Positions 1 to 64,000 of a stretch of 64,000 nt of DNA are shown here, in pieces; positions within the stretch are counted from its first letter, which is position 1; each line of letters begins with the position of its first letter. The notes under the pieces are model-generated. The model was given only the letters and a program-made list of their open reading frames with translations. It was not told the DNA's origin and did not search any database. Source of the stretch: Isoperla grammatica (taxonomy: Eukaryota > Arthropoda > Insecta > Plecoptera > Perlodidae); contig OX246745.1 of the NCBI GenBank assembly GCA_945910005.1, positions 6,840,227 through 6,904,226 of the forward strand, in the 5' to 3' direction. The position numbers were made by a program, and so were the translations under genes.

Positions 1-902
1 GTCTTTGCTATACTATACACAGATTTACAGTACTTTACAGTACACAATTCTTTGAACATGGAATATGTAATGGTTTACAATTTCACCCCCAGGCCCCAAC
101 AATCAGTAGCGTTGCCCACATTTGTGTATCGAGATTAGCTTCTCATTGTTCACAAAAATCATTCTTATGTGGGAAAACATTCCTAGATTATTGATTTGAT
201 TTATTCTATATTTGCCAACCGGTCCAAGTTACCATTAGTGCCACTATTATGTGTACTGATAGATGAGTGGTGATGCCGAAGGGAGGCCGAGGGAAGACCT
301 GGTACCGGTACTTAGTCTACTCCCGTAGCACGTATACCTATCCTTATTCCTTATCCTAAATGTACAGAACATTTCTTTCTTTCTTTGAAATGTTCGTAAT
401 TTGAATACTCCCTGCAAAGATTCCTACTCCGCCACTGGAAAGAATATTTCTCGTGCGTAATTTGCATTCCACTCGGCCGAAGATCCCCCCTTGCGAAACC
501 GCGCCTCCAAAACACTCATGAATGAACAGTTTTACAAATGGATTCGTTTCCGCTCAATATTTAGTAGCGCATTCGGAGTAGGACTACCGGAAGTCCTAAG
601 GTCGACTATCGCTTGCGTAATACATAATATGTATCAATAATACGGGCCCGTATAGGACGCTACCGTCCATTCCATTCATAAACATGGATATCCCGTAGTG
701 GTGGTGTGGTAAGTGTAACTTGTTGGCTTTCTCCTCGCTATTGTTCGCTGGGTGTTATCGCCTACTACCTGTGGGGTACCGGGTACGATGCTATGATGCT
801 ATGATGCTATGATGAACATGTGTACAGCTAGCCCTAAGGTCAGTGGCGTAGGCCCCGTGTGCATCCATCACTTCTAGTCTGGAATAAGTAAACGGTGACT
901 TT
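1..902. other. Spacer, no gene seen
   Basis: AT-rich sequence with no convincing coding frame. It contains a short run of an 8-base unit (gatgctat, about 3.5 copies, 787-814). At 841 there is a lone CAGTGGCGTAGG, which resembles a hAT-type terminal repeat, but I found no partner end. Nothing else is supported. Confidence 0.5.
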
Positions 903-1103
903 GGAGCCGTCCTAGCAACGGACGAAACACTCAATAAATTCAAAGTAACAACTGTTGTTCTGAATCAGACTTGTTGATTCTGGTAATTTTGTTCGCAGGT
1001 GTTCGCACTGTCCAAACACTGGTTCATTCATATTCAAAACGATCTTTGGTTGGTTATCGCTCACTCGTCGATGGTGATCGGAGTCTACAGGGTTGGCTTA
1101 ATT
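903..1103 (+). repeat. Dispersed repeat R1, copy 1
   Basis: This roughly 200-bp segment is similar to 44375-44562 in the same orientation. Shared landmarks in the same order are CAATAAATTCAAAGT, CTTGTTGATTCTG, TTCGCACTGTCCAA, GATCTTTGGTT and CGTCGATGGTG. The two copies differ by many substitutions and small indels, so they are old. No coding frame or terminal repeat is visible; the class of repeat is unknown. Confidence 0.7.
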
Positions 1104-1158
1104 AAAGTCCTTCGCTGAAAATCAGTCATGTTACTGAATGTGGGTAGACAACGCATTC

Positions 1159-1194
1159 GTTTATCTATTTATTTATTTATTTAACTATTTATTT

Positions 1195-1225
<31 letters not shown>

Positions 1226-1297
1226 TATTTATGTATGTATGTATGTATTTATTTATGTATTTATTTATTTATTTATTACCTCCCCCCCCCCCCCCAT
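1159..1297. repeat. Compound tetranucleotide microsatellite and C-run
   Basis: A patchwork of (TTTA)n, (GATT)n and (TATG)n tetranucleotide runs, ending in about fourteen consecutive C. The three motifs differ by single bases, as expected of slippage plus point mutation from one ancestral tetranucleotide. Confidence 0.9.
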
Positions 1298-3595
1298 CCT
1301 CAGACACTAGATTACGTATATTGGCAAAGCACTGCTAAAAATTAATTTTCTCAGAACTAAAGCTATAAAAAACATCATTCGCCAATTAGTACGATAAGAT
1401 TCCTTGCAGCAACTCGTCTGGACCGTAAAAATCGGTCATTGAAGTAGGAGGCCCGTCTGCACCACACACCTTGCACCATAGGGAGTTACAGCACTGCCTA
1501 AGGCCCGGCAATAGCTAGAGGCAGGTATTTGGTTGTGCTGAAAACGAAAATTAAACCATACAACATTTTTTATATATATCTCAACAGTGCTATACACAAG
1601 AAATAAAAAATCTGAGTCTAAAGCGCAATATGGTTTAGTAGTAATGGTTGGAACATTCAATAAAAACGCTGTGGTTCACATCCGTCACAGTGGATTGAAA
1701 TAGTCACAAGAAATGAATCAGTTCCATTTCTTATTTCAACTTCTCATGATGCACCTTAAGACGAACCAATCAGAACGCAGAAGAGCCATGAGTGAGAACT
1801 TGAGAAGGTCTACTACGGAAATCAAAACAGAAACAGAAGTACCAGATATTTTGCTTTTGTTGTAGTCAATGATAGTAGGTACACAATTAGGCGCTGCTTT
1901 GAGTACTGAAATAAGCAACTAGTCATCGGTTGTGAACCAGTTGCAAATTTTATTTCACTGTTTCTTATTGCAACTCTTATTTCAATAATTGCGAATCGGT
2001 CTTAAACGACAAGTCTAATCGAGATGGTCCGAGACAAAGTCACGCTTGTTCTGGTAAACAACCTGTTCTACTTACTATCTACTCAGATAATATACAGATG
2101 CGCACGTGACTAGTACTGTACCATTCTATATCACTACCTTAGGGTGTTTACACGGCTTTCTGAACTACTAATACAGCGAAATCAATCCAAAAGACTGTAT
2201 GTTACGTCTTCGAACTAGGCCTAGGCCTAGACCTAGTTGGCATACCTAGTTGATTCCGAAGCCAGTCAAATACGTCAAGTCCTCCTTTGCTGAGGTAAGA
2301 GCGAAGATTAGGCACAATATGTCTAAATTTAGGGCTGTATCAGGTCATACCTGAGAAGATTTGAAAATAGTTGTTTGTACGTAACGTGGCTCAGACTATA
2401 GTATATACCGACCATTTTGGGGAACGTTTTTGTGATATTATTTAGCTCCTAACTAGAGTGTTTGTACATTCGACTGTTAAGTGGACACTCCATATAAACT
2501 ATTCATGAAAGCTCCTTCATGTTTAAAATTAATAAAGCAAACTTGGAAGGCACAAAGCAGCGAGGTTTATTACTGTTATTTAATATTAAATCACATAGAA
2601 CAAATGACCAATAAGCATAGTGATGGTGACCACAAGAAAAGGGCAAAGTCTTGTAACTCATAGTGTGTCACTATTACACTTTAGTTACACTATAGTCATT
2701 CATAAACAGCTATCTACTTTAGCCAAACAATATAATTATTAATTAGCTTCTTGGCATGCCGACACAAAAAAACTCTAACTGAGAATGTACAATATATGTG
2801 ATACTTGCATTAGCATGAATATGGTAGCATGGTACCTATACTCCATCTCAATTTTACACTCGAATTAGTGAGGGCTACAGTTTTCGTAGCCATTATAATA
2901 TGGTTTCTATTAAGTGAATATATTATTGTTTTCGACTGACTTTGTATATTGATTCATTATTTAATTGTACTCATTTTGTAATCAGTCAGTGTCATAAACT
3001 GAATAGGATATAAATAAATACATACACTGAAAGCTAAATGGCAATAATGAATGTGTGCTGGAAGATACTGATCAGTCTTATTCTGATTGAGATTAAGCGA
3101 CTGTCTGGAGACGTTGGAATACAAGACGAGATTACAATCATTAAGTATTATGAAAGATGAGACATTAGTTCGAAAAAATATAAAATATATCAACAAAACA
3201 TAAAAGGGAGTCTAAAAACTTAAATATTTCTTTAATTACATCCCTGGCGAGCGAATGTTGTATTACGGAACGGAAGAGTCATCGAGACGCGAAGAGCGAA
3301 GGGCAGAACAGCATCATTGATCTAGGAGACGGCGGGCGTGGAGGCGGGCGGGGGGGCTGGGGGCGGCTCCAGTACCGATACCACCCCCAGCACCCACGCA
3401 CCTTACACACTATCTCCATGGTTACCCTAGGACCAGCCCTGTGACCAACGCCCACCTACGACACCATCTTGGGGTTTAGGGGTGGATCTTCCTCCTCTGC
3501 TCTCATTAACAATGTTTAACATTTTCATAAAGACTAGTAAAAAAAAAAAATCTGCAAAGACCGCATAAAAATAATGTATGGCTTGTACGCTTATT
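1298..3595. other. Spacer, no gene seen
   Basis: AT-rich DNA without a recognisable gene. Frames up to about 80 codons occur on both strands but have no recognisable domain and no coding-like composition. A short GC-rich island lies at about 3310-3400 (gcgggcggg-type sequence). Confidence 0.5.
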
Positions 3596-4923
3596 GAGAG
3601 AAATAGTTCAAAAGATGGAGAAATATTCACGTTAATATGTTAGTTGTTGATAATTGTGTACTATCCTTGTCTGTATTTGCGAGAAATAGTTCAAAAGATG
3701 GGGAAATATTCACGTTAACGTGTTGGTTGATGATAATTGTGTACTATTCTTCTCTGTATTTGCGAGAAATAGTTCAAAAGATGGGGAAATATTCACGTTA
3801 ACGTGTTGGTTGATGATAATTGTGTACTATTCTTCTCTGTCTTTGCGAGAAATAGTTCGAAAGGGGGGAAATATTCACGTTAACGTGTTGGTTGATGATA
3901 ATTGTGTACTATTCTTCTCTGTATTTGCGAGAAATAGTTCAAAAGATGGTGAAATATTCACGTAAATAATGTTGGTTGATGATAATTGTGTACTATTCTT
4001 CTCCGTCTTTGCGAGAAATAGTTCGAAAGGGGGGAAATATTCACGTAAATAATGTTGGTTGATGATAATTGTGTACTATTCTTCTCTGTCTTTGCGAGAA
4101 ATAGTTCGAAAGGGGGGAAATATTTACGTAAATAATGTTGGTTGATGATAATTGTGTACTATTCTTCTCCGTCTTTGCGAGAAATAGTTCGAAAGGGGGG
4201 AAATATTCACGTAAATAATGTTGGTTGATGATAATTGTGTACTATTCTTCTCTGTCTTTGCGAGAAATAGTTCGAAAGGGGGGAAATATTTACGTTATCG
4301 TGTTGGTTGATGATAATTGTGTACCATTCTTCTCTGTATTTGCGAGAAATAGTTCAAAAGATGGGGAAATATTCACGTAAACGTGTTGGTTGATGATAAT
4401 TGTGTACCATTCTTCTCTGTATTTGCGAGAAATAGTTCAAAAGATGGGGAAATATTCACGTAAATATGTTGGTTGATGATAATTGTGTACTATTCTTCTC
4501 TGTATTTGCGAGAAATAGTTCAAAAGATGGGGAAATATTCACGTAAATATGTTGGTTGATGATAATTGTGTACCATTCTTCTCTGTATTTGCGAGAAATA
4601 GTTCAAAAGATGGGGAAATATTCACGTAAACGTGTTGGTTGATGATAATTGTGTACCATTCTTCTCTGTATTTGCGAGAAGTAGTTCAAAAGGTGGGGAA
4701 ATATTCACGTTAACGTGTTGGTTGATGATAATTGTGTACTATTCTTCTCTGTCTTAGCGAGAAATAGTTCAAAAAATGGGAAATATTCACGTAGACATGT
4801 TGGTTGATGATTGTGTACTATTCTTCCCTGTCTTTGCGAGAAATACTTGAAAAGATGGAGAAATATTCACGTAAACATGTTGGTTTAGGATAATTGTGTT
4901 TCTGTCTTTGCGAGGAATAATTC
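3596..4923. repeat. 83-bp satellite, about 16 copies
   Basis: Head-to-tail repeats of about 83 bp containing GATGATAATTGTGTAC, TTTGCGAGAAATAGTTC and GGAAATATTCACGT. Two monomer types are interspersed: one with TTCAAAAGATGGGG and one shortened by about 2 bp with TTCGAAAGGGGGG. The last units (after about 4790) are degenerate, the usual decay at an array edge. Open frames across the array are repeat artefacts. Confidence 0.95.
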
Positions 4924-6132
4924 GCGGCATTGGATTTTAGGCCCTGGTCCGGGCCCGGGCCAGGCGAGCCGGTCAAAATTGAAACATGTTGGCCCAGCCC
5001 GACCCGCGGGCCCGATCCAGCCCCCCTTGTGCATCTCACGATATTATATAATTACGGACCTATTTCGTCCGACCGACTATTTTGCCCACAACACGCGAAC
5101 TTCGAAACCGAGTCGAAAATGAGGGTCTAGCTGCTTTTTTGCCCCGCATCTGCTTCCAATGCACCTGTATACGATATCTGCGTCTCGTTGTCGAACTTAT
5201 GCTTCGTTAAAGGTTTCGCATTTTTTCTTGTTTTAAAACTTAATTGATCGTAAACGTTGTTCGTGCAAAGATAGTCCTATGTTTCAGTGGCCACTTATGA
5301 ATGAGGTATAGCACACTAACGTGGACTTACAGACCCATTGTCACGTCCATACATCCATAAGCAAATACAGTAGGGAATTGTCATCGAACATAAACAATTA
5401 TACCTCAGAATACATAAAATGTTAGATCATTATCCGAAAATAATGTGGATATAATAATTGTTATTTCTGAGAGTGCGTATAGTTTAATTCTGTTAGCATT
5501 TAAAGTTGGAAATGTTTAGTGTTTACTTTAATCGTGAAAGGGTATCATGACGTCAAACGTTGGTAAATACATTTTACGAATGGTATTTATGCAAGTTCTT
5601 TGGCATTTACAACTATCTCTCTTGTTGAAACAACACTTAATTGTTGACGATCTTCAGACGTTTTATTTTAAAACCTCAACATTTTAAGATATTCTTTAAA
5701 AATATTGTAATTGAACATTACCGTATGAATTAATGTTTAAGAATAAGCTAGAAACAAATATGATATGAAACATTACTATTGTGTGTGAAATTATCTTCAA
5801 AACAGCGTTTCGTGATATAATTGCATTGTCGGTTGTTATCCAAACATTTTACGTAGTTCTCCGTTTTTCCCGCCATAATGACTTGTGAAAGTTTCGCGTA
5901 ATTTTTATGAATGAAATCTAAACGAAAACACAAAAATTGATGCTAATCTATATAGAAAACGAATAACACTTGAAATTTCCTTATGAACTCTTGCTGGGAA
6001 ATACACAACACAACACATGCATACACAGATGCACTGCTTGATTTAATCCGACCTGAAATATATTTTGCGTTCGTTTTTCAAGAATGTATGTACGCTTTTT
6101 TTGAATGTATGTACGCTACTCGCTAATAAGAA
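4924..6132. other. Spacer, no gene seen
   Basis: It begins with a GC-rich, partly self-complementary stretch (gggcccgggcc, about 4940-5025) and then becomes AT-rich. No coding frame, RNA gene or repeat is recognisable. Confidence 0.5.
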
Positions 6133-6236
6133 ACCCGTCTGGGCCCGGGGAAGAATAGGCCTAGAGTGACTCTGCTAGTCATAAGAGACAACGAAAGGAG
6201 ACCCTATCCCGTTTCCCTCCTCATTGTCCCACTGCA
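6133..6236 (-). repeat. Dispersed repeat R2, partial copy
   Basis: Reverse-strand partial copy of the repeat seen at 18511-18743 and 36951-37168. It shares GAGTGACTCTGCTAGT, ACGAAAGGAGACCCT and CATTGTCCCACTG with the reverse complements of those copies. Only the 3' half of the family is present. Confidence 0.65.
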
Positions 6237-6255
6237 GATTTCAAACATTTCATGC

Positions 6256-6468
6256 AGAGGATATATCATATCTACGCATGGTATTAAGTACATTTGTAAC
6301 AAGCCTGCTCAAAAATAATATACTCATGTTTGAATTATGCAAATAAATTACTTTCGTCGAAAATGTTTGGCGAAATAATACGGAGAATCTGTTTAAAAAC
6401 GGGTACATTATGTTTGAAAAGGTTGGTGAAAATGTACTTAATACCATGCATAGATATGACATTCCTCT
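6256..6468. mobile_element. MITE with about 39-bp terminal inverted repeats
   Basis: The left end AGAGGATATATCATATCTA and the reverse complement of the right end AGAGGAATGTCATATCTA continue as matching sequence through CATGGTATTAAGTACATTT, giving imperfect inverted repeats of about 39 bp around a 213-bp element. There is no transposase, so it would be non-autonomous. I could not see a clear target duplication, so the superfamily is not assigned. Confidence 0.75.
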
Positions 6469-6799
6469 ACAAGTAGGTAAATATTTATAACAATCCTACT
6501 CCTAGTTGAGTAATTAGTTGACGGCCAATACATCTGTAACACTTCTGCTTAGTCGAGTGCACAAGCCTCATTCCACTGTTCCAGATAACAACCAGAGGCC
6601 GTAAATTATCCCTAATTCACGGATATGTATCAATTATATGGTAGAAAAGGAACCAGAGAAAAATAAAATGAAGTTGGTACTATTGGAGTAGCCTATTTCG
6701 TAAGCATCAGAATACTTACGTTTGGGATATCTTTCACTTCTGGGTAGTTGTTATTACGATGATGTATGTTTGCATGATCTTAGATAACATTAGTTTCCG

Positions 6800-6995
6800 T
6801 GGGGTGTTGAAGGTTGAGGGGTGAGGTTGAGGGGTGAGGGTGAGGGGTGAGGGTGGTCAAGGGAGGGGGGGGGGGGGGGTTCAGCGCAAAGGAGCGGATG
6901 TCGGGGGTGACGAGTCACCTTAGCACGTGAGTGGATCCGGAAGAACAGTTCGAAGAATATCTACTTCCGGTGACCAAATGAAGATCCCGCGCGTT

Positions 6996-7026
<31 letters not shown>

Positions 7027-7036
7027 GGGGGGGGGT
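6800..7036. repeat. G-rich low-complexity region
   Basis: Contains a gttgaggggtgag-type minisatellite (about 6808-6855), a G-run near 6866-6880, and (GT)n followed by about 25 consecutive G (6994-7035). The + strand could form quadruplexes, and the long homopolymers are prone to assembly error. No gene. Confidence 0.85.
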
Positions 7037-7377
7037 GACAATGTCGTTGACGTGACGTTTGACATTTCGCCGAGGAGTCGATAGTCTCACATAAAACACA
7101 GACATTTCGACAGAACTATAACTTAAATGAAACACTGATAATTTATGTGCCGATTAAATGTATATGATAATAATAACAATGTCGGACGACAAACAATATT
7201 GTGTATTACTTTCATCCCTTTTAGTCACGGTGGCTCCTATGTTGATCACCAACTATCTGAATGTGTGTACACTACAATTTTTTTTTTACGGACGCACACG
7301 CACACGCACAGATAGGGAGGGAGATTAAAAAGCAGAGAACAGGGGGAGAATGGGGGAGTTTTTTAATTTAGTCATTT

Positions 7378-7590
7378 TTGGCAACAGGTCTAAAGTACCA
7401 CATATTTTGTACTGTCAACACAAGAAAAAAGTGACACTTATTCATTGTTTGCAACAAGAAGATCAAAGCTCCACTTATTCTTTATTGGCAACAAAAAGAC
7501 CAAACCTCCACTTTATCATTATTTGCAACAGGAGGACCAAAGCCCCACTTATTCTTTATTGGCAACAGGTCCAAAGTCCAACAAGAGTCA
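7378..7590. repeat. Degenerate ~55-bp tandem repeat, about 4 copies
   Basis: Four diverged units, each carrying GCAACA..., an AAGACCAAA-like block and CCACTTATTCTTTATT-like sequence (e.g. CAACAAGAAGATCAAAG and CAACAGGAGGACCAAAG). Short open frames here are a by-product of the repetition. Confidence 0.75.
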
Positions 7591-8149
7591 CAATATAATA
7601 GAAATAATTTACTACATAATGTATTCATGACAGGTACAACCGCAGACATAATATATAAATCATATGAACACCTTCTTTAATCTTACATTTATTGCGGTCT
7701 TGCACTGTTATTCTCTAGTCTCATTTGAAGTTGAACTCGTGGGCGAGTAACAAGTACAACAACCATAGTAACAACAATCAGCAGACTTATTGTCTGTGTA
7801 ATAACTAACATGTGTGCGGAGCAGAGAGCTGTTCAAGTAAGGACATCGTCCGTTAGTGTCAACACCTGAGGATAGGGCCTACTCGCCGACATAAGGCAAT
7901 CAAGGCTCGGACGACTCTCATGCACTCACCCTAATATTGTTTGACTCAATCTATTGCACGAATCTATAATTATTGTCAGTAAAGATATAATAGTTGCTCG
8001 ACCTACCCTGCGGTACTATTTAAACACATTTAACAAACCTTTATTACGGTTAAAATTGCTTTAAAATGATGTAAATAGTGTCAAAAAGTAAAAAAAATTA
8101 AATGCTAATAAAGAATAAATAAATACAAACATTTCCCCATTCTCCCCAT

Positions 8150-8151
<2 letters not shown>

Positions 8152-8194
<43 letters not shown>

Positions 8195-8352
8195 ATGTCC
8201 CTCCTGTGCGTGTGCGTGTGCGTGTGCGTGTGCGTGTGCGTGTGCGTGTGCGTGTGCGTGTGCGTGTGCGTGTGCGTGTGCGTGTGCGTGTGCGTGTGCG
8301 TGTGCGTGTGCGTGTGCGTGTGCGTGTGCGTGTGCGTGTGCGTGTGCGTGTG
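8152..8352. repeat. (CT)n followed by (GTGTGC)n microsatellite
   Basis: About 20 CT dinucleotides (8152-8191), a short linker, then about 24 copies of the hexamer GTGTGC (8205-8352). All six frames are open through the hexamer array, producing Thr-Arg, Val-Cys or Ala-Cys dipeptide repeats that are not genes. The same hexamer recurs at 19612, 21151, 22597 and 47258. Confidence 0.97.
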
Positions 8353-8732
8353 GCCAGGACAGAGCCCCCGCATCTGTATGCAGACGGGTATCTATCTACG
8401 CTTAGTCTTTCTCCACCAGTGAGTGTCAACTATTATTGCAACACCCACGACGTATTTCCCTCAGTCCGTCGTCACCACAGCTGGCGTCGTTACTCAATGA
8501 ATGATTGAGGACGATGACGATACGATTCAAGCGGCACCGGATACGAAGCCCCCCCCCCCCTCCCCCCCTCCCACCCTCCTGGACAACAATAGGCGCTGAT
8601 ACCTGAGCGCGGTACCGTATGATCGAGCCGTTTAGAACCGAAGGACTTGGGTTCAAATCCTCCTTCCATCACAGACAACTTGTACCTTGCTTTAAAACAA
8701 AGAGATGCTGTATGAGTCATAATGAGTTGTCC

Positions 8733-8992
8733 CCGGTAGGGATAGTAGCACAGCAGTAAGAAGCGAGACTCCAATTTGGGAGGTTGCGGGTTTGATTCCG
8801 GCTACTGGTAATCCTGGCTGATTTTTTTTCTGAGGTTTTCCTCAGTCATAAAGGCGAATGCAGGGATTGAGACCTAATAATAACAGTCCTCGGACATTCC
8901 TTCCCATCTATCCAAAACCCTAACATGCCTATAGTCAGGGGCACATTAGGTATTTAAACAGGTAGGCCTATTCCTACGAAAAATTAATTATA
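8733..8992 (+). mobile_element. tRNA-derived SINE, copy 1
   Basis: The 5' part is tRNA-like: an A-box-like AGTAGCACAGCAGTAAG and a B-box GGGTTTGATTCC at about 8788. The body carries GAGGTTTTCCTCAGTC, then AAAACCCTAACATGCCTA, ending at CTACGAAAAATTAATTA. The order of blocks matches the copies at 54940-55203 (+) and 22161-22436 (-). RNA polymerase III would transcribe such an element and a LINE would mobilise it; whether this copy is active cannot be told. The A-rich/ATT tail is short here. Confidence 0.85.
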
Positions 8993-9245
8993 TGTTATCA
9001 TCTCTCTCTAGGACAGTAAAAAGAGAGAGTACGCATTCTGGGGGCAACAAAATTAGCTAATGCGCAAGTGTTGTTTAGCTGGCAACACTGTTGCACATTT
9101 GAATCGTTTATCTTGTGTTGCAACTTCCTAATATGTAACAACAGTAATATATCCAGACCCCTTCTACCCAAAAACTTTTCTTCAAAACGTTCAATACAAA
9201 TCACAACCGTACTGATTATATTATTACATTTAGCATTCAATCTGT

Positions 9246-9345
9246 AGCGCTTATCACCAAACCACAGTGATCGATAGACTCAGATTTTCGATTTCGTGTA
9301 ATATTCTTGAGATATAATTAAAAAATTCGCCTGCGGGACCACCGA
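9246..9345. mobile_element. Half copy of foldback element FB1
   Basis: Matches one arm of the foldback element at 50801-50990: GACTCAGATTTTCGAT, then ATTCTTGAGATATA, then AAAAAATTCGCCTGCGG. The opposing arm is missing, so it is a solo arm or a truncated copy. Confidence 0.6.
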
Positions 9346-11578
9346 TGTCTGTCTCTTAATTTCTATTACATTCGTATTTCTGCAAGAATGTTTTATTTTT
9401 TGAATACGTCATTTTAAATTGTTATGGTTACATTTATGAATTTTATGTTTTGCGACGTCTTGTTAAAACAACAGGTTGCATTCGATATTTATTTTGCACC
9501 CAAAGAGTATTATCTAAATGAAAGACTCATAGTCCTGTAACTATTTATGAATGTATTGATATGGTGAAATATTCACCAATGCCACATTATGCACAGATAA
9601 TATATTGTATAATGTCTGTTGCAAATGTGGATTGTATTAGCAAGTTGAAGTAGGCCTCTTGCAAGGGCAAGGGCAATATGCACGGTCACCATTTAACAGT
9701 GTAGACCAAACTTAATAGTTGCTTAACTAAAAACAGCAATAAGTCATATTCATTCATGCATGCACGCTAATGCAATATTCATGAATCCTTTACAAAGAAA
9801 GTACGAACACAGAAATACGTTGGTTGCAGTTATACACAACGAATAACAAGCCACATCCGATAACCAACGAGAAAAATCACAAAGACAAATATCTTTTGAA
9901 AGAAGGAAGTCAAAGAAGAGAACAAAGGAGTGAAAATACAAAAGATCCCACTCATCAAAGGCACGTGTCAAGTTTTCAGGATCTAGGAAATGTGTTCCGA
10001 CCTTTCAATTATCTCTTTGGCCACATATTTCTAAAGCCAAAGACAACGAACAATCTATTGCCTGCGCAGTTTTTGCTGCGAATCCTTTTCATTACCAAAG
10101 AGCTGTTAAAAAACACTGTAAGACTTTTTTACACAGTTAAAAATGTTTCGATGTTGTTCAACATCACGTCACGCAATATTTCGGCAGCTGCTCTGCTGTC
10201 ATCATCAGCCACGGCTGATCATCAGTCGTTCATCGATGAAAGTCATCGAAAAAATTGTAACTGTCTCAGTCCTACAGTGTTTTTTATTACATATTTTCCA
10301 GTTAACTAGAGTGTTTTTTATAATTAAAGAGCTGTTGTAAGATGGACCATGCGCCGTTGAAATGTATAACTCCGCTCACTAGAAACGTTGAGCAAAGTAA
10401 CGTGACCAATGATTATAAGTCCTGATACAATAGTCATTCTCAGTGTTATAGTTTTATTTATAATTAATTGCCAAGTACTTTTTTAAATCTGTACATTGAG
10501 ATGCTATGGTTGAAACTTGAAAGTGACGTGACCAATCTTCCCCCAATACAGCAACGGCGATGCTAAAGTGGCGTCGCTTTAACTTGCAAGGTGGTGTCGT
10601 CATGAATCATGTAATAGTGAAGGTACGTATGTGACAACTACCAACCTAAATCTAGTTGCATCTCGTTCTCATGCCTCCGGTATTGTAGTGATACTGTTAG
10701 ATCGTCTGTTGGTAGGCGCTGTCTAGACACATTTCAAGCGAGGCTGGTGCACTCCATGCTGTGGTAAGTAACAAGCAGGTATCAAGAAATTCTTTGGTGA
10801 ATTCCGTTGAAATAGACCGTGTGGAGCGGCCGTCCCTTCTGAGAATTTTACCGCTCACATTGCATGTTAGCGCGACTCAACTTTAGGATATAAAGTACAG
10901 AATTCTAAGAGTTGATTTCACAAGTGCTGTTAGCATTTGTCTTACTTATCTAGAGGCGCAGAAGTGGCCATGCAGAGAACTGTTATTGTCGTGTATAATG
11001 TTTCTTGAAGGACGAAAAAATATAAACTTGGCAGCATGAAATAAACTGTGAACCTCTAAAACAATAGCTAAGAGTTGACGAATAGGTTTCAATATCATAA
11101 AATGCCTAAAACTCACACACCAAATACTTTCCCTCACCTCTGCCCTACGCCCCTTCAAGAAATTGTTGGGAATGCTTCGTCCATTTCTAGAACCTTCTCG
11201 CGCCCCTGCAAATAGTGATTAGTGATGAGACTAAACGCACAGTCTGCAGACACAGTGGTCATCCGAACAGAAAACAAGTCCACATTGGTCACCGAATTTA
11301 GAACAAACAAAAATTGTGTTTAAAAGTTCGTAATATAATTACTGTGTTTACGTACACTTTTACTTTACTAAGCCCAGATTAGTTTAGTTTATTAAAATCA
11401 TAACCAGAATCCGAAAAAAATAATTTGTAAAAATCACAATTTCAACTTTCACAATATGCGAAACTATCTTCATCCGGTTTGGATCACTCGAAGATTGTTA
11501 CACGTTCTTATAGTTACAGTTGTCGTTCGACAGCGGAGACACACATCAAGGTTAATTATTCGTCACGTATCGAGGTAT
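9346..11578. other. Spacer with one shared dispersed segment
   Basis: No gene recognised. A 161-codon frame at 9824-10309 (+) has no domain I know, and its composition resembles the surroundings. The segment 10631-10682 is almost identical to the reverse complement of 35848-35899, showing a dispersed repeat (R3). The rest looks unique. Confidence 0.5.
10631..10682 (+). repeat. Dispersed repeat R3, copy 1
   Basis: About 52 bp containing GACAACTACCAACCTAAATC and TAGTTGCATCTCGTTCTC. It matches the reverse complement of 35848-35899 with only a few differences. The element class is unknown. Confidence 0.7.
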
Positions 11579-11586
11579 CTCGATGC

Positions 11587-11908
11587 CAGTGGCGTATCCG
11601 AGGGGGGAAAGAACCCCCCCCCCCCCCCCCCTTCGCAAAGGAAAAATGGAAAATGACCGTTTAGCTTTCAATAAGGACAGTATTTTTGTATTTAATACCA
11701 AAGACATAAGTTTTTGTTAAAGAATACACGCAGAAACTTGAACATTGTTACAGTTGGCCGCTGTAAAACGCACAGATTTGCACCAAAATGACCTTAACGA
11801 GAATTTTTTCGGGGGGCTTGGACCCCCCACTTATGTTTCGGTTCCGCTCTCTATAATATGGGTTGAAACCCCCCCCCCCCCTTTTGCCAATTTTTGGATA
11901 CGCCACTG
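11587..11908. mobile_element. hAT-type MITE with 8-bp target duplication
   Basis: Ends are CAGTGGCGTATCC and GGATACGCCACTG (perfect inverse). They are flanked on both sides by the same 8 bases, CTCGATGC (11579-11586 and 11909-11916), the duplication length typical of hAT transposons. The 322-bp body has no transposase and carries long C/G runs just inside both ends. Internal landmarks (GGAAAATGACCGTTT, AGTTGGCCGCTGTAAAACGC, TCTCTATAATATGGGTTGAA) are shared with 48005-48453, so both are copies of one family. Confidence 0.95.
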
Positions 11909-11916
11909 CTCGATGC

Positions 11917-12659
11917 GATGATAGCGGGTTAGTGAATGAGTTGGTTCAGCCACTGTGGAGGCAGCAAGCGGGAAGGGTGCGCGGGGGGTTAGGGGGAGAG
12001 GGGGGAGAGGGGGTGGGGGTGGAAGGTTGAATGGGGCGATCAATAGGAAACTCCACAGCACACGAAGCACAATGTAGGGACTAAACCTTGAATGAAAAAG
12101 AATCAATGGAAACATCGGGACTAAATCGAAATGGAGGGACAACTAATTGTCTATACATCGAAAGAGTTGCCGTACGTATTTTTTTTGTAATTTATTTTTT
12201 GTACATCTTAATTCTACCGCAATTATGAGGTCACCGATGTAAAATACAAGGGCGGCTGGAAATATATTTATCGAGTACAATGAGTAGCCACTCAACCTTC
12301 AATTTGATACTAATATCGCAAACTTGATGATATATGTCGCGCGTTCACGTTCAAATATAAACGAAAGGGTTCAATTCCCGTTGGTAGCGTATTATGAGGT
12401 GTAACAGCCAAGAGTACACGCTTACTTGTGTTAACAATAACATAAGGTATGTAATATACCGATTAATTTAATAATGGATCACTTAGTGGTTTCAAATTTC
12501 AGTCCAAGTCACAAAAAAACTCCAAAAATAGTGAATACAATGTGTTTTCAGATTCTTTCGAACGACACGATCGCCAATTTGGTGGAATAGTCTGTGGGTT
12601 GGCTCCACCTCCTAGGTTCCTAAGACGTATTGAAGAGATTGGAACCGAATTCAGTCACA
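11917..12659. other. Spacer with a G-rich tract
   Basis: Contains a G-rich purine tract (about 11981-12030) and otherwise AT-rich DNA. No gene or RNA recognised. Confidence 0.5.
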
Positions 12660-12829
12660 ATTGTCGGCAGCGTGATCGTTATCGGGATCGGGATCGCAAT
12701 CGTACATTTTCTCATGCTAAATCGTTACAACATTACGATTTTATTGTCAACAGCGCCTTAAAACCATGTAAGTTAACTTTATCACGATTTCCAGGTTGCG
12801 ATTGCGATCCCGATACCGATGCCGACAAT
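12660..12829. mobile_element. MITE with (GATCGG)-like arms, copy 1
   Basis: Left arm ATTGTCGGCA followed by CGGGATCGGGATCGCAATCG; right arm TTGCGATTGCGATCCCGATA then CCGATGCCGACAAT, so the two arms are inverse. Between them lies an AT-rich centre of about 80 bp. The centre shares ACAGCGCC and TTACGATTTTATTGT-type blocks with the copy at 36557-36735 in reverse. The arms are themselves short tandem repeats. Confidence 0.75.
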
Positions 12830-12898
12830 ATGTGGTTCCCCAGACGTGAACGATGTACTGACATTTCAAACAAACTCGCAATTGGAAACGATAAATAC

Positions 12899-13153
12899 CA
12901 GGGCCCGGATTCACAAGAGGTCCTAAGTCTTTTTTTGGTCTTATACCTCTTTGAATGTTTGTGAATCCAGGAAAATATCTTAGAACAGTTTTTAAAACAT
13001 ATTATTGGAATGATCATTGTGTCCTTGTTCCCACCAGTAATTAGTAACTTCTTCGTGTGACCTGGGTCTGGTTTTACAGGAGGTCCAAAGTTAGGCCGGC
13101 CTTAGAGTTAAAACCAGAAAAAGACTTAGGACCTATTGTGAATCCGGGCCCAG
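12899..13153. mobile_element. MITE, GGGCCCGGATTCACAAG family, copy 1
   Basis: Left end CAGGGCCCGGATTCACAAG then GTCCTAAGTC; right end GACTTAGGACC then GTGAATCCGGGCCCAG: imperfect inverted repeats of about 30 bp around 255 bp. It is the same family as 21431-21694. No transposase and no clear target duplication are visible, so the superfamily is left open. Confidence 0.85.
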
Positions 13154-14659
13154 CAAAATAAAGCGATGCCTATACCGTCCTAATCTATTCAGTCCAAACC
13201 CTCCTCCTAAATCTGCCTGTTGTCTCCTGACCTCCTCCCCCTGCAGGACCCTGCAGGACCCTGACTGACTTGTGAGGCGCGAACTGATTTTAGATTCCTA
13301 TTATTTTATTTCGTTTTCTATCTGAGGATGCATTTTACTTTCAGTAAAATTCAATTTTTGTCTAAGTTTCTGCCTTCTTTTTATATTTCACAATTAGTAG
13401 TCCGCCACCGCGAGACCATAGGATACGACCTATTGGCGAACATAACAGTTACACTTGTTTGTGAAGTCTTGTTACACTTTCTTCTTGAACAATGTTTATT
13501 TTCAGGTTTTGCAATTTCATTGCATAAAACAAAATTCATTTACAAACAGAGTTACTGTTGAGGTGTCAATAAGGCTATAGAAGTAAGGCTTGGGCACAAA
13601 AGTTTGAGAAGCAATGTATTATTCTCTATACAGATTCAAACGATAGTAAAACTTTAAACGCAGCACTTGTGTGAAACAAGTTCCTGCCAATAATTGGTTT
13701 ACAAGTGAAGTATAAAGTAAGTTAGTTCCTATCGAGAGAGCAATCGATACAGGACCCTGAATACCTTTGGGAGACAGAAAACCTAAACAGGGGGGGGGGG
13801 GTAGTTACTACACAAACCCCAGTCACCCCTATTTGGTAAGTACATCTCAATATGAAAGTGATGAGATATTTGCTGCACAGATTACACTCAGTGTAGGAAA
13901 TGTACCTAAAGTACACTGGAGTTTTTGGGAGGTTGATCTAAGCTACTGGAGTAAGCCAATATGATTGAAAATTTGTAAAACACTTTAAGAGTAGACCTAA
14001 TTAATTAATGAGTGACTGCTATGTACGGAATTCCAATAAGCATAAACGCAGTAAGTAACGTTAAAGTATTTTAACGAAAATAATTTTGTATGGTAACAAG
14101 TACAATTACAGAAAACTGTCTAGACGTGAATTATGTATGATGATAATAATGAATGGTAACAATTTGCTTAAAAAGCATAAGAATTTAAGGTTTTTTATTC
14201 TTATCTTTAAAATGACATCCACAATCAAAATTGTGAAATGATACGAGACTCGATATTATCACATACCCTATTTAAATATTATCCTAACAAGTATTCAAAA
14301 TTGTTTTTGTTACAAAACAAAATAGGTAATTTCAATAATATCAAAATATTTTCAAAAGTTTTGAACCTTTATTTTGAGAATATCTGTAGATAAACCAGCA
14401 TCATTCCAAAATTTTCATATTGGAAGTCATTTTCAAGATCCGAACAAAAACCTTACAAAGTCTTACTTTTTCACACTATTGTGTCGAACTCAAAATTTTG
14501 TGAAATAATGTCGTAAAAACCATAACTTCCGACATTTTGTTGTTGTCAGTGTCACCCGGGTGAAGGGTTTGAGATCGCTATACCTGACACTACCATACTA
14601 CCGCCCTCAACGATGCTGACCAACACAGGACTAGCTTGAGCGGTACTACGTCACACTGC
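13154..14659. other. Spacer, no gene seen
   Basis: AT-rich DNA with a short GCAGGACCCT duplication (about 13243-13265) and a G-run at about 13790-13801. No coding frame is convincing. Confidence 0.5.
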
Positions 14660-14704
14660 AGGCGACATCGTGATCGCAATCGGTATCGGGATCACAATCG
14701 TAGA
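14660..14704. mobile_element. Solo arm of the (GATCGG)-type MITE
   Basis: GGCGACATCGTGATCGCAAT followed by CGGTATCGGGATCACAATCG matches one arm of the MITEs at 12660-12829 and 36557-36735. The second arm is absent. Confidence 0.55.
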
Positions 14705-14807
14705 AATATAAACACTTTTTTATGAAAATATAAATTTTAAGAAAATGGAAAACGCCGATGGAATCGAATAACACTTTTCTTGCTATCTGTGATCACCGTT
14801 GTCAATG

Positions 14808-14916
14808 TACTACTACATACTACATACTACATACTACATACTACATACTACATACTACATACTACATACTACATACTACATACTACATACTACATACTAC
14901 ATACTACATACTACAT
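14808..14916. repeat. (ACTACAT)n minisatellite, about 15 copies
   Basis: Perfect 7-base units over about 108 bp. Because 7 is not a multiple of 3, the repeat is open in several frames, producing spurious Tyr/His/Thr-rich frames. Confidence 0.97.
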
Positions 14917-15417
14917 GGTTGTTGTATTTTATTGTCAGATGGACACAGAAGTGGCCAGTGAACCAGTAGAGGGTCTCTGGTTCTGAGATCGAACACACAA
15001 GTGCGCCTCTAAAGAGGTCCGTCACCAAACTCGGCATAGGAGCTCTGAGAAAGATGGAGAACAAAGGTCTCGTATGACCGGCAGAGTCACCTGACAAGAT
15101 GCACACACTGTACTTGCTATTCTTATCAATTTGACATATTCGCGTGCGGAGCTTCACTGCAGATGAATGAAATCCTCTAGACTCCATCTGGCATATGTGG
15201 TAGTCTTGGCAACATTGTCCGCATTGCAACGTTGCATTCATTGAACGATGCCCTACTAAGTGCTCAGTCACATTCACGAAGCCTCAAGGCTCTGCACAAG
15301 TGCAATACCCTGAAAAAGAAACAATTTCGAAGAAATTGCTTTCGTAAATATTTTGAATGAATTCTTGTTGAAGTAAACCTTCAATGAAAGCAAAGCTGAA
15401 TGAAATAGGGTGGAATC

Positions 15418-15906
15418 TGACACGTGTCTCCTGCAGAAACGAGGTCAACGACAGAGACAGCGCTCGGCAATGACGTAATCGGCGCTGCCTCGCGAGGAGG
15501 CCCGGGACAAACTTGGGGGTGAAAGTGAATGAAAACGGGTCTGTTTCTGACACGTGTACACGTATACCTTAGGTCGTTGGAGGTCAAAGACAAGGATGGA
15601 GAGATTGACGTCAATGGGCCAACAGCGAATGAGAAAACTGAATGAACATTTTGGAAGGGGTGAGTTTTGCCACGTGTCGCATAGTTCATTCAACCGGGTT
15701 CTCTGACGTCACGTGTAGAGGGAGGGGGAGGGGGGCTGCCACGTGCCGCCCCGGATGGTCCATTCACCTTCGAGACGCGCAGAGGTCAACGACAGAGAGA
15801 GCGAACGATGACGTCAAAGGGGTTGAAAACTGCACACGTGTACATCTCCCCCGAAGGCTATCGACCCAGTGGTGACGTCATTGTTCGGAGGAATGGACAC
15901 GTGTGA
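15418..15906. promoter_or_regulatory. Cluster of alternating CACGTG and TGACGTCA sites
   Basis: Seven CACGTG palindromes start at 15421, 15551, 15671, 15710, 15740, 15835 and 15898. Four perfect TGACGTCA (15606, 15704, 15809, 15873) and one TGACGTAA (15471) lie between them. At 15704-15715 the two motifs overlap as TGACGTCACGTG. CACGTG is the core bound by bHLH-ZIP factors and TGACGTCA by CREB/ATF-type bZIP factors; both are known motifs, but binding here is inference. Segments such as GAGGTCAACGACAGAGA recur (15441, 15783), so the cluster may descend from a degenerate tandem repeat. I see no adjacent gene. Confidence 0.6.
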
Positions 15907-16133
15907 ATGCGGCAAGAGGGAGTTCTGCAGTAGATGCGGAGGGCACGGCTCGTTCTCCTGGCAGCGGGAGTTTGTCAATGGGATGCAGCCGACGTGAACG
16001 CGATATGACCCCATGGAAAGGGTGGATGTTACTATTATTAGTTATTTATTAGTACCCTATCCGTATGTGTTCTCTGGTGTTTAACTACTACCAGTACTAT
16101 TATTAGTTATTTATTAGTTATACTCTGGTGTTT

Positions 16134-16425
16134 AAGAGCAAAGGGTAACTTTACGCAAAAAACCGCACACAATTTTTATTTTTATCTCATAGAATGGACC
16201 ACGAAATCGAAATTCTGAATCTACAGCGGACTAGAACATACTAGAACTTACTAGAACTTACTAGAACATACATATAGTCGCTGTAGCGGACTAGAGCATT
16301 CAGTCTGTAGAGCTTACCAAATCACAGTCCACTGTAGATACAGATTTTCTATTTCGAGGTCTATTCTCGAGGTATAATTTAAAAATTAAAATGGTGTGTG
16401 GTTTTCAACGTAAAGCTCTTCGCTC
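16134..16425. mobile_element. Foldback element FB1, diverged copy
   Basis: Left end AGAGCAAAGGGTAACTTTACG then AACCGCACACAATTTT; the right end read in reverse gives CGAAGAGCTTTACGTTGAAA then ACCACACACCATTTT. The arms of about 85 bp match each other imperfectly and resemble the arms of 50801-50990. The centre holds a small ACTAGAACAT/ACTAGAACTT tandem run (16229-16275). Confidence 0.65.
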
Positions 16426-16990
16426 GTAACCAGTGGTGGTCCATTTATATAAAAAAAGGGGGGGGGGGGCTTAACCAGCGCAATTGCAGCAAAGGTTTTT
16501 GAAGTTGTATCATTAAGAAAAATGCGCTGATTGGCAAATAAAATTTTCAATACATAAGGTAAAACTGAAAATGGTTACAACAACTGAATAAAAAAAGGTG
16601 AATAATACAAAATGACATCTCATTTTATATCATCAGGATTCAAAATACGAATTTCTAGAAAAATTTGATTATAATTAAAATCGATAATACGGCCATTTCA
16701 GTTGTGACTCATCGCAAACTCTAGTTTAGTTATTTAAATCTTGATTCAAATTATTTTTCTAAAAATTCTTAATTGGATCCTCATTTATATAACTAACTTA
16801 TAATTAACTCATAGTTTTGTACCGTTTACTTTTTAAACTAAATCCTTAGCGACAAATACACTTTTTCCCCTCGACAGTATGTAATACTTACCTTTGCCCT
16901 AAATTTTTTTGAAATCCGAAATCGAATTTTGATTATTTTGAACAGGCATGCCATTATTTGCACTGGACGAGAGCTGTAGCTATAGCTACT
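16426..16990. other. Spacer, no gene seen
   Basis: AT-rich DNA with one G-run (about 16457-16470). No gene, RNA or repeat recognised. Confidence 0.5.
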
Positions 16991-17832
16991 GTGTGTACCG
17001 GATGTACCGTGTACCGGATGACGCCGTGTACCGGATGTACCGGTGTACAGTATGTACCGTGTACCGGATGACGCCGTGTACCGGATGTACCGGTGTACAG
17101 TATGTACCGTGTACCGGATGACGCCGTGTACCGGATGTACCGGTGTACAGTATGTACCGTGTACCGGATGACGCCGTGTACCGGATGTACCGGTGTACAG
17201 TATGTACCGTGTACCGGATGACCCCGTGCACCGGATGTACCGGTGTACAGTATGTACCGTGTACCGGATGACGCCGTGTACCGGATGTACCGGTGTACAG
17301 TATGTACCGTGTAACGGATGACGCCGTGTACCGGATGACCCCGTGCACCGGATGTACCGGTGTACAGTATGTACCGGTGTACAGTATATACCGGTGTACA
17401 GTATGTACCGTGTACTGGATGACCCCGTGTACCGGATGTACCGGTGTACAGTATGTACCGTGTACCGGATGACGCCGTGTACCGGATGACCCCGTGTACC
17501 GGATGTACCGATGTACAGTATGTGACTGGTACATACCGTGTGTACGGCATGTTCCGTGTACCGGATGTACCGGTGTACAGTATGTACCGTGTACCAGATG
17601 ACGCCGTGTACCGGATGTACCGGTGTACAGTATGTACCGTGTACCGGATGACGCCGTGTACCGGATGTACCGGTGTACAGTATGTACCGTGTACCGGATG
17701 ACCCCGTGCACCGGATGTACCGGTGTACAGTATGTACCGTGTACCGGATGACCCCGTGTACCGGATGTACTGGTGTACAGTGATGTGACTGCTACGTACC
17801 GTGTGTACGGCATGTTCCGTTTACCGGATGAA
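16991..17832. repeat. 50-bp satellite, about 17 copies
   Basis: Units of 50 bp contain GTACCGGATGTACCGGTGTA, CAGTATGTACCGT and ACCGGATGACGCC. Internal sub-repeats (TGTACCGGA) and self-complementary blocks (GTACCGGTGTAC) suggest growth from a shorter unit. Monomers vary by ACGCC/ACCCC and by lost or gained sub-units. Long reverse-strand frames of 198 and 275 codons span it, but they simply follow the repeat and contain no domain. Confidence 0.95.
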
Positions 17833-18510
17833 CCCCGCGCCTATGGTTCAAATCAAATGTCTTATAGGCTTGTTGGCTCCAGCTGACGTGACGGCAGTAT
17901 TGGTTGCTGCAGTAACACATCCTATGACTACCTCAATCGCACTTCAAACGTTCTAATTCTAGCCTCACGTGCTGGCTTAGATGATTGAAATAAATGACGG
18001 CGTCTCTAAAATACATCTAATCGTTACCTCCCCAACAGCTAGTAAACCCTGCTCCTTGCTAATCTAAGATAAAAATAAAAAAAAAAAAATCAGTACGAAG
18101 TTATACGATCAGCTACGTACACGTGTCCAATACGGATCTGTTCTTTTATTCAAATCTATTTCCGGCACATACGCCAATAAAGCTCATTCATGCTCTTACC
18201 TTTAAAACTATGTAGGACCCTGTCAATGCTCCGACTCTGACGTTGTCCACGTGACTCACGCGATATGGCCCACGTGTCGGTGGTCGCGGAGACGCGGAGA
18301 TACACGAGCATAGCCGAGCGGACACGAACCGTCACACACAAAACTACCCCGTTACGCAAGCAAGATGACAGTACTGAAGCTTGGTACACTTTGATTCAGG
18401 TACGACAGAAGTAATATCCCACATGGGTTTTGTCATAAAACGGATCCCTTAAAAACTGCTGTCTTAGATTGATTGATATTTGGGTTGTACGTAAATATTT
18501 TGCAACTTTG
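17833..18510. other. Spacer with three CACGTG sites
   Basis: No gene recognised. CACGTG occurs at 18120, 18248 and 18271, the last two 23 bp apart around GCGATATGGCC. They may be related to the site cluster at 15.4-15.9 kb. Confidence 0.45.
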
Positions 18511-18743
18511 GCCAGTCGAGACGATGAGTGGGTGAAATATGAGGTTGAAAAGCTACATGTCCGAATCCGATTCATTAAACATCGCGGGGGTCGTCATAAG
18601 GGGAGTCCAGCAAGGGAGGGCTGGGCCAAGTGGGAGGAAATATCTTAGTGGATCAGTGGGGGGAAAGGGACAGGGTCTTCTTTCGTCGCCTCTTACGACT
18701 ACCAGAGTCACTCTGGGCCTATTCTAACCCGGGCCCAGACGGG
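18511..18743 (+). repeat. Dispersed repeat R2, copy 1
   Basis: Matches 36951-37168 in the same orientation: CGAGACGATGAGTGGGTGAA, CATGTCCGAATC, CATCGCGGGGGTC, CAAGGGAGGGC, AAAGGGACAGGGTCT and CAGAGTCACTCTGGG occur in order in both. A partial reverse copy lies at 6133-6236. It is more GC-rich than its surroundings. No terminal repeats or coding frame are recognised. Confidence 0.8.
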
Positions 18744-18828
18744 ACTTCTATCTTAGTTGTCTTAGGTTTGCCTTCTCCAGAAAATAGAGAGACTCCCTGG
18801 TCGCTGGTAACACCCCATTGATTCAGAG

Positions 18829-19346
18829 TCAGTGACGTTGGAGTGACAGGCATGAGGGATGTCTGTCAGGATAGAAGTGTCCTGAGGGAGGGAAGTGGGA
18901 GTGACATGCACGAGAAATGTCTGTCAGGATAGGAGTGTCCTGAGACAAAGGCAGTGGGAGTGACAGGCATGAGGGATGTCTGTCAGGATAGAAGTGTCCT
19001 GAGGGAGGTAAGTGGGAGTGACATGCACGAGAAATGTCTGTCAGGATAGGAGTGTCCTGAGACAAAGGCAGTGGGAGTGACAGGCTCGAGGAATGTCTGT
19101 CAGGATAGGAGTGTCCTGAGGGAGGAAAGTGGGAGTGACATGCACGAGAAATGTCTGTCAGGATAGGAGTGTCCTGAGACAAAGGCAGTGGGAGTGACAG
19201 GCTCGAGGAATGTCTGTCAGGATAGGAGTGTCCTGAGGGAGGGAAGTGGGAGTGACAGGCACGTGGTCAGGACTCAGGATAGGAGTGTCCTGAGACAAAG
19301 GCAGTGGGAGTGACAGGCTCGAGGAATGTCTTCCAGGATAGGAGTG
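18829..19346. repeat. 58/59-bp satellite arranged as ~117-bp dimers
   Basis: The core GTCTGTCAGGATAGGAGTGT followed by CCTGAG repeats about nine times. Two alternating types differ after the core (GGGAGG.AAGTGGGAG versus ACAAAGGCAGTGGGAG) and by CATGCACGAG versus CAGGCTCGAG. The alternation gives a dimeric higher-order unit of about 117 bp. Confidence 0.93.
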
Positions 19347-21430
19347 GGTGAAAGAAAGAGATCTATTCGCAATATTTCATATTTCTAAAGCTATTGTTTT
19401 TTAATGAGTTTCACAGTCAATAATTAAGTAGTAAATCTAGTTGTAATACCGGAAACTGGGGTGGACTGTTGACGTTATGAGCACGTCCGTACGTCCGCAA
19501 AATATTCAGGCGTGCTAAGTTGCGTCACGTCATGCACTTCTCACTTTTATTACTGCTAAAGGGAACGGATTTCAGTTTCTTTGAATAGAGATGTAGAGAT
19601 GTAGTAAGCTTGTGCGTGTGCGTGTGCGTGTGCGTGTGCGTGTGCGTGTGTAGTGTGTGTTTGTTGTTTTACCTCAGATACGTCAATAATACTCAGTACT
19701 AACATTGAGACTTACAGTAGCAGATATCCCACACAATAAGTATTGATTATATTTCGTACTAAACTAGAGGTTCCCGGACTTATGTAAATTCGGGACTCTC
19801 ACAGTGGTACCCAACTTGTGGGGGGGGGGGGGGGGGGGGGGGGTGCTTGAGACACTTTCAGAGGGGGGGGGGGGGATACGTGAAACAACGAAGGGATAAC
19901 ATTAAAATTTGCCAAATTATTGACATTTCCGAGATTAATAAAATTACTTTTCCCAAATGGTTAGCAACAATGACGAGAAGTGATGTAATTTTTGGAAGCA
20001 CAAAACATATTTTTGCTACTTACTTTTTTAGTTTACAATACAATGATGAATAACCACTCAATTTGGTTGTACACAAAATACTTAAAACCTGTAAGATGGT
20101 TACTCTGGTTTGCTTTTACTAATTTTTCTAATTTAAAAAACGGTATATATTGATATTTAATAAAATTATAAATTATCAACGCATTCAAGGAAAAATTCAG
20201 CTGTGGAAGCGGCGACTCCAAGCCGGTAATTCTCAGTATTTTCCTCACCTCAGTGATTGCTTGAGGACAAGGAAATCGATCATCGTGAGTTGAAGACACT
20301 GACTACTTGCAGAGGAATTCAACGTCATTTCCCTTTCCTTTCTTCAGAAGAGCTCTTGGAAACTGATGCAAAATCCGTTCAATATCCATTAAAACGCGTT
20401 ACAACGGGGGGGGGGGGGGCAAAGGAGGCCATTGACCCCCCCTACTCTACTCTCTGACCCCCCCCCCCCCCCAACTCATCTAGTCACAACTTCAATGTGA
20501 CTATTTGTGTGAATCATGCCTATGGATACAAAATTACAAAACAACTATGTCAAAAAACAGCATTATTTAAATGAATTGATATTAATAGTTTTTGTTTTTG
20601 TCTTGCCTTCGAGGGGATGGGTTGGTAAATATGATATGAGCACCAGTTTACGTTAGACGGGATCCTGAAATTTGAAATATGTATAGAATAAAACTAATCA
20701 ACTACAGTAAATAGCATGCCAAATATTTCTACAAATGTACCACTAGCAGTTACTTTTCCTGAAACCAAATGTTTTGAAAAATGTGTCCTTATATTCGTGA
20801 TAGAGGTGGACCAGGGTTCGATTCCCGGTCGGGGCAAATATTCCATGATAATGGTTTCACTCAAACCTCGCCAAGTCTCATGACATGATGTAAGAATAAT
20901 ATCGCGAGGTAGTAAAACACCTAAATGTGAAATGGTTGCGGAGGTATTTGTGGGGGACCAACCGACTTCCGTTTCCTCCAAGTGTTCGGTTTCAGGACTT
21001 CGATTTAGAGGAGGGGGTGGGGAGGGGAGGGGGGGGGGGGCGGAAGTCGACATAGCCGAGTTCCCCTTTTCTTTGATTTGAACTTGACCTTGCTCAATAA
21101 TCAGGAAGTTTGAGGGTGTTGGGGTGAGTGGAAGCTGTCGGTACGTCGTCTCGCACACGCACACGCACACGCACACGCACACGCACACGCACACGCACTA
21201 AGCCTCAGATAACCTATTGTATAAGTGGTATTGCTGACTAACTCAGCCTCTGCTCTGATAGTAATGAACACACAGGATATGATTCGTATTCGATTCGTAT
21301 GAAGCCAATGACAGCTCCATTCACCCACACACATACACACATTGGCAGTGTTAAAAAGTGCTCTAATTCCGCCATCACTACATTAATCATAGAAAAGTGT
21401 ATAAATCCTTTTCATGAATTCTGTACAAAA
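19347..21430. other. Spacer with microsatellites and a possible hAT end
   Basis: Contains (GTGTGC)n at 19612-19650, (CACACG)n at 21151-21198 and several long G or C runs (19819-19843, 19862-19875, 20406-20419, 20458-20472, 21029-21040). At 19802 CAGTGGTACCCAACTTGTGG resembles the terminal repeat of many hAT elements, but no partner end or duplication was found. GGGTTCGATTCCCGGTC at about 20815 is a B-box-like sequence of an unidentified tRNA-derived repeat. No gene is supported. Confidence 0.45.
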
Positions 21431-21694
21431 CAGGGCCTGGATTCACAAGAGGTCCTAAGTCTTTTTTGGTCTATCTCTAAGACCGGCCTAACTTTGAACC
21501 TCTTCTAAAACCAGGAAAATATCTTACAACAGATTTTAGAACATATTATTGAATGTTATTATGTCCTTGTTCTCACCAGGAAAAATTAACTTTTCATGTA
21601 ACCTGGGTCTGATTTTATAACATGTTCAAAGTAAGGCCGGTCTTAGAGATAAAACCAAAATAAGACTTAGGACCTCTTGCGAATCCGGGCCCTG
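21431..21694. mobile_element. MITE, GGGCCCGGATTCACAAG family, copy 2
   Basis: Ends are CAGGGCCTGGATTCACAAG and CTTGCGAATCCGGGCCCTG, with AGGTCCTAAGTCTTTTTT and its inverse just inside. The internal sequence (CATATTATTG, TGTCCTTGTTCTCACCAG, AACCTGGGTCTG) is collinear with 12899-13153. At 264 bp it is slightly longer than copy 1. Confidence 0.88.
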
Positions 21695-22097
21695 GGAGCT
21701 AAATAGAGCTTTGAGGGTTCTCGCTAAAAACGAAAAAGATGATATGATAATATAAATTTATATGCAGATAAACTAGATTATATTTATATAAAGATCAATA
21801 TTCAGGGGTCAATTTATTTAATTTAAAAAATATAATTTTTATTGTCATGGTACCTTTTTTTTTTAGGTTTTCACTAATAATAATATTGTTGATATTAGAG
21901 TCGGCTAAACAACAAGTAAAATGTATTATTGATACATAAAACAGATCGGTCACCTGTCAACGGGGAGCGTTTTCCTAGTGTATTTATTATTGACATAAGA
22001 TTAGAGTTTTTCGCGGTTACCATTACAATCTGAATGACACGATGCCCATGTGTATCATATTCAGTTATCGACTAGCCAGCCACGCATGTTGCGTGTA

Positions 22098-22158
22098 GTG
22101 TAGGGTAGTGTACTGTAGTCTAGTCTAGTGTAGTATAGTATAGTGTAGTGTAGTGTAA
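22098..22158. repeat. (TAGTG)n-like minisatellite
   Basis: Imperfect 5-base repeat (TAGTG/TAGTC/TAGTA) of about 60 bp, lying directly against the ATT tail of the reverse-strand SINE. Confidence 0.85.
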
Positions 22159-22160
22159 TG

Positions 22161-22436
22161 ATTAATAATTTTTCGTAGGAATACCCGTTATAGGGTGCAC
22201 AGCAGCTTTACCCGATGTGCCCCTCTTCAGGTGACTAACCAGGTTATTAGGGTGTTTGGCTAGCTGGGAAGGAATGTCCTAGGGCCGTTCGTAGTACTCA
22301 ATCCCAGCATTCGCCTTTACGACTGAGGAAAACCACGGAAAAACCCTTAAGTCAGGACTGCCGGTGGCTGGAATTGAACCGGCGACCTCCCGAATTAGAG
22401 TCTCGCGTCTTACCGCTGAGCCACCTCTATCGGTGT
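22161..22436 (-). mobile_element. tRNA-derived SINE, copy 2 (reverse)
   Basis: Read on the reverse strand it starts with a tRNA-like head: A-box TGGCTCAGCGGTAAG, then GCGAGACTCTAATTCGGGAG, then B-box GGTTCAATTCCAGCC. It continues with GTTTTCCTCAGTCGTAAAGG and GTGCACCCTATAACGGGTAT, and ends TACGAAAAATTATTAAT. This is the same block order as at 8733 and 54940. It has the longest preserved body of the three. Confidence 0.9.
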
Positions 22437-22596
22437 AAAGATGTAAGGAGGACGTAGGCTGGTGCGGATGTGATGTTTGGTGGGCATGGGTGATTGTCAT
22501 ATTGTACCGCGCCCTCCCGTAGCATAGCACACCTGGGCTGGATGGAGAGGTATTTGTGGTCGCCCTTCCCACCAGCCAGGGGTATCCAGACATGGC

Positions 22597-23053
22597 AACA
22601 CGCACACGCACACGCACACGCACACGCACACGCACACGCACACGCACACGCACACGCACACGCACACGCACACGCACACGCACACGCACACGCACACGCA
22701 CACGCACACGCACACGCACACGCACACGCACACGCACACGCACACGCACACGCACACGCACACGCACACGCACACGCACACGCACACGCACACGCACACG
22801 CACACGCACACGCACACGCACACGCACACGCACACGCACACGCACACGCACACGCACACGCACACGCACACGCACACGCACACGCACACGCACACGCACA
22901 CGCACACGCACACGCACACGCACACGCACACGCACACGCACACGCACACGCACACGCACACGCACACGCACACGCACACGCACACGCACACGCACACGCA
23001 CACGCACACGCACACGCACACGCACACGCACACGCACACGCACACGCACACGC
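22597..23053. repeat. (CACACG)n microsatellite, about 76 copies
   Basis: An essentially perfect hexamer array over about 457 bp. All six frames are stop-free, giving long Thr-Arg, Ala-His and Val-Cys/Arg-Val dipeptide frames (up to 256 codons) that are artefacts. The lack of interruptions suggests recent expansion, or collapse or extension during assembly. Confidence 0.98.
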
Positions 23054-23289
23054 TTAATATGTTCAGTTCAAATTAGGTCGTCTGTCATAAAAAGTCGTAG
23101 GAAAGTTTCTTACTTGTTGTTGGAGTGGGATAATCATACGGATGTACCTTTGCAAGAAGTTATCCGAAAATGATTGCTTAAGATTTATTTTGATTTATAT
23201 AAAAACAATTTGGAATTGCCCAAGTGGCTAAAGATTAGAGATCTTTATTTATGATTTCAATTCAATTGCTTGATTTATAGAGAGAGAGA

Positions 23290-23620
23290 GAGAGAGAGAG
23301 GTGATACATACAAATAAATTTGGAGATCGTCAGTGTATAAATTATGGTGGCAGTAAGTGAGTGATGTTGAAATGTCGTTAACATACAGTGAAAACAATAA
23401 TGGGCCCAAATTCTACCTTGTGGCACACCACATTCTACTGGTAGGCATTTTGAATGATTTCCTCCGGAAAGTATGCTTTATCTGTCCTGCGAACTCATTT
23501 ATTGAAGCGCTGAAGGGAGAAATTGATGGATTTAAGTTTTTATATGAGACATGTCGATGTCAACACTCTGTTGACACCTTTAAAGCTTTACTTAAGTCAA
23601 GTAATGCCAATTAACATAGT
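23290..23620 (-). pseudogene. Decayed LINE reverse transcriptase fragment (CR1/jockey-like)
   Basis: On the reverse strand the conserved order of a non-LTR retrotransposon reverse transcriptase can be followed. A DLSKA-like block (about 23581-23598) is followed by a LKSINFSLQ-like helix, then GVPQG (23416-23430), and in another frame GPLLFSLYVND. The catalytic YxDD appears as YTDD (23326-23337), where many relatives have YADD. At least one single-base deletion just after GVPQG and several stop codons break it, so it cannot encode a working enzyme. Only the palm region is present. An (AG)n tract (23280-23300) abuts its end. Confidence 0.85.
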
Positions 23621-23640
23621 AAGTCTGTTATCTATTTTAG

Positions 23641-24795
23641 TTTTTATATCATCAGTTCCCTTAATGAGTGCAGTGCAATTGCTATGATGAGAATGAGAAG
23701 GAGATGGGAGGATAGAACAGCCACGAAGATGTACCACGGACAATGATGAATAGTGAAATGAAAAGGTGATGGAGAAGAGGACACCACAGCGAGCTGATAA
23801 TGGACTTTCAGCAGTGGTAGGCTACGTGCCGCACACTCCCCTACGTTCTCGTTCACAATCCATAGCTGCCTCCCAACCTATTTATACATGAGCCACTTGA
23901 TATTTCATTACTCCATTTAGTATGTGTTAACGAGAGTTCCGCTATAAACCGGAACACGTGACTGGAAGTGGCAACCCTACGATTCATAGCGAATAATATC
24001 TCTTCTCCTTTCACAATTCACTTCTTTTCACTATTTCAGTCCCCCAAAATAAACAATTGCTATTGGAATCCAGTGTTTTCATATTTGACGTAGTTTGCTA
24101 ACCGGTAGAGGTGGGTGGGAGAAGTAGGCGAAACCTCGTGAAATGAAGAATGTGCAATCGTGGACCCCAAAACACGAATTATCATAAACATGTATTTTAA
24201 AAGAAAATATTTCTCACTAAACCGATCTTTAAGTTTTGTTTTAATTATAAATTCAACGTTTCGACTAGGTACGGACTCGTTCTACGTCATGTGTCGTTCT
24301 TGTAACCCAGACCCGTAGCAAAATGAGATAGGTTCTTGTATTTCGGGTGGTTATTGAGTATAACCATTGTTTGTACTGTCTTTTATACAACGCAATATAC
24401 GCATAACGAATATATTTACCGAGGGTGGCCTCGTTTTGGGTAACTATCGCAACGTAGGACTTACCAGGGATCATTATGATAGCAAACTTGTGTGATACAT
24501 ATATGTGCATAATAAACAGGCACTCTCCACCCCTTCATTCAACATGACGTGGATAACTAGGCGGAGATAAGCAGTGTTTTACAGGGGAACGATGGTGTTT
24601 GTGTTAACAAAGACACCGCGATTTTCTTTGACGGGAGGATATGTGTTCTAAAACTTGTGGCGAGGTTGTCTATTTTTGGGCTTTACCGCTCATATTTTAG
24701 CAACGATCAAAGGCAGGAGATTGTGGTATTAACGATAAACGCGACCTTCTTAGAAAACGCTGGTGTTCACCCTATAACGTGTATTCCTAAGAACA
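23641..24795. other. Spacer, no gene seen
   Basis: AT-rich sequence without a convincing coding frame, RNA gene or repeat. Frames of 70-80 codons occur but match nothing I recognise. Confidence 0.45.
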
Positions 24796-24999
<204 letters not shown>

Positions 25000-25466
25000 G
25001 ACTTTGTTAGAAAGAAATATCCGAGGGGCTATACTATAGATAGATAGAACTCAATCATTTCTGTGCCCGGAATCGAACCAGCAACCTCCTGAATAGTGTA
25101 GCATGTCACCATAAAGTTGTATCTGTTTCTCTACACAAGTTGCCATCACGCATGGCTACAGGAAACCGTATACAGACGAGACGAGACTAATCCCGTAAGA
25201 CTAAGACGAATAACGTATTTCACATCCTGCAACTAGAACTGCAACCGGGCAAGTTTTAATACTCGAACCACTAACCAGTATATAATCTTTGATTGTGGCC
25301 TTCAGCACTTTTCTTTCGGCTAGAATCTCGAATTACGAAGTTGGGCGTTAAGATAGATAATACAAGCAGGAAGCGGAATGCAGCATTTTATCTGGGATAC
25401 AGATATCAGCACAGTGCTTAGTTGTTCTCAACCGACAACGGGAACACTCATAGAGACTAACCTGCT

Positions 25467-26332
25467 ATGTCACAGGTAGAGACACTATGCGCCCACTTGA
25501 CCTACATTACGTCTCTACCCTTGTGTACCCGGGTAGTAGAGACACTATGCGCCCACTTGACCTACATTACGTCTCTACCCTTGTGTACCCGGGTAGTAGA
25601 GACACCATGCGCCCACTTGACCTACATTACGTCTCTACCCTTGTGTACCCGGGTAGTAGAGACACCATGCGTGCACTTGACCTACATTACGCCTCTACCC
25701 TTGTGTACCCGGGTAGTAGAGACACCATGCGCCCACTGGACCTACATTACGTCTCTACCCTTGTGTACCCGGGTAGTAGAGACACCATGCGCCCACTTGA
25801 CCTACATTACGTCTCTACCCTTGTGTACCCGGGTAGTAGAGACACCATGCGCCCACTTGACCTACATTACGTCTCTACCCTTGTGTACCCGGGTAGTAGA
25901 GACACCATGCGCCCACTTGACCTACATTACGTCTCTACCCTTGTGTACCCGGGTAGTAGAGACACCATGCGCCCACTTGACCTACATTACGTCTCTACCC
26001 TTGTGTACCCGGGTAGTAGAGACACCATGCGCCCACTGGACCTACATTACGTCTCTACCCTTGTCTACCCGGGTAGTAGAGAACCATGCGTGCACTTGAC
26101 CTACATTACGTCTCTACCCTTGTGTACCCGGGTAGAAGAGACACCATGCGCCCACTTGACCTGCATTACGCCTCTACCCTTGTGTACCCGGGTAGAAGAG
26201 ACACCATGCGCCAACTTGACCTACATTACGTCTCTACCCTTGTGTACCCGGGTAGTAGAGACACCATGCGCCCGCTTGACCTACATTACGTCTCTACCCT
26301 TGTGTCCCCGGGTTGAAGAGACACCATACGCC
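25467..26332. repeat. 60-bp satellite, left block, about 14 copies
   Basis: Exact 60-bp period. Each unit carries GAGACACCATGCGCCCACTT, GACCTACATTACGTCTCTAC and CCTTGTGTACCCGGGTAGTA. The first ten units differ by only one or two bases; variation rises towards 26332. Because 60 is divisible by 3, two forward frames stay open and mimic a 20-residue repeat protein of up to 292 residues. The array continues at 35024 after an 8.7-kb insertion. Confidence 0.97.
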
Positions 26333-26450
26333 CAGAGGCGGACTGGGGGGGGGGGGGGGGGGTAAGGGCCCCGTACGGAAAAGTATGTTAGGGGCCCCGG
26401 AAGTTGCCGAAGTTGAAAGGGGTCTGGGGCGAAGCGAAGCAAATTTTCGT

Positions 26451-29400
26451 CCGAGTGACAGCAAGTCTCTTGCGTTGTGTTGAGGCTTACAGTCGATCCA
26501 TTGGTACTTTGCTTATAATGATATTTGGCTGAAATGGACAACATACACTATGGTAAGTGTGCTTTTCAATTATATAAAAATAAAAACGGGGGTAACCGGC
26601 CTACTTTTTGAGTTATTTCCGAGTAACCGCAAGTCGCTTGCATTGTGTTGAGGCTTAAAGTAAATCCATTGATACTTCACTTATAATGAATGATATTTGG
26701 CTGAAATTTACAACATACACTATCGTCAGCACTTTATGAGTTATTTCCGAGTGATAGCAAGTCTCTTGCGTTGTGTTGAGGCTTAAATTCGATCCATTGA
26801 AACTCACATAATGATTTTTGGTTGAAATTGAGAACATACACTAAAATAAGTGCGCTTTTCAATTATATAAAAATAAAAACGGAGGTAACTGTTCTACTTT
26901 GTGAGTTATTTCCGAGTGACATTAAGTCGCTTGCGTTGTGTTGAGGCTTAAGGTCGATCCATTGAAACTTTACTTATAATGATATTTGACTGAAATTGAC
27001 AACATACACTATAGTAAGTGTGCTTTGTAAATTATCTAAAATAAAAACGGAGGTAACCGGTCTACTTTTTGAGTTATTTCCGAGTGACAGCAAGTCTCTT
27101 GCGTTGTGTTGAGACTTAAAGTCGATCCATTGATACTTCACTTATAATGATTTTGGCTGAAATTGACAACATACACTATAGTAAGTGTGCTTTGTAAATT
27201 ATCTAAAATAAAAACGGAGGTAACCGGTCTACTTTTTGAGTTCTTTCCGAGTGACAGCAAGTCTCTTGCGTTGTGTTGAGGCTTAAAGTCGATCCATTGA
27301 TACTTCACTTATAATGATATTTGACTGAAATTGACAACATACACTAAAGTAAGTGTGCTTTGTAAATCATCTAAAATAAAAACGGAGGTAACCGGTGTAC
27401 TTTTTGAGTTATTTCCGAGTGACAGCAAGTCTCTTGCGTTGTGTTGAGGCTTAAAGTCGATCCATTGATACTTCACTTATAATGATATTTGACTGAAATT
27501 GACAACATACACTATAGTTAGTGTACTCTATAATTATCTAAAATAAAAACGGAGGTAACCGGTCAACTTTTTGAGTTTTTACCGTGGGACAGCAAGTCTC
27601 TTGCGTTGTGTTGAGGCTTAAAGTCGATCCATTGATACTTCACTTATAATGATATTTGACTGAAATTGACAACATACACTATAGTAAGTGTACTCTTCAA
27701 TTATCTAAAATAAAAACGGAGGTAACCGGTCTACTTTTTGAGTTTTTACCATGGGACAGCAAGTCTCTTGCGTTGTGTTGAGGCTTAAAGTCGATCCATT
27801 GATACTTCACTTATAATGATATTTGACTGAAATTGACAACATACACCAAAGTAAGTGTGCTTTGTAAATTATCTAAAATAAAAACGGAGGTAACCGGTAT
27901 ACTTTTTGAGTTATTTGCGAGTGACAGCAAGTCTCTTGCGTTGTGTTGAGGCTTAAAGTCGATCCATTGATACTTCACTTATAATGATATTTGATTACAA
28001 TTGAAATCATACACTATAGTAAGTGTGCTTTTTAAATTATCTAAAATAAAAACGGAGGTAACCGGTCTACTTTTTGAGTTATTTCCGAGTGACAGCAAAT
28101 CTCTTGCGTTGTGTTGAGACTTAAAGTCGATCCATTGATACTTCACTTATAATGATATTTGACTGAAATTAACAACATACACTATAGTAAGTGTGCTTTG
28201 TAAATTATCTAAAATAAAAACGGAGGTAACCGGTCTACTTTTTGAGTTATTTCCGAGTGACAGCAAGTCTCTTGCGTTGTGTTGATGCTTAAAGTCGATC
28301 CATTGATACTTCACTTATAATGATATTAGACTGAAATTGACAACATACACTATAGTAAGTGTGCTTTGTAAATGATCTAAAATTAAAACGGAGGTAACTG
28401 GTATACTTTTTGAGTTATTTCCGAGTGACAGCAAGTCTCTTGCGTTGTGTTGAGGCTTAAAGTCGATCCATTGATACTTCACTTATAATGATATTTGACT
28501 GAAATTGACAACATACACTATAGTAAGTGTACTCTTCAATTATCTAAAATAAAAACGGAGGTAACCGGTCTACTTTTTGAGTTTTTACCGTGTGACAGCA
28601 AGTCTCTTGCGTTGTGTTGAGGCTTAAAGTCGATCCATTGATACTTCACTTATAATGATATTTGACTGAAATTGACAACATACACTATAGTAAGTGTACT
28701 CTTCAATTATCTAAAATAAAAACGGAGGTAACCGGTCTACTTTTTGAGTTTTTACCGTGGGAAGGCAGGTCTCTTGCGTTGTGTTGAGGCTTAAAGTCAA
28801 TCCATTGATACTTCACTTATAATGATATTTGACTGAAATTGACAACATACACTATAGTAAGTGTGCTTTGATAATTATCTAAAATAAAAACGGAGGTAAC
28901 CGGTCTACTTTTTGAGTTATTTCCGAGTGACAGCAAGTCTCTTGCGTTGTGTTGAGGCTTAAAGTCGATCCATTGATACTTCACTTATAATGATATTTGA
29001 CTGAAATCGACAACATACACTATAGTAAGTGTGCTTTGTAAATTATCTAAAATAAAAACGGAGGTAACCGGTCTACTTTTTGAGTTATTTCCGAGTGATA
29101 GCAAGTCTCTTGCGTTGTGTTGAGGCTTAAAGTCGATCCATTGATACTTCACTTATAATGATATTTGACTGAAATTGACAACATACACTATAGAAAGTGT
29201 GCTTTTTAAATTATCTAAAATAAAAACAGAGGTAACCGGTATACTTTTTGAGTTATTTCCGAGTGACAGCAAGTCTCTTGCGTTGTGTTGAGGCTTAAAG
29301 TCGATCCATTGATTCTTCACTTATAATGATATTTTACTGAAATTGACAACATACACGATAGTAAGTGTCTTTGTAAATTATCTAAAATAAAAACGGAGGT

Positions 29401-32400
29401 AACCGGTCTACTTTTTGAGTTATTTCCGAGTGACAGCAAGTCTCTTGCGTTGTGTTGAGGCTTAAAGTCGATCCATTGATACTTCACTTATAATGATATT
29501 TGACTGAAATTGACAACATACACTATAGTAAGTGTGCTTTGTAAATTATCTTAAATAAAAACGGAGGTAACCGGTATACTTTTTGAGTTATTTCCGGGGA
29601 CAGCAAGTCTCTTGCGTTGTGTTGAGGCTTAGGGTCGATCCATTGTTACTTCACTTATAATGATATTTGACTGAAATTGACAACATACACTATAGTAAGT
29701 GTGCTTTGTATATTATCTAAAATAAAAACGGAGGTAACCGGTCTACTTTTTGAGTTATTTCCGAGTGACAGCAAGTCTCTTGCGTTGTGTTGAGACTTAA
29801 AGTCGATCCATTGATACTTCACTTATAATGATATTTGACTGAATTTGACAACATACACTATAGTAAGTGTGCTTTGTTAATTATCTAAAATAAAAACGGA
29901 GGTAACCGGTGTACTTTTTGAGTTATTTCCGAGTGACAGCAAGTCTCTTGCGTTGTGTTGAGGCTTAAAGTCAATCCATTAATACTTCACTTATTATGAT
30001 ATTTGACTGAAATTGACAACATACACTAAAGTAAGTGTGCTTTGTAAATTATCTAAAATAAAAACGGAGGTAACCGGTCTACTTTTTGAGTTATTTCCGA
30101 GTGACAGCAAGTCTCTTGCGTTGTGTTGAGGCTTGAAGTAGATCCATTGATACTTCACTTATAATGATATTTGACTGAAATTGACAACATACACTATAGT
30201 AAGTGTGCTTTGTAAATTATTTAAAATAAAAACGGAGGTAACCGGTCTACTTTTTGAGTTATTTCCGAGTGACAGCAAGTCTCTTGCGTTGTGTTGAGGC
30301 TTAAAGTCGATCCATTGATACTTCACTTATAATGATATTTGACTGAAATTGACAACATACACTATAGTAAGTGTACTCTTCAATTATCTTAAATAAAAAC
30401 GGAGGTAACTGGTCTACTTTTTGAGTTTTTACCGTGGGACAGCAAGTCTCTTGCGTTGTGTTGAGGCTTAAATTCGATCCATTGATACTTCACTTATAAT
30501 GATATTTGACTGAAATTGACAACAAACACTATAGTAAGTGTACTCTTCAATTATCTAAAATAAAAACGGAGGTAATTGGTCTACTATTTGAGTTATTTCC
30601 GAGTGACAGCAAGTCTCTTGCGTTGTGTTGAGGCTTAAAGTCGATCCATTGATACTTCACTTATAATAATATTTGACTGAAATTGACAACATACACTAAA
30701 GTAAGTGTGCTTTGTAAATTATCTAAAATAAAAACGGAGGTAACCGGTCTACTTTTTGAGTTATTTCCGAGTGACAGCAAGTCTCTTGCGTTGTGTTGAG
30801 GCTTAAAGTCGATCCATTGATACTTTACTTATAATGATATTTGACTGAAATTGACAACATACACTATAGTAAGTGTACTCTTCAATAATCTAAAATAAAA
30901 ACGGAGGTAACCGGTCTTCTTTTTGAGTTTTTACCTTGGGACAGCAAGTCTCTTGCGTTGTGTTAAGGCTTAAAGTTGATCCATTGATACTTCACTTATA
31001 ATGATATTTGACTGAAATTGACAACATACACTATAGTAAGTGTGCTTTGATAATTATCTTAAATAAAAACGGAGGTAACTGGTATACTTTTTGAGTTATT
31101 TCCGAGTGACAGCAAGTCTCTTGCGTTGTGTTGAGGCTTAAAGTCGATCCATTGATACTTCACTTATAATGATATTTGACTGAAATTGACAACATACACT
31201 ATAGTAAGTGTGCTTTGTAAATTATCTAAAATAAAAACGGAGGTAACCGGTCTACTTTTTGAGTTATTTCCGAGTGACAGCAAGTCTCTTGCGTTGTGTT
31301 GAGGCTTAAAGTCGATCCAATGATACTTTACTTTTAATGATATTTGACTGAAAATGACAACATAGACTAAAGTAAGTGTACTCTTCAATTATCTAAAACA
31401 AAAACGGACGGAACTGGTCTACTTTTTGAGTTTTTACCGTGGGACAGCAAGTCTCTTGCGTTGTGTTGAGACTTAAAGTTGATCCATTGATACTTCACTT
31501 ATAATGATATTTGACTGAAATTTACAACATACACTAAAGTAAGTATGCTTTGTAAATTATCTAAAATAAAAACGGAGGTAACCGGTCTACTTTTTGAGTT
31601 ATTTCCGAGTGACAGCAAGTCTCTTGCGTTGTGTTGGGGCTTAAAGTCGATCCACTGATACTTCACTTATTATGATATTTGATTGAAATTGACAACATAC
31701 ACTATAGTAAGTGTGCTTTTTAAATTATCTAAAATAAAAACGGAGGTAACCGGTATACTTTTTGAGTTATTTCCGAGTGACAGCAAGTCTCTTGCGTTTT
31801 GTTGAGGCTTAAAGTCGATCCATTGTTACTTCACTTATAATGATATTTGACTGAAATTGACAACATACACTATAGTAAGTGTGCTTTGTTAATTATCTAA
31901 AATAAAAACGGAGGTAACCGGTCTACTTTTTGAGTTATTTCCGAGTGACAGCAAGTCTCTTGCGTTGTGTTGAGACTTAAAGTCGATCCATTGATACTTC
32001 ACTTATAATGATATTTGACTGAAATTGACAACATACACTATAGTTAGTGTGCTTTGTTAATTATCTAAAATAAAAACGGAGGTAACCGGTCTACTTTTTG
32101 AGTTATTTCCGAGTGACAGCAAGTCTCTTGCGTTGTGTTGAGGCTTAAAGTCGATCCATTGATACTTCACTTATAATGATATTTGACTGAAATTGACAAC
32201 ATACACTAAAGTAAGTGTGCTTTGTTAATTATCTAAAATAAAAACGGAGGTAACCGGTCTACTTTTTGAGTTATTTCCGAGTGACAGCAAGTCTCTTGCG
32301 TTGTGTTGAGGCTTAAAGTCGATCCATTGATACTTCACTTATAATGATATTTGACTGAAATTGACAACATACACTATAGTAAGTGTGCTTTGTAAATTAT

Positions 32401-34322
32401 CTAAAATAAAAACGGAGGTAACCGGTCTATTTTTTGAGTTATTTCCGAGTGACAGCAAGTCTCTTGCGTTGTGTTGAGGCTTAAAGTCGATCCATTGATA
32501 CTTCACTTATAATGATATTTGACTGAAATTGACAACATACACTATAGTAAGTGTGCTTTGTAAATTATCTAAAATAAAAACGGAGGTAACCGGTCTACTT
32601 TTTGAGTTATTTCCGAGTGACAGCAAGTCTCTTGCGTTGTGTTGAGGCTTAAAGTCGATCCATTGATACTTCACTTATAATGATATTTGACTGAAATTGA
32701 CAACATACACTATAGTAAGTGTGCTTTTTTAAATTATCTAAAATAAAAACGGAGGTAACCGGTCTACTTTTTGAGTTATTTCCGAGTGACAGCAAGTCTC
32801 TTGCGTTGTGTTGAGGCTTAAAGTCGACCCATTGATACTTCACTTATAATGATATTTGACTGAAATTGACAACATACACTATAGTAAGTGTACTCTTCAA
32901 TTATCTAAAATAAAAACGGAGGTAACCGGTCTACTTTTTGAGTTTTTACCGTGGGACATCAAGTCTCCTGCGTTGTGTTGAGGCTTAAAGTCGATCCATT
33001 GATACTTCACTTATAATGATATTTGACTGAAATTGACAACATACACTATAGTAAGTGTACTCTTCAATTATCTAAATTAAAAACGGAGGTAACCGGTCTA
33101 CTTTTTGAGTTTTTACCGTGGGACAGCAAGTCTCTTGCGTTGTGTTGAGGCTTAAAGTCGATCCATTGATACTTCACTTATAATGATATTTGACTGAAAT
33201 TGACAACATACACTATAGTAAGTGTGCTTTGTAAATTATCTTAAATAAAAACGGAGTTAACCGGTCTACTTTTTGAGTTATTTCCGAGTGACAGCAAGTC
33301 TCTTGCGTTGTGTTGAGGCTTAAAGTCGATCCATTGATACTTCACTTATGATGATTTGACTGAAATTGACAACATACACTAAAATAAGTGTGCTTTGTAA
33401 ATTTTCTAAAAATAAAAACGTAGGTAACCGTTCTACTTTGTGAGTTATTTCCGTGTGACAGCAAGTCTCTTGCGTTGTGTTGAGACTTAAAGTCGATCCA
33501 TTGATACTTCACTTATAATGATATTTGACTGAAATTGACAACATACACTAAAGTAAGTGTGCTCTGTAAATTATCTAAAATAAAAACGGAGGTAACCGGT
33601 CTACTTTTTGAGTTATTTCCGAGTGACAGCAAGTCTTTTGCGTTGTGTTGAGACTTAAAGTCGATCCATTGATACTTCACTTATAATGATATTTGACTGA
33701 AATTGACAACATACACTATAGTAAGTGTGCTTTGTAAATTATCTAAAATAAAAACGGAGGTAACCGGTCTACTTTTTGAGTTATTTCCGAGTGACAGCAA
33801 GTCTCTTGCGTTGTGTTGAGGCTTAAAGTCGATCCATTGATACTTCACTTATGATGATTTGACTGAAATTGACAACATACACTAAAATAAGTGTGCTTTG
33901 TAAATTTTCCAAAAATAAAAACGTAGGTAACCGTTCTACTTTGTGAGTTATTTCCGTGTGACAGCAAGTCTCTTGCGTTGTGTTGAGGCTTAAAGTCGAT
34001 CCATTGATACTTCACTTATGATGATTTGACTGAAATTGACAACATACACTAAAATAAGTGTGCTTTGTAAATTTTCTAAAAATAAAAACGTAGGTAACCG
34101 TTCTACTTTGTGAGTTATTTCCGTGTGACAGCAAGTCTCTTGCGTTGTGTTGAGACTTAAAGTCGATCCATTGATACTTCTTTTATAATGATATTTGACT
34201 GAAATTGACAACATACACTATAGTAAGTGTGTTTTGTAAATTATCTTAAATAAAAACGGAGGTAACCGGTCTACTTTTTGAGTTATTACCGTGGGACAGC
34301 AAGTCTCTTGCGTTGTGTTGAG
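26451..34322. repeat. 168-bp satellite, about 47 copies
   Basis: Head-to-tail units of 168 bp contain GACAGCAAGTCTCTTGCGTT, GTGTTGAGGCTTAAAGTCGA, TCCATTGATACTTCACTTAT and AAAACGGAGGTAACCGGTCT. Type A (CTTTGTAAATTATC with GAGTTATTTCCGAGTGAC) is the majority. Type B (GTACTCTTCAATTATC with GAGTTTTTACCGTGGGAC) occurs about ten times, often in adjacent pairs. Edge units form a third type (AAAATAAGTG, GTAACCGTTCTACTTTGTGAG). The 168-bp length is in the range of one nucleosome repeat, a common satellite size. Short reverse frames are artefacts. Confidence 0.97.
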
Positions 34323-34868
34323 CAGGCGCGGACTGGCTAGGGATGCCGGGATGTGATCGCATCCCGGGCCCCTGGGCAAATCCGGGCCCCCGGGCTGCCA
34401 CGACAAAGTTCCTATGATGTAAAAACTTCTTTGTAAATTGCTAAAAAAATCTTAACCCCACTCTATAAGTATTATTTTGAAATACCGCGCGCCGGGTGTC
34501 CGCGACTTGGTGACTAAGGGCCCTCTACGCCCAGGAAACCTTATCAAATCCGCTCGCACGCTAGTATTTTGCGAGTGACAATATTTAGTTCTTGTTAGTT
34601 ACACTAATGGCCGTAGGCCTACCATGAATATCGTTTTCTTAAAATTTGAATAACACGCCCGGTAGTGCTACTGGAAGGATGACCTCTGTTAATCGCTCCC
34701 TAAAATCGCATTTTAGGCCATAAAATTCAATGCAACCCTTACAAAAATTTTACGCCTTCGGCGTATGTGCCTCCGGCGACTGGGCTTCGCCCCAGACGCA
34801 CCACGCCACCTCATGCGGGCCCCCCTGAAACCCAGCATCCCGGGTCTTTTCATCCCAGTCCGCCCCTG
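34323..34868. mobile_element. Second hAT-like element at the satellite's right edge
   Basis: Ends CAGGCGCGGACTGG and CCAGTCCGCCCCTG are inverse at 13 of 14 positions and resemble the ends of the enclosing element, so it belongs to the same or a sister family. It is 546 bp with no transposase. The left flank is mid-monomer satellite (GTGTTGAG) and the right flank (ATTACATA) is not, so there is no target duplication. This implies a later deletion or rearrangement at the right junction. Confidence 0.8.
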
Positions 34869-35023
34869 ATTACATATTATGCTCTTCTAACTATTTAGTT
34901 TCATAATCTATACAGCATAAGATATTTATTTTCAGGGGGTTGGGTGGTGGCGCCCAAGGGGGCCCCCACTCGGGGGAGCCCCGTATGGGTTTCCGTAGTT
35001 CCGTACCTGCCAGTCTGCCCCTG

Positions 35024-35650
35024 CATACGCCCACTTGACCTACATTACTCCTTTACCCTTGTGTACCCGGGTAGTAGAGACACCATGCGCCCACTTGACC
35101 TACATTACGTCTCTCTCTACCCTTGTTTACCCGGGTAGTAGAGTCACCATGCGCCCACTTGACCTACATTACGTGTCTACCCTAGTGTACCCGGGTAGTA
35201 CGTCTCTCTCTACCTTTGTGTACCCGGGTAGTAGAGTCACCATGCGCCCACTTGATCTACATTACTACTCTACCCTTGTGTACCCGGGTAGTAGAGACAC
35301 CATGCGCCCACTTGACCTACATTACGTCTCTACCCTTGTGTACCCGGGTAGTAGAGACACCATGTGCCCACTTGACCTACATTACTACTCTACCCTTGTG
35401 TACCCGGGTAGTAGAGACACCATGCGCCCACTTGACCTACATTACTACTCTACCCTTGTGTACCCGGGTAGTAGAGACACCATGCGCCCACTTGACCTAC
35501 ATTACGTCTCTACCCTTGTGTACCCGGGTAGTAGAGACACCATGTGCCCACTTGACCTACATTACGTCTCTACCCTTGTTTACCCGGGTAGTAGAGTCAC
35601 CATGCGCCCACTTGACCTACATTACTCCTCTACCCTTGTGTACCCGGGTC
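35024..35650. repeat. 60-bp satellite, right block, about 10 copies
   Basis: Continuation of the 25467-26332 array after the insertion, starting with the duplicated CATACGCC. Units alternate between ATTACGTCTCTACC and ATTACTACTCTACC. Near the left edge some units are shortened or carry an extra TCTC. A 209-codon forward frame here is a repeat artefact. Confidence 0.96.
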
Positions 35651-35847
35651 TATTGACACTTTAAGTCTTTATATAAAAAAGTATTTGGAAAGTTTTGATT
35701 CTGTGTTTTTTTTTTTTATGGATTTCTGTTGTCTTGTATAACTATTTGCCTAAATAATAGTGTTGTGGTAGGAATCCGTGATGTTAGGATGTTTGGATAG
35801 TTCGGAAAGAAACATTCACCATGTGCCTGAAACGCGCGATATAAAAT

Positions 35848-35899
35848 ACGTGAGGCAAGAGAACGGGATGCAACTAGATTTAGGTTGGTAGTTGTCACA
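35848..35899 (-). repeat. Dispersed repeat R3, copy 2
   Basis: Reverse complement of 10631-10682 with few differences (GGGATGCAACTAGATTTAGG, TTGGTAGTTGTCAC). Confidence 0.7.
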
Positions 35900-35936
35900 C
35901 GCTTCACACCTTCAGTGTCGTACGTCTTGTCGGTAC

Positions 35937-36184
35937 GCATGGTGTTACCTTTATGCAGCATATTTACCATAGTGGCCAGGTCGAATGCTGGGCTTTGGTG
36001 ACCAAACGGGCTAATAGTGCATGGTGCTACCTTTATGCAGCACAATCACCATATTGGCCAGGGTGAATGCTGGGTTTTAGTGACCAAACGGGCTAATAGT
36101 GCATGGTGTTTCCTTTATGCAGCACAATCACCATATTGGCCAGGTCGAATGCTGGGCTTTAGTGACCAAACGGGCTAATAGTGC
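35937..36184. repeat. 82-bp tandem triplication
   Basis: Three units containing GCATGGTG, CCTTTATGCAGCA, TTGGCCAGG and GACCAAACGGGCTAATAGTG, with about 5-10% divergence between units. No homology was seen to the other 82-bp repeat at 62619. Confidence 0.92.
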
Positions 36185-36556
36185 CAGTATGAAAATAATC
36201 CGTTATTTTATTGCTCTGGAAGACGATAACGGCAACAGTGTTTCCATTGTTACTCGTCAATCGTTCGTAGGAACGAACGCGGCGCAAACAAGGTCATTTT
36301 TTCAATATTTACCAAATCAAACATAGACTTTAAACCACCTTAATCTCAAATTTTGAAGACTGGCTTTGATTGACAGGGAAAGAAGTTCTCTCCGTTATTT
36401 TTCTCTACTTTTCGTTTTGACTGAGTGACTTCTTAAAACTATGATGCTGACACTGACAAAATTCGAAGATTCTACTTGGGCTTATACATAAATTAATATG
36501 TCTGGGATTTGGTTGCAAAGCTTCAAGACAACACTCTAGTATAAAGCGCTATCCAC

Positions 36557-36735
36557 AATTTGTCGGTATCGGGATCGCAATCGCAATCCGAAAATCGTGA
36601 AAGAGTTTACTTGTATGGTTCTTATGGCGCTGTTCACAATACAATCGTAATGTAGTGATGATTTTTCATGTACGATGAAATGTTTGATTGCGATCCCGAT
36701 CCCGATCCCGATTACGATCACGATGCCGAAAAACA
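36557..36735. mobile_element. MITE with (GATCGG)-like arms, copy 2
   Basis: Left arm TTGTCGGTATCGGGATCGCA then ATCGCAATC; right arm GATTGCGATCCCGATCCCGA then TTACGATCACGATGCCGA. The centre contains ATGGCGCTGTTCACAATACA and AATCGTAATG, matching the reverse complement of the centre of 12660-12829. Confidence 0.75.
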
Positions 36736-36950
36736 AGCACATTATTCACACAAAAATACATTTGTAATGTTTCATTATGCATAATCTGTAACAGAATGAT
36801 ATTCCTAAAGTTCAAATATAAAATAAATGATCGTGGATGACCTGGCTTTGGTCGGATTGGACTTGCGCTTGGATGGCAAGTGGGGTTTTCTCACATTGTA
36901 TTTTGTATGCGCATATTTGCGTTTTACGCCCTTTATTTTTGCAACCTGGC

Positions 36951-37168
36951 TAATCGAGACGATGAGTGGGTGAAAGATGAAAAGCGCCACATGTCCGAAT
37001 CAGATCCATTGCACATCGCGGGGGTCATCATAAGGTGAGTCCCGCAAGGGAGGGCAGGGCCAAGTGGGAGAAGTTTTCAGTGAGACAGTGGGGAGAAAGG
37101 GACAGGGTCTCCTTTCGTTACGACTAGCAGAGTCACTCTGGGTCTATTCTACCCTGGGCCGAGATGGG
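36951..37168 (+). repeat. Dispersed repeat R2, copy 2
   Basis: Collinear with 18511-18743 (GAGACGATGAGTGGGTGAA, CACATGTCCGAATC, CATCGCGGGGGTCATCATAA, AGAAAGGGACAGGGTCTC). It lacks about 10 bp near the start relative to copy 1. Confidence 0.8.
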
Positions 37169-37971
37169 TCGTATTTTCATGTATGAACGTATTTTTAAAT
37201 TTGACGATAAAATTGATTTAAAAATAGTTAACTGAAACATTTTGGGATGGTAAATTTTCAAATAGAAAACAACAGAGAATCCATTATTAAAAACCCTAAG
37301 TTGTAAAAGCAGCGAGCACGCACACGACACTCGACACGACCAGTGAACTGTGCAATGTGGGCGTCGGTTCACATTCGCACGCATAAAATTCCTAAGACGC
37401 CTATGCGGGACATAAAATGCACATAAATCAATTAACTATGACGTTTACGAGCTGGCTTTGTTTCCGTCAATCATAAACCCACGGGCGCGGAATAGGCCCG
37501 CCCGCCCGCCCGGTTCAATGCTAAATAAAACATCGAAGTAATCGATTTAAATGTTCATTCTAGCTGCATGGCGTTCAGAGGCGCCTGCGAAACAATAAAA
37601 CCTAAAACTGTCGTCAAACCAAAATAAACCGTTTTGTTGCTAGGGGGACATTATTAACTCTTTGACAAATAACTATATTTTCTCCATGAATAAACGAAAT
37701 AAATCGTTGTTTCCAAACATGCGCTATCTTTTGAATTGCATCCAAATGACAGACATTATTCACAGCGACACATTAGAAACATATTTTCGTTGGCTTTTCC
37801 TAGAGTAACAGATATCCCAACTCCTCCTTGCTCCTTTTTGAATATTTTTGTGTTTATTTAAGGTTTAATTTAATAGAAGTGAGAATGTCAATTATTTTAA
37901 GTCTTTGGGTTTGTTTTCTACAATGGTATCCTTAGGTCATTTGTGTTCAATATTTATGTTATTCAGTTATC
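37169..37971. other. Spacer, no gene seen
   Basis: Includes a small (CCCG)n-like run (about 37497-37512). No gene or repeat recognised. Confidence 0.45.
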
Positions 37972-38192
37972 TTGAGATGTTTCTTTGTTTTATATTATTT
38001 TTGTTTTATATTATATATTATGTGCATTTATAGTGTATATTTTGTTGTAATGCACCGGTGGTTTTTCGTGTCGAATGAGGATTCTCTGCGGACAAGCCTT
38101 TATGGCTTCGCAGAATTTATTTATCTGTATGTATCTAAAAGACCGCTGTGTACTTTGAATAATCCTAATAAAAAAATGATTATTATTATTTG
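37972..38192 (+). mobile_element. Probable LINE 3' end
   Basis: T-rich sequence with the phrase ACAAGCCTTTATGGCTTCGC, then TAATAAAAAAATG and a short (ATT)n tail. The layout and phrase resemble the 3' end at 40515-40860 (AAGCCTCATGGCTTTGTGG followed by AATAATAAAG and ATT repeats). This is inferred from tail structure only; no coding part was recognised. Confidence 0.45.
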
Positions 38193-38690
38193 TTTTTTTA
38201 TTATTATAACTATAACTAACTTATATATTACTCCATACCCACATGATCCTATCAACCCCCAACACTATTGAACACCGCTTGTGTTGCAGAGGGTGTAGAT
38301 ATTATATACTAATAGTAATGCCAACGTATTTAGTCCCACACCAACCTCAGATCCTTATCTACTGTCCTTTTCATTAAGAAGAGGTATTTTGGTATTTTGA
38401 TTTGATATTTTGATATTATTTTGATATTATTTGATATTATTTGATTTTATTTGATTTTTTGATATTATTTAATATTATTTGATATTTCGATAGGTATTTT
38501 GATTATCTTTAATTAGCATTTGGCACTTGGGTCACCGCCCAATTGAGACCTGCACTGATGCCAACATAACTTGGTTTTGGATTTTGGATTTTGAGCACTT
38601 GCATTTCAAGCCATTATATGGATAAAATCTCATCTTTATAGATTGGAGGGAGGTTTCAGCAGCCTCCTATAACTAGTGACGTCTCAAGCG
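38193..38690. other. Spacer with (TTGATATTATT)-like repeat
   Basis: Low-complexity TTGATATTATT-type repetition at about 38388-38500. No gene. Confidence 0.6.
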
Positions 38691-38728
38691 CGCACGTGGC
38701 GCGTAGCACGTGGCGCGTTGCACGTGGC
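38691..38728. promoter_or_regulatory. Three CACGTG sites in a 14-bp tandem repeat
   Basis: GCACGTGGCGCG(T/A) repeats every 14 bp, placing CACGTG at 38693, 38707 and 38721. A GTGACGTC lies just upstream at about 38677. This resembles a compact bHLH-type binding array. No gene is identified nearby, so regulatory function is only possible. Confidence 0.4.
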
Positions 38729-39228
38729 TTCAGGGGCATCAATATCATCGCAGGAAAAAGGTCTTGTTTTGTTGCCTACGCTTTGCTAAAAATAAAGTAA
38801 TGACATCTTCATAGACATGTGCTCAGTAGGCAAAGAGCTTCGGATATGATCGGTCGGCGAGACACTACAATACCATTGCAGGTAACATGTCTCATTTCAC
38901 TTATACCTAAACATAGGTTGGATGTTTTCAAGTAAGCTTATTTGCTTTTACCGCCCGAGCACTACAAATTTTTTAAACAGTTCATGTTTATCCGTAATTG
39001 ATCTTTTTAACGACAATGTGAAATTAGTCATCAGTCAAAGGGTTTTAACATTTTCTAAGTTTGTGTCAAAAGCGGTGGCAGTTATATTTAGTTACCGTTT
39101 GTTTTATAACTTTTCATCTGATTGTTCTGTATATTTTACTTATATAATTTATATATAATGTTTTATTGAACGTGTGTTGGGTATATAGATAAATTAATAA
39201 ATGATTATAACAACAATAATGATGGTAA
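38729..39228. other. Spacer, no gene seen
   Basis: AT-rich sequence. A 78-codon frame (38922-39158, +) has no recognisable domain. Confidence 0.4.
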
Positions 39229-39561
<333 letters not shown>

Positions 39562-40185
39562 ATTACCGGGCCGCGAAAGTTTAAAATGTGGAATAATAAT
39601 AATAATAATAATAATCGATACCAGACTTCCCCTCCTCCTTTTCTCAATATCATTCATCAATTATCAGGCAAAAGACGGCACTCTGTAAGCCCTATATTAT
39701 GTGACCTTTACTTGTCTTTAATTTCAATAAAATAAAATAAATAATAATAATACTACAAATTCACAAATCAAATATTATAAGTTGTATTGCCATGTAATTA
39801 GTGTTATTACAATGTTAGCGAACTGAGTTTGTATCAGTTCAATATGTCAGTTCAGTACATTCAGTATTACTAGACACAATACATTACATTTACCACATTG
39901 AATGTAACTTATATCTATGCAAATAAACTGTCAGTATAGCAGAAGTGTTTTTTTTTTTTTTTTTTACTTTTTATCATGTAATTTTCTTGCTGTTGTTTAG
40001 GTATACTTGCTTATGTCTTATGTATTATGTTTTATTGTAACTGTTGTATTATTTTTTTTATTATTGTAATTGTTTGTGTAATTGTTTGTTGTATTATTAC
40101 TTACTCCTGTCTCCTGAGTGTAATATTGTATTGTTTTATGTTTGCACTAGTGGGATTTTGATATCCTGTTTGCAAATAAAGGCAC

Positions 40186-40186
<1 letters not shown>
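39562..40186 (+). mobile_element. AT-rich segment ending as a probable LINE 3' end
   Basis: The last part (about 40100-40184: TGCACTAGTGGGATTTTGAT, then GCAAATAAAGGCACT) runs directly into (ATT)n at 40185. An AATAAA-like signal plus a simple tail is the pattern of a CR1-like LINE 3' end. No coding portion was recognised. The 5' part holds short (AAT)n and a T-run at about 39948-39965. Confidence 0.4.

Positions 40187-40266
<80 letters not shown>
40185..40266. repeat. (ATT)n microsatellite
   Basis: About 27 copies, joining a probable LINE 3' end (left) to another LINE fragment (right). Confidence 0.95.
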
Positions 40267-40267
<1 letters not shown>

Positions 40268-40289
40268 TCATTATTCATTATTTCATTTT

Positions 40290-40514
40290 TATTTTAAAAA
40301 TGATTTTAAAATGATTCTTCAAAATCCAATCACCACGCGTTCTCAAATATCACATTTATATAGGGTCCCTAAATATTTCAACAAACACGGTGCGAGAACG
40401 CTTAAAGTAATTATTCCACGTACTTTTAACGAGTTGCCACTTAGCCTAAAAGTATTAAATTCAATTAGCATAATTAAAAGAGGGCTAAAGGATTTTTATT
40501 TAAATAGTATTTAA
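40290..40514 (+). pseudogene. C-terminal fragment of a CR1/jockey-like LINE polyprotein
   Basis: The forward frame ending at the stop codon near 40514 carries the closing pattern of many CR1/jockey-type ORF2 proteins: Y-R-V-P at the front, then IPRTFNELP, then IIKRGLKDFYL. The relatives show a P-x-LWNSLP block followed by S-x-x-x-FKxxLK. Only about 70 residues remain, joined upstream to an (ATT)n run, so this is a 5'-truncated insertion. The family is inferred from this motif pattern alone. Confidence 0.7.
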
Positions 40515-40869
40515 TCTCATATCAATTCTTTGTTTGTACGTTAAAGTTGTTGGGTTTTCATCGTTGTATTCATAAATTTAATTTTGTCTTTATTAAAATT
40601 ATGTGATTTCAAAGTAGTTGTCAAACATGCATATGTTTTACTGTCTTCTATCTTGATTTTTTTTGTGTCATAATCGTTCTCATTATTAGTTCAATGTTGT
40701 ATTATATTCTACTGTCATTTTCATTTTGTTTCCATCTTACTGTGCACTGAATTGTTATTTATTTTGTGTAATCCACAGTTAAGCCTCATGGCTTTGTGGA
40801 ACAAGTTGTTCTGTACTTTTCATTTTGTATTCTTATAATAATAAAGTTTGTGCGATTGTGGAAAAAAAA
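40515..40869 (+). mobile_element. 3' UTR and tail of the LINE fragment
   Basis: T-rich non-coding sequence with AAGCCTCATGGCTTTGTGG, then AATAATAAAGTTTGTGCGAT, nine A and an (ATT)n tail. This fits a LINE 3' UTR downstream of the coding remnant at 40290-40514. Confidence 0.6.
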
Positions 40870-41651
<782 letters not shown>

Positions 41652-44150
41652 GCGGACGTAGTGTTACGGATACTGGTTCATGACATGGGCTGGCGCACGG
41701 AGCGGCGCCATCTTGTAACCCCTGAGCTGTAGACTCTTATACACACAGCGGACGTAGTGTTACGGATACTAGTTCATGACAAGGGCTGGCGCACGGAGCG
41801 GCGCCATCTTGTGTCCCGTGAGCTGTAGACTCTTATACACACAGCGGACGTAGTGTTACGGATACTGGTTCATGACAAGAGCTGGCGCACGGAGCGGCGC
41901 CATCTTGTGTCCCGTGAGCTGTAGACTCTTACACACAGCGGACGTAGTGCTACGGATACTGGTTCACGACAAGGGCTGGCGCACGGAGCGGCGCCATCTT
42001 GTGTCCCGTGAGCTGTAGACTCTTATACACACAGCGGACGTAGTGCTACGGATACTGGTTCACGACAAGGGCTGGCGCACGGAGCGGCGCCATCTTGTGT
42101 CCCGTGAGCTGTAGACTCTTATACACACAGCGGACGTAGTGTTACGGATACTGGTTCATGACAAGAGCTGGCGCACGGAGCGGCGCCATCTTGTGTCCCG
42201 TGAGCTGTAGACTCTTATACACACAGCGGACGTAGTGTTACGGATACTGGTTCATGACAAGGGCTGGCGCACGGAGCGGCGCCATCTTGTGTCCCGTGAG
42301 CTGTAGACTCTTATACACACAGCGGACGTAGTGTTACGGATACTGGTTCATGACAAGAGCTGGCGCACGGAGCGGCGCCATCTTGTGTCCCGTGAGCTGT
42401 AGACTCTTATACACACAGCGGACGTAGTGTTACGGATACTGGTTCACGACAAGAGCTGGCGCACGGAGCGGCGCCATCTTGTGTCCCGTGAGCTGTAGAC
42501 TCTTATACACACAGCGGACGTAGTGTTACGGATACTGGTTCACGACAAGAGCTGGCGCACGGAGCGGCGCCATCTTGTGTCCCGTGAGCTGTAGACTCTT
42601 ACACACAGCGGACGTAGTGTTACGGATACTGGTTCACGACAAGGGCTGGCGCGCGGAGCGGCGCCATCTTGTGTCCCGTGAGCTGTAGACTCTTATACAC
42701 ACAGCGGACGTAGTGTCATAGGCGTAACTACGGGGGGGCGAGGGGGGTCGCCGCCCCCCCTAGTTCGGTCAAGAAGGGGCATGGGGGGGCAAAATGCAAT
42801 TTATTATTGGTTTCACCCGCTGTTGCGACCGGGAGAAATGTCACTATTTGCTATGCAATTATCCCTGTTTAATAGATATCATAATATATTTGTAAGGAAC
42901 TCGTGTCTAAATAATATCAACCTATCTTACAGAAATAATTCTCTATGAACAGGCTCTCAGAAGCAGCCTTTATCAGTCTGCTGTTTTTTCATACTTCTTA
43001 CACATGGTCACCCCGACCAATAATCTATTCTGGTTTAAAAAGTATTCGCCCCCCCAAAAAACAAGTGCTAGTTACGCCACTGCGTAGTGTTACGGATACT
43101 GGTTCACGACAAGGGCTGGCGCACGGAGCGGCGCCATCTTGTGTCCCGTGAGCTGTAGACTCTTACACACAGCGGACGTAGTGTTACGGATACTGGTTCA
43201 CGACAAGGGCTGGCGCACGGAGCGGCGCCATCTTGTGTCCCGTGAGCTGTAGACTCTTATACACACAGCGGACGTAGTGTTACGGATACTGGTTCACGAC
43301 AAGGGCTGGCGCACGGAGCGGCGCCATCTTGTGTCCCGTGAGCTGTAGACTCTTATACACACAGCGGACGTAGTGTTACGGATACTGGTTCATGACAAGG
43401 GCTGGCGCACGGAGCGGCGCCATCTTGTGTCCCGTGAGCTGTAGACTCTTATACACACAGCGGACGTAGTGTTACGGATACTAGTTCATGACAAGGGCTG
43501 GCGCACGGAGCGGCGCCATCTTGTGTCCCGTGAGCTGTAGACTCTTATACACACAGCGGACGTAGTGTTACGGATACTAGTTCATGACAAGGGCTGGCGC
43601 ACGGAGCGGCGCCATGTTGTGTCCCGTGAGCTGTAGACTCTTATACACACAGCGGACGTAGTGTTACAGATACTGGTCTCTTATACACACAGCGGACGTA
43701 GTGTTACGGATACTGGTTCATGACAAGGGCTGGCGCACGGAGCGGCGCCATCTTGTGTCCCGTGAGCTGTAGACTCTTATACACACAGCGGACGTAGTGT
43801 TACGAATACTAGTTCATGACAAGGGCTGGCGCACGGAGCGGCGCCATCTTGTGTCCCGTGAGCTGTAGACTCTTATACACACAGCGGACGTAGTGTTACG
43901 GATACTGGTTCACGACAAGGGCTGGCGCACGGAGCGGCGCCATCTTGTGTCCCGTGAGCTGTAGACTCTTATACACACAGCGGACGTAGTGTTACGGATA
44001 CTAGTTCATGACAAGGGCTGGCGCACGGAGCGGCGCCATCTTGTGTCCCGTGAGCTGTAGACTCTTATACACACAGCGGACGTAGTGTTACGGATACTTG
44101 TTCACGACAATGGTTGGCGCACGGAGCGGCGCCATCTTGTGTCCCGCCAC
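41652..44150. repeat. 96-bp satellite, about 22 copies
   Basis: Units of 96 bp (94 when TTATACACACA is shortened to TTACACACA) contain GCGGACGTAGTGTTACGGAT, GGCTGGCGCACGGAGCGGCG and CTGTAGACTCTTATACACAC. Variants GGTTCATG/GGTTCACG/AGTTCATG are interspersed. One unit (about 43655-43690) is internally deleted, and the array is interrupted by a hAT MITE at 42717-43082. Edge units are diverged. It is more GC-rich than its surroundings. Confidence 0.97.
42717..43082. mobile_element. hAT-type MITE inside the 96-bp satellite
   Basis: Ends CATAGGCGTAACTA and TAGTTACGCCACTG are inverse apart from two bases. Both sides carry CGTAGTGT (42709-42716 and 43083-43090), an 8-bp target duplication belonging to the satellite monomer, so excision restores a normal unit. 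The 366-bp body has G/C runs just inside each end like the other hAT MITEs here, but a different interior. There is no transposase. Confidence 0.95.
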
Positions 44151-44374
44151 ACAACCTGAGCTGTCACCTACCTGTTTGTCTCAGTGTGATAAAAGACAAT
44201 TGTTTACGACCTTCCGTATCAGTTTGTTACTTCGATTTTCTTTAGGAGTGCGTGTTTTAATTTTTCAATATAAATTACTGGTAATTTCTACTCATCCAAT
44301 TTGCCAAACCCGTAAAACACTATGAAAAGCTCTTGGTACACCCTAGGGTTCAAGTACTGGGTACATTACAATAC
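44151..44374. other. Spacer, no gene seen
   Basis: Unique sequence between the satellite edge and R1; nothing recognised. Confidence 0.4.
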
Positions 44375-44562
44375 CGGGTCCTATAGCAACGAAGCGCTCA
44401 ATAAATTCAAAGTTGTTCTTAATCGGCCTTGTTGATTCTGACATTTGTCCGCAGGTTTTCGCACTGTCCAATCACTGATTCATGTGTTTCATATTTGAAA
44501 TATAGATCTTTGGTTATCGCTCAATCGTCGATGGTGTTCGGAGCCTACTGGGTTGCTGGTGG
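44375..44562 (+). repeat. Dispersed repeat R1, copy 2
   Basis: Collinear with 903-1103 (CAATAAATTCAAAGTTGTTC, CCTTGTTGATTCTG, TTCGCACTGTCCAATCACTG, TCGTCGATGGTG). Confidence 0.7.
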
Positions 44563-46584
44563 TTTAGTCGCCATTAAAGAATTATTTGGGCTGTAATCCT
44601 GGCTGTCCCTGTATTTGCGTGAAATAACTTTTAGTCACACTGAAAGCCGATCGGACTGCCACAAAGATCTCCACCATTGACTGAGCAGAAGAGTCTATGT
44701 TCTGCATCACTGAAGGCAGCCGGCGCATCTCAGCCGTGCGCATCGCTATACTAAACACCTCCCCCACCTTTCATACTTACGACATAGCCGAGTCCAACTA
44801 ATTGTCTACTTCTCTAGTTTCTACCACCTGATTGAAACAGGACCATAAGAAAAATACGACCTTCCTTTGGTTACCGAGAATGGTAGTTGTTGGGCTCGTG
44901 ACTACTACTAATAAGAAAGTGTAAAATAAACACCTGGAATCTGCTGATAATCTTTGAATTAGTGCGCATGAAAGGAGCAGTAGATATGGATCTGAGGTCG
45001 GTATGCGAATATTTACTTTGGGGCTAGTATAATCAACCGTTTTCATGGTCGCATGACGTTTACCATAGATGACCAGTTTAGCTAGTTTTCATAACTGTAA
45101 ATCTTCTCCAAAATATAAAATCAAATATATTAAGGTCTTATTAGGTAGAATAAAAAGAAAAAGAGAAATCACGGTCTCTCGCATTTTGAGTAATTTTTCG
45201 TGTTTCATCCCCTAGAGCGAAGCTACAATTTGATTACGTTGTCGTCTTCAAACTTGACGCTTACTTCGAGATTTGAGATGCAATAAGTTAATCAGCAGTA
45301 ATCACGTTATTAAGTTTGCAAACCTGATTTATTTGTTTACGGAAACGGAGCTTCGATCAACCGTGGTGGCTGCCTTCGTTTTTAATTTCCGATTCATGTA
45401 GGTCTCCTACCGCTGTCTTGAAGGCGTATTTTATTGAATTATCGCGTATGGCTCCAACCAACGCTTACGTTAAAGTTTAGCTTTTTTCACATTGATTTTA
45501 CTTGGTTTACAGTGGCGGGTATATGCACCCACTGAATGTAATACTGACATACTATAGTTCGTGCAGTGCAAAACCCAGAAAACCTAAAAAAAACAAATGG
45601 AAAACCGAAGAGAATTATAAGTATTGAGTTTTGGGGCTTGGAAAGTTGGAAGTAAGGTTTAAGTAGCCGGTAAGCCGGAACGATGATGACCTAACATTAG
45701 TTAGCAAGCGACACTCATACCTTACTCCCCCTTCCTTGCCCCCCCGTTCCTACGCCCCTGTAAATAACCATGTAACAATACTGAATGTAAAAATAAATAA
45801 GGTTATGTGCTGGATTTACGCGGTAAAACTCTGATGATGGACGTAGAAAATTATGTTCTAATGTGAACAGCCATCGAAAACGTTACGGTACGGTGTTAAG
45901 TTACGTTACTGTTAAGTTTCATTGTGGAGGAGTCTTTACCGTAGTTGCCGGGCGCAAATCTTCCGGCAAACCGTAACTTGTATGGACACCCACGAATATT
46001 ACATTCATTTGTTTCTCCTGAAACGAGGGGGCAAACAACAAGCAAGCGTTTCCATGGAAATATCGGGGGTTGTATCAATTATCAACCTCTTCGAAACAGC
46101 TTAGGCCCTAATCTCCCTGAGAGGTTTCATTACGTAGAACTTACGTAGGGGGTAGGCCAGGGACGAGCGAAGCAAAGCATTCACTCAAAGGGATTTGTCG
46201 ATTTGGTCTATGCGAATAGCAAAAATTATGAAGTTTTGTAAAAAAAAACAAAAAACATACAAAAACAAAAACGAAATAATATGTTTGCTCCCTCAAGATG
46301 AGTGAAATAATTATGTAAGCCAATTCGTATTTATTGTCTGGCCACTCAGTTACAGAAACTGATTTGCAGTGGGATACGTTGTTTGTTGTATTGTATTATT
46401 TATTATGTGTCTTTGAAACATGGGCGTAACCAGAAGTCAAAGCTTTCGTCTTGGGAGAGCGGACCGTCCGTAACCGTTTGTACCTAGCTCCTCCTTTTGG
46501 TCATTTCATGGATTTTATTTACAAATTGTTTTTTAAGCACAAACGGAAAATAATAGTGCATAATACAATTACTAACATTTCTTC
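44563..46584. other. Spacer with a weak reverse-strand candidate exon
   Basis: No confirmed gene. A reverse-strand stretch at 44582-44767 has coding-like composition (G/C-ending codons, runs such as MRRLPSVMQNID), but I recognise no domain and it is short. The rest shows no support for genes or RNAs. Confidence 0.35.
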
Positions 46585-46853
46585 TATTCATAGTTCCCAC
46601 GTGACGTCACAGCGGCCATGATTGCGACACAATTGATGAGGACCGATCCTAGACCTTTGCAAATACTAGTCAAATTTAATAAACAGCCTAATTTTGAATA
46701 CGTAAAAGTAAACATAAGTAATAAATAAATCCACAAATACCACAGATACCAATTTTACCTAAAAAACAGGCTGAATTTTAAAGAACTACGAAAGTTTGAT
46801 CACAAATGTGGCCGCCACGCGCAAAGATATGACGTACGTGCAACCTATGAATA
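46585..46853 (+). mobile_element. MITE family P, copy 1
   Basis: Starts TATTCATAGTTCCCACGTGA and ends CGTGCAACCTATGAATA; the two ends are imperfectly inverse over about 24 bp (TATTCATAG...ACGTCA). The body contains CAGCGGCCATGATTGCGACA, TAGGATC-type sequence, AACAGGCTG and GTGGCCGCCACGCGCAAAGA. It has no coding capacity. An inverted relative lies at 47693-47996. Confidence 0.8.
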
Positions 46854-47692
46854 CACAGCTGAAGTGTCGATACACTGTGACTATTGGTTTCTGTATCAGG
46901 TAAAAAATGCCCCCCCTAAGACCATGCTTTGAAAGTACCAAGTAAATTTTGATTATGCGTAAACATCACGTTTCCCAGTAGTATAGGTCTTGTGGGCCAT
47001 GGGAGTTTGTCCCCAAGTTGGGAACCAGTATTGTTATCGTGTGCTGACAGCAACTTATTCTTAACAGGCCGTCACCGTCAGCACAAAGTTGTTGGGTTTG
47101 GTCGCTCGTTATCGTTATCAAATACCAATACAACAATAACCAAAATATTTCCCTTACAGCAATTATAATGAAGAGCATGAACGAGCGGTTTTAAGCGGAA
47201 ATTCGTACGTGTGTAATCGGGAGGTCAACCCATAGAAAGACCCCACAAATCGCAACGTGTGCGTGTGCGTGTGCGTGTGTGTGTGCGTGTGCGTGTGCGT
47301 GTGCGTGTGCGTGTGCGTGGACAGAGTAAAGCCATGGAGTGGAGCTCCATGATACGCAAAGCAATACGCATTATATTATGTGAATGTGAATGGCAGAGGT
47401 AGACGAAATAAGAAGACAAGACCCTACCAAACTCATCCGAATAAGGCGCGAATATGTGTAGCAAGTCTATATGTGTCTATTACTTTTTCATAAACGAACG
47501 CCAGTTTGCTGTGTAGTGTTATCGTGAATGTGCGCGCGTCTGTATATCGGCTTAGTCTTCCTTGCGACAGATCCATTGACAGTTCCTCGTCTGGTAGGTC
47601 TACTCAGAAGCGCTCAAGTATTGCTAGAGGTATGTATGAGGTGTAGGGATATGACAGTCTTATGTGGTCAGTCAGTAGCTTCAACAGCAGAG
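46854..47692. other. Segment between two inverted MITEs
   Basis: About 840 bp with a (GTGTGC)n run at 47258-47318 and no recognised gene. The flanking P-family MITEs are in opposite orientation, so the whole 46585-47996 region could fold as one large imperfect hairpin. Confidence 0.5.
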
Positions 47693-47996
47693 ATTCATAG
47701 GTTGCACGTACGTCACATCTTTGCGCGTGGCGGCCACATTTGTGATCAAACTTTTACGTTGCCATGGAGAAACAATTGAAGGCTGTTGTGGTAGAACACA
47801 TAAATTCTTAATTCTTTAAAATCCAGCCTGTTCTTGAAAAAGAAAAATTATGTTTGTATTACTTATGTTTACTTTTTAAAACCTAAATTAGGCTTATTTA
47901 TTAAATTTGAATAATATTTGTTAATGATCTAGGATTGGCCCTCCTTAATAGTGTCGCAATCATGGCCGCTGTGACATCACGTGGGAACTATGAATA
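47693..47996 (-). mobile_element. MITE family P, copy 2 (reverse)
   Basis: Reverse-orientation relative of 46585-46853. It begins ATTCATAGGTTGCACGTACG, contains TTTGCGCGTGGCGGCCACAT, and ends ATGGCCGCTGTGACATCACG then TGGGAACTATGAATA. It is about 35 bp longer through an extra central segment. The hAT MITE at 48005 has inserted directly beside it. Confidence 0.8.
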
Positions 47997-48004
47997 TAAC
48001 AATA

Positions 48005-48453
48005 CAGTGGCGTATACACGGGGGGGAGGGGGGGGGGGACAAAACCCCCCCCTTTTGCAAAGGAAACATGGAAAATGACCGTTTTCATTTCAATAGACAG
48101 TATCAAAAGACAGTATTTCAATAGACAGTTAGATGTTTTACTTTATAATTATTGTATATTGTTGTAATTATTAAAAGCAAAAGCAATACGAAAAATATGC
48201 AAATTATTGATTTGAGTTTCCTTTTATTAGCGGTGCTAAGGAAAAAGTGTGTTGCCAGAAACTGAGTAATCATGTTTCAGTTGGCCGCTGTAAAACGCAC
48301 AGATTTGCACTAAAATGCCTTGACAAGAATTTTTTCGGGCAAGCACCCCCCCCCCCCCCCCCCCCTCCCCGGAACCCCAATTATGTTTCGGCTCCACTCT
48401 CTATAATATGGGTTGAAAACCCCCCCCTTTCCCAATTCCTGGATACGCCACTG
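48005..48453. mobile_element. hAT-type MITE with 8-bp target duplication, copy 2
   Basis: Ends CAGTGGCGTATAC and GGATACGCCACTG; both sides carry TAACAATA (47997-48004 and 48454-48461). The interior shares GGAAAATGACCGTTT, AGTTGGCCGCTGTAAAACGC and TCTCTATAATATGGGTTGAA with 11587-11908 but is about 127 bp longer, owing to an extra central segment and longer C-runs. Non-autonomous. Confidence 0.95.
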
Positions 48454-48461
48454 TAACAATA

Positions 48462-49397
48462 TGATAGGAAACTTCCCTGCCTTTCGTGTTCAATATCGGA
48501 ACTATATTAGTAGGTCAAATAAAAAGATCTTCATCTAAAGTCATTCTACAGGAACCTTTTGGATGTTAACGTCATAAGTGAGTGAGATATTGAACAGAAT
48601 TTGAAAACGCCACTCGCTGATTGGATCTATGACGAAAGCATTCACACGGTCGCTGTGGAACTACTTTACAAATAAATCCCCAGGAGCATTGTATAATAAT
48701 TTATAAAGACAATCCTTTCCTATAACACCAGTCATATTGAGATTACCTTATTACGGAAGGGTCGTTTAAATTAAACGTTTAAATGTTTAAACACGACGGT
48801 AGAGTTTAAACGTTTAGAGTTATAAACAAAAATAAATTTAGAGTCGACTTTTCTTTTCAGAAATTCAGAATATCGATTAAGGTTTATCCAATTTCTCAAG
48901 TCGGCTCAAACTCAAAGCACTTCCTTGTTTTCACTATACAGCTCAGAGCCTTATTTTGGTAGACTCACAACTCACACACACTGCGGGAGAACGCAGTAGC
49001 AATGATATGAAAATAAAATACACACTTTTTTCGTGTTCTTCTGTTCTTATTTTTGGGGGGCGGCGGCGTTCTTACGTTTAAACGTCGTCTTTACAAATCT
49101 CTTTTTATTGATACATTTAAAAAAAGCAAAAAAAAAAACGGTCGAAATTGCCACAAAAGGCAATGTGATTAAAGAATAGTACAAACTAACAGTTTTAGGC
49201 TAAAAAGTATAGCCAAAGGGCCAAAGATTGGAGAATGGAAACGAAATGATTGAAAGAAAATACCGAAATGAACGGAGAGCTATGTTGTTGGTAAGACGAC
49301 ACGTAATACGATATGACGAAGTGAGCGTCATACTTCGTGACTCATAAAGGATGTTTTCAATTCCTTCGTAGAGTAGGTGGAAATAGGTTCGCGACAC
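48462..49397. other. Spacer, no gene seen
   Basis: AT-rich DNA with several GTTTAAAC/AAACGTTTAAA palindromic motifs at about 48770-48820 and near 49077. No gene recognised. Confidence 0.45.
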
Positions 49398-50058
49398 GGT
49401 CACAGTCACACACGGTCACAGTCACACACGGTCACAGTAACACACGGTCACAGTCACACACGGTCACAGTCACACAGGTCACAGTCACACACGGTCACAG
49501 TCACACAGGTCACAGTCACACACGGTCACAGTCACACGGTCACAGAAACACACGGTCACAGTCACACACGGTCACAGTCACACAGGTCACAGTCACACAC
49601 GGTCACAGTCACACAGGTCACAGTCACACACGGTCACAGTCACACAGGTCACAGTCACACACGGTCACAGTCACACACGATCACAGTAACACACGGTCAC
49701 AGTCACACAGGTCACAGTCACACACGGTCACAGTCACACGGTCACAGTCACACACGTTCACAGTCACACACGTTCACAGTCACACACGGTCACAGTCACA
49801 CACGGTCACAGTCACACGGTCACAGTCACACACAGTCACAGTCACACACGGTCACAGTCACACACGGTCACAGTCACACACGGTCACAGTCACACACGGT
49901 CACAGTCACACAGGTCACAGTCACACACGGTCACAGTCACACGGTCACAGTCACACACCTTCACAGTCACACACGGTCACAGTCACACGGTCACAGTCAC
50001 ACACCTTCACAGTCACACACGTTCACAGTCACACACGGTCACAGTCACAGTCACACAC
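49398..50058. repeat. 14-bp minisatellite (CACACGGTCACAGT)n
   Basis: Some 48 units of 12-14 bp, alternating CACACGGTCACAGT with shorter CACAGGTCACAGT and CACGGTCACAGT forms and occasional CGTTCA or CCTTCA variants. Two forward frames of 232 and 266 codons remain open but encode only Ser/His/Thr/Val-rich repeats; they are not supported as genes. Confidence 0.95.
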
Positions 50059-50800
50059 GACCCAGGAATGTTTGACAATCAGCATACGTGACATAGCCGT
50101 GTGCTTTGCTTGCATTTTACATTCATGCGAAGAATAGGGCTTTTATATAATTCATCATTTGCCAGTTATTTTTGCGACACCTCCGCTCAACTCACGAATT
50201 AGCTTGACAGTTTCCAAGAGAAGGCGGACACGAGAGAGCAGGTATTTCTGTCTGATGTATTTTGTAGCGATACAGTAAACTACCCCCGTACAAGAGAACT
50301 ACCTTGCAAATAAGCTCACTAATGAGGGGCGTGGCCTCTTGAACGTCTATGACGTCTCAACGTTGAGATTATGAAAATTGACACCCTATACTAATCTCAT
50401 CAAAGGATGCGAAATTGGTATTGTTTGGATAGAACAATATGTCCAATTGCCCAATTTTATCCAACGTCATCAATTTCGTAATATCTAGTCCCTCCCTATT
50501 CCAAAATGTTGATATTGGACGTCGTTAAGATACGAACAAAAAACAAACTCGCACGCTTTTCGGTATTTTTGTGTCTTGAGTCACGGTGGGTGAACCGTAC
50601 AACAGGCAGAGCTGTGACTCGGCTACAGCTAACTGGTTGATTACTGCACAAACGTACCTGTGCCAGTAGTGATGTAACTCCTATAGATCTTCAATGAAAA
50701 CAATGCACAACAGTGGAAAATGCACCGTAACATAACATTTGAAAACTGGTTGTTATTGTTGAGCATTGTAGTCATTGATCTCTCAAGGACCCTTGGATAG
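50059..50800. other. Spacer, no gene seen
   Basis: Unique sequence without recognised genes or repeats. Confidence 0.45.
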
Positions 50801-50990
50801 AAGGATACCTCTACGTCAAAAACCGCAGAAAATTTTCATTTTTTAATTAGATCTCAAGATTGAAACACAAAATCGAAAATCTGAGTCATCATTGCGCTGT
50901 GGTGACTCAGATTTTCGATGTTGTGTTTCAATCTTGAGATATACTTAAAAAATGAAAATTGTCTGCGGTTTTTGACGTAGAGGTATCCTT
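50801..50990. mobile_element. Foldback element FB1, well-preserved copy
   Basis: Two 88-nt arms (50801-50888 and 50903-50990) differ at only about five positions and are separated by about 14 bases. The arm starts AAGGATACCTCTACGTCAAA, then AACCGCAGA, and contains TCTCAAGATTGAAACACAA and TCGAAAATCTGAGTCA. Diverged relatives lie at 16134-16425 and 9246-9345, so it is a repeat family and not a local inversion. Confidence 0.9.
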
Positions 50991-51659
50991 CGCTCTAAAG
51001 TGGAGACACCTCGGACAACGAACCAGTCGATCCACCGCGTCGAGCTTATATTTATTACCTGGTTTGTAAACCCCTCGTTAGGGGGGTAGTTGGGCCGACT
51101 CGTTCGCGCTACATTCCATTCACTGATTTCCTAGAATTTCATAATTGGCTACATGAACAACTGTAAAAGATAAATTCCAAATATAAATTAATGTTTTATT
51201 TGAATTAACGTTTCGGAAACTTATTTCTTAATATAGATCAGAACACCACGAGCTTGAAACTTTTTTATTTTTTCTTGTAGCGTTATTATTAGATGAATGC
51301 GAATCAAACGATTTGCATACTGCATACATGAATTACATAATATGTTTCTTCATAATCCTACTACAAAGACGATTAAAAAATGACAATATGCATAAATGTA
51401 TTTAGAAAACGATTGTGATAATTGAAAATGACGTAAAACCAGAAGCAAAAATAATAAAACTAGCACGGGGTATTTAACAGAATACAACAGTCCGCAATCT
51501 GATTTAACGATCTTCTAGCTTTGAATATTGACATGAATGCGATGCATTCCCAAGGGTTGTACAAAATATGGTCATCGCTCAGAACCGGTTTTCGCCAGAA
51601 ATTCTGGTTCGTTGTCCGAGGTGTACGTACTGTAGATCAATTCTGAAAATCGTCTATTG
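50991..51659. other. Upstream region of the Yippee-like gene
   Basis: AT-rich sequence. A 21-base exact inverted repeat (51006-51026 and 51604-51624, containing CCTCGGACAACGAACC and its complement) brackets about 580 bp. No TATA box or upstream exon can be assigned confidently. Confidence 0.45.
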
Positions 51660-51674
51660 TTCTCTGTCCCCCAG
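51659..51674 (+). promoter_or_regulatory. Possible 3' splice site just before the Yippee-like start
   Basis: GTTCTCTGTCCCCCAG is a pyrimidine-rich tract ending in CAG placed immediately before the ATG at 51675. This is the form of an animal intron acceptor and suggests a separate 5' non-coding exon upstream. The sequence is seen; its use is inferred. Confidence 0.5.
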
Positions 51675-52031
51675 ATGGCTTCTCCTAGACCTAAACAGTT
51701 CCACACATACTTGGCGTGCAACGAGCCCATCTACAGCTGCCAGCGGTGCCAGACTCACATCACCGCTCAGCACAACATAGTGACTAAGATGGTGATGGTG
51801 ATGCAAGGGAAGGCGTACCTCGTCGACGGGGTCGTCAACGTGAATCTCTTGGAGCCCCAGACCCGTTTCCTCCTATCAGGGATCTTCCGCATTGCCGACC
51901 TCGCCTGCAAGGGATGTAGGACCAAGCTGGGTTGGACTTACCTAACTACGTCCAACCCGAGCCATCTATGGAGGGTTGGGAAGCATCTCTTGCTCAAAGA
52001 TCAGATAACGAAAGATAACAACTGGGATTGA
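51675..52031 (+). CDS. Yippee-like zinc-binding protein
   Basis: An intact 118-residue frame spans almost the whole Yippee domain. It has a CxxC at residues 22-25 and another at 78-81, separated by exactly 52 residues, the spacing of the YPEL family, whose cysteine pairs bind zinc. Other family marks are YSCxxCxxH (20-28), GKAYLVDGVVNV (45-56), a LLSG..RIADL block (66-76), LGWTY (85-89) and a DNNW-type end (114-117). Typical YPEL proteins are about 119-121 residues, so this is full length. Members are small conserved eukaryotic proteins linked to nuclear and spindle-related locations; their biochemical role is poorly defined. The sequence departs from the usual strongly conserved YPEL1-5 core at many positions (e.g. 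LLEPQTRF where most have a GPAEER-like segment), so it is a divergent paralogue. An earlier in-frame ATG at 51657 exists, but the acceptor-like CAG directly before 51675 and family length favour 51675. The coding part lacks introns, so a retrocopy is possible. Confidence 0.92.
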   Translation: MASPRPKQFHTYLACNEPIYSCQRCQTHITAQHNIVTKMVMVMQGKAYLVDGVVNVNLLEPQTRFLLSGIFRIADLACKGCRTKLGWTYLTTSNPSHLWRVGKHLLLKDQITKDNNWD

Positions 52032-52039
52032 GAAGGATG

Positions 52040-52445
52040 AAAACCCAAAGCGCTGACGACAAAAGCGAACAACTAAGATTAAAGAAATGTACAACAACCC
52101 AAAGCACTGATGACAAAAGATACCAGCTGAGATTGACGTGAACCATGAAAACTCAAAGCACTGATGACAAAAAAGACCAACTAAGATTAAGGTGGAAAAT
52201 TCAAAGCACTGGTGACAAAAGAGAACAACTAAGATCAACGAAATGTACCACACCCCAAAGCACTGACGATAAACGAGACCAGCTGAGATTGAGATGAACT
52301 ATGAAAACTCAAAGCATTGATGACAAAAGCGAACAACTAAGATATGGAAATGTACCACAACCCAAAGCACTGATAAAGAAACAAGAACTGGGAAATGGGG
52401 TGAACCATGAAAATTCAAAGCATTGATGACAAAAGCGAACAAAAA
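52040..52445. repeat. ~53-bp repeat in dimers, just after the Yippee-like gene
   Basis: About eight units begin CAAAGCACTGATGACAAAAG. They alternate between one type continuing CGAACAACTAAGAT..GAAATGTAC and another continuing ACCAGCTGAGATTGA..TGAACCATG, giving dimers of about 105 bp. It starts within about 10 bases of the stop codon, so it would lie in the 3' UTR if the gene is transcribed. A 95-codon reverse frame here is an artefact. Confidence 0.88.
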
Positions 52446-54939
52446 GCGAAAAGCGAGTGGACGTGAACGTAGACGCGTTCGCTTATCAACGCGTCACACA
52501 AGCGTTTTCCTAGTTTAAAATATTCCTCAAAAACTGTTGTTTCCTCTATGGTGGCCATGCATAAAACCGCGCAAGGAGTAGTTTACCTGCGATACTTGTC
52601 GTCGTTGCTGTTTAGTGACATCAATGTGCAATGAGGACAAACACAGACACTGCTTTGTAGATGCGTTATATACGAGTAAACACAACCTACTGGTCTCACA
52701 ACCTCACAAAATATAGATGTATCTTTTTTCCTAGAGGCATTTCACTCACAAAAAAAACTATGTTGAACCAGTGATCTTGAGGGAATGTTGAATTCTCATG
52801 TTGCCAAAACGAATCCACGATTCTAAATGTATCCAAAACAATTGTTAACTATTATTATTAAGCCTATTGTGACCTTATGTAAGATTATAGTGATATTTCA
52901 AGTATTCCTGACCAGTACAAAAACAGTATCGGGTGATGTTTATAGGCTGTGGCAAAATACATAAATGAAATGTGATAGTGTGCTGAGCAATACTTTTAAA
53001 CCACTTTGAGAATTAGAAAGGTTGTAAAAGTGGAGTGATTTTATGTAACGATTATATTAATAGCAAAAGTAACATATATAGGTAATACTAATAGGACACT
53101 CTAACACTCCTCCCTTCACGGTTCTTCCCCTAATGGCGACCCCGGCGATGTATGACGATCTTATTTGGCCACGTCACATGACCTAGCTGTCGAGTACGTC
53201 GTGAAACACCAAATCATAATTGTAAAAGTTATAATAATAGGGAATACCCATGATTTGATTTTGAATCCTAGTTTATTAAAGATCTTGTTCGGACTATAAA
53301 CCTGACAATATCATTACAACAACATATCATAATATATTATGTTTCAATTTTAGATCAGTTTTTCTGTGACTCATTTTAGTTTAAAATTAGCGACATCATT
53401 GTGGCAGGAAAACAGGTGCCAAACACTTTGAAATAATTATTTTATAATAGTAAATTTAATTTTTCAATTATGTAATAATTGTTTTTGGGCACCATTGATA
53501 TGATAAAACGTTGAACCGATCTGTAATGAAATCAATGTGAGATCAGTGCGTAGTCTGCAAGAATAGCATTGGTATCAATACACAATATAGGTGATTATAT
53601 CGTACGAATGTTGTAGTTCATCTTTGTATGTGGATTCTCAAAATAAATAAATTAATATCACTTTTGAAGATGTGTAACCCTATTATTTGACAAAAGTACA
53701 AATCATACCTCTTTCCTCCAATGCAATGTATGTTAGAATTAAGGTGTTCGGTAGAGACAACACAAATGTAGTTTATCAGTACGATTTTTGTTTTGTATAC
53801 TATTCAGCACTTTTTGGCAAGTGTAACTTAGTGCCCTATCTACTTTCAACATATTTCCCTCGACCACATTATCATTTATAGTAAATTCAGTTTAGAAGCA
53901 TTCCAAAGTACGCGTTGATAATATTTCAATTTACAAAATATATACAAAAATACATTACTTTCTTCCTTAGTAATCGTCGTTTACTAATAAAAAAGTATCT
54001 ATCAAAGAATCATGTTTATTTTTATGAACTTTATATTTAAAGCATGGTAAAGCATTTTTTGAGGGGAAATCATATTAATACAATTTTAAGTTGATTGTCT
54101 TCGATTCCACAGTATTTACATAGATACATAAGTACATATCTGGTATACAAATACATTATTACCCGTGCTTGTGCGTGTGCATGATTTTTTAAAATGATTT
54201 TTCCGCTATTAAAGAAAAAAATGTACGGTAAGTAACATAATATGTTCACCCTTCTTTGACACCCATGCAAAATATCAGTAATGTCAAATTATTCTTCGTG
54301 AGAGCGTAACAGCATTTCCCCTCGATTGCTAAGCAAAGGGGTCTTTGCATGCCGTGCGCTAGAAATACATCTCCCCTTGGCGTGTTCAGTACAAGCAGGC
54401 TTCAGACAGTAGCGAGGTCCGCTAATATCTCCTGGCGGAGCTCGTCGAACTCCCCAAGTTGTGAACGCCGTCTCAATCACTCAATTCAAACGCGAAAATC
54501 ATTCAGTAAAACAAATCAATGAACTCTGTCAAATTCTGGCCGAAAGTGGCCAAATAACAAATTACATAATAAATTATTATTGAATTCTATCTATATTTTC
54601 AGTGTCAATATTTTAAATCAAACTTTCACGTTAGATTTCAATTAATAAACAAGTTTTTGTATTGGCCACCAAAATAGCGATGTTATGCCCATGCATGCGA
54701 GATCCGTGGGTTATCATATTAATATTATTAATCTTAACTACATATTATACTGTTATTCAGTAAATCATTAATTTTTGTTTGATGTATTACATTTTCATTC
54801 ACAACATCTTGCAAACATTGAATGTATACCTGAGATGTGTAGTACATATACATACATATGTGGGTAGCTACCGCCTACAGTTCTATATCTACCAAAAGTA
54901 ACTATATATAATTTAGGATATTCAAATTTCAATTCAACT
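52446..54939. other. AT-rich spacer downstream of the gene
   Basis: No further gene recognised. AATAAA-type signals near 53641 could serve as distant polyadenylation signals, without evidence of use. A GC-richer island at about 54290-54480 has an interrupted reverse frame with a helical GEFDELRQEILADLATV-like stretch followed by a stop; I cannot identify it. Confidence 0.4.
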
Positions 54940-55203
54940 GATAGAGGTATTAGCTCAGCGGTAAGAAGCGAGACTCTAATTCGGGATGTCGCCGGTTCGA
55001 TTCCGGCCACATGGCAAACGGCAAGCCTGACTGGAAGTTTTTCCGAGGTTTTCCGCAGTCGTCAATGCGAATCGGAAATTCCATCGCAACTATCCAACAC
55101 CCTAACATACCTAGTTGGTCACGAGAGGGACACTAAAGCTGGTGTGCACCCTATAAAAGGCATTCATACGAAAAATTATTATTATTATTATTATTATTAT
55201 TAA
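54940..55203 (+). mobile_element. tRNA-derived SINE, copy 3, with (ATT)n tail
   Basis: The clearest copy. The tRNA-like head has A-box TTAGCTCAGCGGTAAGAAGC and B-box GGTTCGATTCC (about 54994). The body has CCGAGGTTTTCCGCAGTC, ACACCCTAACATACCTAG and GTGTGCACCCTATAAAAGGC, then ATACGAAAAATT and about nine ATT copies. The tail matches the trinucleotide tails of the LINE fragments here, which fits mobilisation by a LINE with an ATT-type tail. Confidence 0.92.
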
Positions 55204-55559
55204 TCCAAAGACCAGAAAGCTTCCCAGAAGAAGCTATTTTGAAACCTGATATTATTTCTCGGAAAACTGAACAAAAGCCTGTCTCGTGTTTATGCCTTGG
55301 GAGTGTAGCTATCACGATCCACCCCCTCCTCCGCCCCCGCCGCCCCCACGCTAAATGCCGCCCCCGCATGCACTGAATCCTTCAGTCAAGTTGAGCGGTC
55401 CTACAACTCGTGTAGGCAGTGGGGACAGGAGACCCCCCCAACTTATACATTACCTTGATCAACCACGCACCCGCTATGCAAAACTGTACCAAAACCCCTA
55501 ATGGTATTGTTGCTCATTCGTTTGTCTTCAACAACATACGGGTTGATGGCCCGAGCCCC
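55204..55559. other. Spacer, no gene seen
   Basis: Includes a C-rich stretch (about 55320-55370: CCCCCTCCTCCGCCCCCGCC). No gene. Confidence 0.45.
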
Positions 55560-58500
55560 GATTTGTGTAGCAACTGCGGTACCTAATGCACGATATGATT
55601 GCCGCTTTGTGTAGAAACTGCAATACCTAATGTAAGGGATGGTGGTCGTTTTGTGTAGAAACTGCAATACCTAATGTACAGGATGGTGACCGCTTTGTGT
55701 AGGAACTGCAATACCTAATGTACGAGATGATGGCCGCTTTGTGTAGGACTAGGAACTGTAATACCTAAGGTACAGGATAGTAACTGCTTTGTGTATGAAC
55801 TGCTATACCTAATGCACGATATGATGGCCGCTTTGTGTAGGAACTGCAATACCTAATGTACGAGATGATGGCCGCTTTGTGTAGGACTAGGAACTGTAAT
55901 ACCTAATGTACAGGATGGTAACTGCTTTGTGTATGAACTGCTATACCTAATGCACGATATGATGGCCGCTTTGTGTAGGAACTGCAATACCTAATGTACA
56001 GGATGGTGACCGCTTTGTGTATGAACTGCTATACCTAATGCACGATATGATGGCCGCTTTGTGTAGGAACTGCAATACCTAATGTACAGGATGGTGACCG
56101 CTTTGTGTATGAACTGCTATACCTAATGCACGATATGATGGCCGCTTTGTGTATGAACTGCAATACCTAATGTACAGGATGGTGACCGCTTTGTGTATGA
56201 ACTGCTATACCTAATGCACGATATGATGGCCGCTTTGTGTAGGAACTGCTATACCTAATGTACAGGATGGTGACCGCTTTGTGTATGAACTGCTATACCT
56301 AATGTACAGGATGGTGACCGCTTTGTGTAGGAACTGCTATACCTAATGTACAGGATGGTGACCGCTTTGTGTATGAACTGCTATACCTAATGTACAGGAT
56401 GGTGACCGCTTTGTGTATGAACTGCTATATACCTAATGCACGATATGATGGCCGCTTTGTGTATGAACTGCAATACCTAATGTACAGGATGGTGACCGCT
56501 TTGTGTATGAACTGCTATACCTAATGCACGATATGATGGCCGCTTTGTGTAGGAACTGCTATACCTAATGTACGATATGATGGCCACTTTGTGTAGGACT
56601 AGGAACTGTAATACCTAATGTACAGGATGGTAACTGCTTTGTGTATGAACTGCAATACCTAATGTACGATATGATGGCCGCTTTGTGTAGGAACTGCAAT
56701 ACCTAATGCACGATATGGTGACCGCTTTGTGTATGAACTGCTATACCTAATGCACGATATGATGGCCGCTTTGTGTAGGAACTGCAATACCTAATGTACA
56801 GGATGGTGACCGCTTTGTGTATGAACTGCTATACCTAATGTACGATATGATGGCCGCTTTGTGTAGGAACTGCAATACCTAATGCACGATATGATGGCCG
56901 CTTTGTGTAGGAACTGCAATACCTAATGTACAGGATGGTGACCGCTTTGTGTATGAACTGCTATACCTAATGCACGATATGATGGCCGCTTTGTGTAGGA
57001 ACTGCAATACCTAATGTACAGGATGGTGACCGCTTTGTGTATGAACTGCTATACCTAATGTACGATATGATGGCCGCTTTGTGTAGGAACTGCAATACCT
57101 AATGCACGATATGATGGCCGCTTTGTGTAGGAACTGCAATACCTAATGTACAGGATGGTGACCGCTTTGTGTATGAACTGCTATACCTAATGTACGAGAT
57201 GATGGCCGCTTTGTGTAGGAACTGCAATACCTAATGTACAGGATGGTGACCGCTTTGTGTATGAACTGCTATACCTAATGCACGATATGATGGCCGCTTT
57301 GTGTAGGAACTGCAATACCTAATGTACGATATGATGGCCGCTTTGTGTAGGAACTGCAATACCTAATGCACGATATGATGGCCGCTTTGTGTAGGAACTG
57401 TAATACCTAATGTACAGGATGGTAACTGCTTTGTGTATGAACTGCAATACCTAATGTACGATATGATGGCCGCTTTGTGTATGAACTGCAATACCTAATG
57501 TACAGGATGGTGACCGCTTTGTGTATGAACTGCAATACCTAATGTACAGGATGGTGACCGCTTTGTGTATGAACTGCTATACCTAATGTACGAGATGATG
57601 GCCGCTTTGTGTATGAACTGCTATACCTAATGTACAGGATGGTGACCGCTTTGTGTATGAACTGCTATACTTAATGCACGATATGATGGCCGCTTTGTGT
57701 AGGAACTGCAATACCTAATGTACGATATGATGGCCGCTTTGTGTAGGACCTGCAATACCTAATGCACGATATGATGGCCGCTTTGTGTAGGAACTGTAAT
57801 ACCTAATGTACAGGATGGTAACTGCTTTGTGTATGAACTGCAATACCTAATGTACGATATGATGGCCGCTTTGTGTATGAACTGCAATACCTAATGTACA
57901 GGATGGTGACCGCTTTGTGTATGAACTGCAATACCTAATGTACAGGATGGTGACCGCTTTGTGTATGAACTACAATACCTAATGTACAGGATGGTGACCG
58001 CTTTGTGTATGAACTGCAATACCTAATGTACGATATGATGGCCGCTTTGTGTATGAACTGCAATACCTAATGTACAGGATGGTGACCACTTTGTGTATGA
58101 ACTGCAATACCTAATGTACAGGATGGTGACCGCTTTGTGTATGAACTGCAATACCTAATGTACAAGATGGTGACCGCTTTGTGTATGAACTGCAATACCT
58201 AATGTACAGGATGGTGACCGCTTTGTGTATGAACTGCAATACCTAATGTACAGGATGGTGACCGCTTTGTGTATGAACTGCAATACCTAATGTACAGGAT
58301 GGTGACCGCTTTGTGTATGAACTGCAATACCTAATGTACAGGATGGTGACCGCTTTGTGTATGAACTGCAATACCTAATGTACAGGATGGTGACCGCTTT
58401 GTGTATGAACTGCAATACCTAATGTACAGGATGGTGACCGCTTTGTGTATGAACTGCAATACCTAATGTACGATATGATGGCCGCTTTGTGTATGAACTG

Positions 58501-60160
58501 CAATACCTAATGTACAGGATGGTGACCGCTTTGTGTATGAACTGCAATACCTAATGTACAGGATGGTGACCGCTTTGTGTATGAACTGCAATACCTAATG
58601 TACAGGATGGTGACCGCTTTGTGTATGAACTGCAATACCTAATGTACAGGATGGTGACCGCTTTGTGTATGAACTGCTATACCTAATGTACGAGATGATG
58701 GCCGCTTTGTGTATGAACTGCTATACCTAATGTACAGGATGGTGACCGCTTTGTGTATGAACTGCTATACCTAATGCACGATATGATGGCCGCTTTGTGT
58801 AGGAACTGCAATACCTAATGCACGATATGATGGCCGCTTTGTGTAGGAACTGTAATACCTAATGTACAGGATGGTAACTGCTTTGTGTATGAACTGCAAT
58901 ACCTAATGTACGATATGATGGCCGCTTTGTGTATGAACTGCAATACCTAATGTACAGGATGGTGACCGCTTTGTGTATGAACTGCAATACCTAATGTACA
59001 GGATGGTGACCGCTTTGTGTATGAACTGCTATACCTAATGTACGAGATGATGGCCGCTTTGTGTATGAACTGCTATACCTAATGTACAGGATGGTGACCG
59101 CTTTGTGTATGAACTGCTATACCTAATGTACAGGATGGTGACCGCTTTGTGTATGAACTGCAATACCTAATGTACAGTATGGTGACCGCTTTGTGTATGA
59201 ACTGCTATACCTAATGTACAGGATGGTGACCGCTTTGTGTATGAACTGCAATACCTAATGCACGAGATGATGGTCGCTTTGTAAATGAACTGCAATACCT
59301 AATGTACAGGATGGTGACCGCTTTGTGTATGAACTGCTATACCTTATGTACAGGATGGTGACCGCTTTGTGTATGAACTGCTATACCTAATGTACGGGAT
59401 GGTGACCGCTTTGTGTATGAACTTCAATACCTAATGTACGGGATGATAGCTGCTTTGTGTAGGAACTGCTATACCTAATGCACGAGATGATGGTCGCTTT
59501 GTGTATGAACTGCAATACCTAATGTACAGGATGGTGACCGCTTTGTGTATGAACTGCTATACCTAATGCACGAGATGATGGTCGCTTTGTGTATGAACTG
59601 CAATACCTAATGTACGGGATGGTGACCGCTTTGTGTATGAACTGCTATACCTAATGTACAGGATGGTGACCGCTTTGTGTAGGAACTGCTATACCTAATG
59701 CACGATATGATGGCCGTTTTGTGTATGAACTGCTATACCTAATGCACGAGATGATGGTCGCTTTGTGTATGAACTGCAATACCTAATGTACGATATGGTG
59801 GCAGCTTTGTGTATGAACTGCTATACCTAATGTACAGGATGGTGACCGCTTTGTGTATGAACTGCTATACCTAATGCACGATATGATGGCCGTTTTGTGT
59901 ATGAACTGCTATACCTAATGTACGGGATGATGGCCGCTTTGTGTATGAACTGCTATACCTAATGTACGATATGATGGCCGCTTTGTGTATGAACTGCTAT
60001 ACCTAATGTACAGGATGGTGACCGCTTTGTGTATGAACTGCAATACCTAATGTACAGGATGGTGACCGCTTTGTGTATGAACTGCTATACCTAATGTACA
60101 GGATGGTGACCGCTTTGTGTATGAACTGCTATACCTAATGTACGGGAGTATGACCGCCAA
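55560..60160. repeat. 44-bp satellite, about 104 copies, with 88-bp dimers
   Basis: The 44-bp unit carries GAACTGC(A/T)ATACCTAATG, then either CACGATATGATGGCCGC (type A) or TACAGGATGGTGACCGC (type B), then TTTGTGTA(G/T). In 55790-57300 A and B units largely alternate, giving 88-bp dimers. In 57880-58680 long runs of B occur with few A units. A rare 51-bp variant with TAGGACTAGGAACTG appears several times (about 55746, 55890, 56597), so blocks were copied together. Edge units are degenerate. There is no long coding frame. Confidence 0.97.
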
Positions 60161-61346
60161 CAATGTCCATGACGTCACGGTATATCAAGAATACCACCGA
60201 GCCGCACCCAGGTTTTCATCTTGGGGGAAGATTCGGACGGTGAAATGGTGAAGTGGTATTGAAGAGTAAGAGGTATGGAGCAGGGGCCAGCTGCTAGAGA
60301 CGACATTTTTATCAAACTTTCTTCGCCAGCACTGGAAAATGACTTTAAGAGAAATTCTATTTCCATTCAGAAGGACTGTATGTTGTTGATACTAATGGCA
60401 ATATTCTTATATCGTTGACAATGTATGGGCGGTCTGGCCCGAAAGCCCGCACCCTTGCGTGGGCCAATGAATGCCACCAAATACTAAATACAATGGTATA
60501 CCATACACATATACAAAATAGTAATAGCGTACCACACCGGTACTAAAACACAACCTAATGTCACACTCACTCACACCAGTGCAAAGCACAACAGTGTATC
60601 ACACCACTACAAAACTCCTCATGTTAACCATTCTTATTCTAAATACTAATAGTAATAGTTCACCATTTTGACGCTAGTCTCAATGAAAGTGCTCAGTTTG
60701 GTTGGCTACGTTGGCATTATGTTTTATTAATGTGTTCAACTGCAGTGATACTCCGGTAAATTTTTCTTGAAAATGAATTCACCATTTCAAAGATGATTTA
60801 ATTCATATCCGTTCTTGAGCGACATTGTAAGCCTCTAAAACATCAACCACAATAATGTTAAACATGTAAACATGTAAATCACTGACGTGGATTCGACTCC
60901 AAGCCCTAAACCCAGCACATCAGGACGCGGAGGTTACGATAAGCCTCGCTGCATGCATTATTTATCTGTGGTACCACCAGGCTTCTAGGCAGGGAGCGAG
61001 AGCGTGTATTGTACGCTAATGGTATTCACTTCCTGTGCCCAGCCGGCCATGCCATACAGAGACACAAATGAATGAATTTCAACAATCAATACCTAGAACA
61101 CCTACCTTTACTATTCCATTCATGGAAGCCAGTGGCCGAGGTACAGTGCGGTCATGAGGAATACAACAACTTTGGGCAGGAAGTGAAGTTCGCCCACGCG
61201 CCCGTCTGGCGATCGCAGGAACTAGATTAAGTAATTATGACAAACCGAGCACTTTCCTCACGCACACATATCGATTGGATTAGCTACATAGTATTCGTGT
61301 GTTAATGCTGGAAGATCTGGGTTCGAGTTATGACTGGTTCACGTTA
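60161..61346. other. Spacer, no gene seen
   Basis: No credible gene. TCTGGGTTCGAGTTATGAC at about 61317 is B-box-like but isolated. Confidence 0.4.
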
Positions 61347-61515
61347 CTATAGTTGTCCCAAGACTGCCTTACATATGCTTTCGTCACGGGCGAGACACTC
61401 GCAGCCAATCAGCGATCGGTATTTGCGCGGGGCTGTCTCGGGTGGTTCGCTGGTTGGCTACGAGTGCCTCGCCTGTGACGAAAGCATGTGCAAGGTAGTC
61501 TTGGGACAACTATAG
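61347..61515. mobile_element. Foldback element with 68-nt arms
   Basis: Left arm 61347-61414 (CTATAGTTGTCCCAAGACTG...CAGCCAATCAGCG) and right arm 61448-61515 are inverse with about six differences, around a 33-nt GC-rich loop. No target duplication longer than a few bases is visible. It is unrelated to FB1 by sequence. Confidence 0.88.
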
Positions 61516-62618
61516 ATCATAGTCTACAGTAGTAGGATATGATGCTGCAAAGTAAGTATTCTTATGTTTACGAATCCACAGGCAAGAGGGAAAGAGAGGA
61601 AGGAAACTTCAATAAGGGATGATTACAACCTTGGGTTGGACACCTGAAGATTCCTAACACAGTGGGCGTGACTAATGAAGTATGTATGCACTCTGCTAAG
61701 CGGCGGAAGACTGTCTTTACGAATGTGTGAAAGAAAGAAAGGAAACTGCTTATTTTCATTGAACAGCGCGTAAAAAAGAGACGTGAATAGATGAGGATCT
61801 GATTCTGAGGTCGGTATGAGACCAGAGCCGGTAAATACATTTATGTGATATCACATTATTATATCAGTGCGAATTGACGGGGGGGATGGGGAGGGCAGGG
61901 ATTCCCCCCTCTGGCAATTTCATCAATGGCTCTGTTTTACTGAAAGGTATCCCCGCCGAGGGTGGCTAAATACCCACCTCTGGATACTCATCTCATCTTA
62001 TATCACATCAAGTGACTTTATCTTGTAACGTTGATTTAATAATGCGTCAATTTACATTTATGTTCCCAGCCAGGAAGTGTTTGTACATTAATAAACCAAA
62101 CCAATGGACTCTCAGATCGCTTCTAAGGCCATCACGAGGGCAATATACCCCAACCAAATTTTACCTACGGCGGCTGGGGCTTTGGCCCAGACCCCTTACT
62201 GGCCACGCAAATACTATACGCTTACTTGGGCTCCCCCCCCCCCCCCCTGCCAAGCCGCCAATTCTCTTTCTAACTTGTTGAAATGTTTCACAACAATTGT
62301 TTTTTCAATGATCACGAATACTATATACCCTATATTTGTCATAGTATGGAATTCATTTGCAATATTTACATGCGTATCACAATACAGAAAAAAGATTGAA
62401 CGTCAGTTTTGGCATACATTACACTCTTGGCTTCGTAATGCGTATTGGTTCTGCTGTGAATCCTTCTTGATATGGAAAGCACTATAAGCACAGTGGAGCA
62501 TCTACGGAACGAAGTATACTTCTGTATCTACCCACGCGAACCGGAGGCTCATTCGCCTGGCCCGGCCACTACAGTCACTAGTATAGTTTACACAGGAAGT
62601 CGTTAGCGCCCACGACTA
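61516..62618. other. Spacer, no gene seen
   Basis: Contains G and C runs (about 61879-61891, 62226-62239) and CTGGGGCTTTGGCCCAGAC, which resembles the interior of hAT-like elements, but I found no matching ends. Frames of 89-127 codons lack recognisable domains. Confidence 0.4.
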
Positions 62619-63020
62619 ACTCCACCCTTCCAATACTCCCGCCACGTAGAGCCTTCTCACTACTCACTAGCGCTTTCTCTCAGGGGTAGACAAGGCTTTC
62701 ACTCCACCCTTCCAATACTCCCGCCACGTACAGCCTTCTCACTACTCACTAGCGCTTTCTCTCAGGGGTAGACAAGGCTTTCACTCCACCCTTCCAATAC
62801 TCCCGCCACGTAGAGCCTTCTCACTACTCACTAGCGCTTTCTCTCAGGGGTAGACAAGGCGTTCACTCCACCCTTCCAATACTCCCGCCACGTAGAGCCT
62901 TCTCACTACTCACTAGCGCTTTCTCTCAGGGGTAGACAAGGCTTTCACTCCACCCTTTCAATACTCCCGCCACGTACAGCCTTCTCACTACTCACTAGCG
63001 CTTTCTCTCAGGGGTAGACA
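62619..63020. repeat. 82-bp tandem repeat, about 5 copies
   Basis: Units carry CTCCACCCTTCCAATACTCC, CGCCACGTA(G/C)AGCCTTCTC and ACTACTCACTAGCGCTTTCT, then CTCAGGGGTAGACA. Copies are nearly identical (GTAGAG/GTACAG variants), indicating a recent expansion. Confidence 0.95.
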
Positions 63021-63593
63021 TGAAATATCTTCAAAAACCATGGATTCATTTTTGGATTTTATGTTTACACATTTCTATTTGTCATTCGTCATTGTCCAAC
63101 CCCTTCCTTAATTTAAGTTCCCTCGCGCCAGAGTAAGGGGGGCTACTCCCCCCCCCCATCTTCCCACAATGGTGAGTTGAGGCAATCGATCAGTAGTTTC
63201 GGTGTAAGTTCGTTCTAAACTTAGATATGATTGTATTCATTCGAAGTAAGCCTCTAAAACCCCCGTGATAATACGTTTTTATTTGTATTGCTTCCAATTC
63301 CGAGCTTGAATGGTAGTAAGACTAGACTGCCAACGATAAGCACGTTTTGAGCGAACATAAGGGAACCACAAATTATTACTGCGTTCTAGCCCGTGCAGCG
63401 AGTACTTCAAGGCTTCTTCTTCAACACAAACCCACACGCTGTAGCTTATACTACCCTCTTCCCTATGTATTATGATAATTGTGATAATCCCCATGCACCA
63501 CCCTACCACTGAGTATCTTATTTCCGGTGTTATTTACAAGGTGCCCACAATTTGTAAACAAAAATATTTCATGAACAAAATAATAATAAAAAA
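63021..63593. other. Spacer, no gene seen
   Basis: No gene or repeat recognised apart from a C-run at about 63149-63158. Confidence 0.4.
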
Positions 63594-63822
63594 AAACGCT
63601 TATATTTAAATGCACTAAAAAGTAAAAAATAAATTTTCGCCCAACAAATTTTTGCCTCACTCGGTAAATAAAAGTGTTGGGCACTTTCGGTATTGACATA
63701 GATTACAGTATTCTGCTGTTTATGCAGGGAAAGCGCCCAACGCTTTTATTTTCCGAGTGAGGCAAAATTTTGTTGGGCGAAAATTTATTTTTTACTTTTT
63801 GGTGCTTTTAAATATAAGCGTT
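63594..63822. mobile_element. Foldback element with ~93-nt arms
   Basis: Left arm about 63594-63688 and right arm about 63731-63822 are inverse (AACGCTTATATTTAAA; AAAAATAAATTTTCGCCCAA; TTTGCCTCACTCGG; AAAAG.GTTGGGC), with a central spacer of about 42 bp. No coding content. Flanks are A/T-rich, hiding any target duplication. Confidence 0.85.
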
Positions 63823-64000
63823 GTTATTTTAAAAAATTATTTTTTTCATGTAATATTATTTTATGCTTTTAAAGAATCTTGCAATTCCTACCGTGATAGA
63901 TAACAGCAGTTGCGCTAGCACCAACTCCATCCGATCAACTGTGAGGTCGGACCACGCGATAAGGGAACGCACCTATGCGTACATGGTGAATGACTCACCG
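63823..64000. other. Spacer, no gene seen
   Basis: Short tail of the window; nothing recognised. Confidence 0.4.

Follow-up and report, generated by a model that had tools for sequence, protein, structure and literature searches.

The question of how satellite repeats reach new chromosomal sites is long-standing, and the locus studied here, in a window of 64,000 nucleotides from the stonefly Isoperla grammatica, poses it in nested form: a long 168-bp satellite array lies within a transposable element that itself interrupts a 60-bp satellite. Did the 168-bp repeat originate in the outer element, travel with it, or arrive by another route? As argued below, it was most likely brought in by a second transposon, family B, and grew where it landed.

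An outer hAT-like element in a 60-bp satellite

The insert (26333-35023, 8,691 bp) divides the 60-bp array into a left part (25476..26332, + strand; Tandem Repeats Finder (TRF) row 25476-26334, period 60, 14.3 copies) and a less regular right part (35024..35649, + strand; TRF rows with periods 60, 64, 93 and 153). Its ends, CAGAGGCGGACTGG and CCAGTCTGCCCCTG, form an inverted pair matching at 12 of 14 positions and are bordered by identical 8-bp target-site duplications, both CATACGCC, at 26325..26332 and 35024..35031. In the remaining 60-bp array this variant does not occur at all, the corresponding bases being CATGCGCC (n=17) or CATGTGCC (n=2); the window as a whole has one further occurrence, at 18168, which lies outside the array. 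When the flanks are fused without the insert, they yield ...GACACCATACGCCCACTTGACC..., a single 60-bp monomer with the CATACGCC variant. A preliminary description of this DNA had proposed just such a hAT-like insertion, with inverse ends, identical flanks sharing a base variant rare in the array, and one monomer restored by removal of the insert. Our analysis bears out each of these points, the ends and the perfect 8-bp duplication both supporting the insertion. The possibility that unrelated repeats were mis-assembled appears extremely slight: tandem arrays are prone to such errors and the copy number of the 168-bp repeat is assembly-based, but the element ends are exact, the identical duplications carry a variant absent from the rest of the 60-bp array, and one inner junction of the insert recurs at four further loci.

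The insert ends belong to family A, a group of apparently non-autonomous, hAT-like elements mostly of 1.1-1.35 kb. The left end, CAGAGGCGGACTGG..., covers 26333..26447 (+ strand), is firmly homologous to other copies as far as 26435 and loosely thereafter, and includes a poly-G run at 26345-26362; the right end, ...CCAGTCTGCCCCTG, covers 34869..35023 (+ strand). Both ends, together with 7-8 of 8 duplicated bases, are present at 18 of the 21 A loci examined, with lengths of 1.07-7.5 kb, and 15 of these 18 copies are no longer than 1.36 kb. The duplication is 8/8 in 17 copies, as it is in the window, and 7/8 in one; three loci (L011, L024, L028) show no delimited pair of ends, and L006 and L013, which have a common duplication, are probably one duplicated locus.

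Both family A and family B, introduced below, display the 8-bp target-site duplication expected of the hAT superfamily, and their short inverted ends start with CAG (CAGAGGCGGACTGG and CAGGCGCGGACTGG, respectively). Short inverted ends beginning with CAG are typical of hAT elements. The bases within the duplications at 17 A and 10 B sites (the latter partly 7/8) show no strong preference. A search with the PF05699 profile returned at least 150 matches (the best 150 of 1705 candidates), several of them in open frames longer than 600 aa and none so far tied to A or B ends. At L011, which has an A left end, a right end was not found within 8 kb and a hAT transposase frame was not recognised, one frame being, by eye, related to reverse transcriptases. 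The 7.5-kb A copy at L009 was considered as a second satellite-bearing A element and rejected, because its array (71 bp x 30) sits within what looks, by eye, like an LTR-retrotransposon insertion.

The 168-bp array and its source

The array occupies 26450..34322 (+ strand), i.e., 7,873 of the 8,691 bp of the insert (90.6%), and consists of a 35-bp partial unit followed by 47 whole units, as counted by tiling from its right edge, which agrees with the roughly 90% and 47 copies first estimated. The whole units measure 128-169 bp, with 44 of the 47 falling at 167-168 bp; TRF reports a period of 168, 45.3 copies and 94% matches at 26731-34322.

Could this repeat be an internal part of element A that expanded in place? 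The array does lie between true A ends within one 8-bp duplication, and the A interior has its own repeats of about 160 bp, 75-79% alike, which make arrays inside A conceivable. Yet such an origin is very unlikely: none of the 21 A loci contains a match to the 168-bp unit at E 1e-4, and the unit aligns with the A interior no better than shuffled sequences, 59 of 60 of which score equally high; scores against the A ends or the L009 interior likewise lie inside the shuffle range. Instead, the unit is one module of family C, the third dispersed repeat involved, with 86-88% identity at L059-L061, and it occurs at many loci where the sequence read showed no A end. The earlier suggestion of a non-autonomous hAT element with an internal repeat that expanded is thus to be divided: growth in place is favoured by the unit tree discussed below, whereas the native origin finds no support in the A loci.

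Family B and the composite at L030

Inside the insert, a second pair of ends delimits a 546-bp element (34323..34868, + strand) that runs from CAGGCGCGGACTGG to CCAGTCCGCCCCTG at the right edge of the 168-bp array. The preliminary description overlooked this inner pair. The element is a copy of family B, a dispersed repeat of about 545 bp, for which matches across most of the length are 76-88% identical (best 40 of 2018 candidates) and which, being short, present in many copies and equipped with common ends, would qualify as a MITE. Eight solo B loci retain duplications, 8/8 at L038, L050 and L052 and 7/8 at L034, L036, L048, L054 and L058; apart from the composite L030 described below, the rest of the 29 B loci have no end pair, or none with at least 6 matching duplicated bases. 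Among the B loci (L030-L058), the 168-bp unit matches at the junction loci only, besides 14-base stretches at L036 and L056. Direct alignment of the unit with B gives a score of 27, above all 60 shuffles (best shuffle, 26), over 22 bp; given this narrow margin and short length, we do not rely on kinship between the two.

The window B copy is flanked on its left by GTGTTGAG, the last bases of a 168-bp unit. The same array-B junction, at an identical unit position, is found at five loci among the matches listed (the window, L030, L031, L037 and L039), with five different right flanks, each beginning directly after the last base of B. In a tree of 22 B rows, the six array-adjoining B copies fall within one starred clade of 8 rows, which also includes L036 and L050, both without an array.

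One of these loci is L030 (= L035; C12:28.48 Mb), where 2,024 bp comprise a first B copy, GTGTTGAG, six whole units ending in GTGTTGAG, and a second B copy, so that the inner flanks of both are GTGTTGAG. The entire structure is bordered on both sides by a perfect 8-bp duplication, AGTTCAAG, and the two B copies are sisters in the B tree. L030 is accordingly a macrotransposon, i.e., two hAT-like elements with the intervening DNA within one new duplication, and this duplication of its own identifies it as a composite that transposed satellite DNA. The idea that transposons seed satellites, raised originally for the outer element, thereby gains direct support from another one. Among the best 40 of 1847 candidates, L030 is the one complete composite of this kind.

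Alternatively, the satellite could have reached A otherwise, through gene conversion or insertion of family C, with B merely inserting at the edge. In line with this scenario, 18 of 23 array-type clusters among the matches listed have no B junction, and the left B is absent at four of the five junction loci (the window, L031, L037 and L039). At L031, L037 and L039, the right-flank duplication was sought, with one mismatch allowed, in the left-hand sequence read and was not found, L031 showing just its reverse complement about 200 bp from the edge. We nonetheless regard this route as improbable, given that independent insertions would not readily be expected to share one unit position at five loci and a single B clade, and that the switch to A sequence in the window coincides with the right end of B.

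Proposed growth from a short cargo to 47 units

The first family A bases to the right of B in the window, at 34869..34876, are ATTACATA, where other family A copies have ATGACATA or a similar sequence; presumably, they represent the surviving duplication copy from the landing of a B-borne cargo in A. No left copy of ATTACATA remains in the first 468 bases of the insert (26333-26800), the nearest sequence on the left being ATTATATA at 26569, which is unit sequence within the array. With the right B only and no left ATTACATA in 26333-26800, the window copy is not itself a complete macrotransposon of the L030 kind.

Growth after landing is suggested by a weakly supported tree of the units, in which 6 of 66 inner branches are starred and bootstrap had not settled. 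In this tree, 41 of the 47 window units share a clade with just one unit from elsewhere (support 85/78) and 3 make up a second, window-only clade (100/98). By contrast, the three divergent left-edge units, WIN_47, WIN_46 and WIN_45 (26485..26945, + strand), group with units of L030 or L031/L037 (82-89%, not starred); the other 44 units span 26946..34322 (+ strand). For unit averages, the values of L030 and L031 were used, those of L037 and L039 containing non-satellite left-hand pieces. The nearly window-only set of 41 units, combined with the left-edge units that side with other loci, points to expansion in place from a short imported array.

These observations bear on the proposal that a large satellite-bearing element, the entire A-ended structure of 8.7 kb with its array, jumped into the 60-bp satellite as one piece. 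The perfect duplication at its ends fits such an event, and in maize, hAT composites measuring 10.3 and 28 kb reportedly reinsert or excise (PMC9910405). However, the junctions of the A left end with the array and of B with the A right end were seen only in the window (best 40 candidates for each, as in every DNA search here), so that nothing shows that the 8.7-kb structure moved, and its size is explained by a short cargo known elsewhere plus expansion in place; we consider the one-piece jump unlikely. The preliminary description took consistent lack of the A ends at other 168-bp arrays as evidence against its reading, and this largely obtains: most listed array-type clusters (18 of 23) are without the B junction, and only the window array adjoins an A left end among the best 40 candidates, the far ends of most other arrays lying outside the sequence read.

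Given the composite at the sister locus L030, import by B followed by growth best accounts for the window repeat. Under this scenario, a family A copy inserted into the 60-bp array, as its ends and 8-bp duplication show. The 168-bp unit derives from a family C module. B would have inserted once into such a unit, at GTGTTGAG, with subsequent duplication producing the B-array-B arrangement. Transposase, cutting the two outermost B ends, would then move the whole composite, as the 8-bp duplication attests at L030 and as we infer for the window, where the cargo lies inside the A copy and the right end of B exactly abuts A sequence. Subsequently, a deletion with one end inside A and the other inside a unit would have removed the left B together with roughly 1 kb of interior A sequence and some of the array, and the array would have grown from few units to 47, perhaps by unequal exchange or slippage. 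That A came first and the cargo second is not proved; the full sequence, in which satellite carried by B entered an A copy, was truncated on the left and then expanded, seems to us somewhat better than an even bet. The broader notion that pairs of hAT MITEs serve as satellite vehicles, inserting into a unit, co-duplicating with it and planting short arrays as composites that expand several-fold, is put forward tentatively, as plausible but a little short of probable; the window would be the expanded state and L030 the unexpanded vehicle.

If so, L030 and the window would constitute a before-and-after pair within one genome, six units in the vehicle against 47 in the landed array. This genome seems to present the steps together, namely, the family C source module, free short arrays, a MITE-bracketed array bearing the mark of transposition, and a landed array; hence the seeding step should be testable by comparing individuals.

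In the published transposon cases compared here, insofar as the accounts cover them, the repeat mostly forms part of the element. In Drosophila virilis, Tetris (TIR-220) is described as a DNA transposon that is non-autonomous and makes duplications of 8-10 bp; its internal tandem repeats, about 220 bp long, grew into kb-size satellite arrays, the long ones being more homogeneous (PMC4079207). The likeness lies in a DNA transposon with short duplications and a tandem repeat grown to a kb-size satellite; however, the Tetris repeat is reported within the long inverted repeats of the element, whereas here it appears to be cargo foreign to both elements, drawn from family C, with a short MITE at its side and another element around it. 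A native satellite of the Tetris type is not seen in our data, the unit being absent from ordinary A copies (21 loci) and, save for the 14-base stretches, from non-junction B loci. The Atlantic cod elements gadMor-hAT-1784 and -8043 resemble our case in being hAT MITEs with tandem units of 167-169 bp and kb-sized insertions (means 1,334-5,838 bp; PMC12368964), the close unit length not being a demonstration of kinship. In the cod, however, the tandem units are the elements' own inverted repeats, and a MITE-satellite-MITE unit bearing a duplication of its own does not appear in the portions of the account concerned with these elements. In Xenopus, the MITEs miDNA4 and Xstir hold or give rise to tandem repeats, and capture of a pre-existing repeat was proposed for miDNA4 (as recounted in parts of PMC12628747 and PMC9659126), so that a link between a MITE and tandem repeats is common to these cases and ours. 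According to these accounts, miDNA4 belongs to the Tc1/mariner MITEs and holds its array within a single element, and the Xstir repeats were traced to the MITE itself; here, by contrast, the repeat is foreign and lies between two MITE copies. With respect to mobilisation, the counterpart is the macrotransposons, or composite insertions, of maize Ac, in which a pair of neighbouring hAT elements mobilises the intervening DNA, leaving 8-bp duplications (PMC9910405); the cargo described in that account contains gene enhancers, whereas at L030 it consists of satellite units between two direct MITE copies.

The insert and its two pairs of ends

The 60-bp array is broken at 26333-35023, and the break is flanked on either side by CATACGCC, a variant found at no other site of the array, against 17 CATGCGCC and 2 CATGTGCC (the single further CATACGCC in the window, at 18168, lies outside the array). 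Joined, the flanks give one monomer. With these identical flanks, a variant absent from the rest of the array and a restored monomer, the interruption reported in the preliminary description is real. The ends of the insert are inverse to each other at 12 of 14 positions, and its span from 26450 to 34322 is occupied by the 168-bp array. The same description's account of the element ends holds for this outer pair but overlooked a second, inner one, which begins exactly where the array stops, with CAGGCGCGGACTGG at 34323 and CCAGTCCGCCCCTG ending at 34868. Elsewhere in the window, large tandem arrays lie at 55558-60147 (44 bp x 104), 3594-4899 (83 bp x 16), 41649-44146 (96 bp) and 62619-63020 (82 bp x 5), and an open frame at 51636-52031 on the + strand is a candidate for what we take, by resemblance, to be a Yippee-like protein.

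The outer ends define a hAT-like family, A, whose left end, with a variable poly-G run, occurs whole or from base 21-24 on at 39 other places among the best 40 of 631 candidates. Both ends and a target-site duplication were present in 18 of the 21 copies examined (17 with 8/8, one with 7/8), and 15 of these 18 measure about 1.07-1.35 kb. The examined copies have in common with the window its first 103 bp and last ~155 bp of family A, and a 168-bp match is absent from all 21 loci. Given the shared ends, the duplications and this lack of a match, the outer element is an ordinary A copy in which other sequence takes the place of the interior between canonical base 92-110 or so and base 1157.

Some A copies have peculiarities of their own. 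The L006 copy (C17:39.58 Mb) carries three ~160-bp units, 75-79% alike, at element bases 122-281, 771-928 and 931-1087, two of them in tandem; matches to these units occur in other A copies, and alignment revealed no kinship with the 168-bp unit. L006 and L013 (C17:39.37 Mb), 210 kb apart, are 99.9% identical with an 8-bp duplication in common, and are probably one insertion copied through a larger duplication. The 7.5-kb copy L009 (C7:60887000-60896000; duplication 7/8) contains an insertion with long direct repeats that resembles an LTR retrotransposon and carries its own 71-bp x 30 array, another nested array of different origin from that of the window.

The inner ends delimit a member (34323-34868) of a dispersed ~545-bp hAT-like MITE family, B (best 40 of 2018 candidates). 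Among 29 loci examined, of which L030 and L035 are one locus, family B has its own 8-bp duplications at three solo loci with 8/8 and five with 7/8. Right of B the window continues as family A from ATTACATATTATG on (the A copies have ATGACATATTATG or a near match there), which puts the breakpoint at the last base of B.

A recurring array|B junction

At four other loci, L030 (C12:28.48 Mb), L031 (C16:17.19 Mb), L037 (C14:1.045 Mb) and L039 (C12:46.62 Mb), the satellite joins the identical end of B at the identical unit position; the sequence there is GTGTTGAG, or differs from it by one base (GTGTTTAG, GTGTTAAG), and continues with CAGGCGCGG. A search with the junction placed these loci and the window among at least 35 satellite-match clusters, at least 23 array-type and 12 single-unit (best 40 of 1355 candidates). 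Right of B, the sequence differs at all five. Of 22 B rows chosen by hand for a tree, all six that adjoin arrays fall into one starred clade of eight (2 changes of the label vs 5.3 in shuffles); the clade's other two rows, L036 and L050, lack an array.

The composite at L030 consists of GTGTTGAG and six whole 168-bp units between two like-oriented B copies, which are sisters in the B tree. GTGTTGAG adjoins B1 on its right and B2 on its left, the arrangement predicted if B had entered a single unit and element and array had then been duplicated together. The 2,024-bp composite is flanked on both sides by AGTTCAAG, the mark of transposition using the outer ends of the B pair. Queried with the B1|array junction, the genome gave no further locus of this kind among the best 40 of 1847 candidates.

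We favor, with moderate confidence, an account in which a B-borne satellite landed in an A copy, lost its left end and then expanded. At L031, L037 and L039 the right side ends exactly at B, and the left side has neither B nor a matching duplication. The absence of a left B at four of the five array|B loci lowers our confidence in this account and raises that in another, in which the satellite reached A by a different route and B merely inserted at the array's edge; the latter nonetheless strikes us as improbable. At L031 the array's left edge (L062 568-601 / L031 1-34) reads CTCAACATTTGTTGAG. Judged by eye and post hoc, this sequence is almost a palindrome centered on the unit position that B occupies at other loci, and it could be a hairpin footprint left by the excision of a B copy. 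L037 has, to the right of B and from near position 2100 onward, a further tandem repeat with units of some 80 bp (GGTCTGTAAGTGATCACAAATACGCG...), recognized by eye.

Probable growth of the array and source of its unit

Units within the window share 94.1% identity on average; compared with L030 units the mean falls to 89.8%, and with L031 units to 90.2%. Pairs of identical units also occur. In a tree of 71 units, with stars on only 6 of the 66 inner branches and a bootstrap still unsettled, 41 window units cluster with just one unit from elsewhere, L039_01 (support 85/78); another three make up a clade of window units alone (100/98). Of the three left-edge units, two group with L030 units and one with L031/L037 units. 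The window label requires 5 changes vs 13.7 in shuffles (0/500 as low). We take this to mean that the array grew out of a small, mixed set of units and kept the old types at its left edge.

The 168-bp unit itself is 86-88% identical to a module of a longer dispersed repeat, C, at three single-unit matches (L059, L060, L061). L059 and L060 align over 476 bases of C at 87%; L061 shares 274 of these and has a second, partial copy. By match coordinates, C, the source of the 168-bp module, also forms short tandem groups with a period of about 475-520 bp, at C13:46385631-46386907, C6:10980565-10981675 and C12:48268526-48269563 (best 40 of 446 candidates). Related arrays have a period of about 151 bp instead of 168 (C12:39286932-39287855, C5:109229890-109230663, C6:7242864-7243626, C12:39868923-39869668).

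Order of events and precedents

A locus sharing either outer junction would match across the whole query, of 168 bases for A-left|array and 700 for B|A-right. Both matched throughout in the window only (best 40 of 631 and of 2018 candidates). The candidates scored thus give no hint of another 8.7-kb copy, which speaks against the earlier suggestion that a large satellite-bearing element had moved. The simplest order, although not proved, would be A first, then the B-borne cargo, a deletion and growth.

Among the open-access papers surveyed, we came across no account of a satellite that had been carried between two MITE copies and bore a duplication. Related systems there are Tetris, cod hAT MITEs, Xenopus MITEs (told in reviews), oyster Helentrons and maize rearrangements, and the nearest precedent for the L030 composite is the maize Ac macrotransposons (PMC9910405).
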